From contig JAFLCB010000001.1 of the NCBI GenBank assembly GCA_017302795.1, forward strand, positions 434,001 through 498,000: 64,000 nt of DNA. Reading direction: 5' to 3'. Positions 1 through 64,000 of the stretch are shown here, piece after piece. Numbering within the stretch: position 1 is the first letter of the stretch; each line of letters begins with the position of its first letter. The stretch is from Deltaproteobacteria bacterium (GTDB lineage Bacteria; Bdellovibrionota; Bdellovibrionia; Bdellovibrionales; JAMPXM01). The position numbers and the translations under genes were made by a program. Under the pieces are notes generated by a model. The model saw nothing but the letters and a program-made list of their open reading frames with translations. It ran no database searches and had not been told where the DNA came from.

Positions 1-839
1 GCCCAAATCGCGATGTGTTGCTCTTTGCAAAACTCAAGAATCGGCACAAAAAATTCGCGAGGTGCAGTTCGATAACCACCCTCACCGAGCATCGGCTCAA
101 AGACAAATGTCGCAACTTGCTTTGGATTTGCAGCAACGATCTCTTTGAATTTTCGCAACACCTCTTCGCTGCTTCGAGGGTTTGTATTGTCGTACCAAGG
201 AATTCGCAAAACTTCGTTGTACTCCGGCAAACCTTCTTTATACGCCGGATTATCGGTGAGTTCCGCCATCATGGTCGAACGACCAGCGAACGCGTTCTTC
301 ATCCCGATCACCAGCTTTGCCGGCGTATTTTTTTGCCGTGCAAGCTTCAGCGCATTTTCATTTGCCATGGTTCCGCAGGTAGAAAACCAAACATGGCGCA
401 AGCGACTGTTTTTGGCCGCTAAGTCCACCATCAGCTTCGCCAGCTTAACGTACTCGTGATTTGGCTCGAGATTGCCCTGCATCACTACATCCGACAACGC
501 TCCCCGCACGGCAGCCTCACGGATTTTCTTGTGACCATGACCGAAAAGATGAACACCGATACCGTTGATGAGATCCATCTTTACAGATCCATCTTCGACC
601 TCGACAAAAGTCCCGCTTCCCGCCCCGGTGCCGACGAACTGATAGTTTAAAGCGCGACCGCGATGTTTGCCGATTTCGTCAAACACTCGCTTTCCATGAT
701 CCATGGCCTCGGCCTTCGGCTCCGAAACGGTGGAAAGAGTCTTCTCCTCGTCGGCAACCGCCTGTACGAGTTCTGAAATCATTTTTTGAATCTTAGGTGA
801 ACTTAAAATGCGATGACCTGCGAGCTTAGAATTTTCCAC
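1..839 (-). CDS. Class III PLP aminotransferase, N-terminal part (cut by window edge)
   Basis: The reverse-strand frame is open from the left edge to a GTG at 837-839 that follows an AGGAG at a 9-base spacing. A second in-frame start is the ATG at 780-782, but it leaves the good ribosome site unused. About 279 residues are visible. Seen motifs: an N-terminal GRALNYQFVGTGAGSGTF stretch, a GIGVHLFGHGHEKI segment that matches the DxxxGxxxxxxGHxHP region of class III aminotransferases (acetylornithine, 4-aminobutyrate, lysine types), and FEPMLGEGGYR, the usual E-P-x-x-x-E-G-G block. The catalytic lysine lies beyond the edge, so substrate cannot be assigned. It is divergent from the forward run that starts at 967. 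Confidence 0.8.
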   Translation of the reverse strand, partial: MENSKLAGHRILSSPKIQKMISELVQAVADEEKTLSTVSEPKAEAMDHGKRVFDEIGKHRGRALNYQFVGTGAGSGTFVEVEDGSVKMDLINGIGVHLFGHGHKKIREAAVRGALSDVVMQGNLEPNHEYVKLAKLMVDLAAKNSRLRHVWFSTCGTMANENALKLARQKNTPAKLVIGMKNAFAGRSTMMAELTDNPAYKEGLPEYNEVLRIPWYDNTNPRSSEEVLRKFKEIVAANPKQVATFVFEPMLGEGGYRTAPREFFVPILEFCKEQHIAIW

Positions 840-966
840 GAATTGCTACTCCTATGACTTCGAGCACCCAGACTACTCCCGCGACTTCGCTCCCGCAACC
901 AGACCCTTGTGAACCCAGCCCACGAAACCATTGCCCACTGGCGAAGGTTCTTTAAACTGTCGGAGT

Positions 967-1866
967 ATGACGTTTGATGTTTTTCACTCTTTCGGCAAAC
1001 TTCGCTACATTGTGCGCAAGTCGCTTCACCTTGCTGCGTCAATCTGTCTCCTCCTATCAATGACTTCAGGGGCGGTCCCGGCCCAAGCAAACGAAAGCGA
1101 TGCTGAAGCGTTCGCTCGCGCCGTGCAGAGCTTAAAGGCGGGAGAAACGGAAGAGGCCAAGGGCAATTTTCTTTCCCTCGAACGCACTATGCCAGGAAAT
1201 CCAGCCATTCTGTTAAATCTTGGACTGATTGCCATGAAAGAACGCCGCACCGGAGCAGCTCTCGGCCTTTGGCGCAAGGGTCTTACTGAAAATCCTACGA
1301 ACAATGAATTGAGCAATGCTGTTCAATGGGGTCGCACGCGTTTACAAAAACCGGACGTCGCGCATGATTTTGACCCCTGGGAGTCCTATCGATCCGCGAT
1401 TTTATTACGCCTATCGCCCGTCGCCGTGGTGGTAGCATCCGCTGCCTTTTTGCTCTTCTGCGGTTCCCTTTGGCTTCGATGGTGGGGACGCAGGCGGCGC
1501 GCCTACGAAGAAGAAACGGCGCTTCCAGCGGCACCGCTAGCAGCGATTTTCATAACGATTTTTTTCGTCTTTCTGGCCACAGTTTCGATCACTCTTTTTC
1601 TCGACCGTCTCGACATTCGTGCCACGGTTTTAAAATCAAAGGTCGCTGTGCTTTCTGCGCCAGATCTTGAGGCCACCATTCTATTTGAAATTTTCGAAGG
1701 GCTTGAGGTCTTAGTCCGCGATGTGCGCTTGGTCGGAAGCCATAAATGGCGGCGAATTACCTTTCCGGGCGGACTCACCGGATGGGTCCGCGAAGAGGAC
1801 GTATTCTCAACTGTCGACCCTAGCGAGCGAGCGTTTGAAAAATCCACGGAAAAGGTGAGCCCGTGA
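967..1866 (+). CDS. Secreted/anchored TPR protein with C-terminal SH3-like domain
   Basis: About 299 residues from ATG 967; TTG 931 and GTG 1012 are alternative starts. The N-terminus carries a positively charged segment and a hydrophobic stretch ending in VPAQA, a probable signal peptide. Residues about 45-130 form a short TPR-like helical unit (AVQSLKAGETEEAKGNFLSL). Two hydrophobic segments follow (around SPVAVVVASAAFLLFCGSLW and AAIFITIFFVFLATVSITLF), and the tail (SKVAVLSAPDLEATI to GLTGWVREEDV) looks like a bacterial SH3 domain. This TPR-TM-SH3 architecture resembles BatE-type proteins of aerotolerance operons, but no Bat partners are next to it. It overlaps the next gene by 4 bases. 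Role unknown; envelope location inferred. Confidence 0.75.
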   Translation: MTFDVFHSFGKLRYIVRKSLHLAASICLLLSMTSGAVPAQANESDAEAFARAVQSLKAGETEEAKGNFLSLERTMPGNPAILLNLGLIAMKERRTGAALGLWRKGLTENPTNNELSNAVQWGRTRLQKPDVAHDFDPWESYRSAILLRLSPVAVVVASAAFLLFCGSLWLRWWGRRRRAYEEETALPAAPLAAIFITIFFVFLATVSITLFLDRLDIRATVLKSKVAVLSAPDLEATILFEIFEGLEVLVRDVRLVGSHKWRRITFPGGLTGWVREEDVFSTVDPSERAFEKSTEKVSP

Positions 1867-2456
1867 ACTATATTTGGGACAATATTTTTCGCAAGACGAA
1901 CGACCAAAATGTGTTTTCGATTCTGCGCGAGAGCTACTTATTTCGCGACCTTTCAGATTCGGAAGTCCGCTTCGTCGAGCGGTGCGTTCACGTTCGACAC
2001 TACCACTCTGGCGAATCGGTCTTCCGCCAGGGCGAAGTGGGCGTCGGAATGTACTTGGTCGCAAACGGACGCGTTGAAATCTATGTCATTGATTCTGCCG
2101 CAACCTCTGAAGAGAATCGCGAAATCTATGTCACCCAGCTACTGGCCGGAGATTTTTTTGGCGAGCTTTCGCTCGTCGAAGAAAACGGGCGCCGAACTGC
2201 AACCGCTGTCGCGCGCGAAGAAGCTCTGCTCATCGGGTTTTTCAAACCCGATCTGATGGAAATTCTCGCTCGAAGGCCAGCGATGGGAACCAAAATTACC
2301 TTGCGTCTCGCCGAGGTTTTAGGAAGACGCTTGAAGGAAACAACAGAGAAAGTCTCGGAGCTCCGTCGAGTATTAAAAGAGCTTCGCACCCCGCCGGATC
2401 GGCATGAGGCCAATCCTCTGGTTCAGCCTCCATTTCCTCCGAAAGGTGCGCCGTGA
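1863..2456 (+). CDS. Cyclic-nucleotide-binding-domain protein without DNA-binding domain
   Basis: 197 residues from a GTG that overlaps the upstream TGA (GTGA). Residues about 25-150 form a CRP/Fnr-type cNMP-binding beta-roll: FRQGEVGVGMYLVANGRVEI and LLAGDFFGELSLVEENGRRTATAVA, including the F-G-E-L-S phosphate-binding cassette. After the C-helix region only a charged tail and a proline-rich end are present; I see no helix-turn-helix. It is therefore more likely a ligand-sensing regulator or scaffold than a transcription factor. It is translationally coupled on both sides, to the TPR/SH3 gene and the AI-2E-family permease, suggesting it senses a nucleotide and acts on one of them. Confidence 0.85.
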   Translation: MNYIWDNIFRKTNDQNVFSILRESYLFRDLSDSEVRFVERCVHVRHYHSGESVFRQGEVGVGMYLVANGRVEIYVIDSAATSEENREIYVTQLLAGDFFGELSLVEENGRRTATAVAREEALLIGFFKPDLMEILARRPAMGTKITLRLAEVLGRRLKETTEKVSELRRVLKELRTPPDRHEANPLVQPPFPPKGAP

Positions 2457-3526
2457 TTGACGCGCGCTCCGCCTACATCATCCGACGCGAACGACGCTGG
2501 CGCCTGATTAGCTTCCTGACGATTCTCATATTTTCGTTCAGTTTGATTCTTATGATCAAAGGCCTTCTGGCCTCCACGGTTCTCGCATTTGTTATCGCTT
2601 ATTTGTTTGCGCCGATTGTCGATTTTCTGGAACGCAAAGGTGTTTCTCGATCGGTGGCGACGCTGATCCCTTTTCTCGCAGGAGGAGTCGCCCTCGGCAT
2701 CGGACTTACCCTTATTCTTCCGCTGATCGTTGAACAACTTCAGGGGCTGATCGAAAAACTTCCTCGCTATCAGCAGGACCTTGCGGCCCATATCGCGGGT
2801 CTTGAAACCAAGTACCATGTTTATCTGAAAGCAGGACAATTTAATCCGTCGCAAGAACTCAGCGAATGGATGATTCAAAAAACGGCCGAAGTTTCTGTGG
2901 CACTCCCATCCGTGGTTTCTCAATCTTTTACTGTACTTTTGCTTGCACCGTTCTTTGCTTTCTTCATGCTTCAAGACGGAAACTCTGTCGCTCGCTCAAT
3001 GCTCGGCTATGTCCCCAATCAGCTTTTTGAAATTGCCCTCAATCTTCGTCACCAAATCAACGATCAGTTGGGCGGCTTCATTCGCGCCCGTTTTTTGGAA
3101 GCCGCCATCGTCGGCGCGGTCGTGTGGGTCGGACTGCAGATTTTAAACTTCCCATACGCAACAGTACTGGCCACTTTCGCTGCTGCCATGAACCTCATTC
3201 CGTATGTCGGGCCAATCATCGGCGCTGTACCGGCGGTCCTCATTGCCCTCGTCTCTAACGAGGCTTCCGTTGACTCAACACAGACGGTGACGCTCATCTT
3301 GGTCAGCAGCGTTTACTTTTTGGCACAGCTGATTGACGTCGTATTTGTGATCCCCCTCGTCGTCGCCAAAATTGTGGACATGCACCCAGTTACAGTTGTG
3401 ATCATGATCATTGCCGGTGCTGAAGTCGGAGGCATATTGGGAATGATGATATCTGTGCCGGTGGCCAGTGCCGCTAAGCTGACTTTCAATGCGGTTTACT
3501 CGCATCTAACGAATTTCCGCGACTAG
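2453..3526 (+). CDS. AI-2E family transporter (PerM-type membrane protein)
   Basis: 357 residues from a GTG overlapping the preceding stop by 4 bases. The pattern is typical of PF01594: paired N-terminal helices (ISFLTILIFSFSLILMIKGL, then ASTVLAFVIAYLFAPIVDFL), the conserved ARFLEAAIVGAVVWVG region, AAMNLIPYVGPIIGAVPAVL, and a final MISVPVASAAKL helix. Family members are roughly 350 residues with seven or eight membrane spans; some export autoinducer-2 or act as Na+/H+ antiporters, so substrate cannot be inferred. It sits between the cNMP-binding protein and bamD in one forward operon. Confidence 0.88.
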   Translation: MIDARSAYIIRRERRWRLISFLTILIFSFSLILMIKGLLASTVLAFVIAYLFAPIVDFLERKGVSRSVATLIPFLAGGVALGIGLTLILPLIVEQLQGLIEKLPRYQQDLAAHIAGLETKYHVYLKAGQFNPSQELSEWMIQKTAEVSVALPSVVSQSFTVLLLAPFFAFFMLQDGNSVARSMLGYVPNQLFEIALNLRHQINDQLGGFIRARFLEAAIVGAVVWVGLQILNFPYATVLATFAAAMNLIPYVGPIIGAVPAVLIALVSNEASVDSTQTVTLILVSSVYFLAQLIDVVFVIPLVVAKIVDMHPVTVVIMIIAGAEVGGILGMMISVPVASAAKLTFNAVYSHLTNFRD

Positions 3527-3588
3527 TTGGCGCACGACGCCCCGCCAGATGATTGACAAACCGCGGCCTAAGAAAAAGACTCGCAGTT

Positions 3589-4380
3589 ATGAAAATCCGC
3601 ACGAAACTCAAAGACTTAACTGAAATTTTCGCGATCTTCATGACAGTTCTGCTAATTGGTACGTCCGGGGTTACAACCTCTGGCTGTGCCTCCAGCGATA
3701 AGATCGACTCGTCGACACCCGAAGGCGCCTACAAATTGGCCCAAGAGTACGAAAAGGATGAGCGTTACGAAGAATCGGTCGCCAAATATGCGGACGTAAA
3801 AAACAAGTATCCGTACAGCCGCTTTGCAATTCTGGCGGAGATGAAAATTGCCGATGTTCAGTTTAAACGCGAATCGTACATCGAAGCGCAGTATGCCTAC
3901 CAAACATTCAAAGAGCTTCACCCGAAGCATCCACAGATCGATTACGTGACTTTTCGCCTAGGCCTATCGTTCTTCAATCAGCTGCCATCCACGATTGATC
4001 GCGATTTAAGTTTGGCCGATAAAGCGATTCTCTATTTTGAAGAAGTCCTGACTTCGTTTCCGACTTCGCAATACGCGAAAGAGGCGCAGGAAAAGAAAAC
4101 CGACGCGTTGAAGATGCTGGCGGGAAAAGAAATCTATATTGCTAATTTCTATTTTAAGAAGAAGCAGTTCGGAAGCGCTCTCGGACGATATGAAATGGTG
4201 GTCCGTAACTTCGCAAATGTGGAAGGCTTTGGGCCTCCTGCACTGATCGGAGCCGCTCGTGCGGCTAAAGAAACCGGTGATCGCGATAAAGTTTCCCGCT
4301 ACATCAAAACACTCCTAGCTCAGTTCCCAAAATCTGACGAGGCAGGCAAAGCACAGAGCGAGTTCAGCGATGTACGATAA
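3589..4380 (+). CDS. bamD: Outer-membrane assembly lipoprotein BamD
   Basis: 263 residues from ATG 3589 (a TTG at 3553 is a less likely upstream start). A signal segment ends in the lipobox TSGC followed by ASSDK, so the mature protein is lipidated and predicted at the inner face of the outer membrane. The mature region is helical TPR repeats: TPEGAYKLAQEYEKDERYEE, AILAEMKIADVQFKRESYIE, and FFNQLPSTIDRDLSLADKAI. This spacing and the 'YP.S.fa..a..k.ad..f....Y.eA..ay..F...hP' pattern are those of BamD/YfiO, which supports BamA in folding beta-barrel proteins. It overlaps the following TPR gene by 11 bases. Confidence 0.88.
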   Translation: MKIRTKLKDLTEIFAIFMTVLLIGTSGVTTSGCASSDKIDSSTPEGAYKLAQEYEKDERYEESVAKYADVKNKYPYSRFAILAEMKIADVQFKRESYIEAQYAYQTFKELHPKHPQIDYVTFRLGLSFFNQLPSTIDRDLSLADKAILYFEEVLTSFPTSQYAKEAQEKKTDALKMLAGKEIYIANFYFKKKQFGSALGRYEMVVRNFANVEGFGPPALIGAARAAKETGDRDKVSRYIKTLLAQFPKSDEAGKAQSEFSDVR

Positions 4381-5128
4381 AGCTGGAACCATCGACGAAC
4401 GTACGCGCGCCGATTTGTTCGAAACTGCTCGATCTTTTTTTCGCGAAAATCTTTACGCTCAAGCCGAGCCCATTCTTCACCAATTGGCACTTTCGGGCGT
4501 TGGCCGCCCCGCTGAACAAGCGGAGGTGTGGCACATGATTGCGGTCATTCTCTATGATCGCGGACGCTTTACAAAGGCGATCAAAACTTTCCGCCGCGCG
4601 CTAGAGATTGATCCGACATTCACGGATGCAAGCGTGGGCCTTTCCATCATTCTCAATGATTTGGGTCGGTACGATGAAGGCAAGCAGGTGTTCCAAGACG
4701 CGCAAAATGCGCTGAATAGAAAGAATTTCGATCAAGACTCTCTCCTCAAAGAGCGTCTAGCATCGAAGCACCACGAGCTCGCCGATATGTACTTTTCCCA
4801 TAAGCGTTGGGACGATGCGATCGATCAGTATCGCCAGGCCCTGACTGTACTTCCCGGCAAAACAGACTTTAGACTGAGAATCGTCGATGCGCTTGCCGCA
4901 AAAGGCGAACTCGGACAGGCGTTCAAAGAAATCCGTCAGGTGGTTCAGGAACAGCCGATGAACCACAAGGCTCGATTGAAGTTTGGATTCATGCTTTATC
5001 AGTCGAAAAGAGTCGCAGATGCGATTGACCAGTGGGAAACTATTCTTCTTCGCGACCCCGAAAATCCGCAGGCCAAAGAATACCTGCGTATGGCGCGAGA
5101 ATCAGACGAAACTTTCACAGAGCTCTAG
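4370..5128 (+). CDS. Cytoplasmic tetratricopeptide-repeat protein
   Basis: 252 residues; the ATG lies inside the end of bamD. No signal peptide. At least four TPR units can be read: AEVWHMIAVILYDRGRFTKA followed by IKTFRRALEIDPTF, a second at DASVGLSIILNDLGRYDEG, a third at LADMYFSHKRWDDAIDQY, and a fourth at ARLKFGFMLYQSKRVADAI ending DPENPQAKEYL. Such proteins are protein-interaction scaffolds. The strong coupling to bamD suggests a function in the same process, but no partner can be named. Confidence 0.85.
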   Translation: MYDKAGTIDERTRADLFETARSFFRENLYAQAEPILHQLALSGVGRPAEQAEVWHMIAVILYDRGRFTKAIKTFRRALEIDPTFTDASVGLSIILNDLGRYDEGKQVFQDAQNALNRKNFDQDSLLKERLASKHHELADMYFSHKRWDDAIDQYRQALTVLPGKTDFRLRIVDALAAKGELGQAFKEIRQVVQEQPMNHKARLKFGFMLYQSKRVADAIDQWETILLRDPENPQAKEYLRMARESDETFTEL

Positions 5129-5139
5129 GAGTTAATTCG

Positions 5140-5700
5140 GTGGCGAAATCAACGGGCGGCAAATCATCCTCTTCCAAAAATCTCTCGCACATGAAAGACG
5201 AGATGATCGCCTTTCTGACGGCGGAAGATATACAAAAGCTTGTCCTCAAGTTGGCCCGCCAGGTCGAAGCGGATTACATGGGTAAAGATGTCATCTTTAT
5301 TTGTCCCCTCAAGGGCAGCTGCATCTTTTTGGCTGATTTGATTCGAAAAGTCGATCGTCCGCTACAGGTGGACTTTGTTCAGCTGGGCGCAGTTGAAAAG
5401 GGCGGCGCGATCCGAATGTTAAAGGATATTTCAGTCAACATTGCTGGTAAGCACGTCATCGTCGTTGAAGAAATCATCGACACAGGACGAACGCTCCAAT
5501 TTTTGAAGCAGCGCCTTCTTGCCTCGTCGCCGGCATCGCTAAAAATTCTAACATTGCTTGATAAACCTGCGCGCCGCGAACTTCCTATCAAACCCGACTA
5601 TGTCGGTCAGACAATCGAAGATCGTTACATGGTAGGATACGGAATGGATTCAGAAGAAGTCGGCCGAAACTACGGGGCGATTTACTACTACAAGCAGTAG
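5140..5700 (+). CDS. hpt: Hypoxanthine phosphoribosyltransferase
   Basis: 186 residues from GTG 5140, chosen because AGGAG lies 8 bases upstream right after the previous stop; a longer frame from 5032 would overlap the TPR gene by 97 bases. The enzyme salvages hypoxanthine/guanine with PRPP to IMP/GMP. Seen: the N-terminal LKGSCIFLADLIRKV loop, and the PRPP-binding motif VIVVEEIIDTGRTLQFL. The C-terminal VGYGMDSEEVGRNYGAIYYY region is the usual hood segment. It ends the forward operon and faces rimO across a long inverted repeat. It complements the purine salvage enzyme punA elsewhere in the window. Confidence 0.92.
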   Translation: MAKSTGGKSSSSKNLSHMKDEMIAFLTAEDIQKLVLKLARQVEADYMGKDVIFICPLKGSCIFLADLIRKVDRPLQVDFVQLGAVEKGGAIRMLKDISVNIAGKHVIVVEEIIDTGRTLQFLKQRLLASSPASLKILTLLDKPARRELPIKPDYVGQTIEDRYMVGYGMDSEEVGRNYGAIYYYKQ

Positions 5701-5706
5701 AACCCA

Positions 5707-5764
5707 AAGGTACCTCCTACATTTTGGTAACGCATACGCGTTACCAAAATGTAGGAGGTACCTT
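5707..5764. repeat. Perfect 27-bp inverted repeat with 4-base loop between convergent hpt and rimO
   Basis: Left arm 5707-5733, loop ATAC at 5734-5737, right arm 5738-5764; the arms are exact reverse complements over all 27 bases. It starts 6 bases after the hpt stop and ends 5 bases before the rimO stop. It would fold into a very stable hairpin on either strand. There is no T-run outside the arms, so it is not a classical intrinsic terminator, though the outer arm bases are AAGG/CCTT. It may serve as a bidirectional terminator, a transcript-end protector, or be a member of a dispersed palindromic repeat family. I noticed no second copy in this window. Confidence 0.9.
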
Positions 5765-5769
5765 CTGGT

Positions 5770-7188
5770 TTAGACGATACCACCGACCAGATCGTAATCC
5801 AGCGATTCAGTGATTTTCACGTACACCATGTCACCCGGCTTTGCGGTTCCGTCGTTTATCAGCACGACGCCATCTATATCGGGAGCCTGCTGAGCCATGC
5901 GGCCCTGCAAGAGAAGTTCGGTCTCTTCGCTCACGCCTTCAACAAGCACCGGAATAGTTCGACCAACAAAGGCCTGATGCTTTTCGCGTGAAATTTCGAT
6001 TTGCAGCGCCATTAATTCGTCATGTCGACGCTGTTTAGTCTCGTCATCAATTTGATTTTCCATATTTCCGCCAGCAGTATTGTCCTCTGGAGAGTATTGG
6101 AAACAGCCGACGCGATCAAACCGCTGCTCTTCAATGAATTGAAGCAGTTCTTGGAAGTCCTCTTCCGTCTCGCCAGGAAAGCCGACAATAAACTGCGTTC
6201 GAATGACAACATCCGGAATTTCTGACCGTATTTTAGTCAGCCGCTCGGTGATTTCTTCGCGAGTCATCTTGCGATTCATCACTTTTAGCATGGAGTTCGA
6301 AATGTGCTGTAGAGGCATGTCGAAGTATTTAACGATGTTTGGGCTTGTCTTAATAATTTCAATCATCTCGTCCGTGATTCCATCCGGATAAAGATAAAGA
6401 AGTCGAACCCAGTCGAGGCCTTTGATTTTCGAAAGCTCACGCAAAAGTTCTTCGGGTCTTTCGATCGCGGCTTGGTCTTTTCGCCGAAGATCCCAACCGT
6501 AGTCTGTAAAATCATGCGAAATAATATTGATCTCACGGACGCCGCCAGCGACCAAAAGCTTCGCTTCGTTTACGATTGAAGAAAGTTTGCGCGACTGAAG
6601 ATTGCCACGAATCTTAGGGATCGCACAAAAGGCGCAACGTTTTAAGCAGCCTTCCGAAATTTTCAAATAAGCGCGGTAAGACGGACCCGAATTCACCCGC
6701 GGGGACTCGTCTTCTTGCAAATAAGTAGGAAGGTTGAAATAGCGCTTTTCTGTCGACCCAAGTTCGCGGGCTTTCAAAATTTTAGTGATGTTTTGAAATT
6801 CACCCGACCCTATAAACAAGTCCGCCTCAGGAAGGCCTTCTACTAACTCGTCCTTGTAGCGCTGGGTAAGGCAGCCTGCGACGACAAGGTTCTTTGCAGC
6901 CCCAGAGGCTTTATATCCCGACATCTCTAGGATCTTTTGAATTGATTCCTGTTTTGCATCCTCAATGAATCCGCAGGTATTGACGACAATGGTCTCGGCG
7001 TCTTCAGGAGTGTCGGTGACCGCGTAACCTTCCCGCATCATGTGGCCAAGCATGATTTCGCTGTCGACCAAGTTCTTGGGGCAGCCCAACGAAACAAAGT
7101 GAACTTTTTTACCCGCGCCTACCGCTGTCCCGCCAGCGGCGCCCAAGTGATTTGTTGAACTTTGAGAGGGAACGGAACCTGTCGACAT
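5770..7188 (-). CDS. rimO: Ribosomal protein S12 methylthiotransferase RimO
   Basis: 472 residues from ATG 7188, with AGGA just upstream. Radical-SAM methylthiotransferase: N-terminal UPF0004 domain (VHFVSLGCPKNLVDSEIMLG, VNTCGFIEDAKQESI, VVAGCLTQRY) with three cluster cysteines, then the radical-SAM site EGCLKRCAFCAIPKIRG (CxxxCxxC), IISHDFTDYGWDL, and a C-terminal TRAM domain. SLGCPKNLVDSE and CGFI-DAK separate RimO from MiaB. It adds a methylthio group to an S12 aspartate. The first about 25 residues are a low-complexity extension. It is the last gene of the reverse translation cluster. Confidence 0.93.
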   Translation of the reverse strand: MSTGSVPSQSSTNHLGAAGGTAVGAGKKVHFVSLGCPKNLVDSEIMLGHMMREGYAVTDTPEDAETIVVNTCGFIEDAKQESIQKILEMSGYKASGAAKNLVVAGCLTQRYKDELVEGLPEADLFIGSGEFQNITKILKARELGSTEKRYFNLPTYLQEDESPRVNSGPSYRAYLKISEGCLKRCAFCAIPKIRGNLQSRKLSSIVNEAKLLVAGGVREINIISHDFTDYGWDLRRKDQAAIERPEELLRELSKIKGLDWVRLLYLYPDGITDEMIEIIKTSPNIVKYFDMPLQHISNSMLKVMNRKMTREEITERLTKIRSEIPDVVIRTQFIVGFPGETEEDFQELLQFIEEQRFDRVGCFQYSPEDNTAGGNMENQIDDETKQRRHDELMALQIEISREKHQAFVGRTIPVLVEGVSEETELLLQGRMAQQAPDIDGVVLINDGTAKPGDMVYVKITESLDYDLVGGIV

Positions 7189-7213
7189 AAATCCTACTTA
7201 CGTTTACAGCGTG

Positions 7214-7699
7214 TTAGCTGCGCATATTGATAAACTGAATTGGCAAACCAAACTTCTGACTGCGACAGTGCGACATGGTCGCCTGTAGCTCGTCGATACT
7301 TTTCGATGTGACTCGGATCATTTCATCCATGATCTGCGCTTGAACCTTTAGTTTCGAATCTTTGATCGACTTGATGATCTCTTTTGCTTTTTCTTTTTCA
7401 ATCCCTTGAATCAAAGTCCCGCTCTGCTTCAAGATCATTCCGCCAATGGGCTCTGGCTTTTCGAACTTCACACTCGAAATTTCAACGCCACGTTTATGGA
7501 GTTTTGATTGCAAAATGTCTCGGACCGCGTTGATTTTCATCTCGTCGTTCGCTTTCAAGACAATTGTCTTCTTGTCCCAAATAATCTCGCATTTTCCGTC
7601 GCGGAGATCGTAGCGATGCGCAACTTCCTTGATCGCGGTGTTAACGGCGTTATCAACTTCCTGCACATTAATTTCCGAGACCACATCAAATGACGGCAT
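7214..7699 (-). CDS. yajQ: YajQ family nucleotide-binding protein
   Basis: 161 residues, the usual length for UPF0234/YajQ. The start MPSFDVVSEINVQEVDNAVN, the central RYDLRDGKCEIIWDKKTI and the end VTSKSIDELQATMSHCR are family hallmarks. YajQ proteins bind nucleotides (cyclic di-GMP in some species) and can act as regulatory cofactors; the exact role here is unknown. It lies 25 bases upstream of rimO on the same strand and downstream of the lolA-like gene. Confidence 0.92.
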   Translation of the reverse strand: MPSFDVVSEINVQEVDNAVNTAIKEVAHRYDLRDGKCEIIWDKKTIVLKANDEMKINAVRDILQSKLHKRGVEISSVKFEKPEPIGGMILKQSGTLIQGIEKEKAKEIIKSIKDSKLKVQAQIMDEMIRVTSKSIDELQATMSHCRSQKFGLPIQFINMRS

Positions 7700-7722
7700 A
7701 CTGACCCTTACTTCGCTATTTA

Positions 7723-7765
7723 ACTGCGCGCCTACTGCGCCTATCTTACTGCGCGCCTACTGCGC
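7723..7765. repeat. Direct duplication (18-bp units, 25-bp period) at the end of the lolA-like gene
   Basis: The 18-base unit ACTGCGCGCCTACTGCGC occurs at 7723-7740 and again at 7748-7765, separated by 7 bases. The right copy contains the stop codon and last residues of the lolA-like gene; the left copy is an untranslated echo between that gene and yajQ. It looks like a small slippage duplication. Confidence 0.85.
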
Positions 7766-8530
7766 GACCGACATCACGTCGGCGTTTTTAGGGGGCGAAA
7801 ATTCAAATTTTGAATCGGATGCAGCCGTCGATTCAAATTTTACCTTCTCCAAAGTGAACTGAGTCTCATTGTCTTGGAAATCCCAGATTTTAATTTCGCG
7901 AAAATCGCGAACGCTAGTTTTCTTCGACTTACTTAGTTCTGGACCCAAAGCCAAAAGTGCTCTCTTGGCCTCAACCCAATCCGCCTTGGGTTGCAGATAG
8001 TACCGGATTCCGCCGTCTTTATCGAGCGTTACTCCGGTAACGGAAAAAGACTTCAGAAAACCGTCTTTTCCCAATATAGCAAGGAAGCCCGCAGACCCTG
8101 CTTTTTTGGATTTCACCGGCCCAGTGACTACTTGAACCAAGGCACCCTCGAGGTCTTTTGAGGGGTAGGTCACAGCCCAAAATGCCTTAGCTCCAACCAC
8201 AAGGAGATGGCGCTCATCGGTTTCCGCGGTTTTCAAATCCAAACGAACGCGGCCCTTGGAAACTTGAAGGTTTCCCTCAGCCTGCTTCTCCTGACCCAAA
8301 AGCCCGATGACTGTTTTTCGATGAATTTTGGCGCTTACTTGGCCTGCTCCAGTTAAGCGTTTTTGAAACTTTTCAAGGGTCGCAAGCTGATTTTTAGTGG
8401 CCGGACCGATCGCTGGCACTCCCGCCGCGATCTTTATCGTTTCTTCCTTGGTGGCCTCGGAGCCCCCGCCATAACCTATTGAGCCGATCAAAAATAAGAA
8501 CGTCGAAACGGCTAAATCTGATTTCTTCAT
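7757..8530 (-). CDS. LolA-like outer-membrane lipoprotein carrier/sorting protein
   Basis: 257 residues from ATG 8530, directly after comF. The start MKKSDLAVSTFLFLIGSIGYGG is a signal peptide. The body fits the LolA half-barrel: LEKFQKRLTGAGQVSAKIHR, repeated beta strands with LQVSKGRVRLDLK, LVVGAKAFWAVTYPSKDLEG, and the C-terminal DFQDNETQFTLEKVKFE followed by FEFSPPKNADV. In LolA this end is the usual 'D..gn.t...f......n....F.F..P.gadv'. LolA carries lipoproteins across the periplasm. Divergence is high, so a related periplasmic lipid/lipoprotein binder is possible. Confidence 0.75.
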   Translation of the reverse strand: MKKSDLAVSTFLFLIGSIGYGGGSEATKEETIKIAAGVPAIGPATKNQLATLEKFQKRLTGAGQVSAKIHRKTVIGLLGQEKQAEGNLQVSKGRVRLDLKTAETDERHLLVVGAKAFWAVTYPSKDLEGALVQVVTGPVKSKKAGSAGFLAILGKDGFLKSFSVTGVTLDKDGGIRYYLQPKADWVEAKRALLALGPELSKSKKTSVRDFREIKIWDFQDNETQFTLEKVKFESTAASDSKFEFSPPKNADVMSVAQ

Positions 8531-8533
8531 AAC

Positions 8534-9268
8534 TCATTGTTTATCGATCACACCCTGCCCCGGCAAGCTCCGCCAAGCTATGGCCCAGGCCTCAAATGCC
8601 GTTGGTTTACCGAGCGCCGACCAGGCCGCTTTTGCAGTTGCACCCGAGGCTATGACATCATCCAAAAACAAAAAGCCTTTCGCCCCCAAAAGTCGCGCTT
8701 TGGCCGCCGGGCTTAAGGTCCGTGATATAGAAAACTGCTTCAATTCCCGATCCTTACGAGACTTTATCTTTTGCTGCGTAAGACCGACCGAGCTGGTTTG
8801 AAGGACAGATCTCGCGGGCAGGCAGCTTCCAGTCAGGTCAGCCAGCTGACTGGCGAGCTCCATCGCATGATCGTGCACGAGATTCCGCACCGAAGGTGGT
8901 ACAATAAAAACCCAATCCCGCCGCTCTCGCCACAATTCCTCCGCAACAGTGCGCCGAAAGATTTCCTCTGAAAAAGTGCGATAAATTTCAGGATTGGCTG
9001 ATCCCTTCGACGCAAGGATCGCGTTTCTGATGATGGAAGATTGGCTCCATTCGTCTTTCCAAATGTAAAGCGCACGCGAGATAAACGGCGATCGGCCAAC
9101 GATCACCATTCGCGTTGCAAGACGACCCCGCTCATCTTGATTTAAAACGTACCAACAGCGCGCACAAAAGCTTGTTGCGGATCTTCCGCAGCCGGGACAG
9201 CGATTAAGTAGAGCCGACACGAGGCGAATGATCTGGGGGCGCTGAGATTGTCTTCGATTGAATTCCAT
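8534..9268 (-). CDS. comF: ComF family phosphoribosyltransferase-like protein
   Basis: 244 residues from ATG 9268 (TTG 9286 is an alternative). Near the N-terminus there is a ComF zinc site, CPGCGRSATSFCARCW (two CxxC pairs), and at the C-terminal side the PRPP-binding signature FLFLDDVIASGATAKAAW. The middle QTSSVGLTQQKIKSRKDRE fits the family 'Q..l....R..N' block. ComF proteins support DNA uptake/transformation in some bacteria; the enzymatic substrate is unsettled. It is followed 3 bases later by the lolA-like gene. Confidence 0.88.
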   Translation of the reverse strand: MEFNRRQSQRPQIIRLVSALLNRCPGCGRSATSFCARCWYVLNQDERGRLATRMVIVGRSPFISRALYIWKDEWSQSSIIRNAILASKGSANPEIYRTFSEEIFRRTVAEELWRERRDWVFIVPPSVRNLVHDHAMELASQLADLTGSCLPARSVLQTSSVGLTQQKIKSRKDRELKQFSISRTLSPAAKARLLGAKGFLFLDDVIASGATAKAAWSALGKPTAFEAWAIAWRSLPGQGVIDKQ

Positions 9269-9365
9269 AGAATCCAGAGAATGCAAAATGTCCGCGGCCG
9301 GTCATTTATGAAGGAGACGGGATCGGAAACAGACTCACCGGGAAAATTTCCGGAGGCCGGTAACC

Positions 9366-9839
9366 CTAGCCTTCGTTATGATAGGGGAGGTTTTTTTGAA
9401 TCGAAATCGCCCGGTAAACTTGCTCGAAAATTACCGCCTGAGCCAGGTGGTGATTGAGCACAAAGGCCGATAGCGTCAACATGGCATCGGCCCGGCCTCG
9501 AACTTCTTCGTCAAAACCGAACGCGCCACCAATACAAAAGACAATTCGACTGCGTCCTGTCGCTAGCCATCGCTCTAGCTTTTTAGAAAATTGAATCGAC
9601 GTCAGCTGATCTCCACGCTCGTCCAGGACAACGACGAAATCTGTGGGCTTGAATTTATCCAGATAAAGCTTGGATTCTACTTTCCGCTTCACATCAGCGT
9701 TCGCGCGATCGTCTTTCGACGGTTTCATTCGCACTACTTCAGTGCGATAAAACCGAGAGAGTTTTTTTACGTACTCCGTCTCGAACTCCTGTAGCCATTT
9801 TTCTTTGTCGCCACCGACAAAAAGAAATTGCAGGATCAC
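9366..9839 (-). CDS. rlmH: 23S rRNA pseudouridine-1915 N3-methyltransferase RlmH
   Basis: 157 residues, the normal RlmH length, from a GTG at 9837-9839 that overlaps the stop of the upstream nadD-rsfS gene (GTGA). A longer frame to 9884 only adds residues inside that gene. SPOUT methyltransferase hallmarks: VVVLDERGDQLTSIQFS, the knot loop IVFCIGGAFGFDEEV, and the end MLTLSAFVLNHHLAQAVIFE with QVYRAISIQKNLPYHNEG. It methylates Psi1915 in helix 69 of 23S rRNA. Pairing with rsfS is common in bacteria. Confidence 0.95.
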   Translation of the reverse strand: MILQFLFVGGDKEKWLQEFETEYVKKLSRFYRTEVVRMKPSKDDRANADVKRKVESKLYLDKFKPTDFVVVLDERGDQLTSIQFSKKLERWLATGRSRIVFCIGGAFGFDEEVRGRADAMLTLSAFVLNHHLAQAVIFEQVYRAISIQKNLPYHNEG

Positions 9840-10864
9840 GGCGCCAATGGATCCTTGATGGCGAGATCTTTCGAATTTCTCCAAAGTTCTTCAAGGCGAT
9901 ATTCCTGGCGCACAAAGTCGTAGAAGATATGAACAATCAATGAGCCATAATCGAGTAGCACCCAGCGGCCCTCCGCTGCGCCCTCTACACTTTGCGGGAA
10001 AATGTTGAATTCTTCCTTCACTGCCGCCTGAACTGCCTCTGCTAGGGCTGCTGTGTGACGAGTGCTCGTTCCAGATGCGATCAAGGCAAATTCTGTTGGC
10101 GCCGTCGTTGGACGAAGATCAAAGCCTTTAACGTTGAGACCCTTTTTCGAAAACAGCGCCTCTGCGCAAAACCGAGTGAACTGCTCGTAATCACCAACGC
10201 GCGCGCCGATCGGCCCGTACAGATTTTTCGACTTGATGTACTCTTCCACCTCAATGGACATGTACTTCTCAACAGACCGACCTGTTCGAAGCCGTTTTCG
10301 AACTTCGGTTGCCGCAACGTCTGCATCTGGCATTCGGATAAATTCGATATGGCGTCCAGTTGTGAGTTGCCCAAACCCTTTTTCAAAGTCCGAGATATAA
10401 GGGCGAAGCCCCTCTGGAAAGTCCAAAAGAGAGGTCGGCAGGCTGTGGCCTACCCGTGAAATTACAACGACGTTCGCTAGCTCTAGAATTCTGTCGATCC
10501 GATGCCAGCGATCAAGCTCTTCGAACTGATCCATACCGATAATCAAATGCATTCCAGCGGGATCAAATTCTTTTGCGAAGGATTCAAGAGTCGTCGAGGT
10601 GTAGGACAAACCGCCGCGCTTAAGCTCGCGATCATCAACAACGACATATTCCGCGTCAGACGCAAAACCAATGCGACACATTTCCAGACGATCTTCGTCG
10701 CGCGGGCCTTCTGTGCGCGGCTTGCGCGGATTTTGCGCCGCAGGTACAACAAAGACTTTCTCAAGATTCAGGCGCGAACGCACTGTGCGAACGCAGCTCA
10801 AGTGGCCGACGTGGAGCGGGTCAAAGGTGCCGCCAAAAATTCCAATTCGGGTAAAATCACTCAC
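9836..10864 (-). CDS. nadD-rsfS: Fused nicotinate-nucleotide adenylyltransferase / ribosomal silencing factor (NadD-RsfS)
   Basis: 342 residues in one frame from a GTG overlapping the obg stop (GTGA). Residues 1 to about 215 are NadD: GIFGGTFDPLHVGHLS nucleotidylyl-transferase motif, IIGMDQFEELDRWHRIDRI, and the late MSIEVEEYIKSKNLYG in place of the ISST region (here ATEVRKRLRTG). Residues about 225-335 are RsfS/YbeB: ALIASGTSTRHTAALAEAV and GAAEGRWVLLDYGSLIVHIF. NadD makes deamido-NAD from NaMN; RsfS binds L14 on the 50S subunit and blocks subunit joining in starvation. Usually these are adjacent separate genes; here no stop or start interrupts the junction around residue 220. Confidence 0.93.
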   Translation of the reverse strand: MSDFTRIGIFGGTFDPLHVGHLSCVRTVRSRLNLEKVFVVPAAQNPRKPRTEGPRDEDRLEMCRIGFASDAEYVVVDDRELKRGGLSYTSTTLESFAKEFDPAGMHLIIGMDQFEELDRWHRIDRILELANVVVISRVGHSLPTSLLDFPEGLRPYISDFEKGFGQLTTGRHIEFIRMPDADVAATEVRKRLRTGRSVEKYMSIEVEEYIKSKNLYGPIGARVGDYEQFTRFCAEALFSKKGLNVKGFDLRPTTAPTEFALIASGTSTRHTAALAEAVQAAVKEEFNIFPQSVEGAAEGRWVLLDYGSLIVHIFYDFVRQEYRLEELWRNSKDLAIKDPLAP

Positions 10865-11880
10865 TTTAAAACTCTCTTTCCAATTTCAATCGTTAATTCT
10901 TTTAAACCTTTTCGCGCGGCTGCTGAAATCGCCATCGTTTCAACCCCGGCCCGACGAAATCGTCCTTGAAGTTCTTCCAGATCTTCTAGGCGAACGGCAT
11001 CAATTTTGTTGAGGACCACAAGCTGATCGCGAGTTGCCAACGGACGGTAATCGGGATCATCTTTTTTCGCGATGTCATACTGCTCGAGTTCATTTTTGAT
11101 ATCGAGGTAATCTTGATAGGGGTCGCGTCCGCCGGCACCGCTGGCATCTACCAAGTGAATAAACAGTCCCGTGCGTTCGATGTGCCGTAAAAATTGAATA
11201 CCAAGGCCGACACCTTTGTGCGCGCCGGGAACCAATCCCGGAATATCGGCGATGACGAACGTTTGTTCATCATTGGCTTTCACCACGCCCAAGTTCGGAG
11301 ACAGCGTCGTAAACGGATAATCCGCAATCTTTGGTTTGGCTGCAGAGATCACCGAGATCAAAGTCGATTTACCTGCATTCGGGTATCCCACTAAGCCGAC
11401 ATCCGCGATCAGCTTCAGTTCCAATGTTACAGACTTTGATTGGCCGTCTTCACCTGGCTGCGCAACATCAGGCGCTTGGTTGACGCTCGTTCGGAAAAAC
11501 CAATTTCCTTTTCCGCCCCGACCGCCTTGCAAGAAGACGGTGTCGCCTTCAGTTTCGAGATCTAAAAGGATTTCACCAGTCTCGGCATCGCGAACGACAG
11601 TTCCGGGAGGGACGCGAAGATAGAGATCTTCGCCATCATGCCCCGTCATGTTTCGGCCTTGTCCAGGGTCTCCGTCTCGCGCGTGAAACTTTCTTTTGTA
11701 TCGGAAATCAAGCAGGGTGTTCATTTGTCTCGTCACACGAAAGTATACATGACCGCCACGACCTCCGTCGCCGCCATCGGGCCCGCCGCGGGGATCATGG
11801 GACTCCCGACGAAAGCTGACAACTCCGGGACCGCCGTGGCCCGAGCTGACTGAGATAGTGACTTCATCAACAAACTTCAA
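10861..11880 (-). CDS. obg: Obg/CgtA GTPase
   Basis: 339 residues if translation begins at TTG 11878-11880, which gives the canonical KFVDEVTISVSSGHGG start and has GGAG 6-7 bases upstream; an in-frame extension to 11946 runs through the terminator region and is unlikely. The N-terminal glycine-rich Obg fold (GGPDGGDGGRGGHVYF) is followed by the G domain: GYPNAGKSTLIS (G1), DIPGLVPGAHKG (G3), VVLNKID (G4), ISAAARKG (G5). Essential GTPase in 50S biogenesis and growth control. There is little room for a C-terminal OCT domain, as in proteobacterial forms. Confidence 0.95.
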   Translation of the reverse strand: MKFVDEVTISVSSGHGGPGVVSFRRESHDPRGGPDGGDGGRGGHVYFRVTRQMNTLLDFRYKRKFHARDGDPGQGRNMTGHDGEDLYLRVPPGTVVRDAETGEILLDLETEGDTVFLQGGRGGKGNWFFRTSVNQAPDVAQPGEDGQSKSVTLELKLIADVGLVGYPNAGKSTLISVISAAKPKIADYPFTTLSPNLGVVKANDEQTFVIADIPGLVPGAHKGVGLGIQFLRHIERTGLFIHLVDASGAGGRDPYQDYLDIKNELEQYDIAKKDDPDYRPLATRDQLVVLNKIDAVRLEDLEELQGRFRRAGVETMAISAAARKGLKELTIEIGKRVLK

Positions 11881-11903
11881 AAAAACTCCAAATCCAAAAA
11901 ATA

Positions 11904-11972
11904 GGGCCGGGCAACAATGTCCGGCCAAAAAAAAGGGCCGGCCCAAAAAAAAAGGCTGGTCCGTGACCAGCC
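11904..11972 (-). terminator. Stacked intrinsic terminators after rpmA
   Basis: Read on the reverse strand, a perfect 8-bp stem (11965-11972 with 11954-11961, 3-base loop) is followed by nine T; then a GGGCCGGCCC palindrome (11934-11943) with eight T; then a GGCCGG/CCGGCC stem (11905-11910 with 11921-11926) followed by TATTTTTT. These lie between rpmA and obg, so most rplU-rpmA transcription should stop here, and obg would need read-through or its own promoter. Confidence 0.85.
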
Positions 11973-12005
11973 CTGATTCCCGTTCGAACCGGCGAAACCT
12001 GCTTA

Positions 12006-12284
12006 TTAAGCTGATTTCTGCGCTGTCGCTGCAACCGGATATACGCTGACTTTCATGCGATTTTTATCGATGCGTTCGAATTTCACTTCGCCAGTTGTGA
12101 CTGAATAGATTGTGAAATCGCGGCCCATGCGAACACCTTTTCCGAGGTGGAACTTAGTTCCACGCTGACGAACGATGATCACACCTGGTTGAACTTTTTC
12201 TCCGCCGAATGCTTTAACGCCAAGGCGTTGCCCTGCGCTGTCTCGACCGTTCCGCGTACTACCTGCTGCCTTCTTACTTGCCAT
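12006..12284 (-). CDS. rpmA: 50S ribosomal protein L27
   Basis: 92 residues. The start [20 protein letters not shown], then [20 protein letters not shown] and [20 protein letters not shown], is unmistakable for L27; no N-terminal processing extension of the Firmicutes type is present. L27 contacts tRNA at the peptidyl-transferase centre. It follows rplU by 30 bases, as in most bacteria, and is followed by stacked terminators. Confidence 0.97.
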
Positions 12285-12314
12285 GACCGATACCTCGTAG
12301 TTTTAAAATTTAAA

Positions 12315-12890
12315 TTATTTCTTCGAAGCTTTTTTGGCTGGTTTTTTCGCAGCCTTCTTAGCTCCGGCTTTCGCCTTCGTTTTCTTCGCAGCAGCTTTCT
12401 TAGGAGCGGCAGCTTTCTTCGTTTTTGTAGCGACTTTCACCGCAGCTTTTTTCTTCTTCGCTTCGACAACGGCTTTCTTGCCCGATGCTTTTAACGATTC
12501 AGCGTAAGCCAATTCGCGTGCCGCTTTTTTCGCTGGGTCGACAACTTGTGGCTTCTTTTCAGCCTTCATCGTTTGACCTTCTGGCGAAGTGATCGCTGCA
12601 ACGAAGAGCTCTGTGAAGTCTTGGCGGTGACCGTGGGTACGGCGATAGCCTTGACGACGCTTCTTCTTGAAGACAGTGATCTTCGCATCGCGACCTTGAC
12701 GAACAACAGTGACCGTCACTTTCGCGTCTTTAACAAGGGGCGAACCGATAAATGCTTTGTCGCCGCCGACCATGAGAACGTCGGTGAGGTCGAATGTTTC
12801 GCCTGGATTTTTTTCGAGCTTCTGAACGCGAACGACGTCGCCGGCTTGAACTCGATATTGCTTACCGCCGGTACGAATAATGGCGAACAT
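12315..12890 (-). CDS. rplU: 50S ribosomal protein L21 with long Lys/Ala-rich C-terminal tail
   Basis: 191 residues from ATG 12890, which has GGAGG 10 bases upstream; the five-residue longer frame lacks this. Residues 1 to about 102 are a complete L21 (MFAIIRTGGKQYRVQAGDVV, KVTVTVVRQGRDAKITVFKK, KKRRQGYRRTHGHRQDFTEL). The remaining about 90 residues are a basic low-complexity tail of repeated AAKK/AAPKK units, like histone-H1-type tails. Normal L21 is about 103 residues. The tail probably reaches off the subunit surface and binds RNA; that is inference. Confidence 0.95.
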   Translation of the reverse strand: MFAIIRTGGKQYRVQAGDVVRVQKLEKNPGETFDLTDVLMVGGDKAFIGSPLVKDAKVTVTVVRQGRDAKITVFKKKRRQGYRRTHGHRQDFTELFVAAITSPEGQTMKAEKKPQVVDPAKKAARELAYAESLKASGKKAVVEAKKKKAAVKVATKTKKAAAPKKAAAKKTKAKAGAKKAAKKPAKKASKK

Positions 12891-12934
12891 TGAGAGGACC
12901 TCCAAAAACAGGGTATGAAGAGCGAAGCTCTCGT

Positions 12935-12963
12935 TGATGCCATGACCTGGGACGCATTGTCAA
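12935..12963 (-). promoter_or_regulatory. Possible promoter of rplU-rpmA
   Basis: On the reverse strand a perfect TTGACA lies at 12963-12958, with only a weak -10 candidate (GCATCA/CATCAA) 17-18 bases on. A short leader hairpin (AGAGC-TTC-GCTCT, 12931-12919) lies between it and the L21 ribosome site. Ribosomal-protein leaders often carry control structures, but this one is too short to claim as such. Confidence 0.35.
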
Positions 12964-13078
12964 TGAAATCAGCAGTTTGAAAGACTCTTCATGGCGCTGC
13001 TCAATCTAGCGGCTTTGAGTTCTTCGATTTTTCGCTGATGCCCGCCAATCGGGCATGGCTCACCAGAAGAAATCCGGG

Positions 13079-14668
13079 TTATTTCAGATCCTTAGACGCC
13101 TGGGGGCCGGACCGTGAAATTTCATATTGTTCACGGTGAAACCCCGGCTCTAGCTTAAATACTACGCTCTGCCCGATGCGTCTTTCCACGTCATCGAGCG
13201 CTTCGGTCTCTTCTGCGTAAATGTAATCGCCGATTTCCGCGTGGCAATGGACGACCAAAACGGACTCCGCCTGACTCGACGAGGCCTCGCGCTCGAGATC
13301 TCGAAAAATTTCTCGAGCCACGGTCGATTTCGTCTTCACATAGGCTTTTCCGTCGCAGTGACTGCAGGGCTCGCAAAGAGTCTTAACCAAGCTCGGGCGG
13401 ATCCGCTTACGAGTCATTTCCACAAGCCCAAGATTGGACATTGCTACGACCGTTGTTTTTGCACGGTCGCGCGCGAGTTCTTCGCGAAGTGATTCGAGTA
13501 CTTTTTCGCGGTGAGCTTCACGCTCCATGTCGATGAAGTCGATAATGATAATTCCACCGGCGTTTCGAATGCGAAGCTGGTGAGCGATTTCTCGGACCGC
13601 CTCGAGATTGGTTTTCAGGATCGTGTCTTCGAGATCGCGCTTCCCGACATAACGACCCGTATTCACGTCAATCACAACCAACGCTTCCGCCTCGTCAATG
13701 ACGATATAGCCGCCAGACTTGAGCCAGATCTTTCTTTCCAACGAACGTGAGATCTCGATATCAATTTCGTACTGGTCAAAAAGCGGCCGGCTTTCCTTGT
13801 ATAGGGAAACTTTGTTTTTAAAGCGAGGCATAAATTGCGCGAGGAACGCGAGAATTTTTTTATGAGTTTCCTCATCATCAGTCACAACTCGGTCGACATC
13901 TTCCGTCAGACTGTCGCGAAGTGCGCGAAGCTCGACGTCTGGCTCGGCGTGAACGAGGCCTGGTTTGTTTCGCTTTTCATAGGCGCGTTGAACGTCTTGC
14001 CACAGTCGATTGAGGTAATCCAAATCGGCGCGCAGGCTTCCTTCAGTGGCTCCTTCGCCCGCCGTGCGCACGATGACTCCTCCTTTCGGATCGATCACAT
14101 CGACGAGTTCTCGCAGACGATCGCGCTCGCCCGGATCCTCAATTCGGCGAGAAACCCCGCGGTGATTGAGCGTCGGAAGATAAACTACGTGCCTACCTGG
14201 AAGCGAAATATGCGTCGTGATGCGTGCGCCCTTTGTACCCAAGGGATCCTTCGCCACCTGCACTAAAATCCACTGACCCTCTGTTAGTAGCTCTTGGATT
14301 TTAGGCCGGTCAGCAGCATCAAGACTTGCGGCAGCACTCGCAGCGGAATTTGCAGCAGATCCCGCCGACAAGGCGTCGCCGTTATCAGAAGAGTCATCTC
14401 TCTCGTCACCGTCCAAAAGATCAGTGCCCTCGCCATCCAAGTTTGGTCGCACGTCGCCGACGTACAAAAAAGCCGCGCGATCGAGACCGATGTCTACAAA
14501 CGCAGCCTGCATACCCGGCAAAACGCGCAAGACCTTGCCGCGATGAACGGACCCGACCAATGTCGGGGAGGTCTTCTGTTCAATTTTAAGGTCATTCAAG
14601 ACGCCATTTTCAATATAGGCGACCCGGGTTTCGCTGGGCCGGACGTTGATCAAGATTTCTGTCGCCAT
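13079..14668 (-). CDS. rng: Ribonuclease G/E family endoribonuclease
   Basis: 529 residues. Order: N-terminal S1 domain (VHRGKVLRVLPGMQAAFVDI, then FLYVGDV), interrupted by a low-complexity acidic then Ser/Ala-rich stretch at roughly residues 75-120, then GQWILVQVAKDPLGTKGARI; the RNase catalytic core with VIDVNTGRYVG and GGIIIIDFIDM (both Asp of the metal site); and a zinc-link-like CEPCSHCDG near the C-terminus. The length and lack of a long C-terminal scaffold favour RNase G over RNase E. It would process rRNA and mRNA. Divergent from pilT. Confidence 0.92.
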   Translation of the reverse strand: MATEILINVRPSETRVAYIENGVLNDLKIEQKTSPTLVGSVHRGKVLRVLPGMQAAFVDIGLDRAAFLYVGDVRPNLDGEGTDLLDGDERDDSSDNGDALSAGSAANSAASAAASLDAADRPKIQELLTEGQWILVQVAKDPLGTKGARITTHISLPGRHVVYLPTLNHRGVSRRIEDPGERDRLRELVDVIDPKGGVIVRTAGEGATEGSLRADLDYLNRLWQDVQRAYEKRNKPGLVHAEPDVELRALRDSLTEDVDRVVTDDEETHKKILAFLAQFMPRFKNKVSLYKESRPLFDQYEIDIEISRSLERKIWLKSGGYIVIDEAEALVVIDVNTGRYVGKRDLEDTILKTNLEAVREIAHQLRIRNAGGIIIIDFIDMEREAHREKVLESLREELARDRAKTTVVAMSNLGLVEMTRKRIRPSLVKTLCEPCSHCDGKAYVKTKSTVAREIFRDLEREASSSQAESVLVVHCHAEIGDYIYAEETEALDDVERRIGQSVVFKLEPGFHREQYEISRSGPQASKDLK

Positions 14669-14735
14669 AATTCAATTCCGATCCATGAGATTCCGATAGG
14701 TTAACTGAGTTTCTCTTAACGTAGGTGCGGGGATC

Positions 14736-15938
14736 ATGGCAAAGATCGATGAGCTTTTCAAATTGATGGTTCAAAAAGACGCGTCCGACCTTCACTTAGT
14801 TGCAGGATCGCCACCATACATGCGGATCAGCGGAGAAATGGAAAAGCTGGATATGCCGACTGTGACTGCGCAAGACGCCCAAGACTTAATTTTCGAGATT
14901 TGTAACGACAAGCAGAAAAAAGAATTCATCACCAACTGGGAACTCGATTTCGCCTACACCAACGAACCCATTGGCCGCTTTCGGGTCAACGTGTTCATGC
15001 AACGAAAAGGGATCGGCGTCGTCTGTCGTGTGATCCCAACTAAAATCAAAACCGCGGAACAGCTTGGATTGCCAAATAGCCTTCTAGAAATGATCAACTG
15101 CCACAAAGGTTTGATTTGCGTCACAGGCCCCACGGGCTCTGGAAAATCGACGACCCTGGCGGCGCTTATCCACCACATCAACGCCAACCAACAGTCACAC
15201 ATTCTGACGATCGAAGATCCAATCGAATTCGTGCACCCAAGCTTGAAGTCCCTCGTCAACCAACGCGAAGTTCACAATCACTCGAAATCTTTTGCGAACG
15301 CGCTGAAAGCCGCGCTTCGTGAAGATCCAGATGTGATTCTGGTTGGTGAGATGCGAGATCTCGAGACGATCTCACTTGCGATTTCGGCGGCCGAAACAGG
15401 CCACTTGGTTTTTGGAACCCTACACACGAACAACGCGCACAAAACAGTTGATCGTATCATTGACGTTTTCCCCGGCGACCGTCAGTCGCAGATTCGTGTT
15501 CAGTTATCGGAATCGTTGCGCGGAGTAATTTCGCAGTCGCTGCTGCCAAAAGTGGGCGGCGGACGCGTTGCCGTACAAGAAGTGATGTTCTGCAACAAAG
15601 CGATCGCCAATCTCATTCGCGAAGGAAAAACATTTCAGATCCCTTCGACTATGCAGACCGGGAAAAATCAAGGGATGGTCACCTACGACTCGGCCGTTGA
15701 GGCTCTTATCAATCGCGGTCTTCTTGCGAAAGATGTCGGTATGGAATTCTTAGGTAAGAGCACGACCGCCACAGGTGGGGAGGAAAAAGGGCACGGAGGC
15801 GGCCAGTCCGCTGTCCTTGGTGGATCCGCCGCCAGCACGCCTACGCCACCACCATCTGGCATCACGATGCAGCCAGCGCAAACCGGACCCGCTGCGGCGC
15901 TCGGCAATCTGGCGAGTCGATTTAAAAAGTCGAGCTAG
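14736..15938 (+). CDS. pilT: Type IV pilus retraction ATPase PilT
   Basis: 400 residues. Start MAKIDELFKLMVQKDASDLH; PilT landmarks are Walker A TGPTGSGKSTTLAALIHHIN, the Asp box ILTIEDPIEFVH, Walker B EDPDVILVGEMRDLETISLA, and the His box GHLVFGTLHTNNAHKTVDRI with DVFPGDRQSQIRVQLS. About 50 C-terminal residues are Gly/Pro/Ala-rich, longer than in typical PilT (about 345). It powers pilus retraction at the inner face of the membrane. It is a single gene here, with no other pilus genes in view, and its end overlaps the convergent gene by 4 bases. Confidence 0.95.
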   Translation: MAKIDELFKLMVQKDASDLHLVAGSPPYMRISGEMEKLDMPTVTAQDAQDLIFEICNDKQKKEFITNWELDFAYTNEPIGRFRVNVFMQRKGIGVVCRVIPTKIKTAEQLGLPNSLLEMINCHKGLICVTGPTGSGKSTTLAALIHHINANQQSHILTIEDPIEFVHPSLKSLVNQREVHNHSKSFANALKAALREDPDVILVGEMRDLETISLAISAAETGHLVFGTLHTNNAHKTVDRIIDVFPGDRQSQIRVQLSESLRGVISQSLLPKVGGGRVAVQEVMFCNKAIANLIREGKTFQIPSTMQTGKNQGMVTYDSAVEALINRGLLAKDVGMEFLGKSTTATGGEEKGHGGGQSAVLGGSAASTPTPPPSGITMQPAQTGPAAALGNLASRFKKSS

Positions 15939-16363
15939 AAACCAAAAATCGAATATGAAAAACCGAGGTCCGAAGTTTCCTGCGGCTGGCGACTGGCGAG
16001 AGCGGTGTAGCTAGGCGCTGGCCCGAGAAGTTCATCACGGCTTGGCGCAAGGCCATAGAACTCGTCGGGATTTGTGGCCGCACTGTAAGTCACTGCGATG
16101 GTGCCCGTGATCACTCCAACCGCAAAACCGACGGCGATGTTTGAGAGTTTATCTTGCGGACGACCGTAGAAGCTCAAAGTACTCAACCCTAGCACTGCCC
16201 CGCCGAGTCCAGAATAAATAATGGTCGCCAGTTGCCGACGCGGGCCCCCTGCTGTTGGACGATCTTCGGGTGAGCCCGAACGGACGTTGGTTTGCGAGAG
16301 GGCGGCCTGCGGAATTAGAGTCGCTGAAATGAGGATCAATATAACTCGCGAGATAAAATGCAT
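15935..16363 (-). CDS. Small secreted/envelope protein of unknown function
   Basis: 142 residues from ATG 16363, with AAGGAG 9-10 bases upstream (a longer frame from 16423 overlaps acyP). The start MHFISRVILILISATLIPQA followed by ALSQ is a signal peptide. The mature part has a Gly/Ala-rich membrane-like hairpin: ATIIYSGLGGAVLGLSTLSF, then NIAVGFAVGVITGTIAVTY. I do not recognise the family. It is 25 bases downstream of acyP on the same strand. Confidence 0.7.
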   Translation of the reverse strand: MHFISRVILILISATLIPQAALSQTNVRSGSPEDRPTAGGPRRQLATIIYSGLGGAVLGLSTLSFYGRPQDKLSNIAVGFAVGVITGTIAVTYSAATNPDEFYGLAPSRDELLGPAPSYTALASRQPQETSDLGFSYSIFGF

Positions 16364-16388
16364 CCGCTGGTTCTCCTTAAACAGACTT

Positions 16389-16703
16389 TTAATCAAGCCA
16401 AGGCTTCTCGCCATCGAGAGCAATCGTAAACAACCCCGTTTTCCAGTCTGTATTCAAACCGTCTTTGGATGCAAGATCCGTTGATTTGACTTCGCGAACC
16501 GCCGAAAGCATTGGCCCGCGGCGCACAGCGCGCTCGAATTCATCCAGGCTTTTTTCTGACCCCTGCGCGAAAAATTCGACGCGTCCGTCTTCCAGATTTC
16601 GAACAATTCCACTGACATCGTATTCCTGGGCCTGCTTTTCGACAAATCGCCGAAATCCGACCCCTTGAACACGACCTGATACAAGATAGTGACGCAAGCT
16701 CAT
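16389..16703 (-). CDS. acyP: Acylphosphatase
   Basis: 104 residues from ATG 16703. YLVSGRVQGVGFRRFVEKQA contains the substrate-binding VQGVGFR loop with catalytic Arg, and DVSGIVRNLEDGRVEFFAQG contains the catalytic Asn of the GxVxN motif. This small cytosolic enzyme hydrolyses acyl phosphates. The C-terminus is slightly longer than in the usual 90-residue form. It shares a 68-base divergent intergenic region with deoC. Confidence 0.92.
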   Translation of the reverse strand: MSLRHYLVSGRVQGVGFRRFVEKQAQEYDVSGIVRNLEDGRVEFFAQGSEKSLDEFERAVRRGPMLSAVREVKSTDLASKDGLNTDWKTGLFTIALDGEKPWLD

Positions 16704-16771
16704 CGCTGTGACATTAACAGGCTTTCGGGTCACTCGCACATGACCTTTATTCTCTGACGAGGAGTGGAACA

Positions 16772-17551
16772 ATGCGCCAAACGCCCCCGCCGTCGCCGGC
16801 ACCACCTAAGACGCCAAGCGAACTGGCACAGTTCATTGATCATACGCTGCTGCGCGCCGACGCGACCGAGGCGATGATACAGATTCTGTGCAAGGAAGCA
16901 ATGACGCATGGATTTTACGCTGTTTGTGTGAATTCCGGCCATGTCGGTTACGCAAAACAAGTCTTATCAAAGCTACAAGATTCTAGCTCAGACATAGTGA
17001 AAAACCGCGACGTAAGGGTCGCAGCCGTGGTGGGTTTTCCACTGGGTGCGTGCACCACAACGACAAAGGTTTTTGAGACAATCGAGGCCATCAGGATCGG
17101 CGCATCCGAAATCGACATGGTCCTTCGCGTGGACCTCGTCAAGACCGGCGAATTTGGTCGTGTGCGCGACGATATTCGCGCTGTGGTCGGTGCGGCCACT
17201 AAAGCGCATCAATCTGCCGTCGTGAAAGTCATCCTCGAAACAGGCCTGTTAACGCTGGAAGAGATCGCAAGATCTTCACGGGCCGCCGACGAAGCCGGGG
17301 CTCACTTTATCAAGACATGCACAGGGTTTTCCACAGCAGGCCTACCGGCCGGCGGAGCGACTATAGAACACGTCGCGCTAATGCGCGAAAGTGCCGGAGA
17401 TCACGTCAAAATCAAGGCGAGCGGCGGAATCCGAAACTTCGAAATGGCGCGCGGTTTAATACTCGCTGGTGCTGATCGTTTAGGCACAAGCTCAGGTGTT
17501 TCTTTGGTCGGCAGCACCGACACTCAAACCAATGGCGGATCGGGGTACTGA
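16772..17551 (+). CDS. deoC: Deoxyribose-phosphate aldolase
   Basis: 259 residues from ATG 16772 with a GAGGAG site. It splits 2-deoxyribose-5-phosphate into acetaldehyde and glyceraldehyde-3-phosphate. Seen: LAQFIDHTLLRADAT start, VVGFPLGACTTTTKVFE, EIDMVLRVDLVKTGEF, VKVILETGLLTLEEI (proton-relay Lys), FIKTCTGFSTAGLPAGGATI (Schiff-base Lys) and VKIKASGGIRN (second active-site Lys). It has a Pro-rich N-terminal extension of about 14 residues. It starts a three-gene nucleoside-breakdown operon. Confidence 0.95.
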   Translation: MRQTPPPSPAPPKTPSELAQFIDHTLLRADATEAMIQILCKEAMTHGFYAVCVNSGHVGYAKQVLSKLQDSSSDIVKNRDVRVAAVVGFPLGACTTTTKVFETIEAIRIGASEIDMVLRVDLVKTGEFGRVRDDIRAVVGAATKAHQSAVVKVILETGLLTLEEIARSSRAADEAGAHFIKTCTGFSTAGLPAGGATIEHVALMRESAGDHVKIKASGGIRNFEMARGLILAGADRLGTSSGVSLVGSTDTQTNGGSGY

Positions 17552-18930
17552 TGGCGCAGTTTTTGGCTCCTGAAATCATCAAGCGCAAACGCGATGGACT
17601 TGAACTCTCCACCGAAGAAATTCGCTTCATGGTGGACGGATTTGTCAGCGGCAAAGTGCCCGATTACCAAATGTCGGCGTGGCTCATGGCGGTCTTGTTC
17701 AAAGGGATGACAGACGCCGAAACTTGGACGCTCACTAACATCATGATGCGATCGGGCCGCGTGCTGGATTTTTCAAATTTAGGAATCGCTGTCGACAAAC
17801 ATTCAACTGGGGGAGTTGGCGACAAAACAAGTTTAATCTTAGCGCCCATCGCGGCGGCGGCTGGAATTCCTGTGCCCATGATCGCAGGTCGCGGCCTCGG
17901 CCACACGGGCGGCACGATCGATAAATTAGAAACCATCCCAGGCTTTAGCTGCGAAATCACGATCGATAAATTCGAACGCCAGGTAAAAGATTTGGGCCTC
18001 GCGTTGATAGGACAGACGAATGAAATTTGTCCCGCCGACAAACGCATTTACGGACTGCGAGATGTCACAGCTACGGTTGAATCATTGCCTTTAATATGCG
18101 CCAGCATCATGTCGAAGAAAATGGCCGAAGGTATTCAAGGTTTGGTCCTCGATGTGAAGTGGGGCTCGGGCGCGTTTATGAAAACGCGCGCGCGCGCCGA
18201 GGAACTCGCAAATCGGCTTTGTTCGATCGGAACGGCCGGCGGTAAGCACGTGGTGGCTCTGGTCACTGATATGAACCAACCGCTGGGTCGCTTCATTGGA
18301 AACTCCGTGGAAGTCGAAGAATGTGTCGCGATTTTAAGACGCGAAGGATTGCGCGGACGAAGTCTACACGAGCTTCAAGATTGCGAAGAGTTAAGTATTG
18401 AACTTGCGGGTGTGATGATTTGGTTAGGCGGTAAGGCGCCAACACCCGAGGCCGGTGTCGCGGAGGCTAGAAAAATTTTAGATTCTGGGGCCGCCTTCGA
18501 GAAATTCGAAAAGTTGATTGCAGCGCAAGGTGGCGATCTCTCCGAACTGCCGCGCGCGGAAGTGATTTGTGAAGTATTCGCTAAGAAAACGGGAATCGTT
18601 TCATCTATCGACACAGAGCAGGTCGGCTATGCTGCGTTGATGCTGGGCGCAGGACGACGTTCCGCTGGCGATAAAATCGACCCTGTTGCGGGCATTGAAT
18701 CTTTGGTTCGCCTAGGGGAATCCGTGCAAGAAGGTCAGCCTCTTTACCGCATATATGGCGGAAAACGAGGGACGAATAACAATCAAAGTGCGACGATGGC
18801 CGACGCGGGCCTTCGTTTGCTGGAAGCAACCGTGTTGGATAATTCCTTGCAAAGTTTCAAATCGGGCGATTTGATCGCTAGTAGAATTGGGTTTGGGGCA
18901 AAGGGGCCAACGCGTGAGCAATATCGTTGA
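17551..18930 (+). CDS. deoA: Thymidine / pyrimidine-nucleoside phosphorylase
   Basis: 459 residues; the ATG overlaps the deoC TGA (TGATG). The family II nucleoside phosphorylase body is complete: DYQMSAWLMAVLFKGMTDAE, DKHSTGGVGDKTSLILAPIA (phosphate/nucleoside site), AGRGLGHTGGTIDKLETIPG, YGLRDVTATVESLPLICASI, and VLDVKWGSGAFMKT. These occur in both thymidine phosphorylase (DeoA) and pyrimidine-nucleoside phosphorylase (Pdp), so the exact specificity is open. It feeds deoxyribose-1-phosphate towards deoC. Confidence 0.93.
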   Translation: MAQFLAPEIIKRKRDGLELSTEEIRFMVDGFVSGKVPDYQMSAWLMAVLFKGMTDAETWTLTNIMMRSGRVLDFSNLGIAVDKHSTGGVGDKTSLILAPIAAAAGIPVPMIAGRGLGHTGGTIDKLETIPGFSCEITIDKFERQVKDLGLALIGQTNEICPADKRIYGLRDVTATVESLPLICASIMSKKMAEGIQGLVLDVKWGSGAFMKTRARAEELANRLCSIGTAGGKHVVALVTDMNQPLGRFIGNSVEVEECVAILRREGLRGRSLHELQDCEELSIELAGVMIWLGGKAPTPEAGVAEARKILDSGAAFEKFEKLIAAQGGDLSELPRAEVICEVFAKKTGIVSSIDTEQVGYAALMLGAGRRSAGDKIDPVAGIESLVRLGESVQEGQPLYRIYGGKRGTNNNQSATMADAGLRLLEATVLDNSLQSFKSGDLIASRIGFGAKGPTREQYR

Positions 18931-19750
18931 AAGTCTAGAAGCATCTGTCGCGTACGTTCGGTCCGTCTGCCCACCGACAAAACTCAAGCCTCGAGTTGCA
19001 GTCGTACTAGGTTCCGGACTCGGTTCTTTTGTGAACAATGTCGAAGTTGAAGCCGCGATCCCCTACACCGATATTCCCGGATTTATTCCGCCCTCGGTCG
19101 ACGGTCACAAGGGTCGTTTGATTCTGGGCCATGTCAAAGGTGTGCCGACCGCCGTGCTGCAAGGTCGAATCCATTTCTACGAAGGTCACTCGATGACAAC
19201 TGTCGCGCACCCTGTGCGAACGGCCGCTCTGCTCGGTTGTGAAATCGTAATGCTGACAAATTCTGCCGGCGGTCTTGACCCGTCGATGCGTCCTGGAGAC
19301 TTCATGGTGATCGATGATCACATCAATCTCATGGGTGACAATCCGCTGAAAGGGCCCAACATCGAAGAGTTTGGTCCGCGTTTTCCCGATATGACCGAAG
19401 CGTATGATCGAAAGCTTTCAGGAAAGATGGATGAGATTCTCAAGAAAATGGAAACGAAATTTTACCGCGGCGTTTATTGCGGCGTCAGCGGACCGACTTA
19501 CGAAACTCCCGCCGAAGTTCGCTACCTGCAGCAGCTAGGTGGAAAAGCAGTTGGCATGTCGACGGTGCCCGAAACCATTGCGGCCAATCACTTGGGTCTT
19601 CGCGTCTGTGCGCTGTCTTGCATTACAAATTTGGCAGCGGGCCTTTCACAAAATAAACTCTCACACGAGGAAGTCACAGAAACGGCCCGTGCCGTCGAAT
19701 CAAAATTTGGTCAATTCTTGGTCGAATTTATTTCGAGCCTTGAAGACTGA
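18914..19750 (+). CDS. punA: Purine nucleoside phosphorylase
   Basis: 278 residues from GTG 18914, which overlaps the deoA end by 17 bases and follows an AAGGGG. PNP family (trimeric type): PRVAVVLGSGLGSFVNNV, PSVDGHKGRLILGHVKGVPT, QGRIHFYEGHSMTTVAHPVR, MLTNSAGGLDPSMRPGDFMV, and GMSTVPETIAANHLGLRVCA with SCITNLAAGLS (substrate-binding Glu and Asn regions). It phosphorolyses (deoxy)inosine and guanosine; the bases can go to hpt at 5140. Confidence 0.95.
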   Translation: MSNIVESLEASVAYVRSVCPPTKLKPRVAVVLGSGLGSFVNNVEVEAAIPYTDIPGFIPPSVDGHKGRLILGHVKGVPTAVLQGRIHFYEGHSMTTVAHPVRTAALLGCEIVMLTNSAGGLDPSMRPGDFMVIDDHINLMGDNPLKGPNIEEFGPRFPDMTEAYDRKLSGKMDEILKKMETKFYRGVYCGVSGPTYETPAEVRYLQQLGGKAVGMSTVPETIAANHLGLRVCALSCITNLAAGLSQNKLSHEEVTETARAVESKFGQFLVEFISSLED

Positions 19751-19773
19751 GAAAGTAACTTAAGGCCAACAGA

Positions 19774-20604
19774 GTGCATTCTAAAAAAATCTCTTCTCGC
19801 GACTTTTACAAAGTCGTGGACAAAGAAATGCGAAAGTTAAGGACTGACGGCTGGCAAAGCAGCGTCGCCTGGAATCACTACCCTGTGGCACTTGAAGTTA
19901 CAGGGATTACTCTGCCAGTTCAGCGCGCCCGATTCAAAGCAGGCTATGCGGAGCTTGAGGGGCTTTCTCGCGAAGAGCAGGCTGCCTACTGGATTCAAGT
20001 TTGGCAGAACTCAAACTTGATGGTGTCACTTTCTCAAGCCATTTTCTTTTTTGAAATGTGGGCTAACGAGCGACGGAAACTTAAATCGAGCGGCGATGTC
20101 GACTTTGTGTTCGACCCGATTTGGACAAGACTTTTGAAAATGGTCGACCGGCTAGATAACTGGATTCATTCGGATGGTCTTTCGGGTTTAATCGCGGCAG
20201 CGGTAGAAGAACGGCAACGCGAACGCTTTCCCGTCTTGGTAAAATGGAACCGAGATAAAAATCCTTGGCGCCGTAGGCAATCAGTTGTTTCACTTCACTA
20301 CTATTCGCGGTTCCGCAAAGTTCCACTTCCATCGTCAAAGACACTGCCATTGATCGAAAATCTTTTGGACGATGAACATTTTTACGTCCAACGAGGTGTT
20401 GGTTGGGCGCTTCGCGAATGTTACAACGTTGATCCCAAGGCGATGATGAAGTTTCTCAATAAGCACATCGGCCGGATCGCGCCCATTGGCTATTACGCTG
20501 CCGTCGAACGACTTTCTTCCAAAGAAAAAGCGCGCCTGCGAGAGCTGAGAAAAAAACAGCGCCAGCTAACACCGCGGAAAAAGTCCGCCCGGGCCAAGGT
20601 CTAG
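19774..20604 (+). CDS. AlkD-like DNA glycosylase (HEAT-repeat DNA alkylation repair family)
   Basis: 276 residues from GTG 19774, 23 bases after punA. Helical HEAT-type pattern of the DNA alkylation repair family: LDNWIHSDGLSGLIAAAVEE holds the conserved W and Asp of the active cleft, NPWRRRQSVVSLHYYSR the W-x-R-R block, and DEHFYVQRGVGWALRECYNV the next helix pair. The C-terminus is very basic. Such enzymes excise alkylated bases without base flipping. It lacks an obvious partner; it may ride on the nucleoside operon. Confidence 0.8.
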   Translation: MHSKKISSRDFYKVVDKEMRKLRTDGWQSSVAWNHYPVALEVTGITLPVQRARFKAGYAELEGLSREEQAAYWIQVWQNSNLMVSLSQAIFFFEMWANERRKLKSSGDVDFVFDPIWTRLLKMVDRLDNWIHSDGLSGLIAAAVEERQRERFPVLVKWNRDKNPWRRRQSVVSLHYYSRFRKVPLPSSKTLPLIENLLDDEHFYVQRGVGWALRECYNVDPKAMMKFLNKHIGRIAPIGYYAAVERLSSKEKARLRELRKKQRQLTPRKKSARAKV

Positions 20605-20787
20605 TAAAAAATCGGCGCAGAGCCTCCTGCTTCTTTGTCTAGATTAACCAGAAAAAGGGCCTAGCTGGACTAACCGAATCCGTCTCAGAAACCGACATTA
20701 CTTTATCGAGGTCGAATGGATTCGATCGCGATGAAGTCCTGAAAACCGCTCTAGTAGCTGGTTTTGAGGCGCGACAGGGAGGTCGCA

Positions 20788-22095
20788 ATGTCCAATCAAA
20801 CACAATGGTCGTCGGAACCCACGCCGAAATCGCCGCGATTTTGGGAACCTTTCTTTGGGAACGCAATTGCATTATCAATCGCATCGGCTGCACTCCTTTT
20901 ATCTGGCTGCACTGAAAAAGCGTCAACCCAAGCGGCGACCTTTCCGGAAACAAAAGCCGAGTGCGCGGCGACGGCTGTCCCCAATTCCTTTGTCGTTCAT
21001 TGGAAAGATGGAACCGTTTCTGTTGAACGTGGTTTAACCCGCGAAGATTTTGAACGCGACGTTTTCGAAAAACACAAAGATGACATTCGTTTTGCGGAAC
21101 AAGATCAAACTATCAAGCTTTCTCCGATGTCTCTTTCGCCAGACTTCGTTTCTGCTGCGGGCTCTGTAGCGGATGTTGGTTCGTCTGCAGCGCCAGAAGA
21201 CACGTGGGGCCAGACCATCACAGGTGCACAAGAAGCCTGGAATGTAGGGGTTCGTGGCGCCGGGGTAAAGGTGGCGATCATTGATTCTGGAGTCGACATC
21301 ACTCACCCACAGCTTCGTTCTCGAATTTATGTTAACACTCAAGAAATTGGCGGCAACGGCATCGATGACGATCAAAATGGTTATGTCGACGACGTCTCAG
21401 GCTGGGACTTTGACGCCGACCAACCAATCGTTGGTGATTCGGCTGGGCACGGAACCCACGTCGCCGGAATCGTGGCTGCAGATCATATCAATGGAACAGT
21501 TCGCGGAATCGCGCCCGAAGCGCAGATCATTCCTTTGGACTTTATGGACTCAAGTGGCCAAGGAAATCTTGGCGACGCGATTCTCGCAATCCAATACGCT
21601 GCCGATCAAGGTGCGCGGATCATCAATGCTTCTTGGGGCGGAGCGCCCTGTTCGCAGTCACTCAATCGTGCGATAACCGACCTGGAGGCTCGAGGCATTT
21701 TATTTATCGCTGCCGCAGGCAATAGCGGCGTCGATCTCGACCAGCTTCCCGAATACCCAGCTGCGTTCACGATTCCAAGTCAGATCACCGTTGGCGCCTC
21801 GACAGCGCGCGACTTCACCGCTGGCTTCTCTAACTACAGCTTTAAACTTGTTCACTTGTTCGCACCGGGAGCCCAAATTCTTAGTACTTATCCGGGTGCA
21901 CGAAGTGCTTCGTTAAGTGGAACTTCCATGGCCGCCCCCTTTGTCGCGGGTGCCGCTGCGCTCGTCCTGTCGGCTAACCCCGGCGCCTCGGCAGCTCAAG
22001 TGAGGTCGGCACTTTTCAACTCAGTCGACCGCGGTGGCTTTGCCGCCAAAACTCAAGGGCGACTTAACATCTCTCGCGCGCTTTCCAGTTTTTAA
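20788..22095 (+). CDS. Subtilisin-like serine protease, predicted lipoprotein
   Basis: 435 residues from ATG 20788 with GGGAGG 7-8 bases upstream. After about 20 polar residues there is a hydrophobic stretch and the lipobox LLLSGC, so secretion and lipidation are predicted. Residues about 50-110 look like an inhibitor-type propeptide (SFVVHWKDGTVSVERGL). The S8 triad is complete: Asp in VAIIDSGVDITHP, His in DSAGHGTHVAGIVAAD, Ser in SLSGTSMAAPFVAGAAALVL; the oxyanion Asn is in AAAGNSGVD. A likely calcium-binding loop is GGNGIDDDQNGYVDDVSGWD. It would cleave proteins outside the cytoplasm. The 183 bases before it hold no other gene that I can support. Confidence 0.93.
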   Translation: MSNQTQWSSEPTPKSPRFWEPFFGNAIALSIASAALLLSGCTEKASTQAATFPETKAECAATAVPNSFVVHWKDGTVSVERGLTREDFERDVFEKHKDDIRFAEQDQTIKLSPMSLSPDFVSAAGSVADVGSSAAPEDTWGQTITGAQEAWNVGVRGAGVKVAIIDSGVDITHPQLRSRIYVNTQEIGGNGIDDDQNGYVDDVSGWDFDADQPIVGDSAGHGTHVAGIVAADHINGTVRGIAPEAQIIPLDFMDSSGQGNLGDAILAIQYAADQGARIINASWGGAPCSQSLNRAITDLEARGILFIAAAGNSGVDLDQLPEYPAAFTIPSQITVGASTARDFTAGFSNYSFKLVHLFAPGAQILSTYPGARSASLSGTSMAAPFVAGAAALVLSANPGASAAQVRSALFNSVDRGGFAAKTQGRLNISRALSSF

Positions 22096-22099
22096 AAAA

Positions 22100-22644
22100 T
22101 CACTGACTTGTGCGACCGCGTCTGTCTCTAGAATGGTAGATCACAACCACTTTTGGAGGACCGATGCTATTTGTTGCACTTTTCTTGATGCAGGCTGGAA
22201 ACATATCGCTAAAATAGAAACCGTCAAAGTCGCCAAGTTTTTTTCGAATTTCGGAACGATCCACGCCAATAAAGATTTTTTGCTTTTGAATCAAAGAGAA
22301 GGTCATTGCCGCTTTTGTACCTTCATCGGCGTTTTTAAACCTGTCCGTCTCAAAGGGAGCCCTGCCCCACCAAATAATTTAGCTGGCAGGATCCGTCTTT
22401 TGCGGAAAGAACTTTCCCAAACCACATTTGAATAATTCCGTGAACTGCCGTTATTATAACGTCCCGCTATTTTAGAAATGTCCGATTCCGGCGCAGGGGT
22501 ACCCGCGGCCGGCGCGACGGCCGAAGGTGCTTTTGCACTAGAATCCACTTCATTTTATATGGGCGTCGGAAGTCCACAATTCGTGAACGACAAAACAAGA
22601 ATGAAGGTGCCTAAAGACAGAGCGTAAATCGATCTACGACTCAT
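22100..22644 (-). pseudogene. Decayed small lipoprotein gene (in-frame stop plus frameshift)
   Basis: From ATG 22642-22644 the reverse strand reads a clear lipoprotein signal, MSRRSIYALSLGTFILVLSF then TNCGLPTPI, and then hits TAA at 22555-22557. The same frame continues open for about 80 codons (VDSSAKAPSAVAPAAGTPAP...) to 22303, a normal post-lipobox Ala/Pro linker. A second, overlapping reverse frame (22100-22306 and some codons further upstream) then reads KNADEGTKAAMTFSLIQKQK, which looks like coding sequence. This pattern is best explained by one nonsense change and at least one frameshift in a former lipoprotein of about 170 residues. A sequencing error is the alternative. The flank up to asnS (22645-22867) holds nothing I can name. 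Confidence 0.55.
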
Positions 22645-22867
22645 CGTTTTTCCATCGTATCCCACGTCGCCCGCTTTGGTGGCTTCAGTCCGACAGGCAG
22701 TAAGGTTCTGTATCGAAATGAGATGGTTTTATGTTCTTTGGAAGTATTGCTGCCGCGCGTCCTGACAGACAGAAGCCCACCTTGCATGCCGCATAGCGCT
22801 CTCACTAGTTTCAGAGTCCTAAAAGTTCGCTAAGCGGACCCTTGTTTTCGGAGGGTTGGTGAGGGCC

Positions 22868-24169
22868 ATGCGCCAGTACATTTCGGACCTAAAAGACGTC
22901 GTTGGAAAAAAAGTTGAACTCAAAGGTTGGGCGTACAACACGCGTTCGTCGGGAAAAGTAAAATTCCTGGAACTTCGCGACGGGACCGGACTTGTTTCCT
23001 GCGTTTACTACAAAGGAACCGATGCTGGACAGTGCAGCGAAGAAGCTTGGACGGCGTTCGACAATGTGACACAAGAAACTTCCGTTAAAGTCACAGGGAT
23101 CGTGAAGCAACATCCAAAACAGCCGGGAGTTTTTGAAATCGGCGCAGAAGCCTTGGAAGTCATTCATCGCGCCGAAGAATATCCGATCACTCACAAAGAA
23201 CACGGCACAGATTTTCTTATGGAAAATCGCCATCTCTGGCTTCGCTCAAAACGGCAAACAGCTATTCTTCACGTTCGTCATGAGATCGTAAAAGCCATTC
23301 GCGATTTCTTTGATGGTCGCGGCTTCACTTTAACGGACGCGCCGATTTTTACTCCAAGCGCCTGCGAAGGAACGTCGACCCTTTTTGAAACGCGGTACTT
23401 CGACGAAAAGGCGTTCCTGTCGCAATCTGGCCAGCTTTACATGGAAGCGACAGCCGCTGCGCTTGGAAAAGTCTATTGTTTTGGTCCCACGTTTCGCGCC
23501 GAGAAATCCAAAACTCGTCGACATCTGATCGAGTTCTGGATGGTTGAACCGGAAGTCGCATTCAACGACATTTACGACAACATGGAACTTGCGGAACAGT
23601 TCGTTGAGTACATCGTTCAGCGCGTTCTAAAAAATCGTCCGAACGAATTGAAGGCGCTGGAAAGAGACACATCGAAACTAGAGGGCATTAAAGGACCGTT
23701 CCCGCGCGTTCACTACGACGAAGCCGCGCAAATGATTAAAAAAGAAAACCCGGCATTTGTGATCGGCGACGATTTCGGCGGGACAGACGAAACAATTATT
23801 TCTTCGAAATTTGAAAAGCCGGTTTTTGTTCACCACTACCCCGCAGCCGTTAAAGCTTTCTATATGAAGGAAGACCCTGCGCAGCCAGGAAAGTCGATGA
23901 GCTGCGATCTTTTGGCGACGGAAGGCTACGGCGAAATTATTGGCGGCGGTCAGCGCGAAGACAGTCTTGAAATTTTGAAAGCCAAGATCGCTGAGCACAA
24001 GCTTCAAGAGAAAGATTTTGCTTGGTTCATGGATCTGCGTCGCTACGGCACCTTTCCGCACGCGGGGTTTGGCCTCGGTGTTGAGCGCACTGTAGGTTGG
24101 ATTTGCGGACTTCCGCACGTTCGAGAAACGATTCCATTCCCGCGTCTTTATGGGCGATCTTACCCCTAG
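22868..24169 (+). CDS. asnS: Asparaginyl-tRNA synthetase
   Basis: 433 residues from ATG 22868. N-terminal OB-fold anticodon domain ([31 protein letters not shown]), then a class IIb core: motif 2 [40 protein letters not shown] for the motif 1 area, and motif 3 [20 protein letters not shown] followed by [11 protein letters not shown]. The [11 protein letters not shown] and [11 protein letters not shown] blocks are typical of AsnRS rather than AspRS (no bacterial GAD insertion). It charges tRNA-Asn and precedes the carboxylase operon by 68 bases. Confidence 0.95.
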
Positions 24170-24237
24170 ACCACGGACCGAGACTGTAGACAATTTAATC
24201 TGTTTTTGAATTTTGAAACCTCGTGAGGAGATCGCAA

Positions 24238-25833
24238 ATGGCGACTTTGGAAACTGAAAGCAAGTCGGGCTCGTTTAAATCGAAGACCACAGAACAGCGT
24301 GTTGCTCAGCTCGAACATCTAAATGCAGAGGCGATTGTTGGTGGCGGACCAGATCGGCTAAAAAAACACAAAGAGGGTGGTCGCCTGACAGCTCGCGAGC
24401 GCCTTGATGTTCTTCTTGACCCAGGCAGCTTCGTTGAGATGGATCGCTTTGTTACTCATCGATCCCAAAACTTCGGCATGGCCGACAAGAAAACGCCAGG
24501 TGATGGCGTCATCACTGGTTATGGCCGCATTAACGGCAAACTTGTTTACGCCTACTCGCAAGACTTCACCGTTTTTGGCGGATCGATGTCGCGCACACAG
24601 GCAAACAAGATTTTGAAAATCATGGAAATGGCAATGAAGAACGGCGCTCCCATTATCGGAATCAACGATTCGGGTGGCGCGCGAATTCAAGAGGGCGTCG
24701 AAGCACTTGCCGGTTATGCAGATATTTTTCTCAAGAACACAATGTCGAGCGGCGTGATCCCACAGATCAGCGCGATCATGGGGCCATCGGCGGGCGGTGC
24801 GGTTTATTCACCATCCATCACGGACTTCGTTTTCATGGTCAAAGACACGAGCTACATGTTCGTCACAGGCCCAGAGGTCATCAAAGCCGTCACTCATGAA
24901 GATGTAACTAAAGAACAGCTTGGCGGCGCGGTTGCGCACTCTTCGAAGTCGGGTGTTGCGCACTTTGCGGCTGAAAATGATAAGCACTGCCTGCTTTTAA
25001 TTCGCGAACTTTTGAATTTCCTACCTGCGAACAATGTCGACGACCCACCGGTTGTGCCGACCACAGATCGCCCGGACCGCGTGGAAGAAGCACTCAACAA
25101 CTTTATCCCAGACAATCCAAAAAAACCATACGACATGCTTGAGCTTATTAAGATGACGGTCGACGAAGGCTACTTCCTCGAAACACACCAGCATTTTGCG
25201 AAAAACGTGATCGTGGGCTTTGCGCGATATAACGGGCGGTCGGTAGGAATCGTGGCCAACCAGCCGGCGGTACTTGCTGGGTGCTTGAATATCGAGGCTT
25301 CCCGCAAAGCAGCACGCTTTATTCGTTTCTGTGATGCGTTCAATATTCCTATCGTCACTTTCGTCGATGTTCCTGGCTTCCTTCCCGGCACAGACCAAGA
25401 ATGGAACGGCATTATCACTCACGGCGCAAAGCTTCTTTACGCCTACGCAGAGGCAACAGTTCCCAAAGTAACGGTCATCACTCGAAAAAACTACGGCGGC
25501 GCATACTGCGTGATGAGCTCGAAACATCTTCGAGGTGACATTAACCTCGCGTACCCAACAGCCGAAATTGCAGTCATGGGCGCCGATGGCGCGGTGAATA
25601 TCATTTTCCGCGAAGCGATGAAAAAAGCAAAAGACCCAGTCGCGGAAAAAGCACGCCTGGTTGCCGATTACGAAGAAAAATTTGCGAACCCTTACGTTGC
25701 TGCAGAACTTGGCTACATTGATGAAGTGATCGAACCTGCGATGACCCGCCGTCGCATCATCGACTCCCTTGAGATGTTGAAGAATAAGCGCGACACAAAT
25801 CCACCGAAAAAACACGGCAACATTCCTCTTTAA
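24238..25833 (+). CDS. pccB: Acyl-CoA (propionyl-CoA type) carboxylase, carboxyltransferase subunit
   Basis: 531 residues from ATG 24238 with GAGGAG upstream. Full carboxyltransferase fold, N and C halves in one chain: [100 protein letters not shown], and [20 protein letters not shown]. The gene order with a biotin carboxylase, a biotin carrier and a methylmalonyl-CoA mutase points to propionyl-CoA as substrate, giving methylmalonyl-CoA; acetyl-CoA cannot be excluded from sequence alone. Confidence 0.93.
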
Positions 25834-25863
25834 TCGCAAATTGATTAGCTGGAGCATTTGAAA

Positions 25864-27378
25864 ATGGCTGAAAAACCAATGTTTAAAAAAGTTCTGATCG
25901 CCAATCGTGGCGAAATCGCCCTTCGCGTCATTCGTTCGTGTCGCGAGCTCGGAATTTCTTCGGTCGCCGTTTACTCGGATGCCGACAGAAACTCCTTGCA
26001 CGTTGTTCTTGCCGACGAGGCTTACAATGTGGGCCCTGCGCCTTCGAAGGATTCTTACCTCAACCTTGACCGCATCATGGGCGCTGTTAAGGCATCGGGC
26101 GCCGATGCCGTTCATCCTGGCTATGGTTTCCTTTCGGAAAATACGGAATTCGCAGAAGCATTGCGAAAGGCCGGCGTTACTTTCATCGGACCAACGCCAG
26201 AAAACATCATGGCAATGGGTGATAAAATCTCTGCGATTCGCCTGATGCGCGATGCGGGTGTACCTACAGTGCCGGGATCTGGCGGCCCCGTGGACACGAT
26301 CGAAGAGGCTAAAACAGTTGTCGAGAAAATCGGCCTACCCGTCATGATCAAGGCCACCGCTGGTGGCGGCGGCAAGGGGATGCGTGTCGTTCACAAAATG
26401 GAAGATCTCGAAAGCCACTACCGCGCCGCACGCTCGGAAGGTTTGAACTACTTTAAGAATGACACTGTTTACATCGAACGTTTTATTCAAAACCCGAAGC
26501 ATGTCGAAGTGCAGGTTTTTGGCGATACTCACGGCAACGTTTGCCATCTGTTTGAGCGCGAGTGTTCCGTTCAACGAAGGAACCAGAAGCTGATGGAAGA
26601 ATCTCCATCGCCTTCGGTTCCTAACGAAGTGCGAACGCGCTTAGGCGACGTCGCTGTCAAGGCGGCGAAAGCGATCAAGTACATTGGCGCGGGAACGTTC
26701 GAATTCATTTTCGACAATGTGACCAAAGAATTTTTCTTTATGGAAATGAACACCCGCCTACAGGTCGAGCACCCAGTCACAGAAATGGTAACGGGTATTG
26801 ATCTCGTGCAAGAGCAAATATTTGTCGCCCTTGGCCGACCGCTTAGTTTCAAGCAGGCGGATGTAGTTCAGCGTGGTCATGCCATCGAAGCGCGAATTTG
26901 TGCCGAAGATCCGTTTACATTTGTTCCTTCACCCGGCCTTATTCGCCGCTGTCGCCATCCACAGGGGCCATTCATTCGAACGGATTCTTACGCCTATCCA
27001 GGCTACGAAGTTCCAATCTACTATGATCCGATGGTCGCTAAGCTGATCGCCTGGGGGCCCGATCGCGATACCGCCATTCGAAGGCTCGATCGCGCTCTTA
27101 CTGAATTCACACTGACCGGAATCAAGACAAATATTCTTCTACACAAGTCGATCCTACAGTCGCCGAAGTTTCTTGATGGAACTTACACGACACAATTCTG
27201 CGACAAGGATTTAGAGATTAAGATGCCGAAGCTGTTCCGCCAGGTGGACGATCACGTTTTCCTGATTACGGCTGCCATTGCTGCCTACAATGATAAAAAG
27301 GCAAAATCAGTCTCTGATTACAACGTCGCAAGCCGCTGGAAGTCTGTGGGCCGCGCCAACAGCCTTAGGGATCAATAG
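25864..27378 (+). CDS. pccA: Biotin carboxylase subunit of acyl-CoA carboxylase
   Basis: 504 residues from ATG 25864. MFKKVLIANRGEIALRVIRS opening, then DAVHPGYGFLSEN, the ATP-grasp glycine loop MIKATAGGGGKGMRVVHKME, EVQVFGDTHGNVCHLFEREC, MNTRLQVEHPVTEMVTGIDL and HAIEARICAEDP. It ends without a biotin-binding domain, which is supplied by the next gene, so the complex is of the split type. It carboxylates biotin with ATP and bicarbonate. The short gaps to pccB (30 bases) and the carrier gene (9 bases) show one transcript. Confidence 0.93.
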   Translation: MAEKPMFKKVLIANRGEIALRVIRSCRELGISSVAVYSDADRNSLHVVLADEAYNVGPAPSKDSYLNLDRIMGAVKASGADAVHPGYGFLSENTEFAEALRKAGVTFIGPTPENIMAMGDKISAIRLMRDAGVPTVPGSGGPVDTIEEAKTVVEKIGLPVMIKATAGGGGKGMRVVHKMEDLESHYRAARSEGLNYFKNDTVYIERFIQNPKHVEVQVFGDTHGNVCHLFERECSVQRRNQKLMEESPSPSVPNEVRTRLGDVAVKAAKAIKYIGAGTFEFIFDNVTKEFFFMEMNTRLQVEHPVTEMVTGIDLVQEQIFVALGRPLSFKQADVVQRGHAIEARICAEDPFTFVPSPGLIRRCRHPQGPFIRTDSYAYPGYEVPIYYDPMVAKLIAWGPDRDTAIRRLDRALTEFTLTGIKTNILLHKSILQSPKFLDGTYTTQFCDKDLEIKMPKLFRQVDDHVFLITAAIAAYNDKKAKSVSDYNVASRWKSVGRANSLRDQ

Positions 27379-27387
27379 GAGTTAGCT

Positions 27388-27942
27388 ATGTTTTTTGAAG
27401 CAACACTTGGAACTGACGTCGGCGATAAGAACTTTCGGATTGATATCAACGAGACTCGCAAATCTTGGAAGATTGCCCTTCAGGAGGGTGGCCAAGAAGA
27501 CGGTGGCGAATGGGTTCGTTATGAAATCTCAAAAAACGAATACAAAACCGTCGAGAACATCATCAATCTCATTTGGGAAGGTGGTTCGTACGTTTTGGAC
27601 GTTTACGGTTCAGGCATCGATTACACCGTCTACACAAGGTCAAGCTATCGCAACGTACGCATCTACAACGACGAAGCGCTTTTACACGAGTCGCTAAAGA
27701 AAGGCGGCCAACTTGGCGGCGGCGACAATCTTGTCGCTGGAATGCCAGGGAAAATTGTTAAGATCATGGTTAATAAAGGCGACATCGTTAAGGCCAACCA
27801 GCCGATCTTGATTATGGAAGCGATGAAAATGGAAAACGAAATGCGCGCCTCTGTGGAAGTAAAGATCAAAGACATTCTTGTAAAACCAGCCGACTCGGTC
27901 GAATCTGGACAAACATTAGTTCTGTTTGAACCGGTCAAGTAA
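27388..27942 (+). CDS. Biotin carboxyl carrier subunit
   Basis: 184 residues. Residues about 110-184 form a biotinyl domain: LVAGMPGKIVKIMVNKGDIV, then ILIMEAMKMENEMRASVEVK, where the Lys of AMKM is biotinylated, and SVESGQTLVLFEPVK. The N-terminal about 105 residues are beta-rich and resemble the BT (subunit-docking) region of propionyl-CoA carboxylase alpha chains, which suggests the split happened between BC and BT domains. It carries carboxybiotin between pccA and pccB. Its stop overlaps the next small gene (TAATG). Confidence 0.9.
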   Translation: MFFEATLGTDVGDKNFRIDINETRKSWKIALQEGGQEDGGEWVRYEISKNEYKTVENIINLIWEGGSYVLDVYGSGIDYTVYTRSSYRNVRIYNDEALLHESLKKGGQLGGGDNLVAGMPGKIVKIMVNKGDIVKANQPILIMEAMKMENEMRASVEVKIKDILVKPADSVESGQTLVLFEPVK

Positions 27943-28115
27943 TGGACGCGTACGCGGAGCCCAGCTATTTCGTCGGATGGGGAACGCTGGCGCTGATCAA
28001 CGCTGGCCTTGCCCAGTCCAAAAATCGCAGCGGCCTAATTTGGTTTTTGTTATCAATCCCACTTGGGCCGATCGCTACTTTTCTCCTTGTTACCTTTTTC
28101 AGCGACCGCCCGTAA
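27942..28115 (+). CDS. 57-residue hydrophobic protein inside the propionyl/methylmalonyl-CoA operon
   Basis: A short frame whose ATG overlaps the stop of the biotin carrier gene (TAATG) and ends 12 bases before the mutase gene. It starts MDAYAEPSYFVGWGTLALIN and has two hydrophobic stretches, the first at about residues 9-23, the second SGLIWFLLSIPLGPIATFLL, joined by a polar turn (AQSKNRS), so a two-helix membrane hairpin is plausible. The coupling and the complete fit into the operon are the evidence; I recognise no family. It may anchor the enzymes to the membrane or have an unrelated function. Confidence 0.65.
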   Translation: MDAYAEPSYFVGWGTLALINAGLAQSKNRSGLIWFLLSIPLGPIATFLLVTFFSDRP

Positions 28116-28127
28116 GGAAATTTTCAC

Positions 28128-29732
28128 ATGCCGAAAAATCGCAAAGACTCTTTCAAAACCTCAAGCGGAATCGAACCAAAGGCGTTCTATTCCGCAAACG
28201 ATTGGCCACCTAAAGGCCAGACTGCAGAAAGTCTTTTGGGTGAGCCTGGCGATTTCCCCTACACGCGCGGCGTTCAATCGACCATGTATCGTGGGCGCCT
28301 CTGGACAATGCGCCAGTACGCAGGATTTGGCTCTGCAAAAGAGTCGAACACTCGTTACAAAATGCTCCTCGATCGCGGACAAACAGGCCTCTCGGTCGCG
28401 TTCGATTTGCCGACACAGATGGGCTATGACTCGGATCACGTCATGTCGACTGGCGAGGTCGGAAAAGTAGGCGTGGCCATCTCTTCAATTGAGGACATGG
28501 AAGTGCTCCTAAAGGACCTCCCACTCGAGAAAATTTCTACTTCGATGACGATCAATTCGACGGCCGGAATACTGCTAGCTCTATACATTGCCGTTGCAAA
28601 GCGACGTGGGATTTCCGCCGACAAACTAACCGGCACTATTCAGAACGACCTATTGAAAGAGTATATCGCTCGGGGCACCTATATTTTTCCACCTCGCCCA
28701 TCTCTTCGCCTGATCACAGATATTTTCGATTACTGCGCAAAAGAAGTTCCAAATTGGAATACAATTTCGATTTCTGGCTATCACATTCGCGAAGCGGGAT
28801 CGACCGCAGCTCAAGAAATTGCTTTCACTTTAGCTAACGGAATTACCTATGTCGAGGCGGCGATTGAAAAGGGACTCGATATCGATTCATTTGCGGGTCG
28901 TCTTTCCTTTTTCTTCAACGTTCACAATAATTTTCTAGAAGAAGTCGCCAAGTTCCGTGCTGCACGTCGAATGTGGGCAAAGATCATGCGGGATCGTTTT
29001 AAGGCCAAGGATGACAAAAGCTGGCGCCTTCGCTTTCACTCCCAAACCGCCGGCTCAACTTTAACGGCACAGCAGCCCGAGAATAATATTGTTCGTGTCA
29101 CCATCCAGGCACTTGCGAGCGTTCTTGGCGGAACGCAGTCGCTACATACAAATTCAATGGACGAAGCGCTCGGTCTTCCAACCGAGAAAGCCGCGACGAT
29201 TGCCCTTAGGACACAGCAAATTGTCGCCCATGAGTCTGGCGCCGCTGATGTTATTGATCCGTTCGCGGGAAGTTATTATGTCGAAAACCTGACCGATGAG
29301 CTTGAAGCGAAAGCCACCGATTACATCACTAGGATCGAAGGCCTCGGCGGAGTTGTGAAGTGCATCGAGACTGGATGGATTCAGAGAGAGATTCAGCAGG
29401 CGGCTTATGATTATCAACGTGCCGTGGAATCGAAACGTGAAATAGTTGTCGGCGTTAATGAATTTGTTCAAAACACGAATATCTCTCCGGAAATTATGAA
29501 AATTTCTGAATCTGTTTCGAACGAACAGATCGTGCGATTGAAGGCGTTTAAAGCGAAACGCAACCAAAGTGCTGTGAACGAAAACCTTGCTCGAATTAAG
29601 ACGGCCGCTGGTACGGATAAAAATTTGATGCCTCTTTTTGTCGAGGCCGTCGAGGCCGGCTGTACCCTGGGTGAAATCTCGGACTCGCTTCGTGGCGTGT
29701 TCGGCTTCTATAAAGAAACGATCACCGTCTGA
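28128..29732 (+). CDS. Methylmalonyl-CoA mutase, catalytic (substrate-binding) subunit without B12 domain
   Basis: 534 residues with AAGGAAA just upstream. Mutase hallmarks: [80 protein letters not shown], and [20 protein letters not shown]. The protein ends after [16 protein letters not shown], where one-chain mutases would continue into a cobalamin-binding domain; no DxHxxG motif is present. It is therefore the alpha chain of the two-part type, and the B12 subunit must lie outside the window. With the carboxylase it converts propionyl-CoA to succinyl-CoA. Confidence 0.92.
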
Positions 29733-29741
29733 CCGGCACAA

Positions 29742-30929
29742 CTAGATGTAGTATTCCTTGGCTCGCTTCTGAAAGATGAAGCCGGTCGGACTGTATTGCT
29801 GCGAATAGGCTCCAGCGCTGCCGACGACGATTAAATCTCCAGGTCCAACCCTTGGCCAGTGTACGTCCGCAGCAAAGACATCCGCTTCCGAGCACGTTTT
29901 TCCGCAAATCATCATCCGTTCTTTGTTCGCTTTGGTGCGGGACTTCGACCGTATCGGAAAAATTGGAAAACTTCTGTGCATGAACTGCCCGGCTCGAGTA
30001 GCTGCCATAAAGTGATGAAGGCCTCCGTTCGTAATGACAACGGTTCTTCCGGAAATCCTTTTTACATAAAGAACCTTCATCACGTAGAATCCCGCATTTG
30101 CAGCTATATATCGACCTGACTCGCAAAAAAGTGTGGGCTTGGCTCTAAACGGCATTGAAGCCTTCACCGAGCGAAAGAGTGAGGAAAACTTGCGCAAGTC
30201 GAAAGGGGAATCGGTTTCGAAATAGGGGACTCCGAAACCGCCCCCCAAGTTAATATAGCTAGTATCCGCTTTTTTAACGGAACAAATACTCAGCGAATCT
30301 CTAAAGGTTTCAATCAAATCTGTTGCGCTTAGTGATTGGGATCGTACATGACAATGAAACCCATTTGTGTTTTTAAGTATAAAGTCTCGCTCTTCATTAG
30401 AGCACTCGTCGAGATCGATTCCAAACTGTGCGTCGGGTCGGCGTGAGAGTCGAAGTAGCACTTCGGTTTTTTCATTGAATTTCATCACCTCTTTTAGTTC
30501 TTCCAACGACTCAACAACTAGATAGCCGATATTTTTTTTTAACGCGAACTTGATATCTTCGCTTGTCTTTCCCGGGCCAATGAAACTGATCGCCGCTGGC
30601 TTGCAGTTCGCCCGCAAACAAATTTCGAGTTCTTCTCGAGAGGAAACATCAAAGGCCATCCCTAGCGAATTTAAACGTCTCACAATTTCCGGTGCAGAAT
30701 TGCACTTAAGTGAATAAAAAACCTGTACATCTGGGCCTACAGCTCTATTCAGCTTAAGGGCGTTTCGTTCAATAGCGTCTAACGAATAGAGAAAAAAGTC
30801 CTCCGGTTCGCGACTAGCTATTTCTATGATTTTCGATGTTATGTTCTTCTCAATCTTAAGCGCGCTCGCCACATTAATTCCCCGTTTTTCGTGAATCTGA
30901 AAACTGACAATTGATTTGCCGGTCCACAT
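29742..30929 (-). CDS. Fold-III PLP-dependent decarboxylase (Orn/DAP type; exosortase-associated-like)
   Basis: 395 residues from ATG 30929 (GGAG 9 bases upstream, 56-base overlap with the SGNH gene); GTG 30872, right after that gene's stop, would give 376. PLP lysine 75 in VQVFYSLKCNSAPEIVRRLN, FIGPGKTSEDI near 117-127, the glycine loop INLGGGFGVPYFETDSPFDL near 226-245, FCESGRYIAANAGFYV near 268, TNGGLHHFMAATRAGQFMHR near 300, C346-S-E-A-D and Tyr375 of the active-site pocket. The GGFGVPYF and NGGLHH motifs are those of decarboxylases found with exosortase A (TIGR03099) and of the carrier-protein-dependent decarboxylase BtrK. The usual G in the H-x-G-S-Q motif is Arg196 (HVRSQ). Likely partner of the ACP and ligase nearby. 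Confidence 0.85.
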   Translation of the reverse strand: MWTGKSIVSFQIHEKRGINVASALKIEKNITSKIIEIASREPEDFFLYSLDAIERNALKLNRAVGPDVQVFYSLKCNSAPEIVRRLNSLGMAFDVSSREELEICLRANCKPAAISFIGPGKTSEDIKFALKKNIGYLVVESLEELKEVMKFNEKTEVLLRLSRRPDAQFGIDLDECSNEERDFILKNTNGFHCHVRSQSLSATDLIETFRDSLSICSVKKADTSYINLGGGFGVPYFETDSPFDLRKFSSLFRSVKASMPFRAKPTLFCESGRYIAANAGFYVMKVLYVKRISGRTVVITNGGLHHFMAATRAGQFMHRSFPIFPIRSKSRTKANKERMMICGKTCSEADVFAADVHWPRVGPGDLIVVGSAGAYSQQYSPTGFIFQKRAKEYYI

Positions 30930-32499
30930 TTTGGAATGCTCCGGAGAGGCTCAATTCCTGGCAAATTTGCTGTGCAATCAGATCGTTACCGACCTCAGTC
31001 AAATGAAGGAGATCGCTTTCAAAAAGATCAAGGACACTTTTTTTCGAATTCTGGATATAAATCCTAAGACCGGCAGCAGTATCGAGATAGCGAACACATG
31101 GAATCTCGCCTAGCCCCGCCCTCAGTGGTGCCAATGGCTGACTTGGATACTGTAACACCAAGACGATCGTGTCTGTTTTGCATACTGCTTTTATTGAATC
31201 CACCAAAGGCGGATAAATTCTTAGTTTGTTTTCGATTGGAGCTCCCTCGGTAAGCTCCAGGTACCACGACCCGGCGATCTCAGAATCACTTGTGTCCGAT
31301 TTCATTATGGACCATGGGGAATATTTCGAAGACATGGGCATTTTTTTTGCCACCTTTTCCTTTAGTTGAACGATCTCCGGCAAAGGATCTTTCATGTCTC
31401 GATAGATTTTCAAAAAGGCAGCAAAGTCGGCAATCGATGGTTGGAAATCAAGAATCCGCGACGCACAACTCTTTAACGCCGAGAGCTTGTCGTCAAAAAT
31501 CAGATACTGCCGACACATGGAACGGAAAAGGAGGTCAAACTTCATTTTATCGGCCTCACTCGCGCGGGAATAGGCCAACCCAACTTGTGCGGCCATCGAG
31601 GCATACTTTTCCGGATTTTTTGTTCGGGCGAAATATGCAAGACCATGAAACAAAAGAAGTTCGGAGTTTGGGTAAGCTGTTAAGCAGCGATTTAAAATTT
31701 GTTCTTCAAGCTTTAGATTATTATCGGCGACTCCAACCTGACCCAAAATGTAAAGACAACCTCGATTCGTCACCTTTTTTACCTGCGGAAGGTCTTTTAA
31801 GATTTTTACTTTCTGTCGAAACTGTTTTTCCATCGACATCGCAAATTCTGCCTCACTCCGATCGCCATCTTTCCCGCTGATCAAGTCTGCCAGACGCGAA
31901 GCTACCCCAAAACTTCCCTGCTTTAATTTGATGTAGAATAGCGCTTCTAAGCTTTCAAACGAGAGATGGTTTGCGCTAAGCTTTTTTTCAAGCTCAAAGA
32001 GAACTCTCTCGTTAGACATTTCAAAGTACAAAAGCTTATTTATATCTCGCTGTTTACCGAATTCCGAAGAAATACTATTCCAAATTGGCTGAAGGTACTT
32101 TTTAACGGATTGTATCGAAGCTCTTAGTAGCAGCGAGTAGTTCTGCTTCTCCAATATTGAAAGCTCTGGGGATTCACTGAATAATCCCGAACTTCTGCCT
32201 AGCATGAGAACCAGCACGGTCGGTGAAAGCTTAGACATAGCGATCCCGACCTCATCGGCCAATTCGACTTGTGTGTGGCCGGGTCCGTAACGATTTTGTA
32301 AATTAGCTTTTACGTTCTGGGACCTAAGAAGAAGGTCCAATCGCCCTGGAAAAATTGACGACACGGAATCACCCAAGAAAACTATACTCAGGTCGCCGGT
32401 CGATCTAACAATTGGCGGCGGCGCCAATTTAACGTTGTAACGAAGCGAGACTTCTACCGTTAAGAACATCACTACGACAAAGAGGACCTTCTGAATCAC
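30874..32499 (-). CDS. Membrane-anchored SGNH-like protein with central helical-repeat insert
   Basis: 541 residues. An N-terminal hydrophobic segment (KVLFVVVMFLTVEVSL, 4-19) would anchor it outside the cytoplasm. SGNH/GDSL block I is SIVFLGDSVSS (Ser45), block II YGPGHTQVELADEV, and the last block SDLLHLTEVGNDLI has Asp496 and His499. Block III, normally GxND, reads LMLGRSSG and lacks the Asn. Residues about 150-390 are a helical, TPR-like insertion (ILNRCLTAYPNSELLLFHGL). SGNH domains beside MBOAT proteins (DltD, AlgX/AlgJ) act in acyl transfer to periplasmic polymers, which fits here. Start of a two-gene unit with the decarboxylase. Confidence 0.75.
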   Translation of the reverse strand: MIQKVLFVVVMFLTVEVSLRYNVKLAPPPIVRSTGDLSIVFLGDSVSSIFPGRLDLLLRSQNVKANLQNRYGPGHTQVELADEVGIAMSKLSPTVLVLMLGRSSGLFSESPELSILEKQNYSLLLRASIQSVKKYLQPIWNSISSEFGKQRDINKLLYFEMSNERVLFELEKKLSANHLSFESLEALFYIKLKQGSFGVASRLADLISGKDGDRSEAEFAMSMEKQFRQKVKILKDLPQVKKVTNRGCLYILGQVGVADNNLKLEEQILNRCLTAYPNSELLLFHGLAYFARTKNPEKYASMAAQVGLAYSRASEADKMKFDLLFRSMCRQYLIFDDKLSALKSCASRILDFQPSIADFAAFLKIYRDMKDPLPEIVQLKEKVAKKMPMSSKYSPWSIMKSDTSDSEIAGSWYLELTEGAPIENKLRIYPPLVDSIKAVCKTDTIVLVLQYPSQPLAPLRAGLGEIPCVRYLDTAAGLRIYIQNSKKSVLDLFESDLLHLTEVGNDLIAQQICQELSLSGAFQNVDRQINCQFSDSRKTGN

Positions 32500-32611
32500 C
32501 GCTGAATCATACCCGCCTTCATATAAAGAAATACCGGTCGACGCATTGCGCTGCTTTCATTTCCGTGCGTTGTTGATATCAGCTAACAGCGTTGTTTAAG
32601 ATTTTCACTGA

Positions 32612-32881
32612 ATGAACAAACTCTCGTCTCGGAATGCAGTCCTCTCATTAATTTCTAGTCTTGCGACCTACGACGAACGGATACCTATAGATGACGACAC
32701 CAATTTGTTTAAGGTTAGGATTCTTGATTCGATCAACGCAATCCGACTCGTAGTTTTAATAGAGAAAGAATTCGGGTTCAAAATCAGTCCCTCCGATCTT
32801 GTCGGATCACACTTTGAGACTATAGGTAGCATTTGTGAATTCGTAGACTCGCGAGCCCGTACGCCATATGACAAAGACTGA
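32612..32881 (+). CDS. Acyl/peptidyl carrier protein
   Basis: 89 residues. The four-helix carrier pattern is clear: an N-terminal helix (AVLSLISSLATY), a D-D-D-T-N-L-F turn, then VRILDSINAIRLVVLIEKEF with Ser40 as the phosphopantetheine site (DSI, where DSL is the norm), and GFKISPSDLVGSHFETIGSI. No strong ribosome site is visible. It overlaps the GNAT gene by 14 bases. It differs from a fatty-acid AcpP in its basic DSINAIRL helix and resembles DltC-like and modified-amino-acid carriers. It would hold the activated acyl or aminoacyl group made by the ligase at 33303. Confidence 0.88.
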   Translation: MNKLSSRNAVLSLISSLATYDERIPIDDDTNLFKVRILDSINAIRLVVLIEKEFGFKISPSDLVGSHFETIGSICEFVDSRARTPYDKD

Positions 32882-33314
32882 GATTTCTCAAACCCTCGAT
32901 CCGCAGCCGAGTGAGCTTGCGCTGTATTCCATTCAATTGTGGAACCAGACACTGGCCTCAGTCGAGTCACGGCATCTTGAGCCGCCACTGCTAGTTTCCT
33001 TTCTAGCGCGTGAACCGCTTGGAAGCCCCGTCGGCGGAATACTAATTAAGCACTCATTCGGAGTGATCTATGTCGAATCCTTTTTTGTGCTACCCGGATA
33101 TCAACGCCGCGGGATCGGGAAACAGCTTACAGAGGCTGCCTTTAGCTATGGACGATCAAAAGATTGTTCGCATGTGTTGGCTCAGACTTATGACTTTCAC
33201 ACCGCCCTCGAATTTTTAAATGGTTCTTACGCTGACATTCAACTCGTAGGAAAAATTGAAAATTGCCCACCTCCCTTTACTCTCTACTTTTTTAAAAAAA
33301 ACTTAGGGAATTAG
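32868..33314 (+). CDS. GNAT family acyltransferase
   Basis: 148 residues; the ATG lies within the ACP gene. The GNAT core is visible: GVIYVESFFVLPGYQRRGIG with the Q/R-x-x-G-x-G/A acetyl-CoA loop (QRRGIG, 79-84), then KQLTEAAFSYGRSKDCSHVL and YDFHTALEFLNGSY. It may acetylate an amine of the product or of the carrier-bound aminoacyl group, or move the acyl group from the ACP to an acceptor. Its end overlaps the convergent ligase by 12 bases. Substrate unknown. Confidence 0.85.
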   Translation: MTKTEISQTLDPQPSELALYSIQLWNQTLASVESRHLEPPLLVSFLAREPLGSPVGGILIKHSFGVIYVESFFVLPGYQRRGIGKQLTEAAFSYGRSKDCSHVLAQTYDFHTALEFLNGSYADIQLVGKIENCPPPFTLYFFKKNLGN

Positions 33315-34730
33315 CTTCTTCAATCCGGGGTAGTCAATTTTGAACGAACGAGTGAGCGGAATCTTCTCCATAAACAAAACTTTATCCGGCAGCAGCTTGA
33401 TGGGCAGCTTCGGCTTCAATAGTTGTACGACTTCCCGTTGCGAAATCTTCTGGGTTGTCTCGAGCGCTAGAATCAAACTCTCTAGGCCGTCATCTGTTTG
33501 AACCACAGTAGCTGCAGCTTGAACGATTCCCGGAATTTGTTTCGCAAGGGATTCAATCAGGACGGGATAAAAACGTAATCCATTGATCTTTATCATTGAA
33601 TCTTTTCGTGCGATGAACCGAAATCGGCCATTCTCGTCTGATTCAAAGAGGTCTCCCGAATTTACGCTGGAGATCACTCTTCCAAGATCTTGAGGATAGT
33701 ATCCCAACATTGTGCCGACTCCCGAATGAACAAGCGTTCCCATATCTCCTTCTTTTTCATGAAGCTCTAATTTTACGCCCTTCAATGGATCAAACAGTTC
33801 ATCCAACTGCGTCTCGGAACACAAATGAACCCGAATCAGCGACCGGAAGGTTTCAGTCTGGCCATACGTCTTAATAATATTAGATTTCGGGAAAAAAGAT
33901 CTGATCTGATTCAACTCATCGAGAGTCAAACTCCCTCCGGAAACCGTCACATATTTAAGAGATTTTCCGCTAAACCTTAAGCCGTGACTGCGAGCAAGAA
34001 ACATTCTCCAGAAGCTTGGAACAGCGGTAAGGCCGGTGATTTGTTGTTCGTCCACAGCAAGCATTAGGCGCTCAACGAAAGTGAGTCTGTGAACGTACAA
34101 GGAAACCCCTGCCAGCAGGGAGGTCAATAGCTGATTCAAACCCAAATCATGCGAAATATTTAGAAAACTTAAGACCCGGTCTTCTGACTGTAGTCGAAAA
34201 CTATCAATTTCACCCACTGCCCTTGCTACCAAGTTCGCCTCGGTTACCATCACAACCTTTGGATGTCCGGTCGAGCCCGACGTCAAAAGGCACCATCTAC
34301 ATTCAGGAGGCATCGGTGCGACGGCAGGCCGATTTGCATTTCTCAAAAGCGAATAGTTTAAATATTCTCCGACCGACTCGAACCCAGAAAAAGAGGCAAG
34401 ATATTCTCGGCTCACTAGAATAAAGTCCACCGGGCATTCATTCAATAGACTTTTATACATCTCCGTATAGCCATCCGACACAACGACGCCTTTAATCTCA
34501 AGTGCCAACAAAGCCGTTGTCAGCATGCACTCATCCACACTTTTGGACGAAAAAACTGAAACAAAACTACTCGTAGAAACACCATGTTTTTTAAAGAAAC
34601 GTCGTCCGTCTTCAATTTTTTCTAAGATCAAATCACCCGTAGCCGCTTGAGTTTCATCATAGAACTGAACCCTCGAGCCTCTCAATTTCAGATTTTTCAG
34701 AATAGTTTCGGCCAGCCCGTTATTTTTCAT
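33303..34730 (-). CDS. AMP-forming acyl/aminoacyl ligase (ANL superfamily), carrier-loading
   Basis: 475 residues. ANL motifs: P-loop LLTSGSTGHPKVVMVTEANL (about 148-167), ISHDLGLNQLLTSLLAGVSL, A5 YGQTE (289-293), A7 SGDLFESDENGRFRFIARKD with Asp360, hinge KINGLRFYP, and the late catalytic Lys464 in LTRSFKIDY. The 'nisHDLGLNQLltsl' block matches acyl ligases found with exosortase A (TIGR03098) better than DltA. It adenylates a carboxylate and most likely loads the ACP at 32612. It is 16 bases downstream of the MBOAT gene, one transcript. Substrate not readable. Confidence 0.87.
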   Translation of the reverse strand: MKNNGLAETILKNLKLRGSRVQFYDETQAATGDLILEKIEDGRRFFKKHGVSTSSFVSVFSSKSVDECMLTTALLALEIKGVVVSDGYTEMYKSLLNECPVDFILVSREYLASFSGFESVGEYLNYSLLRNANRPAVAPMPPECRWCLLTSGSTGHPKVVMVTEANLVARAVGEIDSFRLQSEDRVLSFLNISHDLGLNQLLTSLLAGVSLYVHRLTFVERLMLAVDEQQITGLTAVPSFWRMFLARSHGLRFSGKSLKYVTVSGGSLTLDELNQIRSFFPKSNIIKTYGQTETFRSLIRVHLCSETQLDELFDPLKGVKLELHEKEGDMGTLVHSGVGTMLGYYPQDLGRVISSVNSGDLFESDENGRFRFIARKDSMIKINGLRFYPVLIESLAKQIPGIVQAAATVVQTDDGLESLILALETTQKISQREVVQLLKPKLPIKLLPDKVLFMEKIPLTRSFKIDYPGLKKLIP

Positions 34731-34746
34731 TTGAACCCAAGCATTG

Positions 34747-36087
34747 CTATAGCCTCATATAGTAAAAAACGTAAGAACCTGTTTTCATATACACGCCAAC
34801 TAAAATGGCGAGGATTGTCGATAGCACAATCATTGACACATCGTTCTTGAATTTTCGACTGAATGTCTCTGCTACAATCATTACCACAATCATTACTACC
34901 GTTAGAATGTTGTCATTAATAATTGCTAAAATCTTATCGTCCGAGAACACGGTGAAGTCGTAGCGAAATGGTTGATGGGTACGTCGAAAAAGTGTGAAGA
35001 GGTGAAGAACCGCGTAAATATGAAATACAAACAGAACTCGTACAGGAAGAAACCATTTTGAATTCTCTAAGAACCGGAAACGAGCTCCCAGTTGAGCGAC
35101 AAGCAAAATGGCTGCACAAAGAAGCCCCCAGGCTATCATTTCAAGAAAGAAACCGTGCCAGAGGCCGCCAATAAGGAAGGCGAAAAAAACACCCAAGTAG
35201 GGACTTCTAAACTGAACTGCGAGCGGAAAATAGACGTACTTTTTAATCCAATTGGAGAGTGAGATATGCCACCGTGCCCAGTAGTCAAAAAAACTTTTCG
35301 AAAAATACGGCTGATCGAAGTTATCGGGCATCCGAATTCCGAACAAGAGCGAAACTCCTCGACCAATGTCTATGAGGCCTGAAAAGTCACAATACATATT
35401 GAAGAAGCCAAAAATGGCAGTCCCCCATGCAGCAAGGCCAGGAAGGATACGATCTGGATAGGCCATTTCTAACGAGCTCAGGGTGGTTTCTATAAACTGG
35501 GAAATCACTGTTATTTTAAAGAGTCCCAAAAAGATCGAGAAGACCGAGAAATAAAAGTTTTTCGAGAAAATGGCGGCGGAAGAATTCTTAACGCTTTGCT
35601 CGAAATCACTGTACTCGACAATCGGACCGACCACCACTTTCGGAAAGTAGAGGTTATAGAGAAGGTAGTCTTGAATTCTAGTCGCTGGAGGAATATTTCT
35701 TTTCCACACTTGAACGAGGTACCCGATGTTCTGAAGTGCAAAAAATGATAACCCGATTATAACTTCGAGCTGGAACCTGTTCGCCTTATAGGCCGTCGTT
35801 TGATCATTGATAAAAATCCGAAAATAAACAATCACCAGCAGCTGCGCGACGATGCCAATCCAAAGCGAAAGGGTACTCTGATTTTTTTTCAACCATCGAG
35901 AGTACCAATAGACGGCAGCAGCGTTCGCGAGAATCACAACAAGAGAGGTCCAATTCCACGAGAGAAGAAACAGCGCGCTTCCAAGAAGTAAAACCCATTG
36001 CTGGGCCATGGGGCGACTTGAAAGTCCCCAGAAAATAGCTAGAAGAACAACAAAGAAGATTAAGAATTCGAAATCAAAAAAATTCAC
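34747..36087 (-). CDS. MBOAT family membrane-bound O-acyltransferase
   Basis: 446 residues if translation starts at GTG 36087, giving the family-like VNFFDFEFLIFFVVLL start; TTG 36141 with GGAG 8 bases upstream is a possible longer start. About ten membrane segments; MBOAT core: GLSFFALQNIGYLVQVWKRN, FPKVVVGPIVEY, FFNMYCDFSGLIDIGRG, DYWARWHISLSNWIKKYVYF, and FLIGGLWHGFFLEMIAWG with the catalytic His near residue 310. This is the DltB/AlgI branch, which passes acyl groups from a cytosolic carrier through the membrane to an extracytoplasmic acceptor. First gene of a unit with the AMP ligase. Confidence 0.92.
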   Translation of the reverse strand: MNFFDFEFLIFFVVLLAIFWGLSSRPMAQQWVLLLGSALFLLSWNWTSLVVILANAAAVYWYSRWLKKNQSTLSLWIGIVAQLLVIVYFRIFINDQTTAYKANRFQLEVIIGLSFFALQNIGYLVQVWKRNIPPATRIQDYLLYNLYFPKVVVGPIVEYSDFEQSVKNSSAAIFSKNFYFSVFSIFLGLFKITVISQFIETTLSSLEMAYPDRILPGLAAWGTAIFGFFNMYCDFSGLIDIGRGVSLLFGIRMPDNFDQPYFSKSFFDYWARWHISLSNWIKKYVYFPLAVQFRSPYLGVFFAFLIGGLWHGFFLEMIAWGLLCAAILLVAQLGARFRFLENSKWFLPVRVLFVFHIYAVLHLFTLFRRTHQPFRYDFTVFSDDKILAIINDNILTVVMIVVMIVAETFSRKFKNDVSMIVLSTILAILVGVYMKTGSYVFYYMRL

Positions 36088-36262
36088 GTTTCCGGACCTT
36101 GCATCTAAGCGAATCGTTTCATGAAAAAAAACGCGATCCAAGTGAAAAACTCCGCCTTGCAGTGGTCAATCTCGACGGTCGGCCCGGTCTTTTCAGCTCT
36201 TAGAGCCGAAACTTGTCACTCCGGGCTGTATGTGCGCCATAGGAATATTCTATAGGTTTTGT

Positions 36263-36288
36263 AAGCGTCTGATATTTGGACGCTTTTT
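36263..36288 (+). terminator. Hairpin with short T-run in the leader of the transglycosylase gene
   Basis: AAGCGTC (36263-36269) pairs with GACGCTT (36279-36285) across a 9-base loop, followed by TTT. No forward gene ends just upstream, so it would act as an attenuator for the gene at 36360 or stop stray transcription from the opposite-oriented module. Weak evidence. The rest of 36088-36359 holds no gene I can support; an imperfect TTTCAGCTC/GAGCCGAAA hairpin sits at about 36190-36210. Confidence 0.3.
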
Positions 36289-36359
36289 CCGAGGTTTCCA
36301 ATTTATCAAAGGGCACCGAGCTTGCTCTCTCACAGGCGTTCTGAATCGAGGAGCGTGCT

Positions 36360-37865
36360 GTGACCGATGGACTCAAAGAAAAAAAACCGAGTATTTATGA
36401 TCGCCTGTTGCGTGCGACGGCCTACAGCAGCGGCTTTGCGGCTATTGCGCTGTCGATATTGACCGGCCTCAATCCGGACCAAAACGGAGGGTCTCTATCC
36501 TCCGACCGCGCGGCAATTGAATCGGATCGTCTGCGACTTGTCGATGAGAACAGAACTGCGGAACGCCAACGAGAACGAGGCCGCGAAAAAATTCGCCTGG
36601 GCTCGGGTCCCGCCAGACCACAGCGAGACCGCGATCTTCCTCTGCACAACGACGGTCTTTGGTTTGATCGCTCTGCGATACTTCTTGATGAAGAAACTCG
36701 AATCGAAGATACCTTCAATATTTCTCCAGGTCTCCACGACCGAGTCGGCTTCTGGTTTGATATTTACAGCCGCTACGATTCCCATAAACGGGTCATTCAC
36801 CACTCGCATTTTCCATGGATTATTTTTAAAGTCGTCGACGTCGAGCCAATCATCAGCGCGAGCTTTCCGAAATTTCGTTGGCAGCGAAATCAAATCGCCG
36901 ACGCCGTCGTAAAAAAAGAGCTGGCTACTGTTCGACGCGCACTTGACTCGATTTCGAGGATGCGTCCATCTGACTTAGATTCTGACAAGCTTTCGAACAC
37001 CGAACTCCAGGTGCACAGCGCACTTAAAGGCCTATTGAAGGACGGACGGGGCGATGTCCGAAAACATGCCCGTCGGGCGCGCCACGATGTTCGCGTTCAA
37101 ACTGGTCAGCGAAACTTTTTTGCAGAAGGACTGCAGACTGCGCCCCGGTACCTGGGTGTGATGGAAGAGATCTTCGAAAAGCACAGACTTCCCATTGAGC
37201 TCACTCGCCTGCCGCTAGTGGAATCAAGTTTCAATAAACATGCAAAATCCAAGGTGGGTGCCGCAGGCATTTGGCAGTTCATGGAGAACACCGGTCGAAA
37301 AAAGAAACTCGTTATCAACGACGACATCGATGAACGAAAATCACCATTCAAGGCAACCGACGCCGCGGCGAGGCTGTTAAAAGAAAATCACATGATTCTT
37401 GGCCGCTCATGGGAGCTTGCCGTCACGGCATGGAATCATGGACCCGGCGGAGTCAAAAAGGCCTCCAAGGCAGTTGGTTCGCGTGACCTTGCTAGAATCA
37501 TTGAGCGCTATCACTCTAAGCGCTTTGATTTTGCGTCTGAAAATTTTTATGCCGAGTTCCTTGCAGCGCTTTATACTGAACGTTATTCAGACGTGATTTT
37601 CCCGGGTCTTCCGCGCCATGCGCCCTTAGAGATTCAAGAGTTGAAGCTGACCCGAAAAATGCGGGTCGACGAAATTTTGAAAGTCGCTTCGATCAGTATG
37701 GATGAATTTGAAGCGATCAACCCTGATCTGCTTAAGCTCTTAAAGTCAAAGCGCCCGCTCATGAAGGGGCTTCGGATTCACGTTCCATCCGACGCAAAGT
37801 CTGCTATCGAATACTTGATGGCTGGCGAAGATGCGGATCAACGGCTCATCGGAGCCAATGGCTAA
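36360..37865 (+). CDS. MltD-like membrane-anchored lytic transglycosylase
   Basis: 501 residues from GTG 36360 with GAGGAG upstream. A single hydrophobic segment near residues 20-40 (AYSSGFAAIALSILTGL) anchors it. The SLT domain is at about 250-400: LPIELTRLPLVESSFNKHAK (catalytic Glu of the ES motif), GAAGIWQFMENTGR, and LAVTAWNHGPGGVKKA. This set and the preceding LQTAPRYLGVMEEIFEKHRL are MltD/Slt35-like. A C-terminal region (TRKMRVDEILKVASISMDEF, AINPDLLK) looks like a degenerate LysM unit. It would cut peptidoglycan glycan strands. Its 3' end overlaps the convergent gene by 20 bases. Confidence 0.88.
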   Translation: MTDGLKEKKPSIYDRLLRATAYSSGFAAIALSILTGLNPDQNGGSLSSDRAAIESDRLRLVDENRTAERQRERGREKIRLGSGPARPQRDRDLPLHNDGLWFDRSAILLDEETRIEDTFNISPGLHDRVGFWFDIYSRYDSHKRVIHHSHFPWIIFKVVDVEPIISASFPKFRWQRNQIADAVVKKELATVRRALDSISRMRPSDLDSDKLSNTELQVHSALKGLLKDGRGDVRKHARRARHDVRVQTGQRNFFAEGLQTAPRYLGVMEEIFEKHRLPIELTRLPLVESSFNKHAKSKVGAAGIWQFMENTGRKKKLVINDDIDERKSPFKATDAAARLLKENHMILGRSWELAVTAWNHGPGGVKKASKAVGSRDLARIIERYHSKRFDFASENFYAEFLAALYTERYSDVIFPGLPRHAPLEIQELKLTRKMRVDEILKVASISMDEFEAINPDLLKLLKSKRPLMKGLRIHVPSDAKSAIEYLMAGEDADQRLIGANG

Positions 37866-40365
37866 CCGTCGCGACGATTCCTTCTTGGACGAGAACCGTC
37901 GCCGCGAACTGTCGGTTTGATCCTTCGGTTTCCACGATGACCGTTTGCAATCCGTCTTTTACGCCCAAAAGAAGGAAGCCTCCCCCCGGTTCGCCGTATT
38001 CTCGAGAAGTCATCTCGCCTCGAGAATCAAAGTAGATAACTTTCGCGGCCGCCGAAAGCGCACTCTCTTCCATCGTCACGCGGAAGCGCTGACCTTGTAT
38101 AAAGCCAAGTATGTTTCCGGTTTGAGGGATCGTGTTGTATTTAACCTGGCCGATAACTCGGTCATACCAACCGCGACTGACCATCGGGACATCGAGGTGG
38201 CGCGTGTCTGGATTCTGGATCAAACGAACTGACAAATAGTCCGGGCCACCTTCGACATCAAGAATTGATGGAGCTCCTAAATGTGCTAATTTTATCGCGC
38301 GGCCGGCTTCGGCATCGATCACCATTCGGCGGGTCTTAATGTGCCCCATTGGTTTGAGATCGACCTGGACTCCTACATCCGGATTGAAAGCCTCAAAAGC
38401 CCGCGCGTGAATTTCAGACGCGCGCAAAACATCGAGCTCGAGATGAGACACAGTTCCAGGTTCAGCTGGTATGTAAACTGGATCAGACGTTCGCTTACCA
38501 AGTTGAATTTGAATTCCGTGAAGGCCCGTTGTCGCGCCGGGCAGCGCGAAGATCCCATTCGACCCAGTGGATTTAAGGGTCGGATCAGGAAGCATAAGTT
38601 CGTTGAAGTAAATGGGCTCGGCAACACCCTCAGTCAGGACTTCAACTTTTGCTCCGGCAATTGGAGTTGAAGACCTCATAACTCGACCCCAGATTACACC
38701 TGTAGTTTGTGAGATCTGTTCGATCGGCTTCATGCTTTTGTCCGTCAAACCTACAAACGCGTTCATCATTTTCGCAGAAAAAACCGGGACGACCGGCTCG
38801 GAACCGCTGGTCATCATTGCTAAGGTCGGCCAATGATCTTTCGTCTTTAGCCGAGCCACAACCCGCGAACCCTCCGAGAACTTAGATTCTTCAAAGTGGC
38901 CGCCGCTAACCGAACGGACAACCGAGGGCGTTTGATTGAATTCGACTTTCGCCCCTTGAAGACCGCGCGAAACCGCACGAGCCCCCGAAGAAGTTCCTGT
39001 CGCTGAAGACGAATAGGCTGACTGCGCCCGACCCGCGATCCCGGAACTCATTGGCTGAACCTTCAAAACTAAGCCGTCTATATTTCGTCGATCTCTGTTT
39101 GAGTTCTGGAGAAGTACACTTGCTAGCTCGAGTTGTCCTCGACCAATGACTTCACCTTGAGGCGAACGTACCTCCGCCACAAGGTGACCCTCCATCGACT
39201 CCACAAATATTTCGTATCGCCCTTCGCGAATCCAAACCGCACCAGACTCTATAAAATGTCCACGTGACTCGCGCACAACTGCGATGCGGTCTCGCGCATG
39301 AGTCAGCGCTAAGCCGCCTGCAAGCTCTATAGGTCCGCGAATCATGATTTGTCGACCGGCTGGTGCCAGCGCGCCGCTTGTCGAATTCCCTGAAGTAGCG
39401 CCGTCGACGAGTGAAGCACTAGACCGACCGGCTAGTTCTTGTGCTGCTGCCAATGAAATGCCGCTACCTGGCTTAACCACGGCCGCCGGCGCTGCTGACG
39501 TTCTTCGCGACGACGGTTCCATGCTTCGTCTAAATATAGGTTGCGATGCGGAGTCTGTTCGGGCGTTGGCCCGAGGCCTATTCATTATTCCTTCTTGAGC
39601 GATCGGCATAAACAAAGCGGCCAGCAATTGTTCGCGCGTGAAGCCGGACTTCGAAAGCGAGATGACTTTCGGCGAGGGAGCAACCGCTTGCGGCGACGGT
39701 ACTACAGCTTGAATTTTAATCTCTTCCAGTTTTCGACCCGTGTGTTGGGCAACACTAAGACCCGTTGAGGCTCCGCTGCGATTTGCCAACGAATCCTGTT
39801 TTTGTTGAAGGCGCTGATAGGGATGCGGAAGCGGTGGCGCTATGACCGAGGGCAACACGGCCGGCGCCAAGCGAACAGCATTTCGCCGACTTAAAACGGA
39901 TGCTTCGAATTGGCGATTAGATGCGATTATTTTTTCAGCCATTCCCGTCGGAGAAACGAGGTCCATTGCGGGCGAAGGCGTCACGCCTGCAGAAAGTCGA
40001 ATAGCTGGGACGCCAAGACTTGGATTGGGCTCAATTGCGGCCCACGGTTGATCACGCAAAGCTTCTTCAAGAGCTGCCACTGGCGGAGCTTCGCGATTCA
40101 GGCGAACCGCGATCCCTTCACTGAACATGCGCGGCTTTAATTCTTCTTCAGCGATGTAACGTTCGTAAAGCGAATGGATAGTTGTCGATTCAGGAAGCGA
40201 AAGCCAAACTCCAAAACCCGCAATTGCGATTGTTGATATCGCAATAGAGAGCGCGTTGCGCTCGATCTCATAGCTAATTTTAGAGCCGGTTTTTAAACCG
40301 GCATCAAGGCTGCTTGCTCGAACCACTTGTCGCTCATTCCTTGAGGAGGGTTCACGCGCGCTCAC
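37846..40365 (-). CDS. Very large single-span surface/periplasmic protein of unknown function
   Basis: 839 residues from GTG 40365. The first about 37 residues are polar, then one membrane span (NALSIAISTIAIAGFGVWLS), so most of it lies outside. Residues about 60-330 are proline/serine/alanine-rich low complexity. The C-terminal half has beta-sandwich blocks resembling carboxypeptidase-regulatory/Ig-like domains: GVIWGRVMRSSTPIAGAKVE, GSNGIFALPGATTGLHGIQI, and EGRYEIFVESMEGHLVAEVR. I do not recognise the whole. It is next to an MltD-like gene and a lipoprotein, consistent with an envelope or cell-surface role. Confidence 0.75.
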   Translation of the reverse strand: MSAREPSSRNERQVVRASSLDAGLKTGSKISYEIERNALSIAISTIAIAGFGVWLSLPESTTIHSLYERYIAEEELKPRMFSEGIAVRLNREAPPVAALEEALRDQPWAAIEPNPSLGVPAIRLSAGVTPSPAMDLVSPTGMAEKIIASNRQFEASVLSRRNAVRLAPAVLPSVIAPPLPHPYQRLQQKQDSLANRSGASTGLSVAQHTGRKLEEIKIQAVVPSPQAVAPSPKVISLSKSGFTREQLLAALFMPIAQEGIMNRPRANARTDSASQPIFRRSMEPSSRRTSAAPAAVVKPGSGISLAAAQELAGRSSASLVDGATSGNSTSGALAPAGRQIMIRGPIELAGGLALTHARDRIAVVRESRGHFIESGAVWIREGRYEIFVESMEGHLVAEVRSPQGEVIGRGQLELASVLLQNSNRDRRNIDGLVLKVQPMSSGIAGRAQSAYSSSATGTSSGARAVSRGLQGAKVEFNQTPSVVRSVSGGHFEESKFSEGSRVVARLKTKDHWPTLAMMTSGSEPVVPVFSAKMMNAFVGLTDKSMKPIEQISQTTGVIWGRVMRSSTPIAGAKVEVLTEGVAEPIYFNELMLPDPTLKSTGSNGIFALPGATTGLHGIQIQLGKRTSDPVYIPAEPGTVSHLELDVLRASEIHARAFEAFNPDVGVQVDLKPMGHIKTRRMVIDAEAGRAIKLAHLGAPSILDVEGGPDYLSVRLIQNPDTRHLDVPMVSRGWYDRVIGQVKYNTIPQTGNILGFIQGQRFRVTMEESALSAAAKVIYFDSRGEMTSREYGEPGGGFLLLGVKDGLQTVIVETEGSNRQFAATVLVQEGIVATVSHWLR

Positions 40366-40414
40366 TTATCCATGTGATACATGCGGTCGTCTTTCGATGA
40401 CTAAGCTAGGATAT

Positions 40415-40879
40415 TCAAAATGCTCGAAAATCGTCAATGACGTTAAGATCAGCTGGACGATTATCCAAGGCGTCCTTGATTCGTTTGCGGACATCTTTCG
40501 TCAGCTTAGAGTCCTCTCCAAGCTTGTCGTATTTTTTCTTGGAACCCCTGGCTCGCTTTTCACGTGTGACGACCACATTGATCGTGTACGGGCGGCGCGA
40601 TCCCAAAACTGTAATAACGGCTTTGCCGCGCTCTCGGGCTGTTTCCGAAGGTACATCGATGTCTTTCGCATCGAAGTACTCGCTGGTAATCTCCCGGCCG
40701 TTCATACTCTCTTTTTTTACGCCGCCAGGCATATTGTCCATGACGATTTTGCGAACCACGGTCAGTGGTAACATCACGTTTTTAATACCGTTTGAGGCAC
40801 AGCCACCCAAAGAAATCGCCGCTAGCGAGATCGCCAAAATCAACGCGAGAGGTCTCGCGATGAGCGAGCCAAAATTCAC
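40415..40879 (-). CDS. Small predicted lipoprotein
   Basis: 154 residues from a GTG that overlaps the stop of the transaldolase gene (GTGA). Signal segment [14 protein letters not shown] and lipobox SLGGC, then [20 protein letters not shown]. The mature part is a charged alpha/beta domain with [20 protein letters not shown] and a lysine-rich region [21 protein letters not shown] do not recognise a family. Coupling with the transaldolase gene seems fortuitous. Confidence 0.75.
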
Positions 40880-41520
40880 TTAGGTACCTTCTCCGCATCT
40901 TTTAAGAACTGCTGAATACCCGCATCTGTCAGCGGGTGATTAACCAGCTGCTTAATCACTTTGAGTGGGCAAGTTACGATGTCAGCTCCAATTAAGCCGG
41001 CCTCCAGCACGTGAATAGGATGACGAATACTCGCGACCAGGATTTCAGTCTTGTAATTGTAGTTGTCGAAAATCGTCTTCATGTTGCTGATCAGGTCCAT
41101 GCCGTTTGACGATACGTCGTCGAGACGACCGACAAATGGTGAAACCAGCGAAGCGCCCGCTTTTGCCACCATCAACGCTTGCAATGGAGAAAAGATGAGC
41201 GTGACATTCGTCTTGATTCCCTCAGCCGCAAATCTTCGAACCGCAACTAGACCTTCTTCGCACATCGGGATTTTTACGACAACGTTGTCAGCGATCTTCG
41301 CAAGCTGACGACCTTCTTCGTACATTTTATCAGCTGTAAGGCTGATGACTTCCGCAGAAACCGGGCCTTTCACAATGCGGCAAATATCCGCGATGCAGTC
41401 CGCGTTTGTTTTTCCAGTTTTAGCAACCAACGTCGGGTTGGTGGTAACTCCGTCGACCCAACCGCGTGCGTTGGCTTCTTCGATTTCTTTAATATCCGCT
41501 GTGTCGATGAAGAATTTCAT
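40876..41520 (-). CDS. tal: Transaldolase (small, fructose-6-phosphate-aldolase/TalC type)
   Basis: 214 residues, the short form. [76 protein letters not shown] with the Schiff-base Lys, [20 protein letters not shown], and [20 protein letters not shown]. The group contains both transaldolases and fructose-6-phosphate aldolases; sequence at the active site does not separate them by eye. Cytosolic, pentose phosphate pathway. It follows dapB by 39 bases on the same strand. Confidence 0.93.
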
Positions 41521-41559
41521 CTGGTGCCTCTCGTATGGGTGAATGACCTTGGTCTAGCA

Positions 41560-42255
41560 TCAGCCCAAGGTGTCTGCAAGACTGTAACTGCCGGCTGGTT
41601 TGCCAACGATCCAACGCGCTGCGCGACAGGCACCTCGAGCAAATACGGCACGATTTAGGGCCTGGTGCCCAAACGTTAGAACTTCTGAATCTGAAAACGC
41701 CAGGACCCGATGATCTCCGACTACACCGCCGCCCCGGAGGCTAACGATTTCACTCGCCCTTTTCCCGGTTCGCTTCAAAAGCTCATCGTCAATTAAAAGT
41801 GCGGTCCCACTTGGTCGGTCACGTTTGTGACGATGATGGGTTTCTTCGATCGACAAATCAAAGCCATCAACGCCCTTTAGCGCATCCAGTGCCTTCGCTA
41901 AAATTTGCACTCCAATACTCATGTTGGCCGAATATAAAACTGGAATGTCGCTACCCGCGTGAGACAAAGCATTTCGCTCGGCTTCGGACAACCCAGTAAC
42001 GCCACTAACGAGTGGTATCTTTCGCCGTACACACACCTTGGTTACATCGACGGTCGCTACCGGTAGCGAAAAATCAATCACTACATCTACGAGCTGCCCC
42101 GCTTTTTCGAGGGCTAAGAAACACGCCTCAAGGCCGTCGGGCTCACGCCCCACGCCTCCGACAATATTCACCAGGCCAGAATCTTTAGCGACAGCTTCGA
42201 TCTCAAGGCCCATGCGCCCAGATCGACCAACAACGATAACGTTAACGGGCTTCAC
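41560..42255 (-). CDS. dapB: 4-Hydroxy-tetrahydrodipicolinate reductase
   Basis: 231 residues, on the short side, from a GTG overlapping the dapA stop (GTGA). Nucleotide-binding GRSGRMGLEIEAVAKD start, VVIDFSLPVATVDVTKVCVR, PLVSGVTGLSEAERNAL, ANMSIGVQILAKAL, and the substrate motif SIEETHHRHKRDRPSGTALL with catalytic His and Lys. SLRGGGVVGDHRVLAFSDSE is the usual C-terminal block. It reduces the dapA product in the diaminopimelate/lysine pathway using NAD(P)H. Confidence 0.95.
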   Translation of the reverse strand: MKPVNVIVVGRSGRMGLEIEAVAKDSGLVNIVGGVGREPDGLEACFLALEKAGQLVDVVIDFSLPVATVDVTKVCVRRKIPLVSGVTGLSEAERNALSHAGSDIPVLYSANMSIGVQILAKALDALKGVDGFDLSIEETHHRHKRDRPSGTALLIDDELLKRTGKRASEIVSLRGGGVVGDHRVLAFSDSEVLTFGHQALNRAVFARGACRAARWIVGKPAGSYSLADTLG

Positions 42256-43157
42256 GCCAAGCCGCCTTGTTTAAGAAGTTGGTCCACTTTCGCACGATAT
42301 TTTTCATCAAGCTCTGTTAGCGGCAAGCGAAGTTCGGGGCTCGCAATGATCCCCATTTTATAAAGAGCATATTTAAGAGGAATTGGATTGGCCTCGACAT
42401 AGAGCGCCTCATTGAGCGCTCCGAAGCGGGAGGCAAATTCGCGACTGCAAACTTCGCTCTCACCGTTGGTTGCTCGCTTCATCCAGTTAGAGAAGTCCTT
42501 CGGAATCAAATGTGAAATGACCGAGATCACGCCTTTTCCGCCAGCACCAGCGAGCATCAAACATGTGCCGTCGTCGCCGCTCGATAAAAGCAGGCTTGTC
42601 GTCGAGGCAATGGCTCGACCGAATTCGATATCGCCAGTTGCCTCTTTGATCGCCACGATTCCGTTAACCTTAGCGAGCTCTTGAATCGTCGCGAGCTCAA
42701 GCTTTGTGATTGTGCGACCCGGAACATTGTAAAGGATGATGGGTAGAGAGCTTTCGGTCGCGACTTTCGCGAAATGCTCAAAAAGTCCTCGCTGCGAGGG
42801 TTTGTTGTAATAAGGGACAACAACAAGTGCTCCCGCTGCCCCCCATTCTTTAGCCGCTTTGGTTGCGGCAACAGTTTCCGCCGTGCTGTTTGATCCCGTA
42901 CCCATCACAAGCTTCAACGCACCTGAAGACTCGCTTCGAATAAAATCAAAAATCTGTTTTTTCTCGGCCATTGTAATCGTTGGACTCTCACCCGTCGTCC
43001 CGCTGACAACGATGCCTGTGACCCCACCGTCAATTTGACTGCGAACTAATTTTTTTAGCGATGTCCAGTCAACTTCTCCCTTAAAAAAGGGCGTGATCAA
43101 GGCCGTATAGACTCCCGAAAAATTTGGCGCGGACCTAGAAAAATCTGTCGTGGACAC
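42252..43157 (-). CDS. dapA: 4-Hydroxy-tetrahydrodipicolinate synthase
   Basis: 301 residues from GTG 43157 with GGAGG 6 bases upstream. TIM-barrel motifs: GVYTALITPFFKGEVDWTSL, VVSGTTGESPTITMAEKKQI, GALVVVPYYNKPSQRGLFEH, IILYNVPGRTITKLELATIQ (catalytic Tyr), and NGIVAIKEATGDI (Schiff-base Lys). It condenses pyruvate with aspartate semialdehyde. The cluster order dapF-dapA-dapB makes the whole set a peptidoglycan/lysine precursor operon. Confidence 0.95.
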   Translation of the reverse strand: MSTTDFSRSAPNFSGVYTALITPFFKGEVDWTSLKKLVRSQIDGGVTGIVVSGTTGESPTITMAEKKQIFDFIRSESSGALKLVMGTGSNSTAETVAATKAAKEWGAAGALVVVPYYNKPSQRGLFEHFAKVATESSLPIILYNVPGRTITKLELATIQELAKVNGIVAIKEATGDIEFGRAIASTTSLLLSSGDDGTCLMLAGAGGKGVISVISHLIPKDFSNWMKRATNGESEVCSREFASRFGALNEALYVEANPIPLKYALYKMGIIASPELRLPLTELDEKYRAKVDQLLKQGGLA

Positions 43158-43174
43158 AAGTGACCTCCAAAAAC

Positions 43175-43981
43175 TTAAAGCTCAATCGGGTGCGAAACTT
43201 CGAACACCGATTGCGCAGGTCCGACAAGCACCAAAGAATGTGGAAAATTCGGGGCAAGGACTTTCAAGAGTCCCCCGGGATTTCTTACTTGAATTCCTGC
43301 CGGCGGCCAATTGTTCGATGAGGCGACCGTCGCAGCCGCCAACACTCCGGTCCCGCAAGAAAGCGTGTAGTCTTCAACGCCTCGCTCGAAAGTGATCGCT
43401 TCGATAGAGTTCGCCGAAACGCGGCGGAAAAAGGTGACATTCGCTCCGGCGGGTCCAGCCTCAGTCGGCCATCGATACTGAATTGCAAAATTTCGATCCG
43501 ACAATTTCATTACATCCTGGTCAACTTCCAAAACCGCGTGCGGCACGCCGGTATCTATAAGCACAGCTCCAGAGGGTAGGAGCTGCTGCTTGAGGGGTCG
43601 GTGAGTGTAGTTCACTTCGGCAGAATAAGACCCCTCTGTCAGTGCGTTCAGAATCACAGTTCCGAATTCTGTTTGCAGCTGGTGGGGGAATTTCGCTTTT
43701 GCTTTTTGCAACCACGCCGCCGCCGCCCGCGCTGCATTTCCACACATAGCCGCGCGTGATCCATCGCTATTATAGAAATACCACTTCGTCATAGATTCGC
43801 TCTGTGGCTGCATGACAACGAGACCATCTGCGCCAATTCCAAAGTGGCGATCGCAGACTTTCACGATTTCTTCTCGCGTCAGTCTTGAGGTAATTCCCGC
43901 GACAGATTCCACGAACAGAAAATCGTTACCCGCTGCAACCAGCTTCGTCATGATTTTCAAATTCGGCGCAACAGCCGACAT
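43175..43981 (-). CDS. dapF: Diaminopimelate epimerase
   Basis: 268 residues; the ATG overlaps the stop of the LptM-like gene (TGATG). MTKLVAAGNDFLFVES, FGIGADGLVVM, YNSDGSRAAMCGNAARAAAA with the first catalytic Cys, IDTGVPHAVLEV, and ERGVEDYTLSCGTGVLAAAT with the second catalytic Cys. It makes meso-diaminopimelate from the LL isomer for peptidoglycan and lysine. Confidence 0.95.
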   Translation of the reverse strand: MSAVAPNLKIMTKLVAAGNDFLFVESVAGITSRLTREEIVKVCDRHFGIGADGLVVMQPQSESMTKWYFYNSDGSRAAMCGNAARAAAAWLQKAKAKFPHQLQTEFGTVILNALTEGSYSAEVNYTHRPLKQQLLPSGAVLIDTGVPHAVLEVDQDVMKLSDRNFAIQYRWPTEAGPAGANVTFFRRVSANSIEAITFERGVEDYTLSCGTGVLAAATVASSNNWPPAGIQVRNPGGLLKVLAPNFPHSLVLVGPAQSVFEVSHPIEL

Positions 43982-44196
43982 CAGCGACCGCGCCCGTCTG
44001 GGGTTAAGGTTGGGGTAGGTGTTGGAATGATTGTCGGCCGTGCTTGCTCGGCCGTTCGTTTGTAAGTCGGCGCGCCTCGTCCAATGTGTGCAGGCTCAAG
44101 CGGCGGAAGAGGCTTGCCCTTTACGCCGCAGCTTGCGCTGATTCCCGCGCAGACGCTGACGGCCAGAACAAAGATAATTTGGTTTCGCGTGTTCAT
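43981..44196 (-). CDS. LptM-like small lipoprotein upstream of dapF
   Basis: 71 residues. Signal peptide IIFVLAVSVCAGI and lipobox SASC, followed directly by GVKGKPLPPLEP and a proline/threonine-rich tail. Enterobacterial LptM (YifL) is a small lipoprotein with a CGxKGPLxxP start that is encoded immediately upstream of dapF and helps mature the LPS translocon LptD-LptE; both the sequence start and gene position match. Identification rests on these short motifs, so it is inference. It also overlaps the upstream gene (ATGA). Confidence 0.7.
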   Translation of the reverse strand: MNTRNQIIFVLAVSVCAGISASCGVKGKPLPPLEPAHIGRGAPTYKRTAEQARPTIIPTPTPTLTPDGRGR

Positions 44197-45203
44197 GATC
44201 CTGATTTCTCGCTCGATTTCAGATCGGACTCAACCGATTCCGTTGCTAAACAAAGTTCGGGGTGGACAGAGTATATTTTTCGACGCCGTGGAGTCATCTC
44301 GTGGCAAATTCGAAGGTAGTTTCTGGCAGCATTCCGATCACGCACCGCGGCCGTCGAAATCTTGCCCGACGTCTTCGATTCCTGCTCCTCAGATGTTTTC
44401 CATTTCCAATACCAAACCTCAGGGTCTTCAGGCGCCTGTGATTCCCACGCGACAGTTGCGGCCCGCGCTCCCTTTGCGTCCTTTCGACGCCAGAGATCCT
44501 TTACCACGAGAAGCCGGATCGCCGAATCGAGCCCTCCCCAGTCGATAGGATAATCGCTAGACACGATTTTCAATGGCGGAAGATTTGGTTGGTCGTTGAT
44601 AAGACAAGACTGCACCTGAAGCCGAATCAATCGGACCTCGAGGCTTGGCGCGAAAATCCTCTCCGCTTCTTTCGCAAAGGATTCTGCGCGACTACAGTCA
44701 AGAGCCCTTAAAGCGGCCCTTGCGCCAAGAAGAACAACTGATAAGTTTCCAACTTCAAGAGGCATCACCGCCTGGAGTAGATCCACTGCCTCCTTTGGCC
44801 GCGACAGCCACAAAGATTCGGCCAGAGCATGTTGATTTTGCGCCTTATCCGAAAGAAACACGGTCGCGATTTCTTCCCAACTCCGCAATAGTTCTGCCCG
44901 GGTGGCCCCTTTCCCTGAATTCGGCGCCACGGGCTTTTTTTCAATTTTTGATTGGAGGTCGATCTCGGTGGACAAGGTCGTATATGCCGCGGCGAGAGTT
45001 CTAACTGCCTCCATACGCCGACCCGCGAGAACTAGCTCTTTTGCTTTTTCAGTCGCCGCCTTTGCATCCGTTTTTAAGGAAGATTTCACGGCCTGCGCCG
45101 AAGCATACGGTCCGCACAAACCTAGGCTTGTGACTGCCGCAATAAAAAAGGCTCGCGCGCAGCAAGCCTTATATGAAGAGTCAAAATAAGGTGTCTTCGT
45201 CAT
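44193..45203 (-). CDS. Secreted helical-repeat protein of unknown function
   Basis: 336 residues from ATG 45203. A signal peptide-like start (CARAFFIAAVTSLGLCGPYA then SAQA). The mature protein is Ala-rich, alpha-helical and TPR/SEL-like (KAKELVLAGRRMEAVRTLAA, ALRALDCSRAESFAKEAERI, LIRLQVQSCLINDQP), and ends with a charged tail. No family recognised. It overlaps the LptM-like gene by 4 bases and so heads the dapF-dapA-dapB run. Confidence 0.72.
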   Translation of the reverse strand: MTKTPYFDSSYKACCARAFFIAAVTSLGLCGPYASAQAVKSSLKTDAKAATEKAKELVLAGRRMEAVRTLAAAYTTLSTEIDLQSKIEKKPVAPNSGKGATRAELLRSWEEIATVFLSDKAQNQHALAESLWLSRPKEAVDLLQAVMPLEVGNLSVVLLGARAALRALDCSRAESFAKEAERIFAPSLEVRLIRLQVQSCLINDQPNLPPLKIVSSDYPIDWGGLDSAIRLLVVKDLWRRKDAKGARAATVAWESQAPEDPEVWYWKWKTSEEQESKTSGKISTAAVRDRNAARNYLRICHEMTPRRRKIYSVHPELCLATESVESDLKSSEKSGS

Positions 45204-45248
45204 CGACGTAGTTTTACCTAAGTCGCACGAAAAAACACCTGGCGATTT

Positions 45249-45866
45249 TTACGGAGCAAATGATTTTGCTGTAAGCTCTTGTGTGATTTTGCCAAGCTGG
45301 CTGTCAGCAATTGCTTTTACCATGCCGTTGATTGGAACTTCTTGCGGATTGATCCATGCCTCTTGGATTTGACCGTTCGACTTGTCCTTAATTTTTGCGT
45401 AGATCGCATCGAAGGTTCCGGCCGGGACAGTAACGCTAGCTTCTTTTGTTTCAACGATTTCGATGTTTGAAGTGTCTGGCAACGATTGCTCTTGGCCATT
45501 AGCCAAAAGTTTTTTTACTTGGCCCGTCGCTTTGTCGAAAAGGATTTCGACCTTTTGTTTTCCGAGGAATCCCATGTCCATGTCCTGCTGAACCCAGATT
45601 TCAGACCCGTTGTCTTCGCGAACAAATGATTTCACAGACCCATTTAAAATGCCGCCGGCCATCTTGTAATCTGCTTTGTCGCCAACTTTCCACTTAAGAG
45701 CTGTGGCCGAAACTTGCGATTGAATTACCGCTGATTGAATTACCGGCTGAGCCGACGCAACTGCGAGCTCTTGAGCGTGTTCAGCTGCATGAGCGCAGTT
45801 ATTACCTGCAGAAGCGGAAGTGGAAATGAATAGCGCCGCAAGTGCCATGAATAAAGACTTAAGCAT
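45249..45866 (-). CDS. Small secreted protein, unknown (DUF3108-like fold possible)
   Basis: 205 residues from ATG 45866 with AAGGAGG upstream. MLKSLFMALAALFISTSASA is a clean signal peptide with an AxA site. The mature part is beta-rich (ALKWKVGDKADYKMAGGILN, KQKVEILFDKATGQVKKLLA, VTVPAGTFDAIYAKIKDK). The pattern 'G...Y.......g......V........G......v' with V-PAGTFDA is reminiscent of DUF3108 periplasmic proteins, but this is a guess. It precedes 44193-45203 on the same strand. The 146 bases to ftsK hold nothing that I can name. Confidence 0.72.
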   Translation of the reverse strand: MLKSLFMALAALFISTSASAGNNCAHAAEHAQELAVASAQPVIQSAVIQSQVSATALKWKVGDKADYKMAGGILNGSVKSFVREDNGSEIWVQQDMDMGFLGKQKVEILFDKATGQVKKLLANGQEQSLPDTSNIEIVETKEASVTVPAGTFDAIYAKIKDKSNGQIQEAWINPQEVPINGMVKAIADSQLGKITQELTAKSFAP

Positions 45867-46011
45867 AAGATCCTCCTTGATGTGGGCCTGATCATCCCAC
45901 CGACGTCGGTCGAGTCAACGGGTGAGGGGCTAAGGTCCTTAGAAGCGGGCGTGCGTTAGGACTTTGTGCCAGGAATCCACAGTCGCGGAAGCGCTGTGAG
46001 AACGGTGGCTA

Positions 46012-48522
46012 CTATGGTTCTGGCATCGGCTGAATCAAAACCTGGCGAGGTTTCGATCCATTGGATGGACCAACAACTCCTTGATTTTCAAACTGATCAA
46101 TCAATCGACTTGCCCGAGGATAGCCGAGACCAAATTTTCGCTGAATCAGCGAGGCACTGACCGTCTTTTGACCGGATACCCAGGCCAAAATGTGATCGTA
46201 CATATCATCACTACTTGGCTCGTCACCGAATTCGCCAGCGGCAAAAGCGCCTGTGCCGCCATTAAAGGCTCCACCCTCGCCTTCTGCTGACCCGCCTTCA
46301 AGTGCGCGCATCGCAAGTTCGTCGTACTGCGGTTCGGCCTGATCCGACCAGCTCTTGACGACTTTTTCGATCTCTTCGTTTGTTAACCAAGGCGCGTGAT
46401 GCCGCTGCGGTTTTGAAACTCCTGGCGAAAGAAACAACATATCCCCGCGTCCCAGAAGTCGTTCGGCACCCTTTTCGTCGAGAATGATTTTTGAATCCAA
46501 AAAGCCTGGGACCTTAAAACTGACTCGGCCAGGAATATTGGTTTTAATTCGACCCGTAACGATTTCTTTTCGCGGAGTCTGCATCGCTAAGATCAAATGC
46601 ATTCCCGCCGCACGCGCCATTTGCGTTAGCCGCACAACACCCTCTTCGACATGTTGTTTGTCGGTCATCATCAAGTCACCGAACTCTTCAATGACGTAGA
46701 CGATAAATGGCTGAAGCGTGTAGTAGTACATCTCGTTTTTGCGGTTCTGAATTTCGAGATCTGTGTTGATTTGCGCATGCTCTTCAATTTGCGCCTTCGT
46801 TAACTTCGCGACCGCCTCATTGAACTCTTCAAGTTTTCGCACTTTAAAGCGATTGAACGACCGGTTTCGTTTTTCCATTTCTCTAACGCCCCAGCGAAGT
46901 GCGACGACCGCCTTCTTCGGTTCGCAAATCGGCGGCATCAAGAGATGGGGAATGTTATTGAACAAAGTGAGATCGACCTGTTTGGGGTCGATCAATACAA
47001 TCCGCAAAGTTTTGGGCGAATGACGGAAAATAAACCCCGTGATGCTTGATACAACAAACACCGATTTACCAGAGCCCGTTTGCCCGGCGACCATCATGTG
47101 CGGCATTGAACGAAGATCCACCACGCGAGGCGTCCCGTCGACTTCCCGGCCCAAACAAATTGGCAGGACGGTGTCTTCTTTCCAGAATTTCGAATCCGCC
47201 AAAATGTCCTTAAGATAAACTGTTTCTCGATGGGCATTGGATGTTTCGATGCCAACGACATCGCGACCTGGAATCGGTGCGATAATCCGAAGCGATTCCG
47301 CACTAAGCGCCAACGCCAAATCGTCGGCGCGGTTGGTGATCGCGGTTAATTGCACATCCGCATTGGGGCGGAATTCAAACAGCGTAACCGCAGGGCCCGA
47401 TTTTGCTGCGACGACTTCGCCATTCACATCGAACTTCGAAAGCTTTTCGACAATGATGCGCGCTTTTTCTTCTATCTCTCGTTTGTCGACTCGAATCCTA
47501 GTGGCCGGTGGATCTTCTAAAACCGAAAGATCGGGCAGTTTCCAGTTTTCGACTTGGCGATTTACTTTCGCCTGCATTTTTACGGGACGTCTTTTAAGTC
47601 CGGCAAGCACCGGCTTATGAGAGTTCGCCATTAACGACGCAGAGTTCACTTCTGCTTCGTCCAAGACCTCTTCTTCAGTTTCCCCGTGGTCTTCAAAATC
47701 AATTTCGGCCTTCGATGCATTTGTGGTGGAACTTTTCGATGTATTCTTTTTTGGACGAACTAGCGCCAGGACCTTGTCAGCCAGTCCTGGTTTTTCTGAA
47801 TCTTTGTTTGATACCTTTTGAACAGCGTTTTCCACATTTGCGGAACTCGGTTTATCATTCAAATTATCCGCCCGAGCCTTGGCCGGTGGCGGCAAAGTGA
47901 GATTTGCCTCTAGCACCTTGAATCCGGTAGCGATCCCCTGCCCAGTTCGACGGAAACCCGCCATAACTGTCTGGATCCAATCTTCAACTGACCGTTCGGA
48001 ATAAAAAATCACAAGAACCAGGGCAACACTCCACAACAATACTGCCACGCCAACCAGATTAAAGACTGCGATTAAGCCACGAACAACGATGGCTCCAAAA
48101 AGACCGCCAACGGGAATATGACCGTTAAAGACTTTTTCAGCTGGAAGGTGCAGCGCCAATAAAGAAGAGGCCGTCAAAAGCAACGCAACTCCCCAAGCCA
48201 AACGAACAACCAGAGTCGATCCACCCTCGCGCTCCATGAAAGTTCGCCAAGCCAACCGAAGCGACCCGTAAACAAACAGCCAGGCTCCAAGTCCGAATCC
48301 TTGGTAGAGAAGGTCCGCCAAAAAGCTTCCTACGAAGCCGCAGGCGTTCTTCGCCACGAGACCCATTCCGGTCGAATTGAAAGAAGGATCTGACGAATGA
48401 AAAGTCGCCAACGCCAATGCGAGAAAAATACCCGCTGCCGCCCAGATGATACCGATCACATCCCGACGAATACGACCCGAGAACCCATGCGCAGATTTTG
48501 AAGACCGAAGACTCACACCCAT
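46012..48522 (-). CDS. ftsK: DNA translocase FtsK
   Basis: 836 residues from ATG 48522 (in-frame GTG 48606 is an alternative that would nearly meet queE). Four to five N-terminal membrane spans (DVIGIIWAAAGIFLALALAT onwards), a linker of about 200 residues rich in Lys/Ser/Glu, then the RecA-like motor: MPHMMVAGQTGSGKSVFVVS (Walker A), RIVLIDPKQVDLTLFNNIPH, YVIEEFGDLMMTD (Walker B) and MHLILAMQTPRKEIVTGRIK. The C-terminal gamma winged helix (SASLIQRKFGLGYPRASRLI) recognises KOPS. It moves chromosome termini during division. Confidence 0.95.
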   Translation of the reverse strand: MGVSLRSSKSAHGFSGRIRRDVIGIIWAAAGIFLALALATFHSSDPSFNSTGMGLVAKNACGFVGSFLADLLYQGFGLGAWLFVYGSLRLAWRTFMEREGGSTLVVRLAWGVALLLTASSLLALHLPAEKVFNGHIPVGGLFGAIVVRGLIAVFNLVGVAVLLWSVALVLVIFYSERSVEDWIQTVMAGFRRTGQGIATGFKVLEANLTLPPPAKARADNLNDKPSSANVENAVQKVSNKDSEKPGLADKVLALVRPKKNTSKSSTTNASKAEIDFEDHGETEEEVLDEAEVNSASLMANSHKPVLAGLKRRPVKMQAKVNRQVENWKLPDLSVLEDPPATRIRVDKREIEEKARIIVEKLSKFDVNGEVVAAKSGPAVTLFEFRPNADVQLTAITNRADDLALALSAESLRIIAPIPGRDVVGIETSNAHRETVYLKDILADSKFWKEDTVLPICLGREVDGTPRVVDLRSMPHMMVAGQTGSGKSVFVVSSITGFIFRHSPKTLRIVLIDPKQVDLTLFNNIPHLLMPPICEPKKAVVALRWGVREMEKRNRSFNRFKVRKLEEFNEAVAKLTKAQIEEHAQINTDLEIQNRKNEMYYYTLQPFIVYVIEEFGDLMMTDKQHVEEGVVRLTQMARAAGMHLILAMQTPRKEIVTGRIKTNIPGRVSFKVPGFLDSKIILDEKGAERLLGRGDMLFLSPGVSKPQRHHAPWLTNEEIEKVVKSWSDQAEPQYDELAMRALEGGSAEGEGGAFNGGTGAFAAGEFGDEPSSDDMYDHILAWVSGQKTVSASLIQRKFGLGYPRASRLIDQFENQGVVGPSNGSKPRQVLIQPMPEP

Positions 48523-48588
48523 GTCGAACAGTTTATGCGGAACACACCGTTGGTTCCTAGCGCCGCGGCGCTCGACTTGACTTTGGTA

Positions 48589-48608
48589 GCGTGGCTCCGT
48601 AGCCACGC
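48589..48608. promoter_or_regulatory. Perfect 8-bp palindrome in the ftsK/queE divergent region
   Basis: GCGTGGCT (48589-48596), loop CCGT, AGCCACGC (48601-48608). It lies in the 90 bases between the starts of ftsK and queE, a few bases from the queE start. It could be an operator or a leader hairpin hiding the queE start; no classical ribosome site is seen. Confidence 0.45.
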
Positions 48609-48612
48609 GTGT

Positions 48613-49269
48613 ATGACAGCGCTCAAGATCAACGAGGTCTTTTACAGTATCCAGGGGGAAACCTCTTGGGTTGGCTTCCCGACGGTCTTCATCCGAACGT
48701 CTGGCTGCAACCTCCGATGTCGATATTGCGACACGACCTATGCGTTTTATCAGGGCGAGCTGCGGTCGATCGAATCCTTAATCGAAGAAGTACAGTCCCA
48801 TCCAGCCAAACACGTCTGTCTGACCGGAGGAGAGCCGTTGCTCCAGCGCGCTAGCTTCGAGCTATTGGCGGCGCTTTGCGATTTAGGGTACAAAGTGTCA
48901 CTTGAAACCGGCGGATCTTTAGATTGTGCGAAGGTAGATCCGCGTGTGAAGAAGATCATAGACGTAAAAACACCGGATTCGGGCGCAGCGGATTCTTTTC
49001 ACATGTCAAATTTGCCGTCGAACCCCGATTTTTCGGTTGTCAACACCGAATTCAAATTCGTCATTTGTTCCGAAAATGATTTTTTCTGGGCCCGGAATTT
49101 CGCTGAACAAAACCAACTCTTCGAACGGACTGAGGTTTTGTTCAGTCCGGCACACCAAAGAGTCGACGCAAAATGGCTCGCATCAAAAATTCTTGCATCA
49201 AAATGCCCTGCGCGCTTGCAAACTCAACTACACAAGTTTATCTGGTCTGCCCACACGCGCGGAGTTTGA
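48613..49269 (+). CDS. queE: 7-Carboxy-7-deazaguanine synthase QueE
   Basis: 218 residues from ATG 48613. Radical-SAM: KINEVFYSIQGETSWVGFPT, TSGCNLRCRYCDTTYAFYQG with the CxxxCxxC cluster site, VCLTGGEPLLQR, SLETGGSLDCAKVDPRVKKI, and a C-terminal TRLQTQLHKFIW. It converts 6-carboxy-tetrahydropterin into 7-carboxy-7-deazaguanine, the queuosine/7-deazaguanine precursor. No other queuosine genes are in the window. The 170 bases after it hold a 10-bp direct repeat (GGATTGAATC at 49307 and 49320) and no gene I can support. Confidence 0.93.
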   Translation: MTALKINEVFYSIQGETSWVGFPTVFIRTSGCNLRCRYCDTTYAFYQGELRSIESLIEEVQSHPAKHVCLTGGEPLLQRASFELLAALCDLGYKVSLETGGSLDCAKVDPRVKKIIDVKTPDSGAADSFHMSNLPSNPDFSVVNTEFKFVICSENDFFWARNFAEQNQLFERTEVLFSPAHQRVDAKWLASKILASKCPARLQTQLHKFIWSAHTRGV

Positions 49270-49439
49270 TGTTCGAGGACGGGTCCGGCCGCTGATTTTA
49301 ATCCCTGGATTGAATCCCAGGATTGAATCAGAGCACCTCCCCCGCCAGTTCGACTTTGAAGCCACTCGTTGGGAAGTCTGGAAGGATTCCGGATTAGCTA
49401 ACCAGGAATAAAAACACACAACACTAAACCTACTAAAGA

Positions 49440-49964
49440 ATGGACCCATCAATGGCAGTTGAGACTCCGACCACTGGAATGAATGGCATTACTCGTGACC
49501 TCTCTCGCGATCTAAATCGCGAAGTGCCCTATAAAGGACTGGTTACATCTGCCCAAGGCCTTTCGAGCCAGAGTCTGTCGAGCCAGAGTCTGTCGAACCA
49601 GAATCTCTCGAACCAGAATCTCTCGAACGAACGCAATATGGCAGCTGGCATCAACTCGCCAAACCTGAACTCGTCTGACAACCTTTTCGTTGCCAATCTC
49701 CAAGCTGTTAGCCTCGAGAAGCTCGTTAAGAGCAAACTCGAAGTGCTCTTCCAACAACAACGCGATGCCAACATCGAGCTTTCTGGTTTGTACGACATCG
49801 TTTTAGAGCAAGTAGAAAAGCCATTGATTGAACTCGCACTTCAGTCGCGCAACGGCAACCAAGTTAAAACTGCTCAGCTTCTTGGAATCAACCGCAACAC
49901 CTTGAAAAAGAAAATCGACAGTTACAAAATTCGCATTAAGCGCTCTTCACAAAGAGACCAATAG
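49440..49964 (+). CDS. Fis-like DNA-binding protein with repetitive N-terminus
   Basis: 174 residues from ATG 49440 (ATG 49452 also possible). The N-terminal half is low complexity and contains four 5-residue repeats (SSQSL, SSQSL, SNQNL, SNQNL). The C-terminal about 60 residues are a Fis-type helix-turn-helix: LYDIVLEQVEKPLIELALQS, then RNGNQVKTAQLLGINRNTLK, ending KKKIDSYKIR. Classic Fis is about 98 residues and shapes the nucleoid. No response-regulator or sigma-54 domain is attached. It sits between queE and dnaB. Confidence 0.88.
   Translation: MDPSMAVETPTTGMNGITRDLSRDLNREVPYKGLVTSAQGLSSQSLSSQSLSNQNLSNQNLSNERNMAAGINSPNLNSSDNLFVANLQAVSLEKLVKSKLEVLFQQQRDANIELSGLYDIVLEQVEKPLIELALQSRNGNQVKTAQLLGINRNTLKKKIDSYKIRIKRSSQRDQ
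49563..49622 (+). repeat. Four 15-bp tandem repeats within the Fis-like gene
   Basis: Two identical copies of TCGAGCCAGAGTCTG (49563-49592) and two identical copies of TCGAACCAGAATCTC (49593-49622), in frame with the protein repeats. The homogenised pairs suggest recent slippage; copy number could vary without a frameshift. Confidence 0.9.
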
Positions 49965-50059
49965 TCTCTACTTCCCTCGACAGCCGGCTGCCTAAATTTT
50001 CCGGCACCGGCTGCGATGCGGAAAACTGGCAACATGGTCGTTACTAGTTTTCCACTTCG

Positions 50060-50068
50060 TTATGCACA
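50060..50068 (+). promoter_or_regulatory. DnaA box upstream of dnaB
   Basis: TTATGCACA, a perfect match to TTATNCACA, 152 bases before the dnaB start. One box in this region only; it is not part of an origin-like cluster. It could let DnaA influence dnaB transcription. The remaining bases of 49965-50219 contain an imperfect GCCGG-rich hairpin (near 49983-50012) and no gene. Confidence 0.45.
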
Positions 50069-50219
50069 GAGTTTTCAACTTGCCACACACTATTTGCACC
50101 AGCGGGCCATCCAGCACTCACCTCACGACTGCCCCGCATTTTCTTTTTAAGATTATTTAGATCAGACTGATGTGCCATAGATTGCCTTTTCACGAGAGGC
50201 GTCGTTCGCTGGGGGGATT

Positions 50220-51671
50220 ATGGCAACGTTCGAACGAGATTATTCCAACGACAAAAAAGATAATCGATCAAAAGATCGAGTTCAGCCCGTTAACAACGAG
50301 GCCGAACAAGCTGTTCTCGGCGGGCTGCTGTTGAATCCCAACGCTTGGGACGACGTTTCGTTTTTGATTACCGAGGAGGATTTCTACAAGCCAACCCACA
50401 AAAAAATCTTTTCGGTTCTGCGGGACTTGGCCATCAAAAGCGAGCCGATCGATCCGATCACGGTTTCGAACGTTCTCAATGCGCGCCATGAACTTGAGGC
50501 GATTGGTGGCCAATCCTATCTTGCAGAAATGATGAATACTTTCCCGGTCGCTGGGAACATCGAATATTACGCCAAAATCGTTGCGGAAAAATCGACGATC
50601 AGAAAAGTCATTTCCTGTGGAACAGAGATGGTCGAAAAGGCCTATACAAATGACTTCGAGTCGGTTGAAGGACTTGTCGACGAATTTGAAGGTCGAATAT
50701 TTAAATTGAATGACGACAAGCAAGTCGACGGCCCAGTTTCTGCGGCCGACCTGGTTCGCTCAGGCATGAATAAGCTGACCGAACTTTCGGAACGCGAAAG
50801 CGACGTCACCGGAGTGGCTAGCGGATTTAAGGCCTTGGACAAAATGACGGCGGGCTTTCAAAAAGGCGAGATGACGATTGTCGCGGCCCGCCCCTCTATG
50901 GGGAAAACTGCGTTTTCGTTGAACATCGCAACACATGTCGTACTTCGCGAAAAGAAATCTCTTCTCTATTTTTCTATCGAGATGAATCGTGATCAAATGA
51001 TGATGCGCGTGCTAGGTTGCGAAGCGCGCGTCGGCCTAGGCGATCTTCGCACCGGTAAGCTGAGTGATGCTGGTTGGCAGCGAATTATCGATAAGGCTGG
51101 AAAAATTGGCGAGACCAACTTGTTTATCGATGATGCGAGCTTCGTAACTCCGATGACTATTCGTTCAAAGGCGAGAAAGATTAAAGCGCGCTACGGGCTT
51201 GATATGATCATGATCGACTATTTACAGCTGATGAAGCTGGGCCAGAAAACAGACAACCGCGAGCGCGAAGTATCTGAAATCTCTCAGTCGCTTAAGGCCA
51301 TCGCGAAGGATCTTCAAGTGCCGGTCATCGCTCTTGCTCAGGTCAATCGAGGATCCGAAGGCCGAAGCGATCGACGCCCGCAAGTATCTGATTTGCGAGA
51401 ATCTGGTTCTATCGAACAAGATGCCGATTTGATCATGTCACTTTATCGGGAAGACTATTACGACCGCGATAATCCTGACGTAAAAGGCGTTTCCGAAGTT
51501 ATTATCGGGAAACAGCGGAACGGTCCTGTTGGGACGGTTCGCCTCAGATGGGAATCAAACATCGGTCGCTTCTCGGATCTCGAAGAGGGCGGTTCTGATC
51601 ATCCACTGCCGCCGCCGCCGCAAACGACGCAGCAATATCGACGCAATTCTAACAACAGCCCATCAGTCTAG
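50220..51671 (+). CDS. dnaB: Replicative DNA helicase DnaB
   Basis: 483 residues. N-terminal domain EAEQAVLGGLLLNPNAWDDV, linker helix, then the RecA-like domain: VASGFKALDKMTAGFQKGEM, Walker A ARPSMGKTAFSLNIATHVVL, FSIEMNRDQMMMRVL, Walker B LDMIMIDYLQLMKLG, VPVIALAQVNRGSEGRSDRR and SGSIEQDADLIMSLYREDYY. The C-terminal tail is proline/glutamine-rich. It unwinds DNA at the fork. It follows the Fis-like gene and a DnaA box. Confidence 0.96.
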   Translation: MATFERDYSNDKKDNRSKDRVQPVNNEAEQAVLGGLLLNPNAWDDVSFLITEEDFYKPTHKKIFSVLRDLAIKSEPIDPITVSNVLNARHELEAIGGQSYLAEMMNTFPVAGNIEYYAKIVAEKSTIRKVISCGTEMVEKAYTNDFESVEGLVDEFEGRIFKLNDDKQVDGPVSAADLVRSGMNKLTELSERESDVTGVASGFKALDKMTAGFQKGEMTIVAARPSMGKTAFSLNIATHVVLREKKSLLYFSIEMNRDQMMMRVLGCEARVGLGDLRTGKLSDAGWQRIIDKAGKIGETNLFIDDASFVTPMTIRSKARKIKARYGLDMIMIDYLQLMKLGQKTDNREREVSEISQSLKAIAKDLQVPVIALAQVNRGSEGRSDRRPQVSDLRESGSIEQDADLIMSLYREDYYDRDNPDVKGVSEVIIGKQRNGPVGTVRLRWESNIGRFSDLEEGGSDHPLPPPPQTTQQYRRNSNNSPSV

Positions 51672-51726
51672 CCGTTTCATTTTATTGAACTGACTCGATA
51701 GTTCGCAATCGCTATAGTTTACAGCG

Positions 51727-52902
51727 ATGGGCCTATTCTCGCGCTTTACCGAACTTCTTTCCGAAACACCCTTTAATATCCCGTTACGGGAAAATGTTGC
51801 GATTCGCATGGAAGCTATCGGCGGACAGGGGGCCAATTCCGCTGGGAAGATAATTGCTGAAGCTGCCGTTTTAGGAATGGATTTTACCGGAAATCATTTT
51901 TCAAGCTTCGGATCGGAAAAGCGAGGTACGCCGGTACGTTCATTTGTTCGATTCTCTCCCGAAAAAAAAGAAATTAGGTCCGCCTCTAGTATTCGACACC
52001 CTGATCTCTTGATTGTTTTTCACGAATCCCTTTTGGAAACACATCCTGAACTATTAGAAGGGGTTTCCGAAACTTCTGACATTCTGATTAACTCGGCCCG
52101 TGCCGCTAAAATTCTTCGATTTCCACGTGCTTCACGACCCCGAAGCATTTCAACAATCGATGCTTCGAAACTTTCGCAAATGCACGGCTGTGGATTGAAT
52201 AGTGTTATGCTAGGGGCTGCGGCGAAGCTAGTTCCTGAGATTTCAGTTCAATCGCTGGAGGCCAGCTTCGCGTCGTTTTTTAAAAATCTTTCCGCGAGTA
52301 ATCTAGAAAAAAACCTAATGGGCTTTCGCTCGGGCTTCGAGAAAATTCGGCGATTCAGCGTCCAAGACTTCCAGCTTGTCGAGCTTTCGCCCCATAGCGC
52401 GTTACCGCAAATGGGCTACCTCAACGCGCCAATTGGCGGTTGGATTGTAAACCCAGGAAATTCAGTATTGAAAGACAATAGCGCCAGTAGAAAAGGTGTA
52501 CTTCCCAAGCTTGATCGCGAGCTTTGCTTTCACTGCGGCTATTGCGACATGGTCTGTCCAGATTTATGTTTCGTATGGAAAAGAGATGAGACCGGAAAAG
52601 CGCAGCTCCAGGGAATTGATTACCAATATTGCAAGGGCTGTCAAAAGTGTGTGGTTGCCTGCCCGGTCAGCGCGATCACACCGGTCCCTGAAGACCAAGT
52701 CGGTGCTGAAGACCGAAAGATAAAATTATTTACGAATGTTTCTGCAGAAATTTCGGAAAGAACTTGGAAGTCCACCGACTGGTCGGCTCAGATTGCGGAG
52801 CTATCGCCAGAACAGCGGATGCTGACTCTGCAATCAGAGCTTCTTGATCCGAAGTCCTACTTGAGACCTGAGTTTCCAGAGATAAAAGGTAAATTGAAAT
52901 GA
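51727..52902 (+). CDS. 2-Oxoacid:ferredoxin oxidoreductase, fused gamma-delta (ferredoxin) subunit
   Basis: 391 residues. Residues about 25-215 are the gamma (POR) domain: IRMEAIGGQGANSAGKIIAE, NHFSSFGSEKRGTPVRSFVR, HPDLLIVFHESLLE. The C-terminal part has two 4Fe-4S motifs, CFHCGYCDMVCPDLCFVW and CKGCQKCVVACPVSAITPVP, i.e. a delta subunit fused on. It passes electrons from the TPP site in the next gene to ferredoxin or flavodoxin. Its stop overlaps the next start (ATGA). Confidence 0.9.
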   Translation: MGLFSRFTELLSETPFNIPLRENVAIRMEAIGGQGANSAGKIIAEAAVLGMDFTGNHFSSFGSEKRGTPVRSFVRFSPEKKEIRSASSIRHPDLLIVFHESLLETHPELLEGVSETSDILINSARAAKILRFPRASRPRSISTIDASKLSQMHGCGLNSVMLGAAAKLVPEISVQSLEASFASFFKNLSASNLEKNLMGFRSGFEKIRRFSVQDFQLVELSPHSALPQMGYLNAPIGGWIVNPGNSVLKDNSASRKGVLPKLDRELCFHCGYCDMVCPDLCFVWKRDETGKAQLQGIDYQYCKGCQKCVVACPVSAITPVPEDQVGAEDRKIKLFTNVSAEISERTWKSTDWSAQIAELSPEQRMLTLQSELLDPKSYLRPEFPEIKGKLK

Positions 52903-55172
52903 AGAATGCATGCACGTCAGCGGCCGATCAAGAAACGAAATTTTTAACCGGCAACGAAACAGCCGCCGAAGCCGCTAGGTTTATCGACTTTCACTTTATG
53001 GGCTATTATCCGATCACGCCTTCGACGGAAATTGCTCAGCTTCTCGACGTAATGAAAACGAAGGACGAAATTTCTACTGTCATGCTTCCGGCAGATGGAG
53101 AACATGGCGCTGCCGGTGCGTGCTTTGGTGCCTCCACTGGAGGTGGTCGGGTGTTGAATGCGACCAGTGCCAACGGACTTCTCTACAGCCTCGAACAACT
53201 TCCTGTCCAAGCTGGCAGTCGAATGCCGATGGTTTTAAATCTCGTCACCAGGTCGATCAGTGGCCCGCTGGATATTCGCTGCGATCATTCTGACCTCATG
53301 TTCGCACTTCAAACCGGTTGGATTATTTTGTTAGCTAGCCACCCTCAGGCCGTTTACGACTTGAATATCCTTGCAGTAAAGCTTGGTGAACACCCCGATG
53401 TAAGACTTCCGGTGATCGTCGCAAGCGATGGGTTCTTCACCAGCCACCAGCGACAATCCGTACAGGTTTTCAAGAATAAATCAGATGTGCAGACTTTTCT
53501 TGGCAAGCGCTTGAATCCGGTGACTAGCTTGGATCCACGAAATCCCGTCACGTTTGGGCCCTACATGAATGACCCCGACTTGATCAACAACAAGTATCAA
53601 CTGCACGTCGCCCACGATGCCGCCGCAAAAGTATTTGCCGATCTGGCAAAAGAATTCGAAGTGCTTACTGGCCGACACTATCCCGCACTCGAATCTTACC
53701 AATGCGAAGACGCCGAAAGCGCATTGTTTATTTTAAATTCCGCCGCCGAAACTTCAAAAGATGCAGTAGATCGAGCTCGCCACGACGGAAAAAAGGTGGG
53801 GCTTATTAAACCAAACATTCTGCGCCCGTTTCCGTTTGAACAGTTGAAAGCGGTAACTCACAAAATGAGATCTATTGTGATCGCCGAGCGAAGCGACACT
53901 CCAGGCTCCATGGGCGGACCAATCAGCCACGAAGTTCGTTCCGCACTTTTGGCTGATCACCACTGTGACATCAATGCCATCAGTCGCGTGTTTGGTTTGG
54001 GCGGTCGCGACTTCAGAGAGTCCGACGCTTACAATCTCCTTGAAGTGGGGCTATCTGCTATTATCTCACCTAGTTCGGTCCCCTCGTTCGGCTTCATCGG
54101 CACAGCCGAGGGCGCGCGCGAAACCCTGCCTCCCAAAGTTATGCCTGCTCTTTCCAAAGATGACGTTTCGCCCGGATATATTTCTACGACGATCGGCCGC
54201 GATGGCCGACCGGAAATCCACGTAAAGGATATTGCACTCTTGGCTACGAAGCCAAAACGAATTGCACCTGGCCATGGGGCTTGCCCTGGGTGTGGGATTT
54301 TTTCGGGCCTCGATCAGTTTTTTAAAGGTCTCGAAGGCGACGTCGTCGTTTTGTATCACACAGGGTGCGCGATGGTTGTGACGACGGACTATCCGTTCAG
54401 CGCTCACCGAGTTTCCTACCTTCACAACCTCTTCCAGAATGGTGCCCCTACACTTTCGGGCCTAGTTGAAATGTTTCACGAGCGAAAACGGCGTGGCGAA
54501 ATCGAGAGCGGGGAAGAAATCACGTTTGTGATGATCACTGGTGATGGTGGAATGGATATCGGAATGGGACCCACCATTGGCACCGCACTTAGAAATCATC
54601 GAATGATCATCCTGGAGTACGACAATCAAGGGTATATGAATACTGGCGGACAGATGAGCTACACAACCCCGATGGGGCGCTCGACCAGCACCAGCCATTC
54701 AGGCGGAAAGTTCATAGGCAAATCCTTTCACCACAAGGACACCGCTGCAATCATGGCGGCCACCGGAATTCCATACGTGTTCACAGCCATCGAAGGCTAT
54801 GGAGACGATCTCATAAAGAAGGCCGCGAAAGCTCAGTGGTACGCAAAGAATCGCGGAATGACGTTTGGAAAGATACTCGTGGCCTGTCCTCTCAATTGGG
54901 GCTCGGAAGAGCGATACGGGCAATCCATTCTTCAAGCCGCCGTCGACACATGCTTTTTCCCTCTATTTGAAATTGAAGATGGTATTACGAAGCTTAACCA
55001 TGATCCCGAAGCTCTGGGTCGGAAACAAGCCGTTGGCCAATGGCTGAAAATGCTAGGGAAATCAAAGCATCTTTTGAGTCCCGATCATGCCGATGCGCTG
55101 GTTGCATTTCAAACCGAGATAGATCGGCGCTGGGCGAGATTGAAAGCCCTCTCGGAACACCCGCTTCTTTAG
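52899..55172 (+). CDS. 2-Oxoacid:ferredoxin oxidoreductase, fused alpha-beta subunit
   Basis: 757 residues. Alpha part: GNETAAEAARFIDFHFMGYY followed by PITPSTEIAQ, then GEHGAAGACFGASTGGGRVL and QLPVQAGSRMPMVLNLVTRS. A KRIAPGHGACPGCGIFSGLD motif near residue 455 begins the TPP-binding beta part, with MITGDGGMDIGMGPTIGTAL and EYDNQGYMNTGGQMSYTTPM. Pyruvate is the most likely substrate given the PITPSTEIAQ alpha motif, but other 2-oxoacids are possible. In the classic four-gene enzyme alpha, beta, gamma and delta are separate. Together with the upstream gene this makes a two-polypeptide complex. Confidence 0.9.
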   Translation: MKNACTSAADQETKFLTGNETAAEAARFIDFHFMGYYPITPSTEIAQLLDVMKTKDEISTVMLPADGEHGAAGACFGASTGGGRVLNATSANGLLYSLEQLPVQAGSRMPMVLNLVTRSISGPLDIRCDHSDLMFALQTGWIILLASHPQAVYDLNILAVKLGEHPDVRLPVIVASDGFFTSHQRQSVQVFKNKSDVQTFLGKRLNPVTSLDPRNPVTFGPYMNDPDLINNKYQLHVAHDAAAKVFADLAKEFEVLTGRHYPALESYQCEDAESALFILNSAAETSKDAVDRARHDGKKVGLIKPNILRPFPFEQLKAVTHKMRSIVIAERSDTPGSMGGPISHEVRSALLADHHCDINAISRVFGLGGRDFRESDAYNLLEVGLSAIISPSSVPSFGFIGTAEGARETLPPKVMPALSKDDVSPGYISTTIGRDGRPEIHVKDIALLATKPKRIAPGHGACPGCGIFSGLDQFFKGLEGDVVVLYHTGCAMVVTTDYPFSAHRVSYLHNLFQNGAPTLSGLVEMFHERKRRGEIESGEEITFVMITGDGGMDIGMGPTIGTALRNHRMIILEYDNQGYMNTGGQMSYTTPMGRSTSTSHSGGKFIGKSFHHKDTAAIMAATGIPYVFTAIEGYGDDLIKKAAKAQWYAKNRGMTFGKILVACPLNWGSEERYGQSILQAAVDTCFFPLFEIEDGITKLNHDPEALGRKQAVGQWLKMLGKSKHLLSPDHADALVAFQTEIDRRWARLKALSEHPLL

Positions 55173-55311
55173 CAGGTCGAGCCATCGACCAAACTTCAGT
55201 CTAGGAACGCACGCCATTTAACGGATGGAGTTGTCAGGGTTTTTAACCGCGCGATTGAATGACACTGTCTTCTCTTTAGAGCCTCTTGTGAGGGGAACTA
55301 GGAGTTTCTGA

Positions 55312-55569
55312 ATGGAAGATTGGGACGCAGCCAAGGAGGGTAGCGTGAGGGGAACCGCACTGATCAATGAGCTCTCGCATGCAACGGGACTTCCCGACGA
55401 CCTGATCGGCGAAGAGCTAAGCAGGATAATCGCTGGAGCAGGAATGTCTACTTCAGATGTCACACTCGACGAGCTTCGTGAGATGCTAGCTGCCTATCTT
55501 CAAGACGTTTTGATCGAAGCCAAGGATTCTTTCCTCGAAGAACCTGTCATCGACGCCGACGTCGGCTAG
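55312..55569 (+). CDS. Small acidic protein, unknown
   Basis: 85 residues from ATG 55312 with AGGAG 7-8 bases upstream. Sequence is acidic and helical (TALINELSHATGLPDDLIGE, ELSRIIAGAGMSTSDVTLDE, LREMLAAYLQDVLIEAKDSF); no signal peptide, no cysteines. No family recognised. It stands alone between the oxidoreductase and the ankyrin gene. A soluble regulatory or adaptor protein is plausible but not shown. Confidence 0.7.
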   Translation: MEDWDAAKEGSVRGTALINELSHATGLPDDLIGEELSRIIAGAGMSTSDVTLDELREMLAAYLQDVLIEAKDSFLEEPVIDADVG

Positions 55570-55657
55570 AAATTCGAAGAAATTTTAGCAACCGATAGGC
55601 CTCGACCCAGACTTTACGAAAAGTGACGGGGCTAGTTTTCGCATTTAATCTGAATAA

Positions 55658-56851
55658 ATGAAGGCCATCTTTGAACGCCTAAAAAGCCTTAAGCGCCCGA
55701 CGCAGGTCAAGCTCGTCAACGGTGACAAGTTTGTAGCGGCTGTTCGATCCGGCAACCTTTTGGCCATGAAAACCTATTCGCTGGGAAAAACCGATCTTGA
55801 CGTGAATTTCGCTGACCCCCAAAACGGGCGCACGGCGCTCCACTATGCGGTGATCTCGGGAAAAATAGAATTCGTAGAATTAATGATGCGACTCGAGCCA
55901 GATCCATCGATCACAGACAGCGATGGGCAAACTGCACTAGCAATCGCCGTTGAAAACAACTTTCAGCGCGCAATCAAGATGATGGTCGAATGCAAAAAGG
56001 CGCCGATCGAAGCTGTGAACGCCAATGGCGAGACGACTTTAAACATCGCCCTGCGCGTGCAGCAAGAAAAGGTGGCGCTCTTTTTGTTGGATCGCGGGGC
56101 AAGCCTCGAGCAGTCTCTACGACATGCGGTCAATAAAAAACGCTGGGAACAGATCCGTTGGCTCTGTGCCCACAAGGCACATCCGGACATACTCGACGGA
56201 CAAGGATATACTCCACTTTGCAAAGCGATCGTCGACGGCGTGGTCGGTGATGTGCGCCTTTGGGCTAACCTTGGCAGCAACCTCAATTTCACGGGCGGCA
56301 ATGGACCACTTCTAAGGCTAAAAGGATTTTCTCCGCTGATGGTTGCGATCGAAATGGAACGACGAGAAATCATTGACGAAATTCTTGCACGACCTGGAAT
56401 TGATCTCGCGACAATGAGTCCAAACGGAGCCAATGCGATTTCATTTGCTCTGCGAAACGGAGACATGCGTACGGTCCGCCAGATTGACCAGTGTGGATTC
56501 AAACTCTCACAGTCCCCGCCAACACTCGACGGCCTAACTCCGTTGATGTTCGCCGCCCAATCGGGACGCCTGGAAGCCGTGCAGTGGGTCGTCGAGCGCG
56601 AACCAGATTCCATCAATCAGCAGGATTCGATTGGCTGGACGGCGATCTTCTACGCGACCCAGAAACTCTCGCTCGACGTAGTTGATTTCCTGATTTCGAG
56701 AGGCGCAAAAATAGATCTTGTGTCCAAGGATCACAAATTCAATCTTCGACGAGTGGCCATGTCTCAAATGTCAAAGCTTCCACCTGATAGCCACAAACAA
56801 AAAGAAGCCGCTAAAGAATTGTTGAGCCGATTCAGTTCGCTTGCCTCCTAG
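55658..56851 (+). CDS. Ankyrin-repeat protein
   Basis: 397 residues. At least six ankyrin units are readable: GRTALHYAVISGKIEFVELM, GQTALAIAVENNFQRAIKMM, GETTLNIALRVQQEKVALFL, GYTPLCKAIVDGVVGDVRLW, GLTPLMFAAQSGRLEAVQWV, and GWTAIFYATQKLSLDVVDFL. There is no signal peptide, so it is probably cytosolic unless exported by a specialised system. Ankyrin proteins bind other proteins. No partner is apparent in the neighbours. Confidence 0.9.
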   Translation: MKAIFERLKSLKRPTQVKLVNGDKFVAAVRSGNLLAMKTYSLGKTDLDVNFADPQNGRTALHYAVISGKIEFVELMMRLEPDPSITDSDGQTALAIAVENNFQRAIKMMVECKKAPIEAVNANGETTLNIALRVQQEKVALFLLDRGASLEQSLRHAVNKKRWEQIRWLCAHKAHPDILDGQGYTPLCKAIVDGVVGDVRLWANLGSNLNFTGGNGPLLRLKGFSPLMVAIEMERREIIDEILARPGIDLATMSPNGANAISFALRNGDMRTVRQIDQCGFKLSQSPPTLDGLTPLMFAAQSGRLEAVQWVVEREPDSINQQDSIGWTAIFYATQKLSLDVVDFLISRGAKIDLVSKDHKFNLRRVAMSQMSKLPPDSHKQKEAAKELLSRFSSLAS

Positions 56852-56961
56852 TCTTCTGGAGGCCGACATATTTCCATTTGGCGTCTCAAATTGGCACGAA
56901 ACTTAGTGCTCCATCTGCGTGTTTCCTCTGCATAGATCTTTACCAAATTGCGGAGGTTTTT

Positions 56962-58416
56962 ATGTCTTACTTTTCACAACTCAGCTTCGAGAAACACAAG
57001 CTAGTCGTTCACCGGCTCTCCGCCATTTTCCTCTCTTCTGTAATTTCGGCGGCCGCCCAGCTTACACCATCAGCGGCCTGGGGAATGGATCCGATTGTCG
57101 CAGGACAGGGCGAACGCTTCATGCAAAACCTTCCGGCAGATTGGAATGGAACTGTTGGTGCGTGGGACTATTTCGATGTTGTCGACTGCTTCACAAAACC
57201 TGGGGCGATTTGCTACGGAAGTAATCCAACCAGTCCATACGGTTTTCCGGTTTTCGCAAGCGAGGACACTGGTCTTCCGGTTAAGTCATTTCAGCTTCAT
57301 CAGCATGAAGCGATCGTCATTTTTTTAAGGACTCCGCCGAAGACGCGCTACTTCGCACTGACACAGTATTTGATGAAATCGGCAAGCTCGACAACGACGG
57401 AGTTCGCCAGTCTCAGCGACTCGCTCAACAACACGCAAATCAACACGACTGATTTGGACGGAACACCATTCAATCAATATGCTGCGGTTGTTTGGACGCC
57501 CGATCTAGAAACCAAGAGCGCAATCGAAGCGATGTTGGTCGCGCAAGGTGTTCCCGCGAGTTCGATCAATTTTGTTCCAATGCCAGTAAAGATTGAAAAT
57601 CACTCGTTCGCTTTTGGTTACGGATCAAATGCCGACGAATTTACCATGCTGATGCGAACGGCGCTCCCGGAATTGCAAGCCGATCTTGATAGCTATATCG
57701 CCGACAATCCCGTTTACATTGCCAAGGTTGGCCCTGCGAACGTGATGAACCTTTCGCCTTCGCCTACGATTGGCTATCAGAGTGACATTACTGGTCGGGT
57801 TGAATCAGCGATGAGTCCAAACGCGATCCGTGCACTTGACAGCTTGGTCGCCGATATCAAAAAGAAATACAGTTCCCAATACACGCTGACGGCCAACACC
57901 GTCACCTACACAGAAAAATCCGGCTGGGACTGCATTCTCGGTGATTCGACTTGTGCCGGCGACAATCAAGACGCTCTTTATTCACGCGATACAGAGACTG
58001 TTCGAGTTAAATCGCTCGACGACTTCGTAATCATTGCCGGCGTTAACCATCGACTAACTGGCAAGGCCACCTATCTCAATCACTCGGTTTATGATCTAAA
58101 AAAGATTGCCGGCATAGTTGGAGTCACCGACCTATCATTTACGACAGAAAGCGCTGTGCACCACGCTGGCATTTCCCCGACCTCCGCAAAGGCACGTCTC
58201 TACAAAGGTCTCTACGCCTACATGGTCTCTTACAATTGTGCAGGACGTGCACACTGCCTTCAAATTCCTGCGCCTACGCCAGAAAATCCAGTCGGTCTAG
58301 AGCCCGGCGCTCCGTTCCTCGTCGTTGGACGAAGCTACCTAGAGCCAACCTCCGGTGTTGCACCCGCGCCAAGCGAAGTGATCAAACACAAAGTGTTTCT
58401 AGCCACAAAAAAGTAA
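56962..58416 (+). CDS. Secreted protein of unknown family
   Basis: 484 residues from ATG 56962 with GGAGG 8 bases upstream. A late signal peptide (residues about 20-42, LSAIFLSSVISAAAQL, TPSAAWG). The mature protein starts GMDPIVAGQGERFMQNLPAD and has cysteine-containing segments (DCFTKPGAICYGSNPTSPYG, DCILGDSTCAGDNQDALYSR, NCAGRAHCLQIPAPTP) that could form disulfides, plus HQHEAIVIFLRTPPKTRYFA. It reads as a multi-domain extracellular protein; family not recognised. It stands in a single transcription unit ending at a terminator. Confidence 0.72.
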   Translation: MSYFSQLSFEKHKLVVHRLSAIFLSSVISAAAQLTPSAAWGMDPIVAGQGERFMQNLPADWNGTVGAWDYFDVVDCFTKPGAICYGSNPTSPYGFPVFASEDTGLPVKSFQLHQHEAIVIFLRTPPKTRYFALTQYLMKSASSTTTEFASLSDSLNNTQINTTDLDGTPFNQYAAVVWTPDLETKSAIEAMLVAQGVPASSINFVPMPVKIENHSFAFGYGSNADEFTMLMRTALPELQADLDSYIADNPVYIAKVGPANVMNLSPSPTIGYQSDITGRVESAMSPNAIRALDSLVADIKKKYSSQYTLTANTVTYTEKSGWDCILGDSTCAGDNQDALYSRDTETVRVKSLDDFVIIAGVNHRLTGKATYLNHSVYDLKKIAGIVGVTDLSFTTESAVHHAGISPTSAKARLYKGLYAYMVSYNCAGRAHCLQIPAPTPENPVGLEPGAPFLVVGRSYLEPTSGVAPAPSEVIKHKVFLATKK

Positions 58417-58440
58417 GTCGAGAGCAAGCCCCAAAAAAGA

Positions 58441-58466
58441 AAACCTGCGGCATTCACCGCAGGTTT
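58441..58466. terminator. Bidirectional intrinsic terminator
   Basis: AAACCTGCGG (58441-58450) pairs with CCGCAGGTTT (58457-58466) across a 6-base loop, followed by more T. On the reverse strand it serves rplI, with TTTTCTTTTTT after the stem. It sits between convergent genes at 56962-58416 and rplI. Confidence 0.92.
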
Positions 58467-58499
58467 TTTAATTCAACAAAGCCGCCGGCTCTTTAAAAG

Positions 58500-58943
58500 T
58501 TAAGCGCGTTCGACGACGATCGAAACCGCTGCTTCAAGGCCATCGCCCAATTTGATGATAGCTTTGTGGCTACCAAGCAAACGAATTGGCTCTTCAAGAT
58601 GGATATCGCGACGGTCAATCGAGAAGCCAAGCTTCTCAAGTTCGTTCGAAATATCTGTGTTTGTGACGGAACCGAAAAGTTTGTCGGATTCGCCAGCTGT
58701 CGCTTTAATCACGACATTAACGCCCTTCATTTTAGCGATAATTTCTTCGCGCTCCGCTTTTACTTTTTTAAGTTTTGCTTCCGCCATGCGTTTGAAATGT
58801 TCAAACTCGGCCATGCGCTTTTCAGTCGCCTCGGTTGCCAAGAGTCTTGGCAATAGAAAATTGCGTGCGAAGCCAGCGGCCACGTTCACAAGCTCACCGA
58901 CTTTTCCAAGATTCTTAACGTCTTTTTGCAAAATGACTTTCAT
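58500..58943 (-). CDS. rplI: 50S ribosomal protein L9
   Basis: 147 residues from ATG 58943 (GAGGAG upstream; a 6-residue longer frame is not needed). [40 protein letters not shown] is the standard start; the long helix is [20 protein letters not shown]; the C-terminal RNA-binding domain has [10 protein letters not shown] and [21 protein letters not shown]9 is an elongated protein at the base of the L1 stalk. It follows the DUF2232 gene as in many bacteria. Confidence 0.96.
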
Positions 58944-58985
58944 AATAAACTCCTCACTCAAATTCTAAATATTAAACTTTAAATC

Positions 58986-59900
58986 CTAAACTTCTGCTTT
59001 CGGTTCCATCGGCCGACCGGTCAGTCGGTTACGGAACTCGAGCCAGTAATCAGCTACGCCGATCACTGCTACAATCAGCGCCAGTTGGAACGTTAGTACG
59101 AAGCCCAACAAAATACGCCAAAACACTCCGACTCCAAAGTGATCAAATGCCTTGAAGATCACTGCCATGCCTTGGAAAAAGTAAAGCACAGCAAGAACAT
59201 TCAACGCATTTAACCCAATCACTGTGACCAGCTTCATGTCGTGTCGTGTGAACGACGCAAGCAGAACAGCCATAAGGCCAAAGATCACGGTGTTCCATAC
59301 GCGAAACTCAGTCCATGGTTTCGATCTCGAAACGTACTTTCCCGACTTTCCGGTTAGCTGACCAACGAGAAGTCTTGACCACGTTCCCTCGCTGACAACA
59401 GCGATCGCGATTGCAACTAGGCCCAAGATCACAAGTCCCGATGGCAATTGAGAAACGATGGTTTCCGTTTCAAATGTCATAGACGGATTGAGTTCCTTGA
59501 CCTTCGTCATCGCGGTCTCAACCCATTTTGAAAGCCAGGTAATCGGACTGATCTTCATTTCTCGGCACCAGGCACCAAAGCCCACGCCGACACCTGCGAC
59601 CAGTGCCAACATCGAAACCCCCGCCGCGTAACCGCGAGAGACTCCCCAGCCTTCAATCTCCGTGAACAAACCAATCACGATCGCCACGGCCAAGAATCCC
59701 AAGGCTGCCATTTGAGCACCTGGAATGATTGGACCGGCAAACCAAAAACCCGCGGCGACCAGAGAGACGACAGGCCAAAATACCCAAAACGGAGACGCCA
59801 ATCGAAGTGCTCGAAGTGGTCCCGCAGCGAGTATCACTGTTGCCCAGCTAAAGCCGGCAGCGATGGCCCATAATCCTATGTGGCGGAAAGCACCGCTCAC
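58986..59900 (-). CDS. DUF2232 (YybS-like) integral membrane protein
   Basis: 304 residues from GTG 59900 with GGAGG 5 bases upstream (a TTG four codons earlier is the ORF limit). Eight or more membrane spans: GLWAIAAGFSWATVILAAG, SPFWVFWPVVSLVAAGFWFA, AGVSMLALVAGVGVGFG, LVTVIGLNALNVLAVLYFFQ, GVFWRILLGFVLTFQLALIV. The GLNALNVLAVLYFFQGMAVI pattern and location between rpsF and rplI match DUF2232 proteins. Function unknown in general. Confidence 0.85.
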   Translation of the reverse strand: MSGAFRHIGLWAIAAGFSWATVILAAGPLRALRLASPFWVFWPVVSLVAAGFWFAGPIIPGAQMAALGFLAVAIVIGLFTEIEGWGVSRGYAAGVSMLALVAGVGVGFGAWCREMKISPITWLSKWVETAMTKVKELNPSMTFETETIVSQLPSGLVILGLVAIAIAVVSEGTWSRLLVGQLTGKSGKYVSRSKPWTEFRVWNTVIFGLMAVLLASFTRHDMKLVTVIGLNALNVLAVLYFFQGMAVIFKAFDHFGVGVFWRILLGFVLTFQLALIVAVIGVADYWLEFRNRLTGRPMEPKAEV

Positions 59901-59929
59901 GTCATCCTCCAACCGGGTTAAGAAATTCC

Positions 59930-60472
59930 TTAAGCCTCGTCGTCAACTTCGAGGTCGACATCGCCGCCTTCGTCGTCGCCACGTCCGCCTTGGAAGCCGC
60001 CAAAGTCTTCACGACGTCCACGTCCACCTTCGTCATCACGACGCGGTCCGCGTCCAGCCGCTTTGCGAGCTTGGAACTTCGCTTCGCGCTCACGCTCACG
60101 CGCTGCGCTTTCCGCTAGTGCGTTACGGAAATCTTCGAGGTACTTCGTGAGATCCGTACGATCATCGAGCGATGTGTGCATGAAACGAAGAACATGGTCA
60201 TTGATACGCATTGTTCGCTCGAGCTCGGCAATCGCTTTTGGATCTGCAGAGAATGTCGAGTGGAAAAATGTCGCTTGCTTGCTCTTGCCGATTGGGTTTG
60301 CGAGCTTGCGCTTTCCCCATGTGTCGAGATGCTTCACTTCGCCACCGAACTGCTCTTCGATGATCGATTTGTTTTTGCGGAACAGAGCTTTTTGATCTTC
60401 CTCAGACGCATCTGGGTTCATCAAAACGACAACTTCATAGGGACGTACGTACGGGCGCTTTTCAAGCTGCAT
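59930..60472 (-). CDS. rpsF: 30S ribosomal protein S6 with charged C-terminal tail
   Basis: 180 residues from ATG 60472, selected as the start of the S6 fold (RPYVRPYEVVVLMNPDASEE). LANPIGKSKQATFFHSTFSA and ELERTMRINDHVLRFMHTSL are typical. After about residue 105 comes a tail of about 75 residues: first helical (EDFRNALAESAAREREREAK) and basic, then Gly/Arg/Asp-rich with RGRRED/GGRGDDEGG units and an acidic end. Usual S6 is about 100-135 residues. The next gene is DUF2232, not rpsR. Divergent from the FHA gene. Confidence 0.93.
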   Translation of the reverse strand: MQLEKRPYVRPYEVVVLMNPDASEEDQKALFRKNKSIIEEQFGGEVKHLDTWGKRKLANPIGKSKQATFFHSTFSADPKAIAELERTMRINDHVLRFMHTSLDDRTDLTKYLEDFRNALAESAAREREREAKFQARKAAGRGPRRDDEGGRGRREDFGGFQGGRGDDEGGDVDLEVDDEA

Positions 60473-60654
60473 GTCCGATCCTTTCGGTAGTGCCCTCGCA
60501 AGGGCGTAAGCCCCCTTCCGGACAAGTGGATGGGAGCAAGGTTGAAACTGGAGGGTCTGGAGTAGCATGCCCAAGGCCCAGGCACAAGGATTGTCGGAAC
60601 GGGACTCCCAAGAAAGCGGATAAACGTGCAGAATCTTTATCAGATGAGGTGGTT

Positions 60655-61404
60655 TTGACGGCCCAGCCCCTGCTTTTTCTTAGAATTCTTGAAGGACCGC
60701 ACCGCGGAACCCGCGCTCCCGTGCGCGAAGGTCTAACTATTGGGCGAAAAGAAGGCGATCTCGTCCTAAAAGACTCGAAACTGTCTGTTAAACACGCCCG
60801 CGTCGAGTGGCGGGACGGCGACTGGCTCTTGGTCGACCTCGGATCATCAAATAAAATCAAGGTTGATGGCGGCCGGTACGAAGAGGTCGTTTTGTACCCG
60901 GGTCTTCAGCTGATGATCGGTTCGACGATGATGGAAGTTTTAGAAAAGCCGCAAGCGGCGCCCGTCGTCAAAAACCGGGACTTCGAGTTCACCGGATCCG
61001 TCGAGGTTCCGGTCGAGTCCCTAAGCTGGCGCGAAATTTTATCGGCGCTGATCACAAAAGCCCAGGCTCTACAAAACAGAAGTCCCGGCGGAGCGATTCG
61101 CCCCTTTCCGAGTTTACTGAGGCTCGAGTTTATTTCTGGCGTGCAGTCAGGGACCACGTGGCACATCGGTTATGGCCCCCGTGAAGCCGGTGCACGGTCG
61201 TTTGATCTTCCGCTTCTAGATATTGCAGCTTCGGATTCGTGCTTCCTCCTTGATACTTCAGGAGGTAAAGTCGTGTTCCGACCTGCACCAGGCGCTGAGG
61301 TTCGACTCAACGGTCAACCCGCTCCTTCGGAATCGATTCCACTTCATTCGGGCGACCGAATTGAGTTTGGCAAAACCCGAATCCGCGTGGTGCTTGAGTC
61401 ATAA
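60655..61404 (+). CDS. FHA-domain protein
   Basis: 249 residues from TTG 60655 with GAGG at a 5-base spacing; GTG 60649 is a close alternative, and the frame upstream to 60490 runs into the rpsF control region and is unlikely. Residues about 5-95 contain a full FHA domain: FLRILEGPHRGTRAPVREGL, TIGRKEGDLVLKDSKLSVKH (G-R and S-x-x-H), ARVEWRDGDWLLVDLGSSNK. A second, degenerate FHA-like domain ends the protein (SGDRIEFGKTRIRVVLES). FHA domains bind phosphothreonine peptides. No kinase is adjacent. Confidence 0.85.
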   Translation: MTAQPLLFLRILEGPHRGTRAPVREGLTIGRKEGDLVLKDSKLSVKHARVEWRDGDWLLVDLGSSNKIKVDGGRYEEVVLYPGLQLMIGSTMMEVLEKPQAAPVVKNRDFEFTGSVEVPVESLSWREILSALITKAQALQNRSPGGAIRPFPSLLRLEFISGVQSGTTWHIGYGPREAGARSFDLPLLDIAASDSCFLLDTSGGKVVFRPAPGAEVRLNGQPAPSESIPLHSGDRIEFGKTRIRVVLES

Positions 61405-61425
61405 TTTTAAGAACAGGTGCTCGCT

Positions 61426-62322
61426 ATGTTGATCAACGAAATTCCCAAAAAAACCGGAACCTTTCAAAGCTACGACGGCACAACGATCTATTACGAAGAG
61501 CGTGGCACCGGTCGACCTATCATTCTTTGCTACGGCCTTGCGTGCTTGATGAACCACTGGACACACCAAATTCGATACTTCTCGCAAAACTATCGCGTCA
61601 TCACTTTCGACTATCGCGGTCACCACGGCTCGGGCAGTCCAGTCGATCACAAAGAGCTGTCTGTTGATGCCTTGGTCAAAGACATTCGCGCGCTGGTTGG
61701 CCACCTCGAAATTTCACAAGCTTCCTTTTGGGGCCATAGTTACGGCGTTCAATTGCTGCTTCGTTATTATGATCTTTACCCAGAAACTGTGAAGAACATG
61801 GTCTTTATCAATGGCTTCGCGTCGAATCCGATCCGTGGAATGTTTGGCGCACTGATGGGTCCCGACACGATCACCAAAGTTTTCCGTGCCTTTCAAGAGG
61901 GATATAAGTTTGCTCCTCAGCCCTTGACCGCCCTCTGGCGGGCGGCCGTTTTGAATCCCGTTTCTATTCCGCTTGCCGCACTGGCCGGCGGATTTAATCT
62001 TTCTCTTACTAGTATCAAAGATATCGAAGTCTATGCTCGCGGAGTTGCATCGCTTGATATAGAAATTTTCATGAAGCTATTCGAAGAGATGATGGATTAC
62101 GACGGCACAGCGGTACTTGAGCAAATTCGAGTTCCCACGCTGATCGTCAGTGGCTCTAAAGACGGTGTAACGCCGGCCTCTCATCAATACGCAATGCAGA
62201 AAAAAATCAAGGGCAGCGAACTTCTTCGTGTGCCCTATGGCTCTCACTGTACTCAGCTTGATTTGCCTGAATTCGTCAATTTGCGCGTTGAAAAATTCTT
62301 GGCGCAAAATCTATACAGCTAG
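61426..62322 (+). CDS. Alpha/beta hydrolase
   Basis: 298 residues from ATG 61426. Oxyanion HG-type loop (here GLACLMNHWTHQIRYF), nucleophile elbow SFWGHSYGVQLLLR, acid Asp in LIVSGSKDGVTPASHQ, and His in VPYGSHCTQLDLPEF; the triad is complete. DYRGHHGSGSP fits the 'DxRGhG' loop. No signal peptide; cytosolic hydrolase or esterase, substrate unknown. It follows the FHA gene by 21 bases, so the two may be one transcript. Confidence 0.9.
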   Translation: MLINEIPKKTGTFQSYDGTTIYYEERGTGRPIILCYGLACLMNHWTHQIRYFSQNYRVITFDYRGHHGSGSPVDHKELSVDALVKDIRALVGHLEISQASFWGHSYGVQLLLRYYDLYPETVKNMVFINGFASNPIRGMFGALMGPDTITKVFRAFQEGYKFAPQPLTALWRAAVLNPVSIPLAALAGGFNLSLTSIKDIEVYARGVASLDIEIFMKLFEEMMDYDGTAVLEQIRVPTLIVSGSKDGVTPASHQYAMQKKIKGSELLRVPYGSHCTQLDLPEFVNLRVEKFLAQNLYS

Positions 62323-62354
62323 CGCGAGGCTCTAGCCACTCGTGTGGACGGGCT

Positions 62355-64000
62355 TTATTCTACTTCCTCTTCAGAGGAGATTTCGCGAATAGGATCTTCG
62401 ATGTCACCGTAGTCGATGTTGTCATCGTCCGGCACAACGCGGCTGATCTGGCGATCGCGCACCTTTTCTAAGTAGTAAATGCCCTCGATATAGAACCATA
62501 GCTCAGCCGCTAGTTGATGATTCGAAACCTGTGGATGCGTCTCTTTTATCTTTTCGACAAAAGACAAATATGCTTTTTGATATTCAACCAACGCGGTATG
62601 CGCTTCGCGAAGACCTTTTTTGAAATCAGTCGATATGTCTTCTTTCGTCGCTTCATCAATGGTCAGCAACGTTTCCTTCAGGCGCGCTTCAAGCCTCTCT
62701 AATTCCTTTTTCAAAAACTTTGGCGATGGCGCTTGCCGCTTCAGTGAGAAAGATGCGTCTGCGGACTCCGCCGGCAATACAAGAAGGCGACGACCCGTCA
62801 CCACATCACCGATTTGGCTCTTAAGACTCATTCCGTCTTCTTTGTCAAGCGTGGCCGCAAGCAACCCCATGAACTCGTTCTCCATTTGCTTGCGAGTTTC
62901 GTCGAGCTCAGATTTCTCTCGTATTGAAGCTGCCTGCTGATAGCTCTTTTCTAAAAGTTTATCAAAAAACTCTACAGCTTTTTTTCTTAAGCTCTGAGCT
63001 GCAACCACTGTTTGAGGTGCTTCACCAGAAGAGAGACCAGCTGCAATCAATATGTCGTTGAATCGTGTATCGAGATTCAGCTTGGACTGTTTCAGCACTT
63101 GCGCGCGACAGAACTCTGCCATCGACGGCTCTTCGATTATTTCACATGCGCGAAATCGTTTCCATTTGCCTATACCGTCTTTGCGCGCGGCCAGTTCGAT
63201 AACCAATTGGTGGCGATCAGCTTCGCCGCCCGACCAGCGGCACGCGAGACTAAGTGCTTCTTTCAATTTTTTCCGGTCGCCAGCGTTTGCAAGTTTGTCC
63301 AACTTCTTGGCCTCGTTAAGTTCGGGAAATTCTGCGGCCTCTGGCGCTGTTAAAATTTCGGCTGTCGCAGCTTTGTTTTTTGCGAACGACTTGTGGATTT
63401 TAAAATCGCCTTTTTTTACAAACAGCGATGCCTCCGGATCATCCTCGTTCGGACAGGCCGTCTTCAATACAGCCGCTGCTTTCAATTGCTCGATAGCCGG
63501 CGCGTCCACAGCTCGTGGAACGCGCGTTGTAATGGGAAGCGTTCCTTCAAGCGGCGGCTCGGCCATTAAATTCACGACCGTCATTCTTCCAGCATACCGT
63601 TCTTTCGCGTTGAAGCTTTGCACTTGTTTCTTTGCCCACAAACGTCGAGCTTCCGGCTGACCACACCGCGCCAGCATTTTAAGTGAATCCTGACTTGGGA
63701 TTTTATCTTCGTCTTCGTCAAACGGACGAGCTTCTGTTGCCCAGAACTTCGCATCTTCAGCCCCTTTTTTTGCAAGGTCCGTCGACCACGCGGCTAAAGT
63801 TTCTGCATTGAGATCTGCGGTCAATAGTCCACGGCGGTGAAGTCGGATGAGATCCATTTTCGCAAGATCATATCCCCCTTCGGCCGCTTGCTGAAGAAAG
63901 TTTTGTCCTGCTGGAACGAACGCTCCGGATTCACCGAAGAGCGCGTACGCACGTGATACTAATGCGTTTGGTTTATTTTTCAGGGCAGCTTGCTCGAGGC
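62355..64000 (-). CDS. Sel1-repeat-type helical protein, cut by the right edge
   Basis: The frame ends at 62355 and stays open to the right edge; the visible ATG at 63857 is internal, since codons before it read FLQQAAEGGYDLAKMDLIRL, a Sel1-like repeat. At least 548 residues. Repeat units with the Sel1 flavour (A..a...L...G) occur near the N-terminal visible end; then a long charged, helical region with coiled-coil character (LEKSYQQAASIREKSELDET). Sel1 proteins are scaffold adaptors. Acidic C-terminus (EDPIREISSEEEVE). N-terminus and secretion status unknown. Confidence 0.78.
   Translation of the reverse strand, partial: LEQAALKNKPNALVSRAYALFGESGAFVPAGQNFLQQAAEGGYDLAKMDLIRLHRRGLLTADLNAETLAAWSTDLAKKGAEDAKFWATEARPFDEDEDKIPSQDSLKMLARCGQPEARRLWAKKQVQSFNAKERYAGRMTVVNLMAEPPLEGTLPITTRVPRAVDAPAIEQLKAAAVLKTACPNEDDPEASLFVKKGDFKIHKSFAKNKAATAEILTAPEAAEFPELNEAKKLDKLANAGDRKKLKEALSLACRWSGGEADRHQLVIELAARKDGIGKWKRFRACEIIEEPSMAEFCRAQVLKQSKLNLDTRFNDILIAAGLSSGEAPQTVVAAQSLRKKAVEFFDKLLEKSYQQAASIREKSELDETRKQMENEFMGLLAATLDKEDGMSLKSQIGDVVTGRRLLVLPAESADASFSLKRQAPSPKFLKKELERLEARLKETLLTIDEATKEDISTDFKKGLREAHTALVEYQKAYLSFVEKIKETHPQVSNHQLAAELWFYIEGIYYLEKVRDRQISRVVPDDDNIDYGDIEDPIREISSEEEVE

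Follow-up and report, generated by a model that had tools for sequence, protein, structure and literature searches.

Six genes and their layout

Six genes, named here after their products, lie together in the window, i.e. the whole 64-kb stretch of DNA analysed. The genes and their diagnostic residues are as follows.

29742..30929, minus strand: DEC, fold-III (alanine-racemase fold) PLP decarboxylase of the BtrK/TIGR03099 lineage (Pfam, BtrK structure match, tree)
30705..30707, minus strand: DEC PLP lysine K75 (FYSLKCNS), invariant in alignments and aligned with the same Lys of BtrK
29892..29894, minus strand: DEC active-site cysteine C346 (GKTC), invariant in alignments
30874..32499, minus strand: SGNH-type protein with an N-terminal TM anchor and a TPR-like insert within the SGNH domain (motifs, TM, family profile, low-confidence model for topology only)
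32365..32367, minus strand: SGNH catalytic serine S45 (LGDSVSS, GDS block), D44-S45 invariant in 6/6 members
31003..31014, minus strand: SGNH D496-x-x-H499, invariant in 6/6 members
32612..32881, plus strand: ACP, acyl carrier protein (PP-binding E 5.7e-11; weak DltC match E 2e-8)
32729..32731, plus strand: ACP Ser40, phosphopantetheine site (ILDSI), invariant
32868..33314, plus strand: GNAT N-acetyltransferase (Acetyltransf_1 E 1e-10; AlphaFold model of pLDDT 84 with GNAT fold matches; the nine module GNATs form one group)
33303..34730, minus strand: LIG, AMP-forming ligase closest to TIGR03098 (NCBIfam, Pfam, alignments)
34146..34148, minus strand: LIG Asp195 (SHDLGLNQ), at the alignment position where amino-acid adenylation domains have the Asp that binds the amino group
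33843..33845, minus strand: LIG Arg296 (TETFRS), common to exosortase-type triad ligases (alignments)
34747..36141, minus strand: MBOAT, DltB-like (TIGR04091 DltB E 2.8e-30; profile against DltB structures E 2.6e-38)
35155..35157, minus strand: MBOAT catalytic His329 (GGLWHGF, the WHG histidine), invariant in 9/9 members
34750..34767, minus strand: MBOAT C-terminal acyl-shuttle hexapeptide FYYMRL with Tyr461, the Tyr invariant in 9/9 members

All six ORFs of the original prediction were recovered in place with their motifs intact, and the set is real: DEC, ACP, GNAT, LIG and MBOAT have Pfam matches. The three tight units proposed there are also borne out, since DEC shares 56 bp with the SGNH gene if the starts are taken as called, ACP and GNAT overlap by 14 bp, and MBOAT and LIG are spaced by 16 bp; LIG and GNAT are convergent and overlap by 12 bp. 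The grouping goes beyond chance, because a search with DEC only, blind to the other five genes, retrieved loci of other genomes with relatives of all or most of the partners within ~9 kb. The identity and the linkage of the module parts are established at the level of sequence.

Ligase, carrier and decarboxylase

LIG matches the AMP-binding family of Pfam (E 3.2e-32). The Asp and a TE[TA]FRS signature are common to LIG and the triad ligases, and neither is present in the aligned fatty-acyl-type ligase. These features are of amino-acid type and make LIG look unlike a ligase for fatty acids; the loading of a common fatty acid would have spoken against the original prediction. The reading of specificity from Asp and Arg is drawn from the alignment and points to an amino acid as the probable substrate.

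DEC is built from an Orn_Arg_deC_N domain (E 2.5e-37) and the corresponding C-terminal domain (E 2.7e-16). Its top solved structures are those of BtrK (7ru7/2j66), the L-glutamyl-[BtrI ACP] decarboxylase, at E 7e-49, followed by entries at E 1e-35 and by the other DAPDCs at E 9e-29 or weaker. A tree of 39 sequences places the module DECs (n=8) in a single clade (support 100/94), with the window DEC on a long branch; the clade lies in the same part of the tree as BtrK and the triad DECs, and lysine-pathway DAPDCs are separated from this part with support 100/100. The top NCBIfam matches of DEC and LIG are the partner families TIGR03099 and TIGR03098, with scores below the curated cut-offs (223.4 against 478.45 bits for DEC, 180.4 against 592.35 bits for LIG). 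Across phyla, the DEC lineage nearly always adjoins a ligase and often an ACP too. DEC is accordingly assigned to the BtrK/TIGR03099 lineage of aminoacyl-carrier decarboxylases, and its relationship to BtrK makes an aminoacyl-ACP the predicted substrate. The view that a decarboxylase in this setting fits no described system has to be given up, since DEC is a BtrK relative and the ligase–ACP–decarboxylase triad is known (NCBIfam TIGR03098/TIGR03099) and is frequent in exosortase-A-type loci. A role as lysine-biosynthesis DAPDC was rejected on the score against the lysA model (184.5 versus a cut-off of 297.9 bits) and on the separation in the tree. A DAPDC-like gene distinct from DEC is present at C6 in the window's genome.

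In 340 genomes of the phylum, nine GNATs are found at E <= 1.3e-44, all nine in module loci, and the next match is at 7.6e-21, E-values that are in-sample because the GNAT and MBOAT survey profiles were built from the loci that they retrieve. A fold search with the AlphaFold model confirmed the fold; the family is broad, and the matches do not discriminate among acceptors or substrates.

Predicted MBOAT and SGNH transfer

The MBOAT has the Pfam signature of its family (E 1.8e-20). Among the nine module members the C-terminal hexapeptide takes the form [FL]xYxxx, its last residue not being F in most of them; an FXYXXF acyl-shuttle motif has been demonstrated in DltX/PatA (PMC12148441), and the module hexapeptide appears to be a motif of this kind. 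The SGNH protein has no Pfam match of its own. Its assignment is based on the GDS block, D496-x-x-H499, one N-terminal TM helix and a family profile. The domain is interrupted by a TPR-like insert, as the first part of the profile matches GDSL/TesA structures and the middle matches TPR structures; the structure model (pLDDT 48) was used for topology only.

Together, LIG, ACP, MBOAT and the SGNH protein support a Dlt/Pat-type acyl-export machine. Of the simple Gram-negative Dlt relative first proposed, activation, loading and MBOAT/SGNH transfer stand; the transfer half is instead a Dlt/Pat hybrid, since the MBOAT holds its own PatA-like shuttle hexapeptide. Likewise, decarboxylation and N-acylation, first taken as extra tailoring, are both supported as steps and are read here as integral to the machine.

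Recurrence in Bdellovibrionota and accessory genes

A search for co-occurrence found no mere scatter of homologues: all six genes recur together within ~9 kb at seven loci (the window, L024, L027, L028, L031, L032 and L036) in six Bdellovibrionota genomes of three families, with differing gene order and orientation. A second module copy exists in the window's own genome, and in genome G001 DEC lies on a different contig from ACP, LIG and MBOAT.

Fuller versions with a hydrolase and a hydroxylase lie beyond the window. In most other copies the six are joined by genes for an exported HDAC-family deacylase and a GntB-like amino-acid hydroxylase, sometimes with a KamA-type aminomutase, and both the ligase and the ACP have a second representative in extended loci. 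The HDAC-family partners have Tat-like, lipoprotein-like or TM N-termini at 5/6 loci. No HDAC-like gene stands beside the module in the window or L036 copies, and the window's genome carries its module-type HDAC-like gene in trans (G000:C5). For the membrane hydroxylase, GntB, an L-arginine hydroxylase, is the first match of 7/7 proteins tested, and the KamA-family protein of L024 is matched at E 7.8e-108.

No acceptor gene is conserved across the module loci. Conserved neighbours were considered as a clue to the acceptor and rejected, the genes flanking the module in the window (propionyl-CoA carboxylase/mutase genes, an SLT transglycosylase) being without counterpart at L024 and L028. A plasmid search yielded triads, with the module in 0/3 regions examined. 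L061, a Spirochaetales locus with a triad close to an MBOAT/AlgX pair, was set aside, as it resembles a normal exopolysaccharide O-acetylation locus.

Comparison with known systems

DltA-DltC-DltB-DltD (ligase, carrier, MBOAT, SGNH) transfers D-alanine to teichoic acids. This four-part set is present together in the module, which resembles Dlt (DltA-DltC-DltB-DltX-DltD) in its AMP-forming ligase, carrier, DltB-like MBOAT, membrane-anchored SGNH protein and carrier-bound acyl donor. However, the curated Dlt cut-offs are missed by LIG (80.6 versus 559.85 bits, TIGR01734 DltA), MBOAT (105.8 versus 375 bits, TIGR04091 DltB) and ACP (34.1 versus 68 bits, DltC). The module also differs by its Gram-negative host, the additional PLP decarboxylase and GNAT, a shuttle motif fused to the MBOAT and not carried by DltX, a ligase nearer to TIGR03098 than to DltA, and the TPR-like insert. 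The O-acetyltransferases PatA/PatB and AlgI/AlgJ/AlgX share an MBOAT with a C-terminal FxYxx-type hexapeptide and an SGNH partner, but use acetyl-CoA without ligase or carrier, whereas the module has a dedicated ligase and ACP.

The butirosin side-chain pathway (BtrI/BtrJ/BtrK) has in common with the module a BtrK-lineage decarboxylase, a small dedicated ACP and probable amine protection, through a gamma-glutamyl cap in butirosin that the GNAT would replace. Because the butirosin ligase BtrJ belongs to the ATP-grasp enzymes and forms ADP, the parallel extends to DEC and ACP but not to the AMP-forming LIG. The destinations differ as well: butirosin synthesis attaches the side chain to an aminoglycoside within the cytoplasm, whereas the module product would be exported by MBOAT/SGNH. 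The exosortase A-associated triad (TIGR03098 ligase, TIGR03099 decarboxylase, ACP) consists of the same three protein lineages in adjacent genes, but the triads of other phyla are without the module GNAT and SGNH protein. Exosortase/PEP-CTERM sorting was rejected as the context of the module, the window's genome (G000) having no exosortase (no PF09721 match). Vibrio AlmEFG, which glycylates lipid A, is likewise a Gram-negative system in which a ligase and a carrier move an amino acid to the envelope; unlike the module, it is not known to include an MBOAT/SGNH pair or a decarboxylase.

The module joins two known machineries, Dlt-type export and butirosin-type amino-acid processing. As far as found, such a combination, with the triad joined to an MBOAT, a TPR-containing SGNH protein and a GNAT, is undescribed in the open-access literature, which was the body of papers searched.

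Proposed mechanism and alternatives

In this Bdellovibrio-like bacterium, the products of the six genes seem to take an amino acid that has been decarboxylated, and probably protected by an acetyl group, and to attach it to an acceptor outside the cell. The reading to which we lean, at somewhat better than even chances, is a Dlt/Pat-like trans-membrane aminoacylation system that processes an amino acid on its carrier before export. LIG would adenylate an amino acid that has two carboxylates (as a first guess, Glu or a similar acidic one) and load it on ACP. DEC would then decarboxylate it there, as BtrK does on glutamyl-BtrI, to give an omega-amino-acyl-ACP (GABA-ACP from Glu). The GNAT may acetylate the freed amine and so block its attack on its own thioester, i.e. 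lactam formation. The MBOAT would take up the acyl group on Tyr461, near its C-terminus, and carry it over the membrane, where the SGNH protein with its anchor would hand it to a hydroxyl of a glycan or lipid outside the cytoplasm. Most other copies, among them the one elsewhere in the window's genome, have the exported HDAC-family amidohydrolase, which could strip the acetyl group to leave a cationic ester; the GntB-like membrane hydroxylase, sometimes with the KamA-type aminomutase, may vary the acyl group. The DEC lineage, the shuttle motif and the export-type N-termini of the HDAC-like protein are read from the proteins themselves; substrate, step order, GNAT role, deprotection and acceptor are what we infer. 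The full protecting-group version of Dlt, with on-carrier decarboxylation, a cytoplasmic acetyl cap, MBOAT/SGNH transfer and exported HDAC-family uncapping to a cationic omega-amino-acyl surface ester (possibly hydroxylated or beta-amino), is put forward tentatively, and we know of no envelope decoration made by such a route.

The same machine could work with a GNAT that does not protect; the finished decoration would then be a neutral N-acetylated or otherwise N-acylated omega-amino acid, and the HDAC-like protein of other loci would have a different task. The window and L036 copies, with a GNAT and no adjacent HDAC-like gene, are in keeping with this; however, an HDAC-family protein at six other module loci, with export-type N-termini in 5/6, fits acetyl removal outside the cytoplasm, and the gene in trans in the window's genome also tells against a neutral end product, which we regard as unlikely. 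Alternatively, DEC and GNAT could act on a free amino acid and yield an acetylated polyamine-like amine, as a separate product or as the acceptor, with LIG, ACP, MBOAT and SGNH moving an ordinary acyl or amino-acyl group. HDAC-family relatives do include acetylpolyamine amidohydrolases and the GNAT is weakly similar to polyamine acetyltransferases, but the placement of DEC among aminoacyl-carrier decarboxylases rather than polyamine enzymes, together with the association of its lineage with ligase and ACP genes, makes this improbable. A soluble pathway to a small amino-acid-derived natural product, with MBOAT/SGNH as a late O-acyltransferase on the metabolite, would account for the hydroxylase, aminomutase, second ligase and second ACP of the extended loci, and related DECs also sit in biosynthetic-looking clusters; it is held to be distinctly improbable given a six-gene core without conserved export pump or synthetase, and a membrane-anchored SGNH protein and MBOAT shuttle motif arranged as in the known systems that act on envelope polymers (PMC12148441). 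Ordinary polysaccharide O-acylation by fatty or acetyl groups beside unrelated DEC and GNAT neighbours has almost nothing left in its favour, for although MBOAT/SGNH pairs are commonly O-acetylases, these use acetyl-CoA without a carrier (PMC12148441), and the six-gene linkage is kept in three families despite altered gene order.

If true, the favoured on-carrier processing and export would provide a route for surface decoration by amino-acid-derived groups that would otherwise cyclise off their carrier, and would link a natural-product trick (on-carrier decarboxylation plus amine protection) to a Dlt/Pat export machine. It gives a first hypothesis for the product of the common ligase/decarboxylase/ACP triad, uncharacterised as far as found, namely an omega-amino-acyl thioester, and it predicts a function for HDAC-family proteins that are exported. 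Such a change of charge could, speculatively, affect self-protection or envelope stability in Bdellovibrio-type organisms.

Composition of the module

Export of acyl groups of the Dlt/Pat type and decarboxylation of a carrier-bound substrate are both known; no description of their join was found in the open-access literature searched. The six open reading frames of the original prediction, in three tight units across 29742-36141, are upheld by their positions and, for five of the six, by Pfam.

Genes of the module (window coordinates, strand, product)
29742-30929, minus: DEC, PLP decarboxylase, confirmed by Pfam; unit with SGNH
30874-32499, minus: SGNH-type protein with transmembrane (TM) segment and motifs; unit with DEC
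32612-32881, plus: ACP, acyl carrier protein, confirmed by Pfam; unit with GNAT
32868-33314, plus: GNAT, confirmed by Pfam; unit with ACP
33303-34730, minus: LIG, AMP-forming ligase, AMP-binding confirmed by Pfam; unit with MBOAT
34747-36141, minus: MBOAT, DltB-like, confirmed by Pfam; unit with LIG

At 44.5%, the GC content of the module lies below the 50.1% of the whole window and is about the lowest of any 6.4 kb there; horizontal acquisition could explain this AT-richness (29742-36141). Beside the module, 22856-29732 holds an Asn-tRNA-synthetase-like gene followed by carboxyltransferase, biotin carboxylase, biotin carrier and methylmalonyl-CoA mutase genes, an operon of the propionyl-CoA/methylmalonyl-CoA type in which the mutase is assigned by NCBIfam score and the remaining genes are read from sequence. 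An 839-aa protein (37846-40365) has no NCBIfam match and a weak CarboxypepD_reg match.

Recurrence in Bdellovibrionota

The host assembly (G000; 4.2 Mb, 39 contigs; window at C1:434001-498000) carries a second module on contig C5 (locus L024: MBOAT, DEC, LIG, ACP, GNAT, SGNH). The nearest DECs are those of three Bdellovibrionota/Bdellovibrionales MAGs (KLAP46, Ga0074137, MAG-399). Loci of relatives were first fetched with DEC alone, the other five genes being unused in that search; among the same-genus relatives G002, G004 and G001, the same six-gene set is present in G002 (L028) and G004 (L027). Scanning 340 genomes of the phylum with DEC and LIG profiles added G289 (L031), G145 (L032) and G257 (L036, where the contig end truncates SGNH). 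The predicted co-occurrence in other genomes thus holds, the full six being confined to about 9 kb at each of seven loci, which come from six genomes of three families and show several gene orders. In G001 the parts are split over contigs: L033 is without DEC and SGNH, L034 has ACP-GNAT/LIG/MBOAT arranged as in the window, and in L046 an SGNH fragment adjoins DEC.

When GNAT was surveyed across these 340 genomes, nine matches reached E ≤ 1.3e-44, all of them in module loci, and the next is at 7.6e-21; the nine best MBOAT matches (E ≤ 1e-140) are in the same loci, followed by a decayed copy from the host genome and then by 2.7e-93. As these profiles include the loci they recover, the E-value gap marks a closed group without testing it independently. 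Independent support comes from profiles built on four loci (A2, A3), which picked up MBOAT and GNAT in five more loci that had been brought in with DEC or LIG. That the six genes form one unit is hardly in doubt.

A third, decayed copy lies near the C5 copy (G000:C5:285165-287183 and L024:17285-17620), comprising an HDAC-like (histone-deacetylase-family) fragment (58% identity), fragments of DEC and SGNH, and an MBOAT interrupted by in-frame stops.

Decarboxylase and ligase

Among solved structures, DEC is closest to BtrK, which acts as L-glutamyl-[BtrI ACP] decarboxylase (E 7e-49). All diaminopimelate decarboxylase (DAPDC) entries are weaker, two sequences named 'probable diaminopimelate decarboxylase' reaching E 1e-35 and the others 9e-29 or weaker. 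The top NCBIfam model, under cut-off, is TIGR03099; that of LIG, also under cut-off (E 5e-53), is its partner TIGR03098. The eight module DECs group as a single clade (100/94) in an IQ-TREE tree of 39 sequences, on the side of BtrK and of the decarboxylases from triads (ligase, decarboxylase and ACP sets common in exosortase-A-type loci), a side split from seven DAPDCs at 100/100; the window DEC sits on a long branch, with module members nearest. Among 80 loci fetched in a DEC search of 84,980 species, spanning Pseudomonadota, Actinomycetota and others, a LIG relative adjoins DEC in most, and often ACP too.

The motifs [HF]DxGxxQ and TE[TA]FRS are common to module and triad ligases, and neither occurs in a fatty-acyl-type ligase aligned with them; in the L036 ligase Glu replaces the Asp. 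This Asp aligns with that of the FDxS-type motif of amino-acid adenylation domains, where it binds the amino group. From these alignments we infer that the LIG substrate would be an amino acid, with a conserved Arg as a possible binding partner for a second carboxylate. BtrK converts BtrI-S-glutamate into BtrI-S-GABA (PMC7857480). Since DEC action on a carrier-bound form requires a free alpha-carboxylate, the ACP load points to an acidic amino acid attached through its side chain. The acyl group is probably amino-acid-derived and decarboxylated on the ACP; by analogy, the module would resemble the butirosin side-chain pathway in its working. It falls outside the exosortase system by curated scores and by the absence of an exosortase in the genome.

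Elsewhere, three loci of Bdellovibrionales family f9 (L026, L040, L038) hold an exosortase-type DEC+LIG(+ACP) triad with no adjoining MBOAT. A Tritonibacter plasmid cluster with ACPs and adenylating enzymes (L023) has a decarboxylase relative and an acyl-CoA dehydrogenase annotated as one ORF (L023:7986-10424).

MBOAT and SGNH proteins

The MBOAT profile matches DltB structures (E 2.6e-38 and 4.7e-38). The MBOAT His is kept in all nine proteins, each ending in a hexapeptide with Tyr third (FYYMRL in the window; FIYLRY, FVYMRY, FIYMRF, LLYIRT or FMYINV elsewhere). In DltX and PatA, the Tyr of a C-terminal FXYXXF motif picks up the acyl group at MBOAT and delivers it to SGNH; systems in which the motif is fused to MBOAT are described as carrier-less because they use acyl-CoA (PMC12148441). 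Having both a carrier with its ligase and an MBOAT-fused Tyr motif, the module joins a carrier-based donor, as in Dlt, to a fused shuttle, as in Pat.

The SGNH protein, with no Pfam match of its own, has a single N-terminal TM segment, LGDSVSS and DxxH. The first part of a profile of six homologues matches GDSL/TesA structures and the middle TPR structures. A low-confidence model agrees, running from a TM helix through an alpha/beta segment and a long helical insert to a closing alpha/beta segment. It is likely that the module exports a carrier-bound acyl group in the Dlt/Pat manner. By curated scores it is outside Dlt, though it probably works in a Dlt-like way.

Additional genes in other copies

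Six loci encode an HDAC-like protein (L024, Pfam E 1.7e-75; L027, L028, L031, L032, L033). By eye, the proteins of L024 and L028 have Tat-like N-termini, the L033 protein combines a Tat-like start with a lipobox-like LAGC, the L031 protein begins like a lipoprotein and the L032 protein begins with a TM segment; that of L027 has no export-type feature with the start used. The adjoining FA_desaturase-family protein has GntB, an L-arginine hydroxylase, as top NCBIfam match in 7/7 proteins tested. A full KamA-family aminomutase is present in L024 (lysine 2,3-aminomutase, E 7.8e-108) and L028, with partial matches in L031 and L032. These extra genes are indicative of amino-acid chemistry.

That one cluster encodes both a cytoplasmic GNAT and an exported deacylase suggests a cap added inside and removed outside: GNAT would acetylate the amine in the cytoplasm, and the HDAC-like enzyme would uncap it after export. 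Such a removable acetyl cap is proposed tentatively, as somewhat the less probable course. For the window copy, the HDAC-like enzyme of C5 would be borrowed, or the acetyl group retained.

A second AMP-forming ligase lies at the edge of extended clusters (L024:489-1955, L028:3160-4617, L031:13383-15473, L032:17480-18949); the L031 version has an additional region fused at its N-terminus. Membrane proteins without a Pfam match recur in these clusters.
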